NCBI GenBank assembly: GCA_029204225.1
Contig: CM055111.1
Coordinates: 23,930,899 to 23,994,898, forward strand
Length of the DNA stretch: 64,000 nucleotides
Source of the DNA: Diphasiastrum complanatum
Taxonomy: Eukaryota > Streptophyta > Lycopodiopsida > Lycopodiales > Lycopodiaceae
Direction: 5' to 3'
The notes beneath the pieces were generated by a model, which was not told the DNA's origin, made no database searches, and worked only from the letters and a program-made list of their open reading frames with translations. Numbering within the stretch: position 1 is the stretch's first letter; each line of letters opens with the position of its first letter. Shown here piece after piece: positions 1 to 64,000 of this stretch. A program made the translations under genes and the position numbers.

Positions 1-63
1 AAAAGTTTGTAATGAGGATAACCAAAATAAGAGAATCGAGGAACTACGAACCGATGCTTTCAC

Positions 64-1442
64 TTGCATCTCATAGAAGACTGGAATGCCGATTCCAACT
101 GCAAGCCCTGCCAATCCTACGCCTATTGCCAGCAACTGCAACAAGACATAAGTAATTTATTGTGAAGTAGATACGAAGCGACATGAGTTTATATTACCGT
201 CCAATTAGCATGCCACAATGTGAAACTAGATCAGGTGTCAAATAGTATGATTCCAAAATGAACTAGAGAACATTCACGCAAATATCACTGCCAAGCCCTC
301 TAGTCGAGCCGCTGTAGCGGCGAGAGGAGAGCGTGTGCTGGTAATTTTCATAATATGATCAGGTGTGAAAATGATCTGGCTTGGCTTTCTTTGTGTTCGC
401 GAGAAACGCTTCATCTACAAGAGCTCAGGATTCGAATAGTCCATCCAATGATTCCATCTAAGGGTGCCAGGATGCCCGGGCCTTTCGGAGTCCACACGCG
501 AGAGCTCAGAATTGGGAGGGCATCGAAATTACATCTGAGCTGAATATTCCGATGGATATGGGAGTACCCAACTGCCATCTAAGATTCGAGTTGACGCATG
601 TTAATGTTACCATACAACAAGAATATAGACGTCAAATTCTACAAATCCATAGAGTATCTGAAATTATTCGGGGCCAAACTTAAAAGAACTTCTTTGGTTA
701 AGCTTCCCAAAGCTGACAGATATTGCTCATACTAAAATCTAAGAATAATCCAGCATAACCCCATTAGTGTTCATGTTCAGATTTTACATGTTACCTACAG
801 CTATTCTGTTCCTTTGTCATTATTATGCAATGTTTGTTGTTATAGCACGTTCAAGTGAATGGAATCTATTCTAAAATAGAAACGTGTCAGCATTACGTCT
901 ATGTAATCAAATATGAAGGTACAGAGTGCAATGTTGTATTCAGTACTACGGAATCTATTCTGAATAGAACCATGTCAAAATTCACAATAGAACTGACGCT
1001 ACATTCTTTCGATTCTATTTTGAAAATAGATTCCATGTAATAAAATATGTATGTTATAAAATACAACCGAAAAATTGCACTAACAGATTATAAGATAGTA
1101 ATGAAATAAAACCGACAGAATGCAGCATTTTATTAAGTATTATGGAATCCAATCTGTAAGTATGCTGTTTGCAATTAACATTGGAGAAGTAATGCCAAGT
1201 CCATTAAGATAAGCTCAGATTGTTACCGTGTCTTGGTCGACGTCCAATGCTCTGACACACGGCAAGCGACCTCGCTTTCTTAACCGCCGAACAGTGTTAA
1301 ACGAGGATGTTCTGTGCGGAAAATTGGGCAAAAACGAGGATGAGGGGGTAATTGAAGGTACCACGCGCCTGGTAGTAAGCAAGGAGGCGAGAGAACCTGT
1401 TGCAAACGTAGACGCCATCGCCATCGCCATCGCCATTGCCAT
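64..1442 (-). CDS. LQY1: LQY1-like plastid DnaJ-type zinc-finger protein, 5' exons (partial)
   Basis: Two coding exons read on the minus strand. Exon 1 (1442 to 1227, 72 codons) starts at an ATG followed by a MAMAMAMAMA run and a Ser/Thr/Arg-rich stretch that looks like a chloroplast transit peptide, and ends LDVDQDT before a GTAACA donor. Exon 2 (135 to 64, 24 codons) follows a TTGCAG acceptor and encodes a hydrophobic segment ending GIGIPVFYEMQ before a GT donor. The joined text matches the membrane region of LQY1 (tomato relative SPA), a small thylakoid protein with disulfide-isomerase activity linked to photosystem II repair. Intron 1 is 136-1226. The cysteine-rich zinc-finger exons should lie beyond the left edge, so the domain defining the function is not seen. 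Recognition is from memory of the family, but the splice phases and residues agree well. Confidence 0.85.
859..1036. mobile_element. MITE-like element with 25-bp terminal inverted repeats in LQY1 intron 1
   Basis: A 178-bp segment begins ATGGAATCTATTCTAAAATA and ends with the near-exact reverse complement (GATTCTATTTTGAAAATAGA then TTCCAT). A third related inner copy of GGAATCTATTCTGAATAGAA lies at about 951-970. It has no coding capacity. Size, AT-richness and inverted ends fit a non-autonomous DNA transposon. I could not define a clean target-site duplication. Confidence 0.65.
1411..1442. repeat. GCCATC/GCCATT hexanucleotide repeat in LQY1 exon 1
   Basis: About five copies of a 6-bp unit sit at the start codon of the LQY1-like gene. 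They give alternating Met-Ala and offer five in-frame ATG codons. The plus-strand reading frame across the same bases (Ala-Ile repeats) is a shadow. Confidence 0.85.
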
Positions 1443-1499
1443 TGCCGATCGCTAATGCTCGAAAGAGGGATGGATCGTAAAGGGCCTCGGTGAGCTCCA

Positions 1500-2345
1500 C
1501 CTATGACCAAAAAGTATTATGGCCCTCCCATTTCATTTGTAGATAGGCCAAGAGGCATAAATATAAACCAAGAGGCATTTGTAGATAGGATGATTGATGT
1601 AGTATGGAATGGCAAGGGCACATTTTCCCCCCAAAGCTTTTTGGAATTTTTTTAGGGGAGGCCCAGAGGGGCCACCCTAAAAAATTTTGGAAAGCTGAAT
1701 CGGGCAGAATGGCCTGTGCCCGGCCCATTTCATTGCGTAATGGATTTTTTGACTTTTTCACATGCCATTGATAAACCATAATTTGCAATCTGACTTTCTT
1801 TGAACCAGTCAGAAATAGCCATGTGGCAGACTGGCGCAGACTGACGCACTTTATTTTTCAAATTCTTTTTAAAAATCCAGTGACGTTGTCTGCTTTTTAA
1901 AAAGCCAGAAAAAGGGGCATAATCATCACAAAGAATCCATTACGTATTATGAACAAGCAAGGGCAGATCACATTTTCCCTGATAAAGAGTTATAGGCAAG
2001 TCGAGACAATAATTTTTACCGCACAGAATATCGTCTACCCAACTTATTCCATTTGGTAAAAGATAGTGGCTGCTTTTTCATATGACCATTATGCAGTAGA
2101 ATTTGCATTTGAAAAACATAATCGTGGCACTTGAAAAACTGAGCTTTTTTCACAGGACCATTATGAAGTGCCTATTCTGCTTTTTAAGCAGTCTGAAATA
2201 TGGGCAGAAAATGCAAGCAACTATCATTTACGTATACTCAACCTTCCTCTCGTCATGGCAATCTATGCCATCATCCAAAGGTGGACCTCCAACCACTATT
2301 TTTCAAGCATTCAACAAATTTTCTACACCTTTGCATGATGGTGTC
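1500..2345. other. Gene-free stretch upstream of LQY1 with degenerate repeats
   Basis: This stretch holds the presumed LQY1 promoter (upstream is to the right) and then diffuse repetitive sequence. A motif like GCAAGGGCACATTTTCCC recurs near 1612 and 1960, and CCATTATG-type phrases recur near 2086 and 2158. No supported reading frame is seen. Confidence 0.5.
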
Positions 2346-2580
2346 TGTTGGGGATATTCCCGACATATTGTAAATAAATAATATCGGCCAATAAAATGTG
2401 TTGCGAGGGCATGGCATCCTGCGCGTATAAGCCCATGGCCCAATGAGCACGCAAGTTGAGATGTAAATAGAATAATAGACTTTGGCCCCTTTGTAATGGC
2501 CTAAAGTCAATTTTAAACTTAGAGTTTACTTTTTTAGAGTTGGGTCCTCTCTATCTCTCTCCCTCTCTCTTCTCTTCTCA
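2346..2580 (+). repeat. 5' LTR of gypsy element A (internally deleted)
   Basis: It starts TGTTGGGGATATTCCCGACA and matches the 3' LTR at 7018 base for base over about 200 bp, with roughly ten per cent differences. Shortly after GAGTTGGGTC it jumps to a CTCTCTATCTCTCTCC tract that in the 3' LTR lies about 360 bp further on, so this copy has lost the middle of the LTR. The gag nucleocapsid frame starts immediately afterwards. Confidence 0.8.
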
Positions 2581-2582
2581 AT

Positions 2583-2840
2583 GGAGGAAGAAATTACGAC
2601 TGCTATGGATGTGGTGAAGGCCACAGAATTGCGAAATGTCCTTACAAGGGACAATATACATCCTTCTGCCGAGAATGCAGTTATGGACACTACTACAAGA
2701 ATTGTCCATTGAGACCTAGGACCAGCGCACTTTTGAATTTCCTTGCAATACAACAGGCAGCAATTCCAGTAGGGATGCCACCGGAAGGGCAACAATTCCA
2801 TGCCTCTGTGTTAGCCGTTACGCGAGCACAGAAAAGATAG
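2583..2840 (+). pseudogene. Gypsy element A gag nucleocapsid with two zinc knuckles
   Basis: The frame reads two Cys-His boxes: CYGCGEGHRIAKC (CX2CX4HX4C) and CRECSYGHYYKNC (CX2CX4HX4C). It then has a short tail and a TAG stop. Double zinc knuckles of this spacing are typical of the retroviral-type nucleocapsid that binds element RNA. The capsid part that should precede it is missing, probably lost in the same deletion that shortened the 5' LTR. The frame starts just after that junction, so it is a remnant. Confidence 0.85.
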
Positions 2841-3044
2841 TAAGTGGCTCCCTCACCACCACCATCGGTCACTGATGACCAACCCTCAACTTCAGCATAT
2901 CCGAATGTGAGGGAAGAAAGGAGACAGTACCAGAAGATACGACACTGGGTATAGAGAGCACAAGCGGAGGAAAAAGAGTAAGAAAGGGACAACCCTACAG
3001 AACCTCCAACTGATGGCGAATAGGAACCACAAACGAGCTCACCA

Positions 3045-3720
3045 TTGTGCACTGATCAAAACGATCGGTTGCATCGTCATGAACCACCTTTTCACATGGT
3101 GGAGCCCGAGGAACCACGCACTGAAAGACTCACAAGCTTACTGGCGAGCCGTGTTAGTTTACCCCCTCGGGGAATTACTACGAATTGTGCACAAGCTAAA
3201 AGCCTTTTGGCTGAATGGGCCAAAGCGGACGCGAAGCCAGTAGCACCTGGGCCCATATATTGTACGGGCTACCAAGAAACAAGTAACGTCCTCCACATCG
3301 AGGCAGCGTGGAAAAGTGAGGAACACAACATCACCCTGCCAATCAAACACAAGAGATTCGAGGATGAGCCAACAATAGTAGATGGAGGATCAAGTGTCAA
3401 TTTGATCTCTACTAGTCCTATATCAAAAGTGAGGTTTACAGGGGTTAAAGCAAACAAGATTTGCCATCAAGCTAGCGGATCAATCCTGTGTAAAACCAAA
3501 GGGTGTGGTTGCCGATATCCTTGTAAAAATAGTAGGCATGCAGTTCGTGATTACCTTTGTAGAAATGGATATACCTTAATCTCCAATTGCATACCGTGTT
3601 TTACTAGGAAGACCATGGTTGAGAACTACACAAGTAGTACACAACTGGGGTACGGAAAAACTGACCTTTGAAAACAGAAAGTGGGCTGTAAAGATCGATC
3701 CAACCACGTGGGCGGTAAAA
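3045..3720 (+). pseudogene. Gypsy element A aspartic protease (frameshifted)
   Basis: The catalytic loop reads TIVDGGSSVNLIS. After about 30 further codons the coding sense moves to a second frame that contains VLLGRPWLRTTQVVHNWG, the conserved C-terminal block of Ty3/gypsy retropepsins. One frameshift therefore separates the active-site loop from the end of the domain. The protease matures the Gag-Pol polyprotein in live elements, but this copy is dead. Confidence 0.85.
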
Positions 3721-3844
3721 CTTATTACATCCAAGGCTGATGACGGATCAACAGATCACACGATTGATCGCCCAAGGCAAGCCAAGGGTGGTCACTATGA
3801 TTCAAAGACGGATGTCGTGAGATGGACGGATACATTAGCAATGA

Positions 3845-4731
3845 TTGACTGCCAAGCATGTCAATACGAATCAGATCCTGAACCCAGCACATCTTCACCC
3901 CAAGTGTTACACCATGGACACACCAATGACATTTGGAGTGAATATGATAAACATAGCATGGCTGTCAGTGGAACCTATCGAGAACCCAGTGGACGATGAT
4001 TTAGTTCCTTGGCAACATGCTTTGACTTACAATAAGGAGATTGAGCTGACTGATGAGCAGGTCCTACAGCACATGGACCCAGATCGTTACGGAATCAAGA
4101 AAGTACCAGCTCAACCGCCACAAAAATCTGCTAGGGTGAAAGTTTCAAGGATAGATCCACCAAGGGCACCTGCAAACAAGACGAACCAGTTGAAACAACG
4201 CTACAACTAGGTGATCCGATGGAGTGATCTACCCGAAGAGGCTATAGCTACAATGGATGTTGATATTCGCAACCACGAGGCGAATGTCACACCAGTTCCG
4301 AAGAAAGACAACAAGGACGAATCCACCGATATGACGAGAGGAGACAAAAATAAGGTGTTGGATTCCGTAAAGTCAATCAGGATGAACTCAGATACAGTGT
4401 CATCCTCTACTCAGATGAAAGATGACCAGTCAGACTAAGGTCAATATGCTGAAAGAGGAATCTCGATGAACACCAGTTCACGAGATGCTTGAGACTTTCA
4501 AGAATTATACCTTTTGATGATGTGGTAATTATGATGCCGCAAGCCCAACGAGAACCTGATCAAAATCAAGCACCAATGGAACACATCTTCGAAGGACCTG
4601 CGCGAATACAACCAATGAACCTTGCAGAGCCAGATGAAGAAGAAAAGATAGTGCATGTGGGAGAGCAGTTAACGCCCACACAATTCAAAAGGCTACGATC
4701 ATTGTTGGTGGAGTACAAAGACTGTTTTGCC
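3845..4731 (+). pseudogene. Gypsy element A protease-RT linker and start of reverse transcriptase
   Basis: Several short frames in series form an acidic linker followed by FDDVVIMMPQAQREP, IVHVGEQLTPTQFKRL and LLVEYKDCFA, the segment that leads into gypsy reverse transcriptase. The same linker words recur on the minus strand at 16.5-17.3 kb, so elements A and B are one family. Homology stops abruptly near 4732, before the RT fingers and palm. Confidence 0.8.
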
Positions 4732-4734
4732 AGT

Positions 4735-5400
4735 TTCTATTACCTCTTCCATCACTATCACATCTTCCATTACTCATGTTCCCACTGCTCTCCCTCTCCA
4801 GTTCAACCCTTCCGACTCTTAGTTTTCTCCAAACACTCTGGCATGGATGCAAGTCATCAAATTTTTACCGCCACGCCAGACCACTTCCACTCCATCTTGG
4901 CCTTCTGTACTCCACATCACACTCCAGTTCCCCTCTGTTCCACCCATTATCTCATTTGGACAAACTGTCTCCACCCTTGTTTTCACTTCTATTTCTCCCA
5001 CACCATCCATTTTGCCATCAAAGGTTGTCGAGGGCAACCAACCATTGCCTAATGACGAATTTGTGCAAACAGTTTTATTTCATCACCGGATCGGACAGAT
5101 CTCACCGCTCCAGATGACAGAAGGTCACCAAAAAACCTCATCGAAGACAATGATGACGACGCTATACCGGTCGTCGAGGTCAACACACATAGAAGCGGCT
5201 GCTTTCTTACGCACATATTTGTTCTTTCATGTCGGAATAATCCACCACTCTGTCTGTTTGCTTAGCATTTAATGTATCAGATTCATGCCCCACACATACT
5301 GGGCATGAGTATACTACCACACAAGCCCCTATCAGTGCCAACATATTGGCTGCTCCAAGGGATTTAATGACGACGTACCAAGCCTTGAAAATATACATCT
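4735..5400. other. Unassigned segment inside gypsy element A
   Basis: This is pyrimidine-rich sequence with no recognisable domain, replacing the RT, RNase H and integrase that should follow 4731. Several frames stay open for 60-140 codons on both strands, which suits low stop density in C-rich DNA better than real coding. Confidence 0.4.
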
Positions 5401-5448
5401 AGGATGCAGTAGCAGCCAGGGCCACATTGGACAGTCGGGTACTCCACA

Positions 5449-6735
5449 TTGGACAGCCGGGTACTCCACTTGGCGATGCACAACACCCAGCTACGGGCCG
5501 AAATCACTAAGCTGCAACAAGAGCTCCTTATAGCTCAACAACACGAACAAGACGGGCACCGGGAGATCGCCAAACCACTATATCCAAAGCCTCTCCAAAG
5601 CGCTGATAGATGCCTCCACAAAGGTGCGGGAGCTTCAGACTGAAGCGTCCCAACGACTTGCTCCACTCCAGGCGCAACTACAAATCTATGAAATAGAGAA
5701 TACGTGCTTGGGGGCAGAGGTGCAAGCTCTACAAAGCAAAAAACTTGTCTGGTTAGCTCAACCTGCACCAGACTCAAGGCCGCTCTCTCAAGCAGAGATG
5801 AATCTCTTCAGGCGTTAGGTGCAGGTGTATAGCCAAACCTTGAACAGCTACCAGGCATAGTTTGACAAATACCGAACAAGCGCAACTCACGAGCTCATCC
5901 AAGCCAAACAAGCCCTCAAGGCTTGCCAGCAATTCATGGAGAAGAAGACTCAATCAACCCTAATGGTGATTCCAATGCCACCTGCTTTTGATGCTGCACA
6001 TGCAAGTACTAGCCAGGACCGAGGCCAGCAAGCATCATGGGTGATAAATCAGGATCAGGGATCAGGCGGACAAGACCAAGGACCACTTGATACAGGTGCT
6101 GAGACGTGGGACCAAGGCGAAGACACGGGTCTCAGCCATAGCCATGAGAAAGGCCAAGCTTTCTCATCAAGAGGTTCGTGCACCATATCTGTCAGTCGAG
6201 CCTTCCGACACCCCAAGTCCGTGGAGGAAAAAATCAATGAATTTTTAGCCAAGTATCCCCACGAGTCATCAAGAGGCGGCTGGCAGATCTCATTTTTGGT
6301 GCAAATAATAAAAGACAATGAGCTGCAAGCACTACCAGCCCTCCAACCACAACCTGAGTGGCACCAACAGCTCTTTGAACGGGACCCTACGGCCATCAGG
6401 GTCTATGTGACAAGTCCACAACAGCTACAGATGAACGCACACTTCCTGCCATGCACACGCCGATCCAATGGGCAGAATGCGGCACTCCTCTGGACACCAT
6501 TCAGAACTGCAATTGGCCAAGGATTCATTCAGAGCATGATTGGAATACGGATGTAGATGCCCGAAGGGCTCTCACCCTATTTGCTAATAAATATTTCAAT
6601 TGCCCTGACCCAACAGTCCGTGCGTCAACCACTTACGCCCGAGACTTAGAGCATTTAATGGGAATTGAAACCAAGTGGGACAATTTTCTCCCCCCCCCCC
6701 CCCCCTCATATTCTTTGATCCAAATAAGTCCCTAG
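5449..6735 (+). pseudogene. Coiled-coil ORF of unknown function inside gypsy element A
   Basis: A long reading path with a few stops and frame changes carries heptad-rich text (RAEITKLQQELLIAQQHEQ, then LQTEASQRLAPLQAQLQIYE), a Gln/Gly-rich hinge near 6000-6130, and a more globular part (EKINEFLAKYPHESSRGGW). A later frame reads DVDARRALTLFANKYFNC before a run of about fifteen C residues. It sits between the RT stub and the 3' LTR. It could be an additional 3' ORF, or a displaced gag N-terminus, since the related element at 16-19 kb has a coiled coil upstream of pol. I recognise no domain. Confidence 0.5.
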
Positions 6736-7017
6736 CCTCCAAAAAAATGGAAGATCAACTGCCAGTCGCTCGAGTCTACTACCAAGTTGCATTCTTTGGC
6801 GATCGCTGGACGCGCAGATTCCAAGCATGGGTCGACCAAAACTGGCTAACATGAGTCCACAACACCCTTCACACGCCCAAGGACTTGAAGAAACTGGACA
6901 AAATAAATTTCATGAAAGATGTCATTGGCTACCTGATCCACCAGAGGCGGGCCAAGAAGACTCTATACTAAACCGGTAGAGTGCCAAGGGACCGGCACTA
7001 CTTTAGGCCGTGGGTCC

Positions 7018-7660
7018 TGTTGAGGGTATTCCCGACATATTGTAAATAAATAATATTGGCCAATAAAATGTGCTGCAAGGGCATGGCATCCTACATGTAT
7101 AAGCCCATGGCCCAATGAGCACACAAGTTGAGATGTAAATAGAATAATAGACTTGGGCCCCTTTGTAATCAAAATAAAACTTGAGGCCCAAAGTCAATTT
7201 TAAACTTAGAGTTTACTTTTTTAGAGTTGGGTCCAATTTTGGACTCACATGAATCTTGTGATTTTTACTGTACTTTTTGTGGACCCTTGGATCAAGTTGG
7301 GTCCAAGATGAATGGATAGGATCAACGTGAATATTAGCCAATAGGATTTTAGGGCAAGGGCCTTTCCCAACTATAAAAAGACACCATTTGTACTCTATTT
7401 GGATGCTTAATGAGAAGGAGGAAACTCTACCAATTTTTGGAGAGAAGCATCCTCAATTGCTATTCGCTACTTGCTAATGTTCTTGTTTGTGTTTTTCATT
7501 GCTTTCCATTTTCATGCTTATTAGTTGCCATAGTTAATGTTTTTCCATTAGCAAGCATAAGGAGCATTTGAGCTAACCTCCACTCTCACTCTCACTCTCT
7601 ATCTCTCTCCCTGTCTCTTCTCTTCTCAATCTCTTCTATTCTTCTCTTCTCTTTCACCAA
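7018..7660 (+). repeat. 3' LTR of gypsy element A
   Basis: It begins TGTTGAGGGTATTCCCGACA, matching the 5' LTR at 2346. It contains a CTATAAAAAG TATA-box sequence near 7370, then a leader-like region and CT-rich repeats. The right end is approximate because the only partner is internally deleted. No target-site duplication could be assigned. Confidence 0.75.
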
Positions 7661-7923
7661 AAAACATAATGAAGGTAGTTTAGGGAAGTAGAGTTAGGGG
7701 TGTGTAGTGTTAGTGGTGGTAGAGTTAGGAAAAAAGTAGGGAACTAACATAGATGAGACGATTTTTTAGCTTGACATAGACATTACAAAACTAAGGTACA
7801 CTAGATCTATTTAGTTTGACTTATTGTAGTTTGAAGCATTCACGGATTGTAGCTTTCACTAATGGCAATGTTCCATTTGCACGTTGCACTTCCTATGGAA
7901 TGCACTCCAATCATTAAGAAAAA

Positions 7924-9357
7924 TTGAAAGCTGTAGAGAATGTTGCTGCAATAGTTAGAGAATTGAGAATGAATAATCATAAGAATATAGATTTGTGGGT
8001 GGATGGATCAATTTATCCTAATAATCCAGCAACCAATTTGTGTCCAGATTTTAAGTCCGTAACTCATCTTCCCATATTTGCATGTGAAGGAAATAGCGCA
8101 TTACTTGGATATTGTCAAAGGTTGCGTGATATTGGAATGCATAGTGATCTTGTTTTGATCAACAATTACAGTTTGCTAATCAACAATTGCAATGTGCAAA
8201 TCAACAATTGTCTCATTATGTGCAACACACTAGTGTTGAAAACAATGCACTCAGGCATGCTATATCAAAGTTGAATGCTACAATCACTACTCTTCGGGGC
8301 TCAAACCAAGAAATGTTAGAATCCATGGAGAAGTTGTGATCCGACAGTTTAAAATCTGTTGTTGATATACAAGTTATCAAAAAGGCAATGATGAAAGGAA
8401 AGAAAGAGAGTACTGATGAAGAATATTGATGACTTATCAAATGAAAAACGAAATTGCAGAGTTGGATGAAAATGTGATACAAGGTGCATGTGATGTTTCT
8501 GGAATTAGCAGAAATGCTTATTCTACTTTTTTTAGAATAGTTAAAGAAGCCTTTTCTCAAGTGATGGTGAAGAAAACTTAGCTTCCTCATCCATATTGGA
8601 TAAGATTAGCAAGAAATTATTATAATGATGGAATGTTCAAAGTAGTTGGCAAACCACTTCATATAACTGAATTATACAAATCAGAATATGGTGAGCTCAA
8701 TTACAAGGATTGCAATATTTTCTTTGATATTGAAAATGCTCTAAAATACATTAATCAATTCTATAAACTAGATGAACATCAAGTAAATGGAAAGATAATT
8801 ATAGTAATAAAATTGGATGAATCCAAAATCATCAAAGGTCAAAAGTTGAAACGAGTGAGTGTCACTTTGATGAACAAAACTTTCATGGATATTTTCACGG
8901 ACAAATTATGGCAAGATTATAAAGAGACATTTGGAGGGCGAGAAATTTACAATCGAAAACCATGGAAGTTTTCAATTCAATGGCACCTTGCAGGGGATTT
9001 GAAAACATTGAAATGTATGTATAATGTCTCTCATGGGGCAACATCAAAGCATCCATGTCTTTATTGCATGAAGGATTGCTACAATATGAACTTGGAACGA
9101 CCAAACAACACAAGAAGCAGAAGAGTGCTCTGCCAATTCCATTAAAAAATGTTTACATATGCACATTACATGCTGAGGTTCGTATTATTGAAAAACTAAT
9201 TTATCTGCACATTCTCTTTGCATGGAATACAAAACCAAAGTCTGTGGCTAATGCAGCTATTAAGAGGTTGGAAAAAGTTCTTTCAGAGACAAGAATACAT
9301 AAAGGAAATGTCATCATTAAAAAAAGTGATAGAAATAGCGGACAAAATCACAAATGA
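7924..9357 (+). pseudogene. Unrecognised multi-frame ORF, possible DNA-transposon transposase relic
   Basis: Three pieces run in order. 7924-8335 includes LWVDGSIYPNNPATNLCP and a Gln/Asn-rich coiled segment (QQLQFANQQLQCANQQL). 8429-9145 is one frame, with a single TAG at 8579, containing WHLAGDLKTLKCMYNVSHG and a cysteine cluster HPCLYCMKDC. 9119-9357 continues in another frame with VYICTLHAEVRIIEKLIYLH. A long conserved-looking protein with one stop and one frameshift is visible. The CxxCxxxC next to an HG/HP motif suggests metal binding. I cannot assign a transposase family. Confidence 0.45.
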
Positions 9358-10857
9358 GTTATGAAAAAAGAATCTTGGAATCTCAGTGAGTTGGGTGGTG
9401 CCCATATTTATAGCCCTTTCATGTTAATCATAGCCATACATTTGTCAAGATATCAATAGAAGTCTGGGGCCTATATTTGTCGACCAATCAGACAGATACA
9501 ACATTGTACCTTCACTGGAATATAATAAATGGTCTATCGCCTTTTCGAATCATCATTAGAAGATTGAAGCATTAACGGTCGTCGTAATCCGTGCCTCGCA
9601 ATTTTCAATATTCACGAGGGTAATAATTATGGACGCTCGTCCTATTTAAGCACAAACAAGACGGCTTAAAAAATGCTTCTATATTCTTCATAGCCTTGGT
9701 CTGTATTGCCTTTACCTTGGCATATTTGGATTTATTGCGGCAAAAGTTCACTCAGATAATCTTTAAACAAATTCAAACATGCCAAGGTAAAGACAACATA
9801 GACCAAAAATACAACCGATATCAGTTCAACACGCAAGGCTGATTGCATTGAGAGGCACTTCAACAAGGGTGTGTGTTGCACTGATATCACAATTCTACAA
9901 ATCTGACATCGGTTCAGCACGCCCCATATCGGAATGATTATTTCAGATGGCGCACGTCGATTTGATATCGCAGCGAAAAAAATATCTTGAAATCACGACG
10001 ACATTATGAATGTAGAATATCGTAATTTCTTTGATATTTATGGCCTATCCTAGTCAATCTCAGTCATACATTTGTCAAGAAATGAATTGTCGTCTGGGCC
10101 CTTAAATGTCATCTAATCATTGTACATGTTCCATACTTATTCATAATTACTGTCATAATTGTTAAAAATTCACAATTCTAGCTTGACTAATTTTGGTCAT
10201 ATGACTTGTAAATAGTTAGATGGTCATGATGTGGCTTGTCACACGTGCCAAATAGCATAGGATTCCATTCATAAGGATGTTCTCAAGTAGACCTAAGTGT
10301 TAGAACCTTTGGAATGAGTCCAAATTATGCTTAGATACAAGGGAGAAAAAATAGGAGCTATTTTTGGTAATTTTTGCATTGTTGAGGGATCTCCAAGATT
10401 CCAACCCTAACTTGGTAGGGATGAAAGATCCACCAAAATTAGCATTAGGGATAGGTTTAGGGCTACTCATACCTGCCCAAAACCGTGATGGATCATGTAT
10501 ATATAGGTGATGATATCTCACCAAAATCAATCAAGCAATTTCATGTTTTTTCTCTCATAATGGTGCAATTGCTCTCTATGTCTATAATTGTTTGAGTACT
10601 TGTGATTACTAATGATTATAGGATTGAATGTAGGTCTGGTGTACAGTACTCAGACTTTGGGAGGCCGTACTTTCACACGTGTGAAGCCTTCTTCAAGGAT
10701 TTGGGCCATTTAGTGAGGTTCAAGCATAGATTTTTGATGGATTTTGATGGTTCAACTTGTGCTAATCTTATGAAATTATAATCTATTGTTTCCCTCAAAA
10801 TTTCAAGTGTTTTAGGATCCTTATTTGCTGTAATTTTTACAATAATTAGCCTTTTCA
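9358..10857. other. Gene-free AT-rich stretch
   Basis: Apart from the hairpin at 9698-9804 and scattered GATATCGGTTCAACACG-like phrases at 9811-9925, nothing recognisable is seen. Short frames here are not supported. Confidence 0.5.
9698..9804. repeat. 31-bp inverted repeat (hairpin)
   Basis: The arms 9698-9728 and 9774-9804 are reverse complements with about five mismatches. Both contain TCTTTACCTTGGCAT or its near copy. The loop is about 45 bp. It could be the core of a small foldback element. Confidence 0.6.
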
Positions 10858-11355
10858 ATTAATTATTTGTGATGACCCACGAACATTTATTAATGATTTG
10901 ATTTTTGATTTCCAAAACCCACTTTTTATAGATGTCACATTGCTTCCGCTACAATTCATGGCTGCTTTTGATTTCCCTGATTTTAAAAGCATGCATGCTG
11001 ATATGCTTAAATACGTCAGACTGGGGACTCCAGTGCTTGTGCTCCCATACATAACCAAGTAAGTGTATGCTTTTCAGATTTTATTAAGATAATTTTTTCA
11101 TATAAATTGTGAGTTACATGCATTCTAAAAAAACATATTGGTTTCTGATTGTAGTGCTCACTAGAGCTTTTATGTGCTATCTTTATATGTCAATGATGAA
11201 GGTGTATGCAATCCAATTTGTATAAAGATGAACTCTATTACACACACCCACAAAAAAGCGAGGAGCCATATGAAGAAAGTGCTGGAACTCTTTCCAGTAC
11301 CAGGTGCAACAGCCTATACAAAGCTCAAAATGGTTAATGTAGAGGTAAAATTTAT
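10858..11355 (+). other. Exon-like coding fragments of unknown protein
   Basis: From 10858 to about 11058 one plus-strand frame reads continuously (FINDLIFDFQNPLFIDV, then MLKYVRLGTPVLVLPYITK) and runs into a GTAAGTG donor-like site. A second open stretch at 11174-11355 includes KKARSHMKKVLELFPVPG. Amino-acid composition looks protein-like rather than random. I recognise no family, and no start or acceptor is convincing. Confidence 0.3.
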
Positions 11356-11854
11356 TTAATATTGGTTCAACGCGCGCTTCTAGTCATAGAAAAGAAAGAC
11401 CCTCAGCTTGAACAATGATACTCAAGTTGAGTGGTTCATATATTATCAAACATGATGTATACAAAAAAATGATATGACATAATACAAAATTACATTGTTC
11501 AAGTTCTATGGATCTTCAATTTCGATAGATGTTCATATGTCTTTGTATTTTATATGCTCTTCTTGCCTTGCTCTTGTTGGAGAGAGGGAGAGTAGCGAGA
11601 GTTGAGAAAGGTGTCATATGTTAGAAACGAAAAAGTTAGCTCAGAGGGGTAAGATGAACACGGAGGAGGTGGATGCTTGGAATGGCAGATAAAGGTTAGT
11701 GTGTGGCACTTGGGTGGACAAAAGGGACGGGCATTGGAAACCGTGCACTTTTGTCTCGAGAAGTGCGCAGGCAAAGTTACACAACAAGGGGCCTGCTACG
11801 ATATGTTCACGGTTGTTGGGTTTGATGGAGTTGGTCAGTTCATGAATAAGGAAG

Positions 11855-12366
11855 CTATGCCAGTCGTATGGCACAATTGAGGGGCCAGGGAATTTTAGAA
11901 AGGATTCCACTATCTGACTCAGCCTTGCAAAATGTTGAAATAACCAGAAAGTTATTCAACAGATGCGCAGCCGCCTGAATGACGGGTTCCGTGATAGCAT
12001 CTATCAGGTAACCATTGTTAGTCTGGATTGGGATTTTTGGTGCGGTTTGGGTGACGAACGGTTTGATCAGAGTTTTGGCGTGGCAATGGGAGATGGATTG
12101 ACGATCACCAGACATAATGCCAATGGTGACCATCGAGTCTGCGTTAATCCTGACCTTGTACGTAGTACCTTGGTATAGGAAGTGGAAGCGAGTCTTTTCC
12201 TCGTCCCAGATGGCATAAGCATGAAGGGCGAGGCCCACGTTAATCTCATAATGGAAAAGCGCCAGGTAAAAATCCATTGCCTCTAGAAGTGGGCCGGCTG
12301 TTTGCAGCCATGGCTGGATCAGAGCGTCAGAGGGTAAGGGCCAAATCTGTATGCTGGATCACCTGT
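11855..12366 (-). CDS. Unrecognised minus-strand ORF
   Basis: The frame stays open for about 170 codons, including IWPLPSDALIQPWLQTAG, then LEAMDFYLALFHYEINVGLA and FLYQGTTYKVRINADSMVTI. It ends near 11855 with a stop. The plus-strand frames across the same bases look like shadows. The Tyr/Phe-rich alternation of strands and turns suggests a beta-rich fold, possibly a gag-like or cell-surface-like fragment. No known domain is seen and no intron signals are evident. Confidence 0.35.
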
Positions 12367-13270
12367 TTGATGCCAATGTCTTCAGAGGATGAGGAGTCCA
12401 TGTTAGCCGTGATGATTAGAGGTCAAAAAAGTAGGAAAAATGGTGGAAAAGATAAAAAGGTGTCGAAACGACAAAAACTATGAATTATGAGTGTTGGAGG
12501 ACAAGTATTGTAGTTCGGGATGCAGATCGGTATTCAATATGAGCCAATGATAGCTGGTAGGAAGTTTGGTCGCAAACGAAGAACTTGGTAATTTCAGTGT
12601 AAATTTCGACAGAGCTTCGCTAGCAAAGGTGACAAATGACTCAAATTCAACCCTTCTATAGCGGAATTTAGAGTGCGTATTAGGTGAAATCCACTTTTCC
12701 TTGTTCGGTTCCACCCAAATTTTGGCAGACACCTTTTTCAAAAAATTCTAAGACCTCAGGGAAGTCTGCGAGAGTTCAGAAGGTGATTTGACTACTATGC
12801 GAAGGTTCTGCCAGAGTTCAGGCTGTCTGCGAGGGTTCAACTCTCACAGGAAGTGATCTCTTGCACAACTTGTTCCTGTGATTGGATTTTCAAGATCAAA
12901 CCATGTAGGCAGGCTAATTTCACTGCTCTGATTTCATTTAGACGATGTAGGAAGACTTTGGCTTGTTTTTCCACATTGTGAATATTGAGATTTTGGTGAT
13001 TTTGGCTCATTCTCTCTCTACTCGAGTTTTTGGTCTTGATTTTCTCTCTCTACCTGAGAGCAGGCTGTTTTTTTCCATATTGAGCACTTAGAATATTTTC
13101 TGATATCCATTTCTCATAGTAAGGAGTTAGTTTTTTCAGTCTGTTGTATGCCATTATGTTGTTGCCTTGAATTTTTCAAGTAATATGTTCATTGATCATT
13201 CTTGTGCAATCACAACACCTCATTAAGATTTTGTAAGGTGTGTGGTGAAGTTCACACGTGCTAAAAACTT
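12367..13270. other. Probable U3/R region of a copia LTR and flanking DNA
   Basis: No gene is seen. Because a tRNA primer site starts at 13275, the bases just left of it must be the end of an LTR (terminating CTTCACA at 13274). The left end of that LTR cannot be placed without the partner copy. Confidence 0.45.
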
Positions 13271-13274
13271 CACA

Positions 13275-13286
13275 TGGTATCAGAGC
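13275..13286 (+). other. Copia primer-binding site (initiator tRNA-Met type)
   Basis: TGGTATCAGAGC follows directly after an LTR-like end, CA. This 12-mer is the standard complement of the initiator tRNA-Met 3' end used by plant Ty1/copia elements to prime reverse transcription. It fixes the strand and the 5' end of the element internal region. Confidence 0.9.
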
Positions 13287-14043
13287 TTCATGCTTTGAAG
13301 AGGTGAGGGTGTATACATCAGAAAATAAGTGCTTTTGCTTGTAGGAACTCGGATTTGGGAGAGGAATCCAAACTACAAACAAGCCATCTGTGGATCATAA
13401 GTGGATCAAATCAAGTCTGATCTGCTCCAGCTGAGCCCTGTATAGACAGAGAGCTCACACGCGTGAAATCAGCCCTCTTTGTTTGAGTGCTACTTCTCAA
13501 GGAATGATCCAAATTTGATGTTCTATAGCTTGTTGGATAGGTATTGAAGAGTAGACTGTGTTGCTCAAGTTTCTAATCAATTTGATTTGTTTTTAGAAGA
13601 GTTTTAGGCAATTAAAAAGATAGGGAGAGTACTCATCTCATGTGATATGCCAAAGTGAGCACACATCAGTTCTTTTCACCAATATTCTCAATTTTCATTA
13701 TCAATCAAGTAGAATTGGATAAAGATGAGTTTGACGAGGTCTTAGATATTTCATTTCACACAAGTATTGTATTTGAGTTGAAATCAAGTTCCCAGAGAGT
13801 TTATCAGTTCTTTGAAACTCGTGGGAGAGATAGACTTCATACTTGCATGTGCTTTATTTCTTTTATAGAAGCTAGATCCAAATTCAAGATAGATTGATTT
13901 TTTTTTTTTGTGAGTTTGATCCCACATTAAGTTGCTAGATTTCATAGGTTGGATCAACATTATAAGTGTGAGATCCTAGAATGAGATATCAAGCAACATA
14001 TTCAACTCCATCCTTGTCGTTACTAGAATTTCTCAAAGTGAAT

Positions 14044-14997
14044 ATGTCTTCATCTGGTTCACATTTCTTGGAGCATAGTGAGAGATTAACATCTTCCAAT
14101 TATGCAATGTGGAAGATTAGAATGGAATCATTATTGATTCTACAGGATGTAATGGACATTGTAAGTGGAGTTGAAGAAGAACCTGCAACACCTAATGAAG
14201 CTGCAACATTTAATAAAAGAACCAAAAGTGCTCTTCATTTCATTAAAATGAATGTCACAAATAAAGTGTTAAGAGAGATTAGTACATGCACCAATGCCAA
14301 GGAGGCTTGAGACACTTTCAAAATAGTCTATGAAATTAAGAATACTTCTAGATTGCTTACACTTAGAAATCAAATCTTTCTAAGTTATCAGAGAGTAGAT
14401 GAGAGTGTTTCATCTTATGTAATGAGAGTACAGGATCTTCATCAAGAGTTAGCAGGTATTGGTGATGCTCTTAAGAACACTGAACTTCTTCAAGTAGTCC
14501 TTAATGGACTTAGAGATGAGTATGAAAATATTGTGCAGACTTATGCTGTCAGGGACGAGCTTTCATCCTTGGAGACTCTTCAAGGTGTTCTCATTGCTGA
14601 AGAAAGTAGGCAAGAGAACAAGATGTTGAGGATCAACAGAGTTTCATTGAAGGAAGGTGGATATGATAAAGCACTCTTCACCAAGGACAAGTCAAGAGGC
14701 AAGGGCAAAGGTCAACAACACTTCAAGAAGGACAAGCCAAAGAAAGTAGTGAGGATCAATCCTCACAAGTTGCAACATCCAGTGGCAAGAAGAAGTCATC
14801 AAAGATCAAATGTTTCTTTTGTAGCAAGAAGGGCCACTATGCATCGAACTATTTCAAGAAGAAGAATTAATCCAAGCAAGCTAACCTTACTAATGAGGAA
14901 GAGTGTGAAGATATTGAGAGTGAAAGAGAGGATTCTTTAATGATGTCTAGCTTTTTATCTTTTCCTTTCAAGAATGAAGAAAAGAGAATGTTGACAT
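14044..14997 (+). pseudogene. Copia gag polyprotein (truncated, with stop and frameshift)
   Basis: It starts MSSSGSHFLEHSERLTSSNY and continues through the retrotran_gag/UBN2-type region (NYAMWKIRMESLLILQDVMD, LLTLRNQIFLSYQRVDESVS, GLRDEYENIVQTYAVRDELS). A TGA at 14308 replaces a Trp expected in EAWDTF. After about 14760 the coding sense moves to another frame with a zinc knuckle, CFFCSKKGHYASNY, whose final Cys is Tyr, and an acidic tail. Homology ends at about 14990, exactly where inverted repeat copy 1 begins, so pol has been cut off. Confidence 0.88.
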
Positions 14998-16450
14998 ATT
15001 CACTAATTCTGTGAACACGTTTTTTCTCTTTTTGTTGCTTATCTCTCTTGGATTACCTCTGTTGTTATGGTTCTCTGTGATTATTCTTCTTATTAGAATG
15101 TTTACAGAGCGGAAGCAATATTCAAGGATGCATTATGTATTTCCCAGCCTGTTAGTGGGTAACTCAAATCCGATACTCAGCTACATGCATACACTAGCCA
15201 CGCAACCATCTACAGCTCAAGCAGATCAGCATTTAGCACAGAGAGCGATCCTACTACTAACTACTGAATCAAAGAACAATCAAGAACTAGATTAGCTACT
15301 GAAACTAAAACCTGATTCAAGAAACAAGAAACAAGATTCCTAGCAGCATTTAACAATCTAGAAATCAAGAAACACATATTACTTGATGTCTAAATTATCC
15401 AAGAACATCAAGAACTAGAATGTCAAGACTATGCAGGATTTACACCACATTTCTAGCCTCTATAGTTTACTTGAATGCTGATTTCTACAAGATTCCACAA
15501 GCAAGAATTGAAGCTAATCTACAACTAAGCAAGAACAAGAAACAAGAATCTAGTTAATCCACAAGCAAGGAATCAAGCATGCTCATAGAAATATCACTCA
15601 AGATCATTGCCATGAACAAGGAGCTTAGTGATCTTCAAGAACTCGTGGAGGATCCTCTTTATTAGCTCAAGAGAACTTGAAAATACAATCAAAAAGCTCC
15701 CTCACAAGAGAGGGGGGCCTTAAATAAGCAAGAAGGCTGCCCATGTGGAGCCCATGTAGCATTCCACTAAATTCCACTAGAGGTCACCATCAAAAGGTGG
15801 CTCACTCTTACTATTTTAAGGAGGTCTACATTTATTACAATTATTCAAGGAAATGTTACTAGCTCCTACATGGTCATTCCTTCTTTGGGATACACCGTGT
15901 AGGTTTACATAGTTAATCACTATCTTCCTAGCTAGTATTTCCTCGGCTCTCATGCTCGGCTCGCAGCTTCTTTTGCTCTCTTCCTTCTGAGACCTCCTCG
16001 GTCATGGGTGAGAGATAACTTATGTCTTCAGCTTGGCTTGGCACTAGAGAATCGGCTAATAGAGAAAGATGGCAAAACCAGAGTACTAAAAGTTGATGTA
16101 TGGAAAAAGCTTGATAGTATGATTGCTATTTTAAGAAAAGAGAAATACTCTGATATTGATAAGAAAGCTGTCCAAAGGACTTGTGTCGAGTTTGTTAATG
16201 CAGTATCAAAAGCATGAAATGCTTCAAATTTTCAATATATCTAGATCGAAACATAAGATTAACATTATGATTTTGACATATGCAGCACATACTAAGAGAT
16301 CATACAACATTTTTTGCAAATACATATGGAAGCTTGAGTGTATAGTCATCACAAGGGATGGAGAAGTCACACTGGCAAGCACGAGCAACATTTCATCGAA
16401 ATACACAACATGGAGGAACCAATGAAAAACAAAACTACATTTGTCAATCC
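14990..16450 (-). repeat. Inverted repeat copy 1 (LTR-derived, 1.46 kb)
   Basis: Nearly every base has a reverse-complement partner at 24793-26265. It carries a gypsy-type LTR in minus orientation plus about 430 bp of attached sequence containing a 69-codon ORF at 16008-16217. A third, more divergent LTR relative is at 27645-28660. Confidence 0.85.
16008..16217 (+). CDS. 69-codon ORF of unknown function shared by both inverted repeats
   Basis: It reads ENRLIEKDGKTRVLKVDVWK and continues KKLDSMIAILRKEKYSDID to a TGA. The same ORF with one residue changed is at 25026-25235 on the minus strand. It has a charged, helical composition. It may be a captured gene fragment or a piece of a longer element protein. 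The first methionine is not well supported as a real start. Confidence 0.35.
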   Translation: MRDNLCLQLGLALENRLIEKDGKTRVLKVDVWKKLDSMIAILRKEKYSDIDKKAVQRTCVEFVNAVSKA

Positions 16451-17294
16451 TCTCACGGTAGACTAAGTTACTGCGGTAAGGTTTAGCCCTAACAGGCTTA
16501 GCATTGTCTTCTAGAGAAATCCGATGTACTACTATTTCAGGGGGGATTCCTTTTATCTCAGTATAATTCCATGCAAATACATCCATGTATTTGCGTAATA
16601 AAGTCTCTAGATCAGACAGTTGGGTTGATGACAAATGTGCACCAACATGAACTATTCAATCTATGTCCTCGTCAGGATCTTTAAGGTTTAGTGGAATTGT
16701 CTTAGCGGGTCCTTCAAAGGAATTGGAACTTGGTGTAGGTTCCCGATGTGGCTGCGGTAACTGGATAACAACGTCATCCAGTGTAAAGTCTTTGAACTTC
16801 TATGGAATATCGAAAGGTGGGTCCACAAAATGTTCTGGGACTTTAGGAATCATTTACAGTGATTCTTTATCAGACGTGGAAGCTTTGTCGGAGTGTTTGT
16901 TGTTTGTCCCCTCTGACAAGGGCTTGATTGGATGTTTAAGCTTCGCACGCATCTATTTTTGTTGCTCGGTTAATTTTGTATCAATAATGTTATTTTTTTG
17001 TAACCTAGGTTTTTGTGGTTTTTGAATGGGTGGTGTTGTGGCCTCACTTACCATATCATCGTCGATTGTATTCCATACTTCATCGGGATACACGTCCCAA
17101 GTATATACTTTGGTTTTGGGCCTATATGCTTGTGTGTTTGGTACTTTGGATGTTAGTTGGACATGAGCCAACGGTCCTGGTGACTTGATTTCCTTAGGAA
17201 TGACTTTGGACGGATAACGTTGTGCATCTAGATAAAGGAGTACATGATCATCCATCATTTCGACATCATCCATGGATATAATACCTTCTTCCAA
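16451..17294 (-). pseudogene. Gypsy element B: protease-RT linker and start of reverse transcriptase
   Basis: Reading leftward: an acidic linker (MDDVEMMDDHVLLYLDAQRY), then FTLDDVVIQLPQPHREP, IVHVGAHLSSTQLSDLE and LLRKYMDVFAWNYTEIKGIP, followed by VHRISLEDNAKPVRAKPYR. This is the N-terminal part of Ty3/gypsy RT and aligns word for word with element A at 4.5-4.73 kb. It is cut at the inverted repeat boundary near 16450. Several stops are present. Confidence 0.85.
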
Positions 17295-17416
17295 AACATG
17301 GGCAGTAGAGACACTAGGTTCTCCTGGACATCAAGCTAAAGGAATGGGGTCGATTATCATAAGGGGGATGATGGGTGTGTTAATGTCCGTAGAAGATGGA
17401 AGAATATCCACATCTT

Positions 17417-18935
17417 CTACAGCCATTTCGATACAACATCTGAAAAATTCCACTCCCAGTAGGTGTAAATATTGTACAGTTTTGGGTATGTCATATTTAC
17501 ATTTAACAATAGACCTGCATCGTTGAATTCTTCAATATTCGCATGGCCTTCTGTAAAAATAGCTTGAACTCTGCATGTCGCCTCCAAAATTTTCATTTCC
17601 AATCGCTGTGCTTCAAAAATTGGTACTCCTTTATCCAGATGTACTCTAGCGCATACATGAACGTTGAGCCTATATACAGTTGAATGACAAAACTTTAAAT
17701 TTGCCCTGGATCATGGCCCAACATAGACAACCCTTTTGCTCTATGCTAAATTGTTCCCATAACCAGAGGAAATCTTCTTTTTCCCACTCTGTCTGCTAGT
17801 CCTCGAATGTCATGCCTACTAAGCCTGGTAGCATCAAATAATCGACATGCCACTGTAATTTGATATTAACATGGCAAGGACTCCACTTCCAGAATTGTTC
17901 AGAAAAAACTTGAAAGCATTCTGCACATACCTTCGACTAATTCCTCTTCGGTCGTTTTGCCTTAGGCTGCACTTCTGCAACGTCCTGTCTGTGGATGTCT
18001 GTAGTGAGCTTCTAGTCTTCGAGCTGTTGTTTGAGGTCTGCTATCTCCTTCTGTAGGTCAGAGATTTTGATGCAGGCTTTAGCGTACTCTAGGTGATCTA
18101 CCACCTTTGTACAATTCTACATTGTTTGTAGTTCCTTTGATAGACTCTTTATCTTTTCTAGGGCTTGTATATATTCATCATGCGCATCTGGCCCAGAGCA
18201 GATGGTAGTCTCAGAGGATAATTCATTCAACTCGGCGAGTTCTTCTTCGACTAGCATCTTGTCATTTTTTATCGAAAGAAGAAACTCGACTCGAAAATTC
18301 TCGAGCATTTGGTCCTGAAGAAATTGCAGCTTCAAATCTGGATTGATACAAAACTGTTGCATAACTGCAATGCAGATTTTGCCCTTATTCTCCTCGTAGT
18401 CTCCACTTGAAGAGTGGTCTGCAGAGTAGTCTTTTCTGTCTTGACCTTATTGAGCTTAGAGTTTAAAGAATAAAATTTTTTCTACAATTCTACAAATCTA
18501 GCCTAAAGTGCTTTATTGTTGTCTTGGAAAGACTGGGCTTCCTACGTTGATTGTTGAAGCATGCGGCCCAAAGCGCGATTTTGCTCGGTTAGCAATTTGT
18601 TGTCTACTTCCAAGGATTCAATCTTCTCAGCCAACATTTTAATGTCACTGTCATCTCGTCCATATGATGGAACAACTGCATCATACTATCTTGGATGTGC
18701 AGGTCATAAGCATGGAGTTTACCAACAATTTCCTTGGCACCCAAGGAGAACTAATGGTACCACCTGTATAGGTTTTCTTTGTCGTCCTCATCCGCATCTG
18801 TGGCTTCCTCATCAATCCCTTTGTCTTTTTCTTGCATCTGGGTGTAGGAGATGGTGTCTTCGTCACATTAGAGGAGTTCTCAATATCAAAAAAACCCTTT
18901 GTAAAGATACTTTTATTTTTTTTCTTTAGTTTCAA
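17417..18935 (-). pseudogene. Gypsy element B: upstream coiled-coil polyprotein region
   Basis: On the minus strand a path with scattered stops gives a Lys-rich start near 18935, long heptad text (DIKMLAEKIESLEVDNKLL, then LNELSSETTICSGPDAHDEY), and a more compact part with HVNIKLQWHVDYLMLPGLVG and FLWLWEQFSIEQKGCLCWAM, before EATCRVQAIFTEGHANIEEF. It lies upstream of the RT start, so it is likely the gag side of this family. No zinc knuckle or protease was found between it and the RT piece, implying internal deletion. Confidence 0.55.
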
Positions 18936-19330
18936 CCGTCACCAGGCCCAATCAAAATGCACAGATTTGAAATCTACATAACGTAGTTCAAATTAACTAA
19001 AAATAAAAATGCAATATAGAATACTTTGAAATTTGTGTCCGGGCAGCATGGACGTATCCCATTGGTTTCTTCTTCCTGCCCGACACGTGCTAATCTGCCC
19101 GATGTCAATACCTCAAGTTAAATTTACTTGACTATGCTGGTTAGTATAATGAAATTTTCTAACTATACTAGTTACAGTTATAAAAATATAGTATGTACAG
19201 TTACATAAAATATGGTATATGTAGTAACTGTGACTATGTTGGCATTCACATTAGATTAAATGTGATACGAAAAATTGAAATTAAGTATCATATTAGAGAG
19301 ATTTTTGGTGCCCAAGCTTTGAAAATAGCA
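18936..19330. other. Left flank of the three-gene island
   Basis: No gene is seen. A small inverted pair (GTGTCCGGGCAG near 19036 and CTGCCCGACAC near 19077) could form a hairpin. AT-rich sequence with ACTATRCTRGTTA-like repeats follows at 19127-19230. The island boundary is not marked by an obvious terminal repeat. Confidence 0.4.
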
Positions 19331-20026
19331 ATGGCAAGGAGACCCAGATCTACAATCGATTCTGTGATTCTTTACAATGAGAAAGATGAAGATGATAACT
19401 GGAAGCCAACAAAATATACAAAGAACTCATGGGTATTGCTGCATCCATCATCAAAGGGCAATTTTCGACAAAAGAAAAGAGCAAAAATGACTTACAAATC
19501 TTATTGGAAAGCAAAAAAATTGGAGTTTAAGACTACCCGGGGAGGTCAATCGATATCAGAAGTCTTAGTACAACATGTATATATACATTCAGAAATCAAA
19601 GTACATGATATCAATCCTTATAATCATCAAAAATGTAATTGTAAGTATATCAAAACATATGCACTCTACAGCAATCAAAGGTGATTTCCTTTATTGATGC
19701 TCTTCAGATTATGATTTAAATACTTCAACATTGTTTTTTTCTTTCAGATTTATATCCATCATGCATAAGTGAATGGGAGCCCGCACAATCACTTGCAGGA
19801 ATATTAGACGTGATTCACTCTGATGTTGGAAAGCTGCAATACAGAGGAAGAAGTCCAAAAGAACTTGCAGATTGTGGTATCTATGTACGCCACAAATAGA
19901 TGGAGGTTTTGGTAAGCTCGAAGCAATTCCATTGCCTAGTTTTCAAAGTGATGAGTGGCCTACTCCTGACAGCATTGTTTTTGAATCCCCTGAGATGCAA
20001 GCTACTCATTTATAGTAGAAATGCTA
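19331..20026 (+). pseudogene. Island gene L: unrecognised two-exon protein
   Basis: The ATG at 19331 (MARRPRSTIDSVILYNEKDE) opens an exon ending at 19640 before GTAAGTATAT. The acceptor TTTTCTTTCAG leads to exon 2 at 19748, and the split codon restores Tyr, giving LYPSCISEWEPAQSLAGILD. After about 50 codons the frame breaks; the likely C-terminus continues in another frame as LPSFQSDEWPTPDSIVFESP to a TAG near 20026. The middle (SYWKAKKLEFKTTRGG) loosely recalls the basic strand of NAC domains, but too weakly to name. It converges on the histone-Ulp1 gene. Confidence 0.5.
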
Positions 20027-20487
20027 TGAAGATAAGCACAGGCTCGAAAATTGTTCACCTAAGTTGGTTTATCTCATTGCATATATTTGTTTTCAGATTT
20101 ATCATCAACGGAAGACTCATAAGTACTTTATGTTTATTGCCATTTCAAAATAGAACAAAATAATAGAAAATGTCATCATTTACAATTGCACATTCACTAA
20201 TATTTGCCATATCACAGATGCGAAAAAGACAGGAGCTGATAACATGCTGCAAAGATCTACCTACAACAATCACCATTGTGGGAGAACAATAGTTTCAAAT
20301 AAACTTTAGTAAAAATCTGTGTATACAATCTTTCATTCAATAAATGAAAGCCCAAGTTGGGCATCTGTACATGTATTTTGTGCTCCCAAATTCATAAACT
20401 GGAGCAGCATTTGATATATCAATGTATATTTTTCTATGAAGTCTATACATGTATTTTTGTTCTATGCTATCTATATTTATTCTGATC

Positions 20488-22204
20488 TTAATTTAGTATA
20501 ACTACATAATCCTTTGCACCATCATCAATAATGGGAGGCTGAAGCCTTGCCCTAGCCAGTATACTCAGGATGATTTCTTGTCTAAATTTGTACACATGGC
20601 TTGATGTGTACTCAAGAAGTGTAAACTGCAAAATAGAACATTCATGTATTACTAATGGCCAAAAACATCACCAGAATAGAAAACTAATCATGATTCCAAA
20701 ATAAGAATAAACAGAGTTTATGACCTTAGAATATCAACATCTTGTTGAAGGTTGAAACACTCAAAAAACAACTTGGCATTGTATAATGTGTATCACCCAC
20801 AGCTGAATGAATCATTTTGCTGGGGTGACTGCAAAATGATATAGCACACAAGAAATCAATTATGAAATAGAATGAATTAGAATGAAAATATTATGTTAGA
20901 ATACTGATTTCAAAATGCTATTAAGAAAGACAGAGTTTACCTCCAAACTGACGATCTGCCAGTCCACGGAATGGGGAACGTCTGTAGGAATATATTTACT
21001 TAGATATGCAATACATCCTTATGCGTATTTCTCGTCGCATCTTGACACAAAAAAACTTTAATAATATTATCTACAGATCTCTTAATAGAGATCAGGTTTA
21101 AACTCCAATGGTCACTGCAAAATAAGATTGAAATTTCTTTAGATGCAATTCTGAGAACTATTTCCATTGACAATGCCAATGTTAATGCATAAAATAACAA
21201 GAAGCATTTAATATATCTTACTTCATATGATAAGGTATGAGCAGATACTTTGTTGCTGGTGTGAATCCACTTGTTAGACACTGTGACAATGTGTCATTAT
21301 TCTCCTTGAAGGCCTGAAGCAGAAAGTTACTCAGCACCAGCAACTCATTTGATGAATCTCTTGCAATGTCATATTGCAAGAGTGTAAGCCCGGACTCAAT
21401 CACAGGATCACTGATAGAAGCCCGTCTGTCTTTGAGGTCCAAGCAATCTAGAACTCTAAAATTAATACTAAAATCAAGTTCATCTAGTCTAAAGCAAAAA
21501 GGAGTACCAATTGTATCTATAGCATCGGATATGTCTTTCTCAAATTTAAGATAATCATTCGAATCTATATATGTATAAAAATTTGGAGGAGGAGGAGGTG
21601 GTGGATGTGTAGTATCTACAGCAATTAAAGGGGTATCCAAAACAGATGTAGTTATCTACAATGGATTCCGGGTTAGGCTTCATAGAATCTGTGGTGTCTA
21701 CGATTCTTACTTTCTTAGGAGCACGCTTGGGGGCTGTCTGCTTCCTAGGATGCTTTTTAGGAAGATCAGTCCTATCTAGAGGAGTTGGTCTAGGAGTAGC
21801 AGGCTGAGGTACATGTAACTTACAATACCTATCCCTCATTCTCATCAGGAGCTGAAAATCCTTGGGCATTATGGTAACTCTCTTGGAATGGATTGCAAGC
21901 AAAAGAGAATCCTCAAAAAAAAAAGACTAATGTAATCTTCAGCAGCCTCCTGAAGGCACTGAAGAGCACTGTGTGTGAATCTAACCAGCTGTCCGAGATC
22001 ATTTCTTGTTATGTTCAGGACAACACGGTAGAATGGAGCTCTTGGGATCAACAGAGCTATTGATCTCTGATACTTGCGTATCTCAGAGGGCCACTTGCTG
22101 CGGTTGCGCGTTCTAGGGCTAGCGGGTGGTGTGATGGCAATCGTAGGGGCTAAGGATGAGCCAGGAGAGAAGAAGTCCCTCCTTGTCTGCTTTCTCCTAT
22201 CCAT
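20488..22204 (-). pseudogene. Histone H3-fold / Ulp1-type cysteine protease fusion gene (decayed)
   Basis: The ATG at 22204 opens a short basic tail, then an H3 fold: SEIRKYQRSIALLIPRAPF, LQCLQEAAEDYISLF, and after a poly-T frameshift AIHSKRVTIMPKDFQL. A basic/proline-rich linker and a PPPPPPP run follow in a third frame, then a C48 peptidase: DPVIESGLTLLQYDIA, LLIPYHM (exon end 21222, GTAAGA donor), NDHWSLNLISI (exon 21114-20941) with a downstream candidate Asp, and SPQQNDSFSCG (exon from 20828). The last exon, 20625-20488, ends with TAA. His, Asp, Gln and Cys of the Ulp1 catalytic set are all present. C48 peptidases remove SUMO-like modifiers. Lesions are at least three frameshifts plus a TGA right after SCG. 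One gene is inferred from strand, order and splice phases. Confidence 0.75.
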
Positions 22205-23036
22205 GGACGTGTGCTATGGGATAGCGGACTTGTGCGTGACAGTTAGGATGAACAGGGAGGGATGATAAAGAACTCGTAGAGGACCGATATGTACGGACAA
22301 CATGTACGATATATCAAACTTTTGCGAGCCGAATATCAGAGAGAACGATTAGTTTTGAAGAAAGACGCACAAGTGCGATACGGGGAGACACGTAGGCAGA
22401 CGTATCGGACCTATGCGCATGGAAGGCGGTAGGAGGAATATCGATTGTGAAGGACGCGCACAAGTGCGATATTGGAGCGAAAAAAAAAATTGAAAAAAAT
22501 TCATCGAAGTTTGTGATTTTATATCATGGTTTGCACGTGCGAAAGAACATCTTGTCACATGTGTGGGAGTTGTACAGACAAATGCGAGAGCGACACATGT
22601 CACCCTGTCACATTACACATGCTGGATTTGTACGAGCAAATGCGAGAGCGACACGTGTTGTTGAGCAAACGAATGAACACGCGACACATGTCCAGGTGTC
22701 ATTTCACACGTGTGCAGGTGTCACCTCACACGTGCCTGCGCTTGTAGTCCAATTGAAAGTAGACACGTGTCCTAGGTCCGTTGACCACACGTGCAAAAAT
22801 TTAGTATAAATGGCACGAAAATCGATTAATTTTTTACCTTTTTCGTTCTCGAAATTCGCAGCATATTGCTCTTCTGCGCGCTCATTGCTGTCCGTTTGCT
22901 TGCAACTATACCTACTCGTGCACAAGTGCAATATTCGGTATCTGCCTACCGTAAATATCCCTCTTGTGCGCCATCTTGATGGTTAGTTTTTGTTCAGTTC
23001 TCCCTCGCGCACAAGTGCGATATTCACGATACTGCC
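22205..23036. promoter_or_regulatory. Divergent intergenic region with iterated palindromic motif and G-boxes
   Basis: This region separates two divergently read start codons (22204 minus, 23037 plus). CGCACAAGTGCGATA or a close variant occurs at 22366, 22457, 22918 and 23008, with half copies in reverse near 22228 and 22964. Two full copies lie near each gene. The centre carries five CACGTG cores between about 22650 and 22795, a 60-bp-spaced direct repeat of AAATGCGAGAGCGACAC, and a TATAAAT box near 22805 suited to the plus-strand gene. A shared bidirectional promoter is the simplest reading. Confidence 0.6.
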
Positions 23037-24549
23037 ATGGCCTCTTCCTCATCATCCTCATGAGATTCAGGCTTGAGTTCATTTCTTAGTGAATTTGGGA
23101 TTACTGAAAACCTAGACTTCTTCCACAGTCTATTCAGGCCATATCTACATGTTTTCAGGACTGCACAACCAAATTTTGATGTATTTTATAAACATTATGT
23201 CAGAGTTAGAGATATACTTAGTAAGCTTGTTTTCTCCATAGGTCCACTCCAGTACATGCATTATACTGATCTTGTTCATTTCTTCCCAGCTTTCAGACAT
23301 AGACTGGATAGAATGTTCACCAAATTGTTTGATCTTTTCAAAAGCAGTTCAATGTGTCCGTATTGCAACAAGAAATGTCGATTGGTTGAATATCAGAGTG
23401 GTTTCATACTTTTCCTGTTAGTTCAGATCCTAGATGATGAAGAAGTTTCTGTTGCTGACCCTCCTTTTGCATCATCCTCTGTATAGTTAGCTATTAAGGA
23501 TATCACTTTCTTATCGACACTCTTGATAAGAAAAGTGACTTTATTGATGTAAATACTGATGTTCTCCGGGATTCTTTGATTGGCCGAAATACATCTGATG
23601 ATGAATCCAAATCTATAGAGGAGTCGAAATGTCTTTTCAATTTGCCTGTATATTATATTAATGACAATGTATATTTTACTACTACTGATTTATGTAAATT
23701 TTTTGACTATCGTGAAGACGAGGTTCTATGTTTATTATCTGGCACAATTTTCGAATTCTCCAACTTTGTAGTTTTTGAAACAGATGACCTTGTTGCTGGT
23801 ATTGATTTTGATGATGAGGAGGGACTTATGACCGGTGGAGAATGCTTGACTAAGACTTTATCAAATATAGTTGAGGATGGGTGAGGCAGACCATCCGATG
23901 AAGAATTCACGGCATTTCAATCTCAGATGGGCTTCTCTCGTCCATCATTAATGCATTTCACTGATGATTCCACTTCAGTACGTGGTCACTATATTGATCA
24001 TCCTGATCTGGTTGTTGTTGCTGATGAAGAATGTGTAAGTGTTTAAACTTCCTTGCATTAGAATGTTTTCAATCACTGAATGTGTTTTTGCTAACATATT
24101 TCCTATTGCAGGATGCTCTCATAATAGATGATTTTGCTGCGAGACGAGGTGGTTTCAAACAACAGGCATCCTCGTTCCAGAGGGACAGTAGACTAGGCCA
24201 CTATCTTAGACATTTCCTGAAGAATGAGATCTGTATTGCTCATTCCAAGCTGAGCTCAGTCGGGGAGAGTCTTGTAATGACAGTTAAAGCTTTATCATTT
24301 TACCTTGGAGGACATAAATTTGTTAAGACAAATAAGATCATTTTTGTCAAAAGATCTTATTTTTTGAACATTTTAGGCTTTACTGATGGGAATGTTCCTT
24401 TAAGGAGCTCCCATTATTCATTGTATTCCACTTATATTGAGCTTAGTGGAAATAAGGATAATGCACAACTATTAGATGCATATGCTAGCAGAGAATTTCT
24501 TCATGACAATACTGCCATAGAATTTGATACAAGATTTGATGATGAATAG
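23037..24549 (+). pseudogene. Island gene R: unrecognised two-exon protein
   Basis: The ATG at 23037 sits in a strong plant context (GCCATGGCC) and is followed by six Ser codons and an in-frame TGA at 23061. The same frame then continues to 23486 (FGITENLDFFHSLFRPYLHV, and a CPYCNKKC pair of Cys). After one frameshift near 23490 the next frame runs to 24034 (LPVYYINDNVYFTTTDLCKF) with another TGA at 23882. A 77-nt GTAAGT...TTGCAG intron (24035-24111) joins in phase to exon 2 (IIDDFAARRGGFKQQASSFQ to the stop at 24549). No family is recognised. Three lesions make it a pseudogene here. Confidence 0.55.
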
Positions 24550-24792
24550 TTGACACTTTGTATTTTGGTATAGTACAATCTATACATTTACATTGAGTAT
24601 TTCTGCTCTCTTGTTCAATGAATTTGCAAAGCAATTCTGAACATGTCATGATTTGATGACAATGATGACCTTCTACTCAACAATCATCTAATTTTCTCTT
24701 CCTGTATGAACTTGCATGCTTTTCTAAACTTGTTGTATTGTGTGGACTTTGTTATATGTCGAATCTGACCTCTGCGGTAGAACCACTAAAAG

Positions 24793-26265
24793 AATTGACA
24801 AATGTAGTTTTTTTTTTCACTGGTTCCTCCATGTTGTGTATTTCGATGAAATGCTACTCGTGCTTGCTAGTTTGACTTCTCCATCCCTTGTGATGACCAT
24901 ACACACAAGCTTCCATATGTATTTGCAAAAAATGTTGTATGATCTCTTAGTATGTGCTGCATATGTCAAAATCATAATGTTAGTCTTATGTTTCGATCTA
25001 GATATATTGAAAATTTGAAAGCATTTCATGCTTTTGATACTGCATTAACAAACTCAACACAAGTCCTTTGGACAGCTTTCTTATCAATATCAGAGTATTT
25101 TTCTTTTCTTAAAATAGCAATCATACTATCAAGCTTTTTCCATACATCAACTTTTAGTACTCTGGTTTTGCCATCTTTCTCTATTAGCCGATTCTCTAGT
25201 GCCGAGCCAAGCTGAAGACATAAGTTATCTCTCACCCATGATCGAGGAGGTCTCAGAAGGAAGAGAGCAGAAGAAGCTGAGAGCCGAGAAAATACTAGCT
25301 AGGAAGATATTGATTAACTATGTGAGCCTACATGGTGTATCCCAAAGAAGGAATGACCATGTAGGAGCTAGTAACATTTCCTTGAATAATTGTAATAAAT
25401 GTAGATCCTTCTTAAAATAGTAAGAGTGAGCCACCTTTTGATGGTGACCTCTAGTGGAAGGGCAAATTCCACATGTAATTTCTAATTTAGTGGAATTGCC
25501 ACATGGGCTCACATGGGCAGCCTTCTTGCTTATTTAAGGGGCCCCCTCTCTTGTGAGGGAGCTTTTTGATTGTATTTTCAAGTTCTCTTGAGCTAATAAA
25601 GAGGATCCTCCACGAGTTCTTGAAGATCACTAAGCTCCTTGTTCATGGCAATGATCTTGAGTGATATTTCTATGAGCATGCTTGATTCCTTGCTTGTGGA
25701 TTAACTAGATTCTTGTTTCTTGTTCTTGCTTAGTTGTAGATTAATTTCAATTCTTGCTTGTGGAATCTTGTAGAAATCAGCATTCAAGTAAACTATAGAG
25801 GCTAGAAATGTGGTGTAAATCTTGCATAGTCTTGACATTCTAGTTCTTGATGTTCTTGGATAATTTAGGCATCAAGTAATGTGTGTTTCTTGATTCCTAG
25901 ATTGTTAAATGTTGTTAGGAATCTTGTTTCTTGTTTCTTGAATCAGGTTTTAGTTTCAGTAGCTAATCTAGTTCTTGATTGTTCTTTGATTCAGTAGTTA
26001 GTAGTAGGATCGCTCCCTGTGCTGAATGCTGATCTGCTTGAGCTGTAGATGGTTGTATGGCTAGTGTATGCATGTAGCTGAGTATCAGATTTGAGTTACC
26101 CACTGACAGGTTGGGAAATACATAATGCATCTTTGAATATTGCTTCTACTCTGTAAACATTCTAATAAGAAGAATAATCACAGAGAACCATAACAACAGA
26201 GGTAATTCAAGAGAGATAAGCAACAAAAAGAGGAAAAACATGTTCACAGAATCAGTGAATATGTG
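24793..26265 (+). repeat. Inverted repeat copy 2 (LTR-derived, 1.47 kb)
   Basis: This is the reverse complement of 14990-16450, with small differences. Read on the plus strand it holds the attached 430 bp, then an LTR-like body with CTTATTTAAGGGGCCC (TATA-like) near 25528 and a CA-ending region before gag-type sequence. It may also serve as the 5' LTR of the gypsy piece that follows. Confidence 0.85.
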
Positions 26266-26489
26266 ACAGGATCTAGGAGCATAAAAAAATAGACATCCTC
26301 GAGAGTCTGCACACACACACCTGGTAGAAAACTCCTACGATCAATCACATCATCCTGATACATCAATTCCATCATCTAGCCATCACCAGTATCAAACCGA
26401 CAACTCATGCTCGTGCAAACAAGCTGAGTATTCCTCACCACAAGAAAATCCAACTCAGCTAGCCATCCAAGATGGTTATGCTATCGCCA

Positions 26490-27648
26490 CCGGACCCATG
26501 AGCAACCGCTGATTTATCTATGACGAAATATGACATTTCATGGCTGACTGTAAAGTTAAAAACCAATACCATGCAGAATGTCCCGACTGTGTTCGCAAAC
26601 ATAGCTTCAAAGACTGTCCTAAACAACCTAACAGGATCCTTCTTGCACGTCATATCACATCTGAACCTGTTAGAGTTCTTACTAGAACACAATGCCAACA
26701 ACAAGAACAGCAACAAAACCATGGACAATCAGCTGACCCACATGGAAGCCATTTGACGGCTCCACAGTACCAAAAGATTACCCAGACCCAAAAGTGGAAC
26801 AAAGGCAATACAACAAATTTCGAGATGAATTTTTGCGAGAGAAAAAACATATGGACAGTCCGTTATCAGCTCATATCCCCGAAAAGGAGCAATCACTCCA
26901 AGGACTTGAAGTATTTTCTGACCTCCTACAAGCTCAATTCACAATGCCATTCCATAGTGCTATCAAATCCTTCACCGAACTTCAACGTTATATCCATCGT
27001 AGTTTTCAGCTGCCTCATATTCTTGATGAACAGCGAAAACCAGAAGCAATTCCTAAACTTCCTCAGATTCCTATGAATCTGATGAATATAGGTGTTGCTA
27101 AGGGGAATAGCATCACACTACCCTTGTCCTATAAAGATTATCCCACAGTATCTGCTATCCTCGATAGCGGATTAGGCGTCAATATAATGGATTTGTCATT
27201 GGCAAAGTCATGGGGCTTCAAAACCCTCGATCAACCACGATATAAACTTCTTATGGCTGATCAACGAGTTACCGACCCTGCTGGTCATTTATCAAATATA
27301 AAAGTTTGAATAGCAGGTGTCAAGTTTATCATCGATTGTGTCATCTTAGACCTATCAGAAGATGCCAATACGTATAAACTCCTTCTTGGTACACCCTGGC
27401 TCCAGATGGCAGATGTTGTCCAAGACTGGAAGAACATCAAAATTACCTTTGGCAACCACGACAAATGAGTCACGGTTGACCCAAATGGCCATGTCAAGCC
27501 CGCCAAGGTATATGATGATTGGTCATCTACAACATATGATGAATCAGATTGTGTCCCGATCCAACCAAAAGGCCACTATACACGAACCACGGACATAATC
27601 AATTGGGGTCGTGCACTAGCTATCATGGACTGTGCAGTTATTTTGTAG
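26490..27648 (+). pseudogene. Gypsy gag nucleocapsid and aspartic protease remnant
   Basis: A zinc knuckle appears first (ECPDCVRKHSFKDCPK, spacing CX2CX3HX4C). After a frame change comes a gag-side helix region (EKEQSLQGLEVFSDLLQAQ) and the retropepsin loop AILDSGLGVNIMDLSLAKSW with the DSG triad intact, ending LLLGTPWLQMADVVQDW. No RT, RNase H or integrase follows; an LTR begins at 27645. It is either a large internal deletion or a non-autonomous derivative. Three stops or shifts are visible. Confidence 0.85.
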
Positions 27649-28660
27649 AAATTGTTGGCTAATTCTGATGAATTCCCAAGATACTCGGATAGAGCTACCC
27701 AAGAGCACCTCTCACCTTAGACCAAGGAGGTCTCTGAGAAGACGAGACTAATGAAGACTAAGAGCCGAGTATGAGAACCGATGAATACTAGTTAGTAATG
27801 ACAAATAAGAACTGTGTAAGCCTCATGGTGAATCCCAAAAGATGGAATGACCATGTAGGAACTTGTATTTCTAGGCAAAGTGATAAATGCAAGTAGACCC
27901 CTCTTAAAGAAAGTAGAGTGAGCCACCTTTTGATGGTGACCTCTAGTGGAGAGCATTATTCCACTTGTAATTTGTGAAATGTGGAAATGCCACTAGGATG
28001 TCACCTAAGGAGCTCTCTTGCTTATTTAAGAGACTCCCTCTTTGAGAAGAGGAGTTTTTTTGTGTATTGTACCTACTCCATGCTAAAATGAGAAGAGCCT
28101 CCACAAGTTTGGTGCATCCATTGAGCTCCTTGATCATGCTTGTTTCTTGAGTGATGCATTCATGATCTTACCCTTCCATCCTTTGTGTGTGGTTGTGGAT
28201 AGTAGAGTGGATTAGTTTTCCTGCTTTCCTAGAGTGGATTAGATTTCATTTCTTGTTTGTGGATTAATGTAAGAATCAGCATTCAATTTAACTAAATAGT
28301 CTGGGTTTGTTGTGTAATTCTTGCATATCCCCTTACAACCTTGTTCTTGATGTTCTTGGGATGTCCAATAATCAAAAGACTGGTTGGTTTCTTGATTCTT
28401 GGACTTCTAAAATGTTGTCTAGTTTAGTTCATTTCTTGTTCTTGTTTTGTGGAATGTATGTGTAGATTAGTTTAATAGTATGTTAAGGATCTGATTCAGT
28501 TCATTTTGCAACATTTAATTAGGATTTCATGGCATTTCAACCACTCTGCACGTTGATTTCTTGGTTGACTGCATGATCTGCATGTTTGGTAGATGAACAT
28601 GTGATTTTAGTTCAAGAGTGATTGCCCTGAGTTGTCCTCTGACAGGCAGGACAAACAAAA
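27645..28660 (+). repeat. LTR related to the inverted repeats (3' LTR of the gypsy remnant)
   Basis: It starts TGTAGAAATTGTTGGC. In order it shares blocks with 25230-26120: GGAATGACCATGTAGGA, GTGAGCCACCTTTTGATGGT, CTTGCTTATTTAAG. It is clearly more divergent from the inverted repeats than they are from each other. The right end is approximate. Confidence 0.75.
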
Positions 28661-30030
28661 TACAACGATGACTAACAGTCCACTCTGCCTGATTGGGTGA
28701 GCTTGGATCACATCTACCAAGAGATGAATCTTGGAGATCTTAGATTTTTGCAATTTCTTTGGTGTATCTCTTTGCTTATTCTTTTAGGTGTTGGAATTCA
28801 ATTTCAAGTAGGTGGCTTCTCAGATCCTTGGTGTACTTTCAGCCTAAAGATCATTATTATGGATTTGCACCATGAATTTTGATGGAAATCATAGATTTTT
28901 TGATGATTTTAGTGAATTTTTCATCTAGAATTGATAGTTTTTGCATGAAATTGGTCATAGGATCTGGTGTAGTATGTTTTACAAATTGTACTTGCTGTTT
29001 TACAGTCATTAATGACAGGATTTAATGATTGCATGATGTTTGAATAGTCAAAAGGTTGATTAGATAGTGATTTTGGACCAAAAATTAGGGTTTTTGGACC
29101 ATAAATGGGCTATAGAAACCATATTTGACTAGAATCAGAACTTTTAGTGCTTTCATGCAATGGATTTACAGGGATTAGTATAAGATTGCACTTATGGATT
29201 TCCCCCACAAATTTTGGTCAAAATTGGTCAAAAACCAAGGTTTTTTTACGTGTTTTGGACTAATTTTGGGGTAGATCTCAAAATTCTCAGCCAAGACTTG
29301 GGATGAACATTTTTAGAGATGTAATTAAGCTTTATCAGGGCTTTCATGAAGTTTGGTAGGGATTAGACACCATTAGGGGGGCTCAAAACACCAAAAATTA
29401 GTGTATTTTTTATGATTTTTGAGCATGAATACCTCTTAATTGGGGGGCTAAAACTGTTGGTTCTTGTTACAAGCTTAAAGATATGTTGAATTGCCTTTGA
29501 TTTGAGCCATCATGCATTCAATATGGATAGATGTGCATTCGACTCCAACATATTGAAGTTTTGCTTGTTGAAGGAGGCCAAAAATGCATTTTTTGCATGA
29601 TCTGAGCTTATGATTGCTTGATGGACTTGTTAGAAGCTTCTATGCCTCTATAATGAACCTTAGTAGAGTGCTTGTAACCTCTGATCCAAGGCTTATGGGG
29701 CTGGGATGCAATTTTTGATGATTTATCTCTCCAAAAGTGCGCCCTCCTACCTGCTTTTTGTGCATTTATAGCTCGCACGTATGAAGCCTAGGTGGTAGGG
29801 TGACATGTCAAGTGTCTTGTAGACCCATCTTCCTCTCACTGTACTTTAAAGCAACCAATTTGGTGTCTTGTAGAAAATGTTATGGCCGTCTGAAGTTTGG
29901 CAATTTTTGAACTAAAATTTGCAAAATTTTGAGAATGTTCTGATGCATGCATGCTTGTAACTCAGTGTAGTGCAGGTCTGTTGATGGAAATGTATGGATA
30001 GACCTATAGGCATGCTTGGATGCATGTTGC
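28661..30030. other. AT-rich stretch without a recognisable gene
   Basis: Low-complexity T-rich text has recurring phrases such as TTTTTGGTCAAAATTGG and TTTGCATGA. It is probably decayed internal or untranslated retroelement sequence between the LTR at 27.6-28.7 kb and the RT piece at 30.03 kb. Confidence 0.45.
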
Positions 30031-30033
30031 ATG

Positions 30034-30211
30034 TGTCACCCTATCTCTAGACAACCTTACAGGTTCTCTCAGATTGAAGAGATAGAAATTACTAAGAAAA
30101 TTGAAAATTACCTAAAGATGGGTCATATTCAGCCAAGTAAGTCGTTTTGGGGTGCTCCTGTTCTTCTTAAATTGAAGAAGGATGGAGGCTTCAGGTTGTG
30201 TGTGGACTACA
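30034..30211 (+). pseudogene. Ty3/gypsy reverse transcriptase fragment
   Basis: The frame reads RQPYRFSQIEEIEITKKIEN, then GHIQPSKSFWGAPVLL, then KKDGGFRLCVDY, the classic fingers region of gypsy RT just before the first catalytic Asp block. It is cut at 30212 by an LTR fragment whose TGTAGCGC start follows directly. Confidence 0.88.
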
Positions 30212-30628
30212 TGTAGCGCAGGCATCCCAAAGGGAGCCGGGAACCACGACTTAGCTTCCTAGCCTTCAACTCTTGCCATCCAAACCCACAAACCTGGCGC
30301 CATGCCAGATCGGGGGTCCCGATGTGGGTGACTTCCCTCCAAGCAAGCCGCCCGACATACATCAAACTTAACCAAAACAAAGCTTCATTACAAACGAGTA
30401 ACATCCATTCCAAGCAAGCGGTCTGACTTACATCAAACTTAACCAACTGAAAGCTTCGTCACGAGCGTTGGAAGCCAACCTGGCGCCACGCCAGACTGGA
30501 CAACCATAAACAGGTAACGTCCACCCAAGCAAGCCATCCAACTCAGCCGACAGGTTAGAGCCCGTTCCCCAAGAGCTTAACCCATTCACGTTCATGCAAG
30601 GAACACTCAGAACCACAAGCCACGACAG
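30212..30628 (+). repeat. Truncated LTR copy (same family as the insertion at 30886)
   Basis: It starts TGTAGCGCAGGCATCCCAAA and matches 30886-31375 in order, with a gap. It stops at CCACGACAG where SABATH-derived antisense sequence begins. Reading frames on the minus strand here are repeated in both copies and are not genes. Confidence 0.8.
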
Positions 30629-32228
30629 TTGAAATCATTGGAGGGAAGATCTGAAAAAAAAGGCTTGAAATCTGGAACTGTTTGTCCCTCTGATTCATAT
30701 CTTTGCTGCAGCTTGCCCACAAGGGCGCTGACAATAGACAATGTGTTGGGCCCCGATGAACATCCAGATCTGCAACATGCACAGGGCCACTCCTGGGGAG
30801 TTCCACTTTCTCTAAGGCTTGCATCAAAAAATGTCCAGTCGACTGGATTACTCCTGCTTGCATCCAAGAGTTTTGAGCATAGCTTTGTAGCGCAGGCATT
30901 CCAAAGGGAGCCGGGAACCACAACTTAGCTTCCCAGCCTTCAACTCTTGCCATCCAAGCCCACTTGACATACAAGCAGCCAACTCGCCAACAACGATCAG
31001 ACTTAACCAACTTGAAGTTCCGAAAACCAACATTGAGATCCAACCTGGCGCCATGCCAGATCGGGGGTCCCGATGTGGGTGACTTCCCTCCAAGCAAGCC
31101 GCTCGACATACATCAAACTTAACCCACTCGAAGCTTCGTTACAAACGAGTAACATCCATTCCAAGCAAGTGGTCTGACTTACATCAGACTTAACCAACTG
31201 AAAGCTTCGTCACGAGCGCTGGAAGCCAACCTAGCGCCACGCCAGACTGGACAGCCATAAACAGGTAACTTCCACCCAAGCAAGCCATCCAACTCAGCCG
31301 ATAGGTTAGAGCCCATTCCCCAAGAGCTTAACCCATTCACGTTCATGCAAAGAACACTCAGAACCACAAGCCGCGACAAATATGTAAACAACCAGTTCCT
31401 GGACCAAATGGTCCCGACAGCATACCGCTAGCGCCACGGACCGAATGGTCCCGACGGCATACCGTTGGTGTCCCGGGATACGACCCTCTGCCATGTGCCA
31501 ACTTAAAAATTTGGAAGCGGCCTTACAACTGGCGCTTTTACCGAACACTGAAACCCAGAAGGTAATCAGAGTCAGTTTGAGAAAAATCCCACTTTATTGG
31601 TAAATCTGAGAAGGTTACATTTCAAGTGTGTGACCGACCCTAGTCTCCGGGGCGCTAGCATGCCAAGGCGAGAGCCATGACAACATTCTAGCAAGGGAGG
31701 TTGAGACTTGGTTGGAGCTCGCCCTGAGTCGCAACCCGCACTCCCCTATAGTATTGGTGTGATTCGGCACCCCCCCTCATACCAAGCACTCTACCCAAGC
31801 TGGTAAAGCACGTTTTTTTCTCTCTAGGATTTTCTCTTTCTAGAAAGTCATTTTCTCTCTCTAGATTTTATTGATCTCCAGGCTTCCTTTAATCATGCCT
31901 AGATCGTGTGAGGTGATTGCACATTGATCTGAGCTCTCTGGACTCCGCTAGAACTGATCAAAGATTTTTAGCCATAGGAACTTGGCGCCGGCTGGATTCT
32001 GGTTACAGTGGCGCCGGGAGCAGCACCGGCGCCAGGAGCAGCAGGGGCGCTGCTGGCGCCGGGCCATAGCTGGCGCCGGAAGTAAAGCTTGTAAAGGTAG
32101 CTTTACAACAAGCTTCCATCACCCACACCCTCTTGCATCCGAAGCTGCCTCTCTAAATCAACGCCATTTCTGCTTGTATAAGGAAATGTGGATGCATTGG
32201 GAATCTGTTCTGCCTGAGATTGTGCCAT
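30629..32228 (-). pseudogene. SABATH methyltransferase pseudogene, exon 1 (split by an LTR)
   Basis: The minus strand matches exon 1 of the intact gene at 38204. The 5' part (32228 to 32116) covers the start codon and the SRNGVDLERQLRMQEGVG region; the 3' part (30885 to 30629) covers SYAQNSWMQAGVIQSTGH, a motif I region with indels, and SDLPSNDFN. A 1225-bp LTR separates the parts, and the end is lost at another LTR copy. No later exons are present. It is the head-to-head partner of the intact gene. Confidence 0.88.
30886..32110 (+). mobile_element. Solo-LTR-like insertion with 5-bp target duplication
   Basis: It begins TGTAGCGCAGGCATTCC and ends CTTTACAACA, flanked on both sides by AGCTT (30881-30885 and 32111-32115). 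Removing it with one AGCTT restores the SABATH exon 1 text, so the borders are exact. TG...CA ends and a 5-bp duplication fit LTR integration. Near the right end five GGCGCC palindromes cluster at 31980-32080, including TTGGCGCCGG, which looks like a tRNA primer site. Confidence 0.82.
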
Positions 32229-33490
32229 GGGATTGGATTGGCAGCTCTCACTCACAATCCTCTGACCTTAAACAAGCTATGGAAATGGAGACTGGGCCAA
32301 CAAAGAAGCTCCACGCTTGTCAAAACATCAGAGTTGTACAGAGTTGGTCTTGTAGCATTGCTATCAGTCACATCATGAGCATTGATATCATCCACACCGG
32401 TGAGAACATCTGAACTACACCTAATCCGTTTGAAGTTTGCACTATTATTATGATTGACATCTTCCACGCCAGTGAGGAAATCAGAATTATATGTGGTTTT
32501 TGTTGATGTACTCTTGTTGTGATTGAAGGTAGTCGTACATTGCATACGTGTTGAGGAGGAGGAGAGATCCAGTTTGCAAGTCAAAGTGAAAGATTGAGAC
32601 GCACCCCAATAATACTACTAGAGGTAGAGTCAATTTCATATATAGGAAGATTGACCCCCACTCCAATAATATATATTGTGGTCTTGGTGAATAATTCCTT
32701 CCCCAAACCCAGGCATTTATGGGAGGTGCCCATCCAAGGGTGCATGTGAAGTGATAGAATGGTAATGCCAATGTCTCATTTCACATGGTCCCTAAATGCT
32801 TGTGCCCATTCTAGGCATTTGTGTACAGGCAAGGCAGGCCTCGTATGAGCGCCTTTGGTTGGTGTCATGCGCCCAAGGTTGGCAACCATGCCCTTGTTAT
32901 CTTGCATCCATGTATATGGGAACGGCCCATGTCTAAGGGCCTTCCCTATTGTGATGCACATGATATCAAGGGGAAGGCCCATGCAAGGCGCTTTCTTACG
33001 CATAAAGCAATTTAAGCTCCAAAATTGTTGAAAAGAAATTTTTTTATTAAGATTAAACTCAAATTACACCTTCCATAGAATGAAGTTTATATGGTAATTG
33101 TGGCATAAATTTAAAATACACTCATCGTTTTATATAAATATGAAACTCAACTTACACATTTGCAAGGTTCATAGAATGAAGTTCATTATGTAATTGTGCC
33201 ATAAGTCTAAAGTACACTTGTTGTTTTCTATTGATATTAAAGTCAACTTACACATTTGTAGGGTTCATAGAATGAAGTTAATTACGTAATTGTGCCTACA
33301 CTCGTCGTTTTCTATTAATTTTAGACTCAACTTACACATTTGTAAGGTTCATAAAATGAAGTTTATTACATGGTTATGCTATATTGTTTAACAATAGATT
33401 TGTTAGCAATCATGTTTGAGACCACCCAACATTGTGACCCAAAAACATAAATCACTTACACACCAGTTCTTTTTAAAATTTTGATTTTCT
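32116..33490. repeat. Left arm of SABATH inverted duplication (5' flank)
   Basis: Reverse-complement match of 37225-38320. Shared words include ATTGACTCTACCTCTAG/CTAGAGGTAGAGTCAAT, GCCTAGAATGGGCAC/GTGCCCATTCTAGGC and GGTCATAATGTTGGGT/ACCCAACATTGTGACC-type pairs. It contains about four copies of a ~90-95-bp tandem unit (CTTACACATTTGTAAGGTTC...) at 33040-33400. Confidence 0.82.
32300..32580 (-). repeat. Insertion with three degenerate protein-level repeats
   Basis: This segment is absent from the matching place in the intact SABATH 5' flank (about 38110-38130). The minus strand reads NSDFLTGVEDVN, SSDVLTGVDDIN and NSDVLTSVE at intervals of 24-27 codons. No family is recognised. Confidence 0.5.
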
Positions 33491-34412
33491 GGCTTTGACT
33501 TGCAAAGGCAATACTATGTGTTGAGGTTGGCCAATGAAGTTTAGAAAAAAGTGAGCGTTAAAGAATAAAAGGTGAAGGTGGTCTCAAAATTTTTAGGCTT
33601 TGACCTTAAGTAAAGGCCCAACTAACCCACATGTAAGTCATCATACATGCATGAAAAATAACAAACTACATTTGTTGCTTGGAAAAGTGTTTTTAGTATA
33701 CATGTCAATAGACATGATGCCTTTGTGGAAAACCAAAACCAGGCTTAGCATTTGCACGACAATGCACATCAAAGGCTAGTTTGCCTTTCAAAGAAAGGCA
33801 ACATTTTTAAAAGCATGTCATTTGAATGGCAAACTTAAAAAATGCCCTTCCATTTGAAATGCAGCTTTAGAAAGTCAAATGTCATGCTAGTTTAAAGTTT
33901 AAAATTTTTTATTGTAAAATATGACAAAATCATATGTATTATTGCTAAAATTACATGAAATTTGTGAATATGGATCATGAATATTGATCGTGAATACTGA
34001 AATACTTTAGAAACTAGTCGTAATTATTGTGAACACTCTCAAATACAAATTATGGATGTTAAAATGAAATTATTTAGAAATAAAATTGTGTTTGTTAATT
34101 TTGATTACTTGTGCTAAAATTGTTTTGTAGCTTTGAATAGAGACAATGTTAATTTTGATTACTTTTGCACTTATTTCAAAATCAAAATATAAATCCATTG
34201 CAAAGAATATTTTTTCACACATTTTTAATTTTTATTCTCATATCATGTCACAACTGCCTTTCCACAATGCTAAACTTGTAGGATTTTCATAAAGTAAAAG
34301 TACAACATTATGACATGGCAAGGCCTCTGTGATATAATACCAAATCATTCTTGTTTAAAAAATTGCCAATATATAAAATGGTTGATAAACATATATTGGT
34401 GCGTTATGCTAT

Positions 34413-34424
34413 GCTCTGATACCA
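34413..34424 (-). other. Copia primer-binding site on the minus strand
   Basis: GCTCTGATACCA is the reverse complement of TGGTATCAGAGC. The adjoining bases to the right (TGTCGTAAAAACC) are then the 3' end of a minus-strand LTR. Internal copia genes are not recognisable to the left, so only the LTR end survives. Confidence 0.75.
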
Positions 34425-34899
34425 TGTCGTAAAAACCGTGGGCATGAGCAGCAGCAGAAGCTCAAGGCTTAGAGCGTAGGCGTGTGTAGGAACGGAAACA
34501 CAACAATTAGTAGTAGAAATATTCAAGTAGAAGAATTCATACAGATTGCGCAAATGAAGGATGTAGTAGTGAGACAAAAATTGCACTCTGATAAATATCA
34601 ACAGCGAGTACAATGGCTTGAAGTAATAACTTCAGCTTGCTGAGCGTGATAACGTTGGCTATAGATAACTCTGATTGAAAGAGAATTTCAATTAACACTT
34701 ACATAGCTTGATTCAGCTAGTATATATATTTACAAGTGTCGAGAGACATATATCTTACAAGCTTTTAATGCTATTTACGCAAATCTTTGCATATGTACAA
34801 AGTTGGTAACCGCAAACCGCCTTTGGGATATTTGGTTGTCCAGCTGTTTTGGGATTGCTGATAAGTTGGCGACGTCGGTCTGCCAATGTAGCAAAAATG

Positions 34900-35385
34900 T
34901 GAAAAACCCGAAAAACCCGAAGGTGCCCTTAGATTGAAGGTATGCAACTCCTGAAGGTGCCCCTTAGACTAAAGGTATGTAGATCCCAAAGGCGCCCTTA
35001 GATTTAAGGCAGCAAAGAAGATGAAAAAAGGCGAAAAAGGCAAAAAGTGTCTTAGACTAAAGGCATCGAAGAAGGCGAAGGTCCTTTAGACTGATGGCTA
35101 CGAAAAACAAAAGGTGCCTTAGTTTTAAGACAGTGAAAAAAGTTGAAGGTGCCTTTAAATGGTTTCTAAGGCATTCTGGACACTTTGTCGCATTTTTCTC
35201 GAAGGGGCGAGAAAGGCGAAGGTGTCTTAAGAATGGTTTCTAAGGCACTCTGGCCACTTGGCCAGTGTGTCGCATTTTTTGCTAAGGTGCAAAAAAAAGG
35301 CGAAGGTGCCTAAAAATGTTTAAGGCAAAAAGAATCTTTAAAAAGGAAAAAATGTGAAGGTCCCAAAACATGTAGTCGGCCTCCG
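34900..35385. repeat. Degenerate minisatellite, GAAGGTGCCTTAGA-type unit
   Basis: More than ten imperfect copies of GGCGAAGGTGCCTTAGACTAAAGGC occur, spaced about 30-60 bp. Two longer copies include TTTCTAAGGCA and GTGTCGCATTTTT. It is non-coding. Confidence 0.6.
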
Positions 35386-36038
35386 TTTTTCAGGATGCTC
35401 ATTACTTGAACGATTTTTTTAAGGCTGAGTATAAGAAATCTAACAGTTATTTGAATGCAAATTGTTGTGATTGTGTTTAATATCTGATTTCAAGTTTATT
35501 TGATTGTAAATTTGAGTAATTCAGTACTATCTATGTGACAACAAATTTGTGTGCTTAGTTTTTTTTTCATGAAGACTTCCCATACGTGTGAGTACTTTGG
35601 TGATAATGTATGCATGTAGATTTGTGTCTTTGACTTAGAATTTGACATAGATCTTGGATTTCAATCTATAGTTGATCTAAAGTGCAAGAACAAAGCTTAG
35701 GAGATCAACACATTAGGGCATTCCCACATGTGTGAATTTTCATAGGTCTCAGACAATGTGCTCTAACAATTATTCAGTGTGATTTCGGATGCCGTCAAAC
35801 TCAGGCTTGCGAAGTAAATTTTTTTGAGAATAATTAGATCCATTTATTGGCTGTATATAATTACTTGTATAATTGCACAATCTTCAGAAATACAAAAGAA
35901 TCTTCAATAATTAAGATTCTATCAGATGACGACTATCAACAACTAAACATAGTGCCTTAATCCATCTTGTAAATGCATCAGGTAAGTCTTTTTTTAAATT
36001 ATATGGCAACTCTACGAATTAATACAAAACAAAGTGCT

Positions 36039-37224
<1,186 letters not shown>

Positions 37225-38203
37225 GCAATTTAAAAAGAAAATCAAAATTCTAAGTGATTTATGTTTTTGGGTCATAATGTTGGGTGGTCTCAAACATGAT
37301 TGATGACAAATCTCGTCTTGAACGCTTATATGTAATAAACTTCATTCTATGAACTTTACAAATGTGTAAGTTGAGTCTAATATTAATAGAAAACAACGAG
37401 TGTACTTTAAACTTATGGCACAACAACGTAATAAACTTCATTCTATGAACCTTACAAATGTGTAAGTTAAGTTTAATATTAATATAAACATATGGCACAC
37501 TTACCTAATAGACTTTATCCTATGAACCTTACAAATGTGTAATTTGAGTTTAATATTAATAGAAAATAAGAGTGTACTTTAAACTTATGGCACAATTAGG
37601 TAATAAACTTCCTTCTAAGAACATTACACATGTGTAAGTTGAGTTTAATATGAATAGAAACAACAAGAGTACCTTATGCATTTGTAATATATCTATTATA
37701 AATAATAAGCAATTATCACTCAAACTTTATTGAAGGTAATAAATTATTTTTTTTTAACAATTTTGTAGCATTGCTTTATGCGTAAGAAAGAGCCTTGCCC
37801 GGGCCTTCCCCCTTGCTCTCAGGTGCATCACAATACAAAGGCCCTTCCCATATACATGAGTGCAAGATAACATGGGCATGGTTATGAACCTTGGGCTCAT
37901 GACATCAAGGAAAGGCGCTCAAAAAAGGCCTCCCCCTATACACAAATGCCTAGAATGGGCACATGCATTTAATGTGAAGGTGTGCATCCAAGGGTCCATG
38001 TGAAATGAGACATGTTACTGGGGTGGGGGTCAATCTTCCTGTATGTGAAATTGACTCTACCTCTAGTGCGTCTCAATCTTTCACTTGCCAACTGGCTCTC
38101 TCCTCCTCCTCACGCTTTTCTTGTTTCTTTGTTGGCCCAGTCTCCGTTTCCATAGCTTGTTCAAGATCAGAGGATTGTGAGTGAGAGGTGCCAATCCAAT
38201 CCC
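37225..38203. repeat. Right arm of SABATH inverted duplication, including the promoter side
   Basis: Mirror of 32230-33490. About four tandem ~90-95-bp units lie at 37310-37680, then sequence shared with 32580-33010 leads directly to the intact gene's ATG. Any promoter of the SABATH gene must lie here. I see no clear TATA box at the expected distance. Confidence 0.8.
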
Positions 38204-39954
38204 ATGGCACAATCTCAGGCAGAACAGATGCCCAATGGATCCACATTTCCTTATACAAGCAGAAATGGCGTTGATTTAGAGAGGCGGCTTCGGATGCAAG
38301 AGGGTGTGGGTGACGAAAGCTATGCTCAAAACTCTTCGTTTCAAGCAGGAATAATCGAGTCGACTCAATATCTTTTGATGCAAGCCTTAGAGAAAGTGCA
38401 ACTCCCCAGGAATGGCCCTGTGCGTGTTGCAGATCTTGGATGTTCATCGGGGCCCAACACGTTGTCTGTTGTCAGCGACATTGTGGACAAGCTGCAGCAT
38501 AGATACGAATCAGAGGGACAAACAGTTCCAGAGTTTCAAGCCTTTCTTTCGGATCTTCCCTCCAATGATTTCAACACCTTGTTCAGCCTTTTACCACCTT
38601 ACCTTGTCAGCTCACAAGCTACCACTGCCAACGATCTCAATAAGAGATGCTACTTTGCAGCAGGAGTTCCAGGGAGCTTCTACAGAAGGTTGTTTCCAAG
38701 CGCTTCCTTGCACACAGTATTAACGACTCATTCCTTACACTGGTTGTCAAAGGTGTGTGCTTCCTGTTAGTAGTATCATCAGTTGTTATTGTAAATCTTC
38801 AAAACACATTTTAGATGGCAAACACTAGTCACTTCCTGGTGTGTAGAAACAACTTGATCCTGCTGAAGATCTTTTTAGCCAGCTTTGTCGTGTATCACTA
38901 GATGTGAGTACTAAAAAGATAAACAGATGGTTTTTTTTTATGAATTTACTAGAATGGAATCTGATATGCATTTTAATAATTTGTCTCTTGAATTCATACA
39001 TAGTACAAATAAGTTTGTAGGGCCTTTTGATTGGTCTACGTAGCTGGTGGATCTGCAATCAATCCAACAATGCTAGCAATAACTCCATCTTGCCAGAGTT
39101 AGCAGTATATGTGTCTTTTTATTTTCGTTAAGAGCTAATGATTTGATGCATTTATATGAAAGCCGTAGTAGTTTTTCTAAGTATTGCTCTACTCCAGGTT
39201 CCAGAAGCAGTCCAAAATAAGTATTCGCCAGCATGGAATCCAGGGCGTACATGGATAAGCCCCTCCAACAAGCTAGCAGCAGAAGAATATTCCAAACAAG
39301 CGAAGGAAGATCTAAGTACCTTTCTTGAGTATCGTGCACAAGAAATGGCTTCGGGGAGCGTTCTCTTTGTGTTGATGACTGGCCGAGACTCGGCAGGTCC
39401 AGAACAGCAATTCTCGTTTCTCGATACCGACAACGAGGACTTTTTTTACGAGTGGTTAGCGGAAATTGACAGTTGCTGGAATGATCTTATCAAAGAGGTA
39501 ATTTCCATCCCAGAAGCACTAATCAGTATGTATGACTTGGATTCTGCTGAATGCTGAAATGGTTGCATGTTTGATCATGAACATGCAGGGAGTGATCGAG
39601 CAAGAAGTAGGAGATTCATTTAACCTGCCTATGTACCTGCGGAATGTAGAGGAGTTCAAGGAGGCGGTGAGAGAGTCATCAAAATTCTCAGTCCACTTTG
39701 TGAAGCTGTTGAAAACAACGTTATTTGACATCACAGAAATGGAAGCAGGAGACGCCGAGGCAGAAAAGGAGAAGGTGAAGAACCGCTCGTTCTCGACTCA
39801 TAGAAGTCTTTTTGGGCCACTGGTGGAAGAACATGCTGGCTCCTCCGTCGCCCAACTGTTTTTCCAACAACTAAAAGCAAGAGCTGACAAGAACGTGAAG
39901 CTGGGTAAGGCTTCCAGTTGTGCATTCCTAGCTGCCTCTATCACTCGGAACTGA
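38204..39954 (+). CDS. SABATH-family SAM-dependent carboxyl methyltransferase
   Basis: Three exons (38204-38752, 39198-39497, 39589-39954) with GT-AG introns of 445 and 91 nt join in phase to 404 codons plus TGA, close to the usual SABATH length. Exon 1 has the substrate-proximal SYAQNS...Q block, SAM motif I VADLGCSSGPNTL, the SDLPSNDFN block, GVPGSFYRRLFP, and TTHSLHWLSK, which holds the Ser/Trp of the active site. Exon 2 begins VPEAVQNKYSPAWNPGRTW; exon 3 has DSFNLPMYLRNVEEF. Such enzymes methylate carboxyl groups of small acids (salicylate, jasmonate, IAA and others) in the cytosol. The substrate cannot be told from sequence alone. No disabling lesion was found. Confidence 0.93.
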
Positions 39955-41590
39955 TGATACACTGCTCCCCCCAATGCATGCTAATAAATTTGAGTACTCA
40001 ATAATAAGTGGTTGGTTAGAACTTCCTGCACTTTACTTGAGTTCTTGAGCTCATGAGTTGGATTCCTTGAGCTCATGAGTTGGATTCCTGCACTTGGGCT
40101 CGCGAGTTGGATTCCTATTCAACCCACAAATGAGAGCATAATGAACAAACCATATTAAATTTATAAGAGTTCCCTTAGTATCAAAGCTGGAGGAGCTATG
40201 CCCTCCAAATAGCTCCAAGCTCAATTTATCTCTTTTCTTTTCTTATTGCCTTGGACTTACTAAATATGCACATTAATTTTATTTTTTGTTGTGCAATACA
40301 AAATTATGTGTTGTTGGTCAAAGAAGTTTTTGAAGAATTTAATAGTAAAGAAACCTAGAAATGGAGACTCAAGTCTTACATTATTGAATGGTTGGAGCTT
40401 TTAGATTTTGGTCCTTAACAACCAGTGCTAGCAAAAAACTAAATTTTTAACCTAGTTCCTTTAAAATTTGTAGGTTTGTTTCAAAGCTGGGCTAAAATAA
40501 CCTACTAGTCCTAGTTTTAACACTTAAATAACAATGTTTCAACGGCCATGGGAGAGAGAGAGGAGAGGAGAGGAGAGAGTCTGAAGGCCGAAGCGGCCGT
40601 TGAAGGTTGAAGGCTGAAGGCTGCATTGAAGCCCATGTTTAGTTGTAGCTTGTAGTCCTACTAATGCCCTTCTTCAGCAAATTAAAAATTACAAGTTTTT
40701 TTTACAAAAAAATATTAGCCCTTTAGATTAGTAGGCTTTAAGAACCTACAAGTATAAATTTAGTAGGTGAATATATAGTTTTAAAAATGAGCTTGTAAGG
40801 CTTTCTAGGTTTTTCGCGAGCACTATTAACAACCCACTTTTTTTGCATTCAAGGTTTTTCATTCACACTTGTGGGTGAGTAATTGGAAGCTCTAAGGGCT
40901 AGTAGCACTACCTGATGCATGAAGGCCATGCAACAACATCACATGCACTCATGCATGATAATACAATTCACTTTTTGTAGCAACATCATCAAGAGAGTAG
41001 ACATTTTGAGAGTAACTTAATTGCGAGTTATGCGAGACTATAATCACACAAATTTCAATGTCATGAGAATAACTATTTATGGATACTGACATCAACAAGT
41101 TGAAAATAACTCCGTATGAATATTGGCAACAAATATAAATTGAGAATAATGTCAGATCTACCATCATTTTTTTTAGTTCACGTAGAAGGTAGATATGTGA
41201 ACTTAAAATATAGAAACGAAGTTCAAAATAAAAGAACACCAATTTATGACACATTTATTGATACAAAATCCAACATTTTAGATTTATATGCAATTGTGCA
41301 GGTCCCAATAGAATTATAATGAAACAATCATGTGCAACATGCATATACAGAAATTGTATTATTTGAAATTCATTATGCATAAATTAACTAATCAAGAAGA
41401 GTTTAATGTCACATACCTTGTCGATAAATGGATGCAATTTTTTATTCAAATGTATCTCAACATGATTTACTATTTTGAGTGTCGACCATTTCACGTGCCA
41501 TTGGCTCAACATAACATAACAAGCCACTATGCATATATCAAACGTTCTTGATAATAATTTAAAAGAATTGAAATCATTCAAACAAAACAA
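39955..41590. other. Gene-free AT-rich stretch downstream of SABATH
   Basis: Contains a short GAGAGGAGAGG run near 40551-40580 followed by GAAGGCCGAAGCGGCCGTTGAAGG-type repeats. No coding region is supported. Confidence 0.45.
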
Positions 41591-41593
41591 TAT

Positions 41594-42220
41594 CGTAGTT
41601 CGAGCACATACGGTTACTAGTCCACTTCTGTTGCCTCAGATCAAGACAGTAGTTGGCTCTTTAAAGCCTTAGATAAATCTGGTAAAATTTCCTACTGTTC
41701 TGTCTACGCAATTTCCAAAGAGTCGAACTTTACTTTCTCCTGGTTCAATTCCAAATTGAATCTGTCTGATCTCCCATGTCTCTGGAAAGCTAGATTTAGA
41801 CGTACCCACAAAATTAGAATTGGCAAGCTCAAAATCTTCTCTCTTAGGATTCTTCAACTCTCTCTTCCTGTCCGTGCTCATTATAAAGGGGATGTAACGC
41901 ATGTTTGTTCTAAATGCAAAATGTTAGATGAGGATGTGGTTCACCCTTTTTTCTACTGCTATGCTTATCTCTGGAAATCAGTGGCTGATTTATTTACTGC
42001 TCGCTTTCATACCAGATACAGAAGATTCAACCATATAGATCTACTGCTGAATGACATCACTTTTGACGATGTGAAGGCCAATACCTTTTGGCAATGCATT
42101 AGAATAATTACTCTTTGGAATATTTGGCTTGAAAGGAACAACAAGGAATTTGGGAATGGTGATTTTGTCATCTCTCCCCTACTACTTTTCAAGGAGGCCA
42201 AAAAACTCTTGCTTCTCTGA
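41594..42220 (+). pseudogene. LINE (L1-type) ORF2 C-terminus with zf-RVT domain
   Basis: The frame reads SGKISYCSVYAISKESNFTF, LPCLWKARFRRTHKIRIGKL, then the reverse-transcriptase zinc-binding region CSKCKMLDEDVVHPFFYCY, and LWNIWLERNNKEFG. This is the far C-terminal part of plant L1 ORF2 proteins. The 5' part is missing, as usual for 5'-truncated LINE insertions. It ends with TGA near 42220, followed by a short 3' tail and an A-run at about 42281-42290. Confidence 0.88.
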
Positions 42221-42280
42221 GCTTTTTTATGTATTTCTATAAAAAGGCTATAATCTATGTTAGTTTTCTTCGAGAGAAAA

Positions 42281-42290
42281 AAAAAACTTG
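42281..42290 (+). other. LINE poly(A) tail
   Basis: A run of ten A bases sits about 60 bp after the LINE stop codon. It marks the 3' end of the retrotransposed copy. Confidence 0.6.
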
Positions 42291-42840
42291 AAAATCATCC
42301 AAATTCTAATTTGAGGCCTCCTCTTTGTCAGAGTCAACATCCACTGGTGGGAAATTGTGTTTTTCTTGCTTACAAACACATGAAGTTTCACTAATGTCAA
42401 TGTAAAAGCAATGCAACACTCATTACTGTTGCTTGTATGTTTTGTTAATTTCTTTAGTTGATTTTTTCTTTTCATCAATCAATTATAAGGCATACATTTG
42501 TTGCCCATTTCTGTAACTATTACATGAGTAGAATAGTTTCATCAATCTTTGCTTCAATTTTGGTAAAACTTACAAGTGCATATATGGCGTGTGACCTATC
42601 GTGTGTGGTTCCGTACATTCTCAAGATGTGTATAATCTACATTGATAGCAAAGTCGTTTTCGGTACATTTGTTGGTTATAAACATTTATCATCCTAAAAC
42701 ATTGAATGTTTTTCTCAAAACATGAAAAATCATACAAGTCTCACAAGACACCCAATATCATTATTTGTAAAACACCAAATCCCCATCATCACAGACATGA
42801 TAATACTAAGTTGGTCTTTGAATTTTTTTTTGGTATATGC

Positions 42841-42928
<88 letters not shown>
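42841..42928. repeat. (TA)n microsatellite
   Basis: About 43 uninterrupted TA units. Tyr-Ile reading frames across it are artefacts. It is followed at 43000-43180 by a looser GTRTGT-rich stretch. Confidence 0.98.
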
Positions 42929-44220
42929 TAGTAAAGAGTGCCTGTCGTTGATGGGCAATGGAGGTCGATCTAGGTGGTGGCCGATCTCGCATCTATGTAT
43001 GTGTGTGTATTCATGATAGTGCATATATCTATGCATGAGTGTATGTACGAGTGAGAGTGTGCACGTGTGTGTGCATGTGTACATGTATGTGTCTGTACAT
43101 GCATGTGCATGTGCAATGTGTACTTGTATGTGTATGTGTGAGAATGTGTGTACATATGTGTATGTGTGAGAATGTACGTACATTTCAGAAGACCATGCCC
43201 TGAATTTCAAAATTTTAATATGTGGTTTATAATCACATGCAATGCAAACTTCAAAAGATTAGCCACTTTGAGCTATTTATGCATACAAACATGTAAAGCC
43301 ATTCTATGTGTAGAATACATGTAAAACCACATATTCACTATGAAAAAAGTGTGAAATATGCATTAGTATGGGTACAACATTGAGTTAAGTGCAAATCAAT
43401 CAAGAAAGGAAGACATTCCACATACATAAAATTAAAAAAAATGAATCTATCATATTTTTATTTGAAAACTCAATAATTCTCCAAAAATTCTTCCCACAAA
43501 TCACATCCAAAGCCTTATGAGCACACCACACAGCAGTAATATTTACAACCAATATTGCTCTATAAATGTATGTTAGATTTTGTACTAACAAATCCACATC
43601 TAATAACATATGGTGTTGTCATGGAATCAAATATCCGAAGTCTTGTAAATCTTTTAAAAGCTCCACGTATAGCTGCAACAACCAAATAGTTGTGCAGATG
43701 TGTTCGCCATCGCGCAAAACAAACCGCTCCATAAAGTCCCGCACGAATGTTCGTCGTCGATTCACAATGACCTTCACCATCTGCAAAAACATACACACTC
43801 GTTACTTTAATGCAATTACCTAAAACATAGTCAATAGCAAGTTGGAATGAAGATACTTGCTCATTCCAACAGCCTACTCGACGAAATCTACAAAAAAGAA
43901 ACACAATGTCAGTATAAGCCTTATGTCAAATCAAATATTGAACTCAAAATCCTGACTATATCCAAGAACCTCCTTCTACACAACCTTCTCCGTGTACAAA
44001 ATTTGATAGATTTTTCTTCCAAATCTAACCGTAGCTCTAACTCTAACTATAACTCTAACTCTAACCTACATCCCAAATGCTAAGTCTAACTCCAATTCTA
44101 ACTCTAACTATACCTTGCATCTCGAAACCATAAACCATAAACATCACTTCAAACTTACTACTACAACACTTCTAAATACACAATGTTCTGAGTGTACGTT
44201 GCCACTCCATCCACATCCGT
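42929..44220. other. Low-complexity and unassigned DNA left of the Helitron helicase
   Basis: A GT-rich tract (43000-43180) is followed by AT-rich DNA, and then a minus-strand frame at 43560-43904 with text such as CFARWRTHLHNYLVVAAIRG that may be decayed Helitron coding. At 44030-44113 there is a CTCTAACTCTAAC-type repeat. Confidence 0.4.
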
Positions 44221-44223
44221 AAA

Positions 44224-45423
44224 TCAATTGTCATTGTCAGTAATCAGCACACGAAGACTTGCTACATTTTGCACTCTCGAAAGTGCAACATACAGCTGCC
44301 TATGACTAAACATAGGCCGAGGCAAATACAATCCAATCGTGTCCATAGTTTGCCCTTGTGCTTTGTTTATTGTCATGGCAAATGCTGCTCTGATAGGAAA
44401 CTGGACCCTCTACAATTCAAACGGTATGTTCAAATCGCTTGGCACCATAGGGATACATGGAATAAGAACTCTACTCCCTATATTCTTCCTGGTCACTATC
44501 TTCGCCTCTATGACTTGTCTACCCAATCTGAGGATGATCAATCTTGTGCCATTGCACAATCACTTGTGTGACGCTATCAATCGTAACAACATCACAATCA
44601 TCCCAATCTTCAGCACCAACTTATGTGGAGGACACCCACTCGGTTGCAGGCTGTTCAAATACTCTATAGGGTGGACATTAGAGCCCTCACACTCAACAAC
44701 ATTGTCGACACTATAAAAGGTCGAAACATCACTCGGAAGCTGCTCAACAACCCTCACATTGATCTCGTCCACATCTTTGTTCAATGGGATCAATATTGCA
44801 CGACTCCTCAAAAACTCAACATCCTTAAAACATCATGCAACATCAAGAAATGAAATCAATTTGCCCACATCATGCGTCCTTAGACACATGCCCTTTGGCA
44901 GGAAAATCAGGTCCAAATCTGATGCACGAATGTGGGCTCACGACCATCTCCCACACTCAACAAATAATCTGCAAACCTCAACTGCTCATCCTTATCGCCA
45001 CCCTCCATTCCCATGACGTGCATGTTCTTTGTCAATTTGTGCACCTCCACGTGTTTCCACAAACGTGAACACTTCAATGAAGCGTTGGCAATCAACGCCC
45101 AATTACCACGCAGTACCACTGGTAGAATCTGTCCAAAATGACCCTCGAAAACAATTGGAACTCTTCCAAATGGAGCGTCGATACTCAATATATCTCGCAG
45201 AGATCGATCTACACACTCTATAGCATACTTAGGTACCATGGGAGCCTCATCCCAAATGATCGGTCAACATGCCATCAAAAACGTACCTAACGCAGATTGC
45301 TTAGAAATGTTGCATGTCGAGCTCTCATTCAATTCCGTCGGAGGAATTTTAAATCAAGAGTGTGTAGTCTTACCACCTTTCATCAATAGTTCAACAATCC
45401 TACACGATGCAACTGTTAGTGCT
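44224..45423 (-). pseudogene. Helitron Pif1-like helicase, C-terminal half
   Basis: Reading leftward: LLMKGGKTTHS, FKIPPTELNES, IIWDEAPMVPKYAIECVDRS (Walker B-like DEAP), VPIVFEGHFGQILPVV, then a broken middle, AILIPLNKDVDEINVRVVEQ, LNSLQPSGCPPHKLVLKIG, and the terminal block AFAMTINKAQGQTMDTIGLY plus QLYVALSRV, ending at a TGA at 44224. These are Pif1/RecD motifs of the RepHel protein of rolling-circle Helitrons. The Rep nuclease and Walker A parts are absent. Many stops and shifts show long decay. Confidence 0.9.
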
Positions 45424-45522
45424 ATCCACCCTTATGGACAAACGTACAACAACATGACACTATTCATCATCACCATTATTGTGATGAGGATACAGCTTAC
45501 TTCACGTCATTGTGCACCTCAG

Positions 45523-46208
45523 TACTTGCACAATTTGCCTCTAATGTCAGAAATGGCCCTATCACCTACTCACACATGGATAGATGTCTATAAAACTTTA
45601 AGTAACACGATTAAGATGATTTTTCCTATTTTCCACACATGGGAACATGCTCCACACGTGTGAGATTTTCTCATATACAAGAATTGTAATATAACCAAGC
45701 TAGATTTTGCCAAATTTTCACACTCCTCAAAAACTAGCTTGGTAAGATACTAGATCAAACAAGAGGCTTGTGAAACTTGTTGAGTGGATCCTTTGGTATG
45801 CATGTCATGTGAAAACCAGCCAAGGGATCCTCCATAACATCAACTTCACCATATTCATGATATGACTTCTTTGGTAGAAATCACTTGCCAACTCCTTTGA
45901 AGAGCATTCCACCACCCAACCTCAACTTGAAAAATGTAAGTAGCCTAACTTGAGCTACATGACTTTCTACTTTTGGCCAAATCAAACTCTTACATGTGTA
46001 CTTGCACAATTTGCCTCTAATGTTAGAAATGGCCCTATCACCTACTCACACATGGATAGATGTCTATAAAACTTTAAGTACCCCCAACTCAACATGACTA
46101 AGATGATTCTGCCTATTTTCCATACGTGAGAACATGCTCCACCCATGTGAGATTTTCTCATATACAAGAATTGCAAAATAACCAAGCTAGCTTTTGCCAA
46201 TTTTTCAT
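45523..46208. repeat. Two ~210-bp direct repeats
   Basis: TACTTGCACAATTTGCCTCT... at 45523-45735 recurs at 45999-46208 with few changes, both ending after ACCAAGCTAG. The 263-bp spacer has no gene. It may be a tandem duplication or a tiny terminal-repeat element; neither has clear target duplications. Confidence 0.75.
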
Positions 46209-46369
46209 AGGAATTAGAGTCCCTTAAAAATTTGAATCCTCTGAATGCTCGTAATAAAAATTTAAGACCGTAAAATAAATTCTAAATATTACATAGTAGT
46301 TTAAGAAATAAAATAAATTAAAGAATTTTTTGGGCCCCTAGCTACTGGCATGCAAAAACAGCCGCAGGC

Positions 46370-48714
<2,345 letters not shown>

Positions 48715-49098
48715 GAAAAAAATCATAACTTTTGAACGACAACTCGGATTAAGACGATTACGATGCCTTTCAATGACACCCAAGATGACCCAGTTCCGAA
48801 CTACGGTGAAGAAGTTATGGCCAGTCAAAGTTTTGGTCAGTCAACACTTGGTCAACCCAATATCTCTTTTAAGCGCAGTTGACCAGTTTGACCCGGTGAA
48901 ACTGGTCAACTGCACTTGAAAGAGATATCGGGTTGACCAAGTGGTGACCGACCAAAACTTTAATTGGCCATAACCTCTCCATCGTAGCTCGGAACTGGGT
49001 CATGTTGGGTGTCGTTGAAAATCTCTCGTCAAGGGCTTTCTAATGGCATCGTAATCGTCTCAATCCGACTTGTCATTCAAAAATTACACTATTTTTTT
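48715..49098. mobile_element. Foldback element with ~180-bp arms
   Basis: The two halves mirror each other around 48890-48898: CAGTTGACCAGTTT faces AAACTGGTCAACTG, and the outer words CATAACTTTTGAACGACA and TGTCATTCAAAAATTA pair at the ends. It has no ORF. Structure and size fit a non-autonomous foldback/MITE element or an inverted duplication able to make long hairpin RNA. Confidence 0.75.
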
Positions 49099-51710
49099 TT
49101 TGTTGTGTTACATACTATACTACAAATAAAATGGCTTATTTACGGACTGCCCCCGACGCAAAATTACAATTCTTTTAAAAAGAAAAGAAAATCAATTTGA
49201 AGGAGCTACGTTACGTAGATTTCAAATTTGAGTGTTTTGATTGAACATGTGAAAGAAACTTTTGAGAAAAAAAATAAAAAGTATATTTTTGAAAGGCCCC
49301 TTTTGTGCTCAAATTTTATCTAATGCTTGTTCAGCCCTCCCACCACCCAAAATGCACTTTTTTCCAACAAGTTCTCAAAATTTGGGACAATGTATGGGAC
49401 CCCTGAAAAATGTAAAAGGGAAATTTCGCTTTATGGCTTGCATAAAGACACCTCAGACAAAGGCTTGCACTTTGCATTTAACCTAGTTGCTTTAAGACGA
49501 AAGGAAAAGGTCGAAGAGAGGATAGACTCCAGCAACCAAATATGGATAATGGGTCTCTACTAAACGTTTGATTGGCATCTAACAAGCATCTCATAAGCAC
49601 CCAATACTTGAAGGCTCCTAAGCACCCAATACTTGAAGGCTCCTATTTGAAAAGCGAGGGCAAGCTCAAGGTTGCCAAAAGGGAAAAAGGGTTGATGCTC
49701 CAAAAGGAAAAGGATTGCGTGGGTGGCCTACTTCTCAAGGGGGTTAGGGCTCTATGTTTTCACCACAAGACTGGAGCAGGCAAAAACAAAGAATTTGTGC
49801 TTTGGATACTCGGGATAACATTCTCTTCAATTCATGAATGCTTTTGTGGTGCTGAAGGTGGACACGGTTCCTCTAGTGACATTGTCAAGAGCAGGTACCA
49901 AAAGTTCTGAGAAACAACATAGCTTGCTGTCCAGCGATCCTGTTTTCTGAGAAAGAGCATTTCTAATCAAAATCATGATTGTTTCCAGCTCGAGTAATTT
50001 GTAGCAGACCCCAGCAATATTCCGACCTACTTCAGGTGAGATTCCGGCCATTTTCAAGCCATTTTCAGGCAGAAATACTTTCTCGCAGCGTTCTAGGTCA
50101 GTTTTTGAGGGGTCAAAAAGAAACTGTTTCCCAACAAAAGCTGTTTTGGGAAATGTGTTTCCCTGACCGTTTGGTCGTTTCCTGGGGGGCTTTTCCCAGG
50201 TTTAGGGAAACGAGATATGATGCTGGGAAACACGTTTCCCAGCCAAAAAGGGCCAGGAAACGCATTTCCCCAATACTATGGATCCTACACAGATTAAATG
50301 AGATGAAATTTTACAAAACTACTCAAATACTTTGGCGTCCAGCATTTGCAATTTTATCATTACCAAATACAACAAGTGAGCATTTACATCATTGCCTAAA
50401 ATGTGTTTCTTTTTCAAGACCATGGTTTCACACCATGAGTATCCTTTCTTTGAAAGTCATGGGTAAAAGTCCTATGATGCCTCACTGCCACTTTGTGCAA
50501 TAATAGTCTTTTTAACTTCTGTGGTAATCGTGCTGTGTGTAGCTTTGTCCCTCATTGAAGCATTTGTTCATAGCTTATGCTTGTGGAATATCTTAACCCA
50601 CTGACAACTAGCTCTGTTCATAGTAAAAATAGTAAAAAGGTACATATGCACCAACCCTCGTAATGTACAGAGGTTTGAAATTCTCCTTGTGTAATATGAA
50701 TAATCAAGATACTGCAGAATGTCTTTTCAACTCAGAGAATCAGTCTGCAAGATGTATCAGCAAATAAATTTAAAACACAACATACTGCATGGATATATAG
50801 ACACGTGAATGAGACTTATTTTCCATGGAGGTATCAGAGGAATAACTTAATCAAAGAGGTCAAAGAATTCAAAGAGACGATCAATTGAATAGCTTCTGAT
50901 TGGAGAAACCGATCTCCGATGACCTTTTTTATTTCTTGTAGCTTTTAAAGTTGCATACCCATGCAACAAATGCTTTAAAATACAGAATATTAATTATGCT
51001 ACAACTAAGTAATGAATAATCAATCGTGTTGCTCCACAGATTGATGGTTATGAGCCAGATGTGCATACATGCTTAGTTTTGAGCTGCTATAAGAAAACAT
51101 GAGAAGCTGCACAGTAACCGTGCTAAATCTGGGGCTTTCCTTAGCCTGTACTAGCATTTTTTATCGCAATTCTAGAACTTAGTTATGGTTGTCCAATAGG
51201 AGGACTACCTTTTATCCATTTTGCTTCCACATCTATGAAACAGTCAGTACTGAATGCTGATTTTTGTTTGCTGCTGACACATGGTGACTGGTTCCTTGTT
51301 AGCTGTGGTCTGTCATTCTATTGTACAGTGTTTGAATTTGATCCTAAATCATCAAGGTGAATCCATTGCTTGCACAAACCCTTTCTAGCACCCAGCCTAG
51401 ACTTGAGGTTGGAATTGTTGTTATCCCCAAAGCACACACCAACCTTACTACGACCTTGGATGGCGGTTGGCCTGCGCATGCATGGCAGGTAGGTGCATGC
51501 ACGTATACACTATTGGCTAATAGTTGATGCCTTTCATATTTCTAGCATGGCCACATGGAAAAAGTCTCTCTTGGTAGTCCAATATGGGCAAAATCTCCAC
51601 CTTGTCGGTGCCAATTATAAAAATTATTCAAATTTCTCAGCAGTGCAAAGATATGGTTTGTCGCACATCTACGGACTAGTATCTACAGATACAAATAGGC
51701 TGAAACATTT
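49099..51710. other. Intergenic stretch downstream of the KAC gene
   Basis: No supported gene. GGGAAAC/GTTTCCC words recur at 50120-50275, some forming inverted pairs. Plus-strand frames of 70-170 codons lack any known motif. Confidence 0.4.
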
Positions 51711-54700
51711 TCAGTGAGATAATGTACTTATTGTAATGTCTACATCTGAACTTTGCCTTGCATGTTTTTGTCTTTTCAAAGGTGCAACTACATTCCCACC
51801 ATCTTTCAACTTGTCCTTGTCGATATCATGTATTGAGCTTCGTAAGGCTGGTACTCTAATTGCAAGAGTCCTATATAACCTTGCATACCGAGCACATGTA
51901 CCCTCTGCAGTTCGAGCCAATGCCAGCTGACAAAATGCTTCTGGTAAATGTGACAGTAGTCTTCTTATTTCCTCCAAGGAAAGCCCATCCAATGCTGCTG
52001 GAGAGGGAACTACTGAAACGAGCTCCTTACCAGTTTTGTCGTCAACTCTTGCTTGTGCTTTAATCAGTAGTTCCAAAGATGATGTAGCACCGCATTTAAT
52101 TATGAATGGTGTACCTGCTCCAGTATTGAACTGCAAGACACTCCAATGGATCACATCATCATCTGCATGGAATGAAAATGTATCTACCAAATCACCTGAA
52201 GATGATGCTGGTTCACTGGAAATTAAAATCTCATCAGACATCCAAGATCTAGAATGCTGCGGGCCTTCAGACTGTTGAGGTATTGACTGCAAAAGAATAC
52301 ATGATGTCATAAGCCCCACCTCCCATAACATCACATTTCAGGTTTTCATGCAATATAAGAGAAGAAGTGTACAAGAAAGCAATTGATCTTTAAGTCACCA
52401 GATTTTTTCAAGGACAATCTACTTCAAAATAGGGGGACATAAAAGGACAGCATCAAGCAAATATAGGACAAGCATCAGCAATTCAAGAGCAAATTGTTGG
52501 ATTGTGTTAAGATGGAAATTGAAATGCAACCTTAGTTCCAACGACTCGTGATAAAAACGATTCTGAATAGATTCACAATTCGTATTGAGAAGTTCCTTCG
52601 CTTTTCTTTTCAGAAATTTTGAGGCTGTTTTGGAAACCACAATGAAACTTTGAACTCTTCTTACAATTTTTTTAAATTGTCTAGTAGTCTAATGATTTGA
52701 ATACCAATTTTTTTTGTTATTGATTCAAATTGAGCAGATTCATATTGACTAGGAACTATGCACAGAGCAGCTCTAGTTTCAAGATCTTCTGGGCAATTGC
52801 AATGCTATGATACACAGCAGTGTAGTAGAGAAGCTAGCTGGAAAATATTGAGCTCTAGTTTCACGTTCTTCTGGGCAATTGCCATGCTATGATACACAGC
52901 AGTGTAGTAGAGAAGCTAGCTGGAAAATACCGAGCTCAGCCTGTCCTTTCAAAAGAAAATAAAATCTGGACAAGATTCTTGGAAACAGTTGCAGTACAAT
53001 TTGCCAAGGAATATTTATAGTTTCAGTTGGGGATTGGGAACAAGGACATGTATCAAGAAAACCTTTAGACTGTAAACAGTTATGCAGATTGACCTGAGGC
53101 CATAGTTACCAGATACGAACATGTTTCCAACACGTACTTCAAAAATTCAATTGCCTCCAGCAATCTTGAATATGTATACAGATGAATATGCCACATCATC
53201 ATGCTCCATCTCCATAAACATAATCAAAAATTTCAAATCTCTTGATATAGAGATGTCCGAGAAATTTTGATAGCAGATTTTGGAGTTTCCATTTGCATAC
53301 TAGATAATGTTTTCAAGAATGAGTGTTGGTTGAAACTTGAAAGGAGGGTCAATTGTAGAACAGAGAACGTAATTATGGCTTCAAATAGGGCCTCTAAACA
53401 TATGACAGCTGTAGCATGTCTTTTTTAGGCCCCTAGCCCCTTAAATACGTTCCAACACTGCAGTCAATAAAACACGGCATGTCTCGGTAGCTCTGCCAAA
53501 GGCCTGTAGGTTGTGCCTATGTAGAAACTTACATAGCTGCTTCGTCAAAATGAAAGAGCCAACATATGCATTTAGTTGGACTTGTAGCTGGACTATAAAA
53601 TCGAATGATTTCTTCTCATTGCAACACCGCAGTCAATAAACACAGCATGTCTCGGTAGCTCTGCCAAAGGCCTGTAGGCTGTGCCTAAGTAGAAACTTAC
53701 ATAGCGCTTCTTCAAAATGAAAGAGCCAACATATACATTTAGTTGGACTATAAAACCAAAAAATTTATTCTCGTATGCAAGATTTCAATATAGCCACTAC
53801 ATCATTTCTCTTATATAGGCTGTGTGATTTTTCTCTAAGCAGATAGATATGAAGTGTAAAGTTTACTAGATTTCTCAATTCTATACTAGTATCAGTTGCA
53901 TCAGTTTCTTCAAACTCAAGAAAATTAAAGATATGATCAAGAACAATGAATGTAAGTGGATGGCTGCATAGAAAAGAACCACCACATGTTATGTATATCT
54001 ATCTGAAAGCTGAAAAGTACTGATCCATTACTGAAACCCACGTACCTCAATTAGCTTCCTTGCTTTCATAACAAACTTTTGTGCACAAGGATGATCAATG
54101 AATAGTAGTGATGACATTCTCTCAGATAGTGCCTTCAAGCGTCCCAACAGAGATTTTTGCTTCAAAGGGAACATAGCATATTGTAAAGCTTCCTTTTGAA
54201 TTTCCTGTGAGTGGAAAAACTCATTCACGTTATTATCCTAAGAATTGAAAATTCTTCTTTGATATGACAAGAGCTTGTCTGAGCTTAGATTTTGCACAAA
54301 GATCATGATAAAGCCACTAGCAGCTGCCTGTACAAAAGCATACTTTGCACAGAATATGGCAAAGCAAATACATGGACAAATATTGACAAATACATTGGAA
54401 ACCAGGCAAATGGAGAAATCATTGCAAATATCGTACAGGCCAGAGAAACCAAGGTTCTCTGGCCTATGGTCCATAATACAGATGATCCTAATCCAATTAA
54501 GCAAGCTATGTAGATAAGGGAAATGCTGCTGTGAAGTATTATATAGACTGCTTTGTCCTTTGGCTGAAAATTTTAAGTTTCTTCACAAATGTTTCTGGTA
54601 GATAAACCATACTACCTCAGCTTGTTTTGCGATGTCCTCAAGAGATATCAATGATGCAACCCGAGCGTCTTCACTGGCGGTTGATGGAGTTCGGAAAGGT

Positions 54701-57700
54701 GAACCACCTTCTTCTTTTGCCAGAAGGGCCACCTCCGTGCGCATTTGCTGCATAACCTGAAATTCAGATTGTTTCAGAATTGGGTTAGGAGTACATTACA
54801 CTAACGCTTCATGAGCAAACTACACAGCAGGAGGCGTCACGACATCCCTAAGATACCAGGTATTTCAGAATGGCCGAGAAAAAAAGAGATCCATTGCCCT
54901 CATTGAAACATTATTTTTGAGTTTGCTACCTCTTCTGAAAAGCTAATTGATGCGAGGCTAGAAAGCATTTACTTTTGGCTTCAATTGTTGGTAAGGTACA
55001 GCCAGTTTCTTTTGTAATGAACTATGTACCTTTCGACGTTTTTTCTCTATGGATTCCAGACCAGATCTTAGGTTTACAACTTGTTCCAGTGTCTCAGCCT
55101 CTTCAGTTGCAAGAGTGGAAGCGAGATCCTGCAAGAGTAACAATGATTGCACATTCAGAAAACAGTAAGTGCAGTACTCGTCCCAAAAAATTTCACACTT
55201 TCATGAGATGCTCACAACAACAAATTCAATTAAAGAATGTTAACTAAGAAGATAGACCTATGAAGAATACTGATAAGTGATAACATTTAATACTGAACTA
55301 CGTTGGTGGGTCATTGCATTCTAAGATGAAGTATAAGAATGAGAGACCCCCTTTACGATTGATAATGCCTCAAAGCTTGATATGTGATTGATTACATAAC
55401 AGAAGGTTCTTTTACAATTCCTAGAAGACTATAAATAGGGATTCAAGACACTCATGATGTAGCTTTTAGTTATTGAGATGCTTGGGCTCTTTGCAAGACA
55501 ATTTCAATTAAGTTTGCAGTAATTTATGTCATTGAGCTTGTGAAAGCCACATGAACCATAGTTTACACTTTTGAACCCTGTTCTGACCCAAACGACTCGG
55601 AACGTACGGTACGTTCCATACGGTACATTCCGGAACGTACTGGGTGGGAACGTGGTACTTAGTAAAAATAGAAATAAAAACACTTTTTTTCCTTTGTTAA
55701 ATACTTACAAATTTTTCTGATTTTTTTTTTGGCCACGTTCCGGAACGGGCAAGTATGGTTTACGCGGACCTATATCATTATATTTTTCTGTTCCTCCTGA
55801 TTTTAGCCCTTGGGGCTTGCAATTTGTTTCGTTCTTTTTCTGTATACATTAGTATGAATAATTACTTTGTAACTTGATTTTATGTGTGCATGGGGTGTGT
55901 TTCCCTTACCATAGCTTGTCTGCATGAAAGCCAACATGAATATGCTGAACATGTTGCTAAAAACTGCAGCATGCTTTGAACCTTCATATCCTTCATGTCT
56001 GGCACAAAAACCTTTCCATTTCTCAATAACATACCATCCTTCACGGTGTATGTTAGATATGTACTGGTGTGTGCCTCTACGGAAGCGACAGCCTCGACTG
56101 ACTCTTCCGCTTGGTCAACTAACTTGCCGCGCATCAGGCCACACACAGTGACAATGTGCATCGCTCTGATGAGCTCTCTTGATCTCCTCCATGAAATCAT
56201 TGTCAACTATAATAAAGCTCACTGATGCAGTATCCGAGATAGTGCATCAGCGACCACATTTTCCTTCTCTCTTTGAAAGCAAATTTCCAAATGAGAGGAA
56301 ACGAATATCCTGATGAAATTCTTGCATCAGCTCGGCCCACCGAGCCTGGTAGCCCTTCGAATCTGGCTAAGTGCAGAAGTACATCAAAGTACGATAGTCA
56401 GTATACACATAAAATTCGACGCCATACAGATGATTCGCCACACCTTGAGCGCATGTATGATCTCCATGTACAGGTGGCCTCTCCCCCTGCAGGACATGAG
56501 ACAAACCCTCATGCATAAAAACATACTCATGCGAAAGGAAATCTATAGTGGGCTGCTTACTCGCATGCCACCATTTTCCTAGTACAACATCGCTAACTTG
56601 GTGATCTCGAAGTCTAACTTCTCGAAATAAGTATGAATAGTTAGCAGCGCCTAAGAGACTCGTTGATCCCACACCTCTGTGCCCTTACCATCTGACATCT
56701 CAACTGTATACTGGTAATCAGAAGGCACAGTAGCCAAGTTAAGCTTCTTCACCACATGAGAGTTGATAATATTATGTGAGGAGCTGATGTCGAATAATAC
56801 AAGAACATCTCGACCTTCCAGCTTCCCCCTCATCCGTATCAACTCACTATCTGAAAACTGATACCCACCTCGTGCCCTGGTGGCAAGGAAACAAACTGGT
56901 GCATCTGGAATAATCTTTTGCACCGAAACAGTCATGACATGCTTTGTGTCCTCATCATTGCTACCCAGTAAATCATCCAACATATCGTCATCCTTGCCCC
57001 CTTTCTGTCGCGGCTGTAAAGTATGGAGCTTTTTGCCTGTGCGCCAAGGACAATCTTTGAACAGGTGTTTGCCAAGGCAGAAAAACCACAATCCTTCTTT
57101 CTTGACCTTTTCTTTTTGTTCCGCTGTGAGGGGAGATTTATTGTAGGAGCGTTTTGGCAAAGAAAGTGCTGGCTTGCATTTCAGAACCTGTTGCATCAGG
57201 ATAGGGTGTCGCTGCGGGAGATTTTTGTGGCCCTGCTGGCCACGACCCCCTCTTCTTGTGCATAAAAGGCACTCCAGAATCAAGCTTGCTTCTGGTAGTG
57301 CCTTCATAGTTGAGAGTCGTAACAACTGCCTCTTCCAAGGTCTTACCTCAACTCCTCTCAAAGACCAAACAAAAACTTGTGTACCACAAGCCGCTCTGCA
57401 ATTTCTTTTGGAATCTTGATAAGTACTTCCTTGTACCTATCGGCATATTCCTGCACACTGTAGTGTTTTTGATGGTAAATGTGCAACCATTCTAACTCTG
57501 TTTTAGTTGGTTTGAACTTCATGAAGCTGTGTTTGAAAAGCATATTTTTCATGGTGGCATCAATACAAAAAAATTTATTTTTTGTGCCCTTCAATTCCGA
57601 CGTCATCTGGATAGAGAACTAGCCTTGTATACTAGTTAACTATTGTTTTTTTTATGGGTTTCTGATTTCTAGTAGCGAATTTTCTGCTACAAAATAAGTA

Positions 57701-60700
57701 GAAACTATAGAAGGTTTTTTGTCTGTCAGTTTAGGCACACAAAACCATCACAAAATTTATATTTTCTGGTTGTGTTTCAAAACAGTTCAATATTGACTAT
57801 TTGATGCCTATTTTTTGTTTGACTGTTACTTCACCTTATATCCATAAGGCATAAGAAGTACAAACAATTGTGTACATGTTTTTTGTACTTTGCAAAGCAT
57901 ATGATAAGACTCCGTTTCGTCCTTTTTGAGAAAATTCGTTTTAGTGTTTCTAGACAATATTTTGATCCATATGTAGTAGAACACTAAAAGAGCACATAAA
58001 GCATCTTTGTATTGTCTATTAAGATGAGAGAAGCTTTTCGTTAAAGAATCTAAGTGTGAATTCTTTGAAAAGGAATTTTATCGTCAAGATCACCACTCGG
58101 CGGATCAAGATGAGTGCACAAGCCTCACATGTATCTGAAGAAGACTTAATGCTAGGAAGATCTGTTACCATATTGTACTTGTTCAAAACTTGTAAAGTTT
58201 GATAGCTCAAATGACCATACCTCTCATGCCAAAGCTTGTCCTGACTAGAATCCTTTGCTAACAAGGCCTCTTGGCTAGGAATGGTTGTGTAAAGCTTGTA
58301 AAGACCCCCTTCTTGCATTCCCTTGGCTACCACCTTGAAGCTTTGATCTTTGTATTTTACCAAACAAGTAGATTCGTCAAACTCCACCAGCATGTTTTGT
58401 TTGGTATTGGCACCAACAGATAGCAAGTTCTAGTCAACCCTGGTACATGCAAAACACTCTTGATTACCTTCACCTGTCCTAATGACAGTTGCACTAGAAC
58501 TGTGCCTTCGCCCCTCACCTCATGTGTAGAGTTATCTCCAAGGCATACTTGCAGACCATCTCATGTCTTCTCATAGGTATTGGACCAATGTCTATGAGGT
58601 GTCATGTGCTTTGAGGCTCCAGAATCAATGTACCATCCACCAAACGTGGATTCAGATGATAGGGCTGTGGTGAATAGATCAAGCCAACCAGATTGCCTTC
58701 TCCTACAACTTTATCAACAAAGTGACCCTGCTAGTTCTTTTCCTTCTTCTGATCACTTTGCTTCTTCAAAAGCGAAATGCCCATACTTGCCACAATAGTT
58801 GCAGTTGCCCTTCCTCTTGGGTGTAGATGAGGAATTGGTGCTTGACTCCTCTCCAAGCTTTGCTTTAAGTTCTTTCCCTTTGCCTTTCCCTTTCTTTTGA
58901 AAATTCTGCTTCTTCTTAGAAGCAAATGCATGTTCTAGATTATCTTCCCTTTCAGAAAGATTCTTCCTTCTCATCTCCTCCTGTAAAAGAAGACCACATA
59001 GCTCCCCAAAGGTTGGGAGTTTCTCCCTAGCAGAAAGGGACATCACATGGTCTTGATAGTTGAAAGACAAACTATTCAAGACTAGGGGAACAATACGTCA
59101 CTTACTGTCTCTCCCACAGAAGCAAGCTGGTCCATAAGGTCCTTGACCTTTGTGATGTGATCACCCATTGTTACACCTGCTTCCATCTTGAGAGTATGTA
59201 ACCTGTTCTGCAAGAAACAAGCCTAGCTGAATCCACTGTTTCAAACATGGACTTCAGAACAGTCCAAGCTTCCACTACATCCTTTGCATTGCAAATGTGA
59301 GGAATAATGTTGTCTTTGACAGAAAGATTGATCATCCTATGAGCCTTCTGTCTCCTGCTTATGTAGTCCTTCAATCCAAGTTCAGATGTTGGTACAGGCT
59401 CTCTACCTGCCATTAACTCCCAGCAATTCCTGTCCATCAAGTAATGGAGATGAGTGGTGGACCCTGGTAGGAGGAGAGGGGAATGGGCGTGGGCGTAGAT
59501 TACTAGAGAGAGTGGTGGGATCTAGGCTAAAGGAGGGTAGGACAACGTGGAGGAAACGAACGTGGAGAACGGCAGCAATGAAGGTGGAGGGATGGAGGGA
59601 TAGTGTAGCTAGGAAAGTGATTTGATACCATGTTATGAACACAATCACATGTATCAAAAGAAAAACAATGGCTGAAGCCCTACAAGCAGTGGCTAAGCAT
59701 AGACAAGAGATCTCCCAGAGCCCAAGCAATACTTGCTAGAAGAGAAGGAATATAATAATCTACCTAATGACTGAACGATAGCCCTATATATACTATCTAG
59801 AGGCCCTTGGTGGAACCTTTTGGTGATTAGGGCAAAATTAGGGTACTTGGGTCCCATAAGGACATGCCCTTAATGGTATCTAGACTAGTACCTGAAGTAT
59901 GCTAATTAGAGCAACCAATAATTAGGGTTGGGAAGGACAAGTCCATAACAGCGATTGACATATATGTTGGATTTATTCCTCTACTCTCCTAAATCCCATG
60001 TTAACCTAGTTCCATTCATATTGCTGCAGTTTTACACGCATTGTCGCACAATCTGCAAAAATGCTCTATTATCGAAGACAGGCATCTGAATGATCAGCCT
60101 AAAGATGCTATTTTGCCTGATAACGTATAGTTCTTTCCTTTTTGCCTATTGTTATATTACAGGTTCAGCTATAGCATATGGTCTCTAGTCGAACTCTCGC
60201 TGCCTCTCACTGCTGCTTGAAGCGATCTGGATTATCTTTATATTCTTTCTTTGCATACTTCCAATCCTCTTTCTCCATGTAGGAGGGCCTACTTCTATTA
60301 GATCTCACTGCATCTCGGATCTCCGATTGGCGGTGGCTCATTGCGGATCCCATGCGGCTCCTCATCCATTTCCGTGCAAACTCCATTTCCTCGGATGGGA
60401 CTGGGAACTCACTACGCAGCTGATCAGCGACTCTTGCGGTCATCGCTGACATCGCGCCAGTCATGAAATATGTCTCGAGGAAAGTATATATACATGAGCT
60501 CCCTCATGCGCGTGATGACCCTCTTACCATGGGCATTCTCAATGATGTGACCATTCCTATATATGTCATACAACGGCAGGATGGCAGCTCGTGGAGATGT
60601 GGCCCTGTGTTCAGATTTTGGTAGAGTGGGACAATCATCCTATTGACGAGGCTATTTAGGAGTCTATTGATATATTTGATCATACTCCTTTACTTGCTCA

Positions 60701-63700
60701 TCAGGTGCATGCTCTTGCTACTACTATCTTTTCTCAGGGTGCTCCTGATTATATTCTAATTCCTCCAACTGATGTACCTCCTTGATGCTGCTTCACCTAT
60801 GGTGCTATTTTTCCTTCGTTGCCCACAACAACGACAATGTTTTTCAGTGGGGGAGCATAATGGACTATTGGTTCCATAGACGACATATATTACAAGGCCT
60901 AAACTCATCTATATTCATTAGTTGGCCACAAGTCTTTTTCATTCATGTACATGCTAAAAGTCTTTACTGTGTGTTTATTTTGAAACCGGCTGACAGCCCA
61001 ACTATTACTATTTAAGTCCTAATGCGGGGGTCCTATTGGCACCCATGACCCTAGTTTGGATAATATAAGTTCAATGCCTAGAAGCTAAAATTTTGAGGTT
61101 CCTATTGGATACAAATAGGCTCTATGTATATTCATTTTTCAGCTTATGATTTGAGAGTACTTGAGCTCTTCGTGGGTAAACCCTTGCCTTTGCTATTGCC
61201 TATAGATATTGGAGTACATTTTGTAGAATATGACTACCATTAGTAGCTAGAGGTCTCAACCAGATTCCAGGAGTCGACTAGTAAAGAGACATTCAGTTCT
61301 ACAGTTAAATTGGCTTCAATCAGAAACTTATTAGCAATTGCAGTTGCAGAAGATTTAGTAATACATCAAATGGATGTACAAATTGCTTTCCTCAATGACT
61401 ACCTCAAGGAGGAAGTATTCATGAGACAACCAGAAGGTTGTACAGAGAAAGACAAACAACATGAAGTATGCAAGCTACAAAATCAATATATGGTTTCAAA
61501 ACGTCACGAAGATCATGGTTTCAAAGAATAAATACAATCTTTCTTGAGACGACATTCGGCACATAACTGAAAAATACCAAACGACACAAGTTGGGGAAAA
61601 TGCTGAAAGGCATAAATAGGGAAAATGCCAATCAACATAAATCCTAAAAATGCCGATTGGTGGAAATGCTTACTCAATGAAATGCTGACTCAATATAAAT
61701 TGCCCATTCAATGGAAGTGCCGACTTCGACCATTCAACGAAAATGTCGACTATAAAAATGCTGATCGGCATTTTGGTGGCACTCAAAATGTAGCTCTTCC
61801 TCTGCGCAGTTTAAATCTTTTAAGGGCTGCCCTTAAGAAATTCAACGCATTGGCAATACTCACATATGATCCAAAACAACTATGTTGAATATCTATTGCT
61901 GCTTGTATAACGTACGATAAGTCGGAGTTAGTACTTGGTATATCAAACTACCATCTTTAGTATCAACTATTAATCCTGGAAACAATCAAAATCTCTAAGT
62001 ACTTGTCAAACAAATAATGCTCTCAATTTATACATGCATAGAATCAGAGCAAGACTATCACGTTTGAATTTAATGATCAATACATGAGAATAAAGATACA
62101 TGCAATCAAAATCATCAGACAAGTAAAGACATTGCAAACAACGTCGAGTGTCTACGCAATAGTTTGGGTCGTCTCAGACTCTCAGTATTGTATTATCAGT
62201 CTCCGAACTGAGAAGTCCGCGCGCAACACTTGAATGCTTTCAATTAGTGTGATATTGTAGTTTCGTTAATGAATGGACTACCTTTCAAGGATCATTCCAA
62301 ACATCTTAATGCATGAGTGTCGCTTACTAGCTTTCTCTTCTTAGTGCATGGATTAGTTTTCCTAATTATTCAAGACGTGGGCCTAGGGTATATATACATA
62401 GGTCTCAATGTCAATGGTTCAATGTAAACAAATTAACTCTTAGAGAAACCCATATCAAATAGCTTAGATCCTACTTCGATACAATGGCATACTCTTCATT
62501 GATCTATCATTGATTTACGTAAGTGTAGATAAATTGATCTACATATTTACAATCTCTTTTACAGATTGATCTCCCACACTTACATGTGCATATGCATTCA
62601 ATAAGTTGCCTATGGGTGTTATTCTTTATATGCAAACCTAAAATGATAAAAAATGAAACATGTATACTTGACATCAATCATATTGTAAAACTAATTTTTA
62701 GACATTCTTGGACCTATTCAGAAAGGGCCTCTTGTTGAAGTGTCTGCTTTTGGAAGTTCATATCAATTATTCCTTTGTCGTGCTCCATGTCAGATATATC
62801 AGATAGGTAATGGTATTTTTATATTATTGATTTCTTATTTTTAGGATTGCGATGCTCCTGATTACTAAAGTTGCTACAAAGAATAGTTAATTTGAATGAT
62901 TATTTCTTTCAAACTCACACCTAACATTTTCTTATTTTCGCTAGCACTTGTATCTGCGAATTCCTCACATTTTGTGGCTGCCACCACTTTTTTTCATAAT
63001 TATTGAAATTCTAAAATCCTAATCCTAAGGGCATTCAAAAAGGTTTATTAGGTTGAATCGGTCTATATAGAATTGTGCTTTAAAGCTCTGCATATACACA
63101 CGGTTTACAGTTCAGGGTTTAATTCCACCCGTGTCTTATCTTTAATAATATCTATAATGTCTGCATTCTTGAATCTGATTTTGATAACTCTACAGTGCAT
63201 TGAAATTTCATTCACGCAATGTCCTCTCTATCATGCAAGCCAGATTTCAGCAATGCAATTTTAATATTTTTGATATAATTTAAATAATAAATTACAAATT
63301 TCTTTCAACTTAAAACTAGCCGTGCAATCAGATAAAAATTTTGAGCATTCAAAGGTGAGGCAGACCTTCAATCGTTGTAGTTGGGACATGTAGACACGCT
63401 TGGTGTAGTCAGACAATAATTGACCCAAGGCATCGGTACTTCCCCGGCTCGGCACACCAAGACCTGCCATCCACCCATCCATGATTGCTGTAGAAAGCAG
63501 CTCAAACTGACCAGCAACCCCGCGGACGCTATCTTCACCAGCTAGCGACAAAAATTCAAAGCTTTCAGCAACCCATGCTCTTATCTGTCGCTGAATCTCT
63601 CCAGCTGGTGTATGGACAAAAAGGGCTGCTAATTTCTTGTTACCAATTGCAAACTTGCGTGCTTCTTCGTTTGTCTCTTTGAGCTTTGTGCCTTCCAGGT

Positions 63701-63716
63701 GCTGGTTATAAGTCTC
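51711..63716 (-). CDS. KAC1: KAC-type kinesin-like protein (KIN-14), C-terminal exons (partial)
   Basis: Five coding exons on the minus strand: 63716-63366, 55128-55030, 54756-54616, 54204-54046 and 52286-51711, with stop TGA. All have GT-AG borders in phase, and four have whole-codon lengths (117, 33, 47 and 53 codons). The text KFAIGNKKLAALFVHTPAGE, LSTAIMDGWMAGLGVPSRG, LASTLATEEAETLEQVVN, DARVASLISLEDIAKQAE and LFIDHPCAQKF, then HWSVLQFNTGAGTPFIIKCG, follows the C-terminal region of Arabidopsis KAC1/KAC2 exon by exon. These proteins act at the cell periphery in actin-based chloroplast movement and anchoring. The motor-like N-terminus lies beyond the right edge. The final ~20 residues are extended compared with what I recall for KAC1. 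Confidence 0.93.
52771..52934. repeat. 82-bp tandem duplication in a KAC intron
   Basis: CTCTAGTTTCAAGATCTTCT... is followed directly by a second copy, CTCTAGTTTCACGTTCTTCT..., with few differences. Confidence 0.9.
53461..53765. repeat. 169-bp tandem duplication in a KAC intron
   Basis: CAGTCAATAAAACACGGCAT... recurs at 53630 with small indels, both containing GCTCTGCCAAAGGCCTGTAG. Confidence 0.9.
55599..55640. repeat. GGAACGTAC palindromic cluster
   Basis: GGAACGTACGGTACGTTCC is a near palindrome and is followed by ATTCCGGAACGTAC; a further CGTTCCGGAACG lies at about 55737. Meaning unknown; it is inside the KAC intron. Confidence 0.6.
55880..57606 (-). pseudogene. Ty3/gypsy gag-protease-RNase H-integrase relic
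   Basis: Reading leftward: capsid (LEWLHIYHQKHYSVQEYADR), a zinc knuckle missing its first Cys (LWFFCLGKHLFKDCP), a protease loop LVLFDISSSHNIINS, then directly the RNase H piece (EFYVYTDYRTLMYFC), NVVADALSR near 56240, and an integrase zinc-binding lead-in (DGMLLRNGKVFVPDM). The RT palm is deleted between protease and RNase H. The protease triad reads DIS where DSG is expected. Several frames are involved. It lies in sense orientation within the KAC intron. Confidence 0.88.
58019..59560 (-). pseudogene. Ty1/copia gag, protease and pre-integrase relic
   Basis: Reading leftward from the LTR: gag (ELMAGREPVPTSELGLKDYI, INLSVKDNIIPHICNAKDVV), a Lys-rich stretch and zinc knuckle CNYCGKYGHFAFEEAK lacking its last Cys, protease WYIDSGASKHMT with an intact DSG, LLSVGANTKQNMLVEFD, and the pre-integrase block LWHERYGHLSYQTLQVLNKY. 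The integrase core, RT and RNase H are missing after 58019. Frames shift at least twice. Confidence 0.9.
59623..59630 (-). other. Copia primer-binding site
   Basis: TGATACCA, reverse complement of TGGTATCA, abuts the LTR end exactly and marks tRNA-Met priming on the minus strand. Confidence 0.8.
59631..59950 (-). repeat. 320-bp copia 5' LTR
   Basis: On the minus strand it begins TGTTATGGACTTG and ends GTTCATAACA, so the ends form a perfect 7-bp inverted repeat (TGTTATG/CATAACA). A TAGTATATATAGGGC TATA box lies in the middle. No second LTR is seen in the window. Confidence 0.88.
60207..60464 (-). other. Unrecognised basic ORF in the KAC intron
   Basis: 86 codons of charged, helix-like text (EFPVPSEEMEFARKWMRSRM, SYMEKEDWKYAKKEYKDNP). 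The composition resembles linkers of plant transposon-encoded proteins. No domain is assigned; it may be a decayed fragment. Confidence 0.3.
61290..61530 (+). pseudogene. Ty1/copia reverse transcriptase fragment
   Basis: Reads KLASIRNLLAIAVAEDLVIH, then QMDVQIAFLNDYLKEEVFM (the first catalytic Asp block, normally MDVKTAFLNG) and RQPEGCTEKDKQHEVCKLQ. Orientation is opposite to the copia relic at 58-60 kb, so it is a separate insertion. Confidence 0.88.
61531..63365. other. Right part of the KAC intron
   Basis: At 61580-61790 the word AAATGCCGA and variants recur every 15-30 bp. 62702-62806 is an exon-like window (TTTTTAG acceptor, open frame with ILGPIQKGPLVEVSAFGSSY, GTAATG donor) that I do not recognise. 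The rest shows nothing. Confidence 0.4.
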
Positions 63717-64000
63717 CTGTTTAATCAGTAAACACCTTCAGTTACAATCCATTAGCAGAACTCTATTTTCTGTGTGAAACTCGGATAGCAATATTGTTGG
63801 ATCCTGGATGCACCTTTTTGTGCTTGTTTTTTTAATAGGAATGAGGTGCACTGTTAAAAAAAGAACCACATTTGGATATCAACGTTATAGTCTTAGGAGA
63901 CAGTGGACAATGCTTAACAAAACAAATTGACAAATCAGTGCATACTACTACCTCAACCTAGACCCTAAACTCAAGCTTACTCTATGGAGATGATCGTATA

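Follow-up and report, generated by a model that had tools for sequence, protein, structure and literature searches.

A histone H3 fold joined to a Ulp1-type protease in a multi-copy DNA transposon of Diphasiastrum complanatum

A decayed gene and its intact relatives

Does any single gene join a histone H3 fold to a Ulp1-type cysteine protease, and if so, what carries it and what might it do? The question was raised by a segment of a 64,000-nucleotide stretch of the Diphasiastrum complanatum genome (contig CM055111.1, positions 23,930,899 to 23,994,898; here called the window), which had been read, from its letters only, as one minus-strand gene for both domains. We set the exon borders by comparison with eight relatives in the same genome (L014, L015, L016, L018, L020, L021, L026, and L028). 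This comparison gave an H3-C48 fusion gene of four exons at 20488 to 22204 on the minus strand, present in the window as a decayed copy. Exon 1 (21222 to 22204) encodes the tail MDRRKQTRRD, the H3 fold (∼22099 to 21824), a basic/proline linker, and the beginning of the C48 domain (from ∼21556). Exon 2 (20941 to 21114) holds the catalytic His block (NDHW), exon 3 (20725 to 20828) the PQQ-x-D-S-F-S-C-G block with the active-site Gln and Cys, and exon 4 (20488 to 20625) the C-terminal C48 part and the stop. Along the minus strand the order is thus short basic tail, H3 fold, basic/proline-rich linker, and Ulp1-type protease, as had been predicted, and the splice points proposed at 21222/21114, 20941/20828, and 20625 are all among the borders found with the relatives.

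The original prediction also had the splice sites keeping phase; the window copy is not one open frame. Its H3 fold is frameshifted by a run of T's at 21915 to 21924 (minus strand) that has two bases more than in any of the eight relatives. Exon 2 has 174 bases versus 178 to 187 in the seven relatives that have this exon, and there are 16 stops when the four exons are joined and translated without correction. Pfam Histone was matched by two pieces of the window in two frames (E values of 1.5e-13 and 5.3e-07), and the linker has a gap relative to all relatives compared. The predicted FSCG motif of the active-site Cys is present in the window DNA but absent from the straight reading of the joined exons.

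Intact copies, which the original prediction had proposed seeking in the same genome, were found. In L020 and L026 all four exons are open, with no inner stop and with GT/AG borders, and encode 470 amino acids (aa). Each of these single chains matched both Pfam Histone (1e-27 and 8.7e-27; cut-off, 26.4 bits) and Peptidase_C48 (1.1e-10 and 5.4e-10, or 42.2 and 39.9 bits; cut-off, 20.7 bits). They were the only fully open genes among the nine copies of this type (family 1) that were compared. L028 has an open exon 1 and has lost protease exons 2 to 4, L018 has a single stop and a truncated end, and the remaining five copies, including that in the window, are broken.

A genome search with exon 1 of L028 gave 122 scored copies; in all 122 the H3 region is in frame with the beginning of the protease, the match spanning residue ≤10 to ≥313 of the 329-residue query. 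These were the best of 9,842 first-look candidates, so that 122 is a lower bound biased toward good copies, and some rows resemble duplicate contigs. Twenty-two of the 122 are free of stops and 100 have them. Family 1 rows were present on every contig from C1 to C23, as well as on smaller contigs. A search with the family C48 profile gave only 3 matches in the genome and was unusable for counting because the exons were matched one by one.

The fusion is not confined to one family. A histone search of the genome yielded 153 matches, of which 13 scored at the level of canonical H3; of the others, 20 were fetched, and 8 of these belong to family 1 and 12 to a second family. Five further loci consist of family 3 (L045, L047, and L048) and two chimeric open reading frames (ORFs; L046 and L049). 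In family 2 the H3-like ORF stops at the end of the fold (RRERN, then a stop, in the four copies read). When the L020 and L047 protease parts were used as tblastn queries, no protease homology was found in any of the 12 family 2 loci (9.9 kb each), whereas 8 of 8 family 1 and 3 of 3 family 3 loci were positive. L047 is intact, with four exons in the same order as in family 1, and encodes 517 aa; L048 has one stop, and the later exons of L045 are broken. With exon 1 of L047 as the query, there were 118 match rows in the genome, 8 of them full length (1 to 356) without a stop. L047 and L020 share 35% identity along the full protein, a figure that falls to 29% in the protease part. Pfam recognized its histone (2.6e-23) and gave no Peptidase_C48 match at an E value of 0.1; we class its protease as a probable C48 relative by its alignment with family 1. 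On sequence evidence, then, the fusion is intact in two families that have diverged to 35% identity, and at the DNA level the two parts are joined in families 1 and 3 rather than always separate.

Histone-like first-look candidates in this genome numbered in the thousands (6,325 and 5,526), far above the listed host H3 genes, and H3-bearing transposons may make up a sizeable fraction of the genome.

The element that carries the fusion

Two copies of the element have both ends (L031 joined with L020, and L030 joined with L026), marked by inverted repeats CATTAGAGGAGTTCTCAATATCAAAAAGAC. The first is 8,681 bp (∼8.7 kb), and both of its ends match the inverted-repeat query without mismatch. Both ends of both copies have 5'-CA..TG-3' termini (CATTAGAG...CTCTAATG), and no target site duplication was visible by eye in either. 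In the orientation of L020, the gene order is transposase (+), gene B (−), H3-C48 (+), and gene D (−); in L011, a family 2 locus, the middle gene pair is inverted relative to L020.

The window copy keeps its outer left end, a terminal inverted repeat at 18866 to 18896 on the plus strand (CATTAGAGGAGTTCTC...) with 1 mismatch to the 31-base query from other copies, and its homology to other copies ends at 25181. Remains of accessory gene D lie at 19184 to 20163 (plus strand). Similar ORFs occur in L020, L026, and L028, and by eye they resemble a family 2 ORF; no Pfam domain passed the cut-off in the relatives' ORFs that were scanned. A BAH domain considered for the left-end ORF was dropped, having no Pfam support. 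On the far side of the fusion gene, the remains of gene B (23064 to 24549, plus strand) comprise several exons, also with no Pfam domain over the cut-off. The intergenic stretch between these divergent genes (22205 to 23063, no strand) holds all four of the window's exact GCACTTGTGC sites (22367, 22458, 22920, and 23009), together with several CACGTG/CATGTG-like sites. Eight of nine family 1 copies scanned had 2 to 4 exact GCACTTGTGC sites, all ≤820 bp upstream of the H3-C48 start; there were none in L018 and none in six family 2 loci scanned. The mean in the shuffled window was 0.05 per 64 kb.

The C-terminal piece of a RAG1-fold transposase, with H(4)H and QGMEKS motifs and with stops, lies at 24774 to 25175 on the minus strand. 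Transposase homology (E value of 1e-6) was present within the fetched stretch in 17 of 25 H3-transposon loci versus 0 of 18 host H3 loci, the latter representing 12 places of ∼3.3 kb each compared to mostly 9.9 kb for the transposon loci. The transposase copies of L020 and L026 contain stops, so that no autonomous family 1 copy was recovered. The locus in the window is a defunct copy of a DNA transposon with many copies in the genome, and the inverted repeats and linked transposase agree with the earlier suggestion of a mobile-element protein.

The transposase pieces linked to the fusion had no Pfam match over the cut-off. The predicted fold of a relative of the linked transposase is RAG1/Transib-like (DDE), and we predict the same fold for the element's own enzyme. 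C(2)C (C300 and C303), which lies with H(4)H between the second D and the E, is invariant in 21 aligned sequences, and H(4)H and E can be seen by eye in P0063, L011, and L020. Sequence searches against the PDB gave no RAG1 match; therefore, the link to RAG1 rests on the predicted fold and the order of the motifs. The transposase had no match in viral and prokaryote contigs, and a Foldseek search against viral models returned 0 at an E value of ≤0.001. With its predicted DDE fold, C(2)C and H(3-4)H motifs, and CA..TG termini, the element resembles the CMCT group (CACTA/Mirage/Chapaev/Transib and kin); none of the 2- to 5-bp target site duplications characteristic of that group could be seen by eye in the two copies with both ends. 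It differs from RAG1/Transib in its CATTAGAG termini and the missing PDB match, in that no 5-bp duplication was seen in the two copies, and in that no RAG2 partner was recognized. The transposase looks like an undescribed family, and a RAG1-like predicted fold in a family without a Pfam model is of interest for the origin of RAG.

Three observations on these elements stand apart. Environmental data contain many relatives of the transposase (P0011 to P0089), again with no Pfam model. In L046 (1342 to 2589, plus strand) and L049 (716 to 1888, reverse strand), the transposase part runs into the H3 fold in ORFs of 416 and 391 aa; these chimeras apparently arose by internal deletion and could be nonautonomous transposase-histone fusion derivatives. 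Where L021 is joined with L029, a CCCTTAG-like repeat array (∼10634 to 12081 of the join) marks where the homology to the other copy stops.

Selection and the two halves of the protein

Pooled dN/dS between subfamilies 1a (six copies) and 1b (three copies) was 0.13 in the H3 fold and 0.29 in the protease, with values of 0.32 in the tail and 0.48 in the linker. As judged by these ratios, both domains have been under purifying selection between the family 1 subfamilies. Because of this selection and the copy number, we rejected chance or artifact as the source of the fusion. Within subfamily 1a the H3 fold showed little constraint and no steady constraint: L020 and L026 differ by 2 synonymous and 11 nonsynonymous changes (ratio, 1.5), and the ratios were 0.52 for L020-L028 and 0.30 for L026-L018, as expected if single copies decay after insertion. 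Over the gene region of six copies, C-to-T changes amounted to 7.2% at CG, 6.4% at CHG, and 2.0% at CHH sites, with 0.7% in the reverse direction. The excess at CG and CHG sites indicates that the family 1 copies were probably methylated there.

Captured pieces of H3 and protease might also have no function and simply hitch-hike in a repeat, as with the H3 amplified by hAT elements in fungi. Such a passenger would fit the stops in 100 of the 122 scored copies, the fungal precedents (PMC6710886), and the frequency of captured genes in plant transposons (PMC13317346). It is, however, a most improbable account of a fusion that is under purifying selection in both domains between subfamilies, that recurs with its active-site block kept in two families at 35% identity, and whose H3 part is common to three families.

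The H3 fold is present in all three families, with the Pfam scores given above; the tails differ. In families 2 and 3, 9 of 15 copies reproduce the host H3 sequence ARTKQTAR at residues 1 to 8 after the Met, and the other 6 depart from it at one place (in one of these, by a stop); K4 is kept. The ARTKQTAR codons differ synonymously among family 2, family 3, and the host. After residue 8 there is no similarity to host H3 until the fold. Because another Met lies upstream in the family 2 frame (MSEEM), the true start of this frame is uncertain. The family 1 tail is DRRKQTRR or nearly so. At H3 position 9, none of 25 transposon copies (10, 12, and 3 from families 1, 2, and 3) has Lys: families 1 and 2 have Asp in 19 copies and Gly in 3, and family 3 has Leu in 3. 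K9 is present in every one of the 18 host H3 loci read, which represent 12 places. Plant CENH3 is not known to have K9 either, and the loss may therefore be inherited, not selected. No ARKS (K27) motif precedes the fold in L020, L045, L047, or L009. A stretch of the linker (PRKQTAPKRAPKK) that by eye resembles H3 residues 16 to 27 was dropped as a second H3-like tail (HMMER, 1.4 bits).

The full or near match of tail residues 1 to 8 to host H3 in families 2 and 3 is what one might expect of a decoy, although the similarity then stops until the fold. In that case the protein would stay out of nucleosomes, its tail and fold would soak up H3 readers, chaperones, and methyltransferases, and the protease would de-SUMOylate them. 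We think this decidedly unlikely; a dN/dS of 0.13 for the H3 fold between subfamilies is more constraint than a tail mimic needs.

In a tree of 22 folds, families 1 and 3 group together (86/82), and all transposon H3s group with a single plant CENH3 sequence, AtHTR12 (81/89, not firm). By eye, the transposon H3s share features such as LLIP with CENH3, and family 3 shares RW as well. In pairwise identity, families 1 and 2 are closer to host H3 (55 to 60%) than to HTR12 (49 to 55%). The predicted centromere-like character is weakly hinted at, and the source of the transposon H3s may be either canonical H3 or CENH3. The hint bears on the idea that the histone fold anchors the machinery of transposition on a certain kind of chromatin, such as centromere-like nucleosomes, where the protease would free or activate the transposase or lift a SUMO brake at the target. 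The RAG1-fold transposase encoded beside the fusion would suit this form of targeting, as would the shared CENH3 features. We regard it as unlikely, since family 1 copies turn up on every one of contigs C1 to C23 rather than in one place, and since the CENH3 link is weak and based on one sequence.

The protease half was compared with the PDB as a profile of L020, L026, and L047. It aligned with a Ulp1-like SUMO protease (7e-06), SENP2 (7e-05, over ∼160 residues), and yeast Ulp1 (2e-04), with which it shares the His, Gln, and Cys blocks (N-D/K-H-W, Q-Q, and F-S/N-C-G-W-Y). H330, Q394, and C400 are invariant in the three sequences. The catalytic Asp of the original prediction was not borne out: the alignment has no invariant Asp between H330 and Q394, and N354 (the Asn of M-N-S) is invariant instead, although HMMER alignments do not fix its position exactly. 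Unlike SENP2 and Ulp1, which also lack the added N-terminal histone, the fusion would thus have a Cys-His-Asn active site, as is found in papain. A search for relatives of the protease half among 5.8 billion proteins gave 699 candidates, 0 of them at an E value of ≤0.001. A protein search with exon 1 gave 10 matches, all with a histone domain and 0 with C48 in the precomputed Pfam annotation. Separately, a database protein of Chlorella sorokiniana (P0003) couples an H3 fold to an N-acetyltransferase domain; this fusion may be real or a gene-model error.

The protease could instead cut the fusion itself or other proteins of the element, as viral maturation proteases do, and the released H3 would act alone. 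H3 alone suffices in family 2, because its H3-like protein ends at the fold without a protease, and the proline-rich linker between the domains would also accord with such processing. C48 enzymes usually cleave at ubiquitin-like tails, however, and we consider self-processing very unlikely.

A possible role, its precedents, and the rest of the window

Known transposon products include anti-silencing proteins as well as captured enzymes whose targets are DNA or histone marks, and H3K9 methylation supports the silencing of plant transposons. Our preferred reading, held tentatively and at slightly less than even confidence, is that the H3-C48 fusion is the element's chromatin-bound anti-silencing factor. 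Its H3 part would be incorporated into nucleosomes or would interact with chaperones or readers of H3; families 2 and 3 would offer host tail residues 1 to 8, including K4, with K9 missing. Silencing proteins on the element's chromatin would lose SUMO, or some related modifier, to the protease, and the net outcome would be a local relief of silencing during movement of the element. We favor this role because a Ulp1-type domain is joined to a K9-less histone in copies with CG/CHG methylation scars. Several findings weigh against it. Family 2 manages without a protease, so that the functions of H3 and protease are separable. The family 1 tail is changed (MDRRKQTRRD), and the third catalytic position is seemingly Asn. 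The lack of K9 may be inherited, constraint on the H3 fold within subfamily 1a is unsteady, Pfam finds no C48 domain in family 3, and the search of 5.8 billion proteins gave no relative of the protease half at an E value of ≤0.001.

A more elaborate version of the anti-silencing role, which we find doubtful as a whole, is that a seedless-plant lineage of RAG1-fold transposons has its own CENH3-derived H3, keeping K4, unmethylatable at K9, and fused to a Cys-His-Asn SUMO protease; it might build nucleosomes that cannot be marked while removing SUMO from the silencing machinery. Were a selfish element to rewrite its own chromatin with a histone that is under selection and is fused to a protease in two diverged families, the route would be a new one. 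The natural series of H3 alone and H3 plus protease, with no K9 in any copy read, makes the idea testable by domain swaps.

Each half has a transposon precedent (H3 in fungal hAT elements [PMC6710886] and Ulp1 in Mutator-like elements), whereas for a transposon gene joining H3 to Ulp1/C48 we found none in the titles and abstract openings of the open-licence literature. Multi-copy plant Mutator-like DNA transposons have an accessory gene with a Ulp1/C48 domain, kept over time (Kaonashi/KIU, and the VANC anti-silencing genes of Arabidopsis VANDAL elements; PMC13317346). The element described here is likewise a multi-copy plant DNA transposon with such a domain in an accessory gene. It differs in its histone part, the word "histone" occurring 0 times in the available text of that review, and probably in its transposase, of the Mutator type there and with a RAG1-like predicted fold here. 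In Dothideomycete fungi, hAT transposons captured H3 and amplified its coding sequence to many copies; all copies in P. fijiensis were inactivated by RIP, and many in Pyrenophora are potentially active (PMC6710886). These too are DNA transposons that amplify H3 coding sequence, but the text available of that paper mentions no protease, and the H3 here is diverged, under selection, and fused. Fungal CMCT-type transposons (including ESTA and EnSpm) carry a captured TET/JBP gene that acts on an epigenetic mark, for which escape from silencing has been proposed (PMC12730594). They are thereby CMCT-type elements with a captured epigenetic gene; instead of a histone or protease they carry a dioxygenase, the hosts are fungi, and ESTA makes TA duplications, of which none were seen in our two copies.

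The window contains other remains. A second, more diverged RAG1-fold transposase piece (8444 to 9351, plus strand), with D, D, and C(2)C blocks, belongs to another family member, and a third transposase fragment (16062 to 16448, plus strand) is inverted relative to the piece at 24774 to 25175; hence, the window holds parts of probably three such elements. Retrotransposon remains lie at 14311 to 14940 (plus), 26737 to 27309 (plus), and 56651 to 57436 (minus), comprising one gag of the copia type (PF14223, 5.9e-11) and two weak matches to aspartyl protease that fall short of the cut-off. A degraded ORF at 30555 to 31112 (minus strand), with no Pfam match, resembles the carboxyl methyltransferase exon at 38156 to 38770 (plus strand; PF03492, 1.9e-45), which is presumably of the SABATH type.
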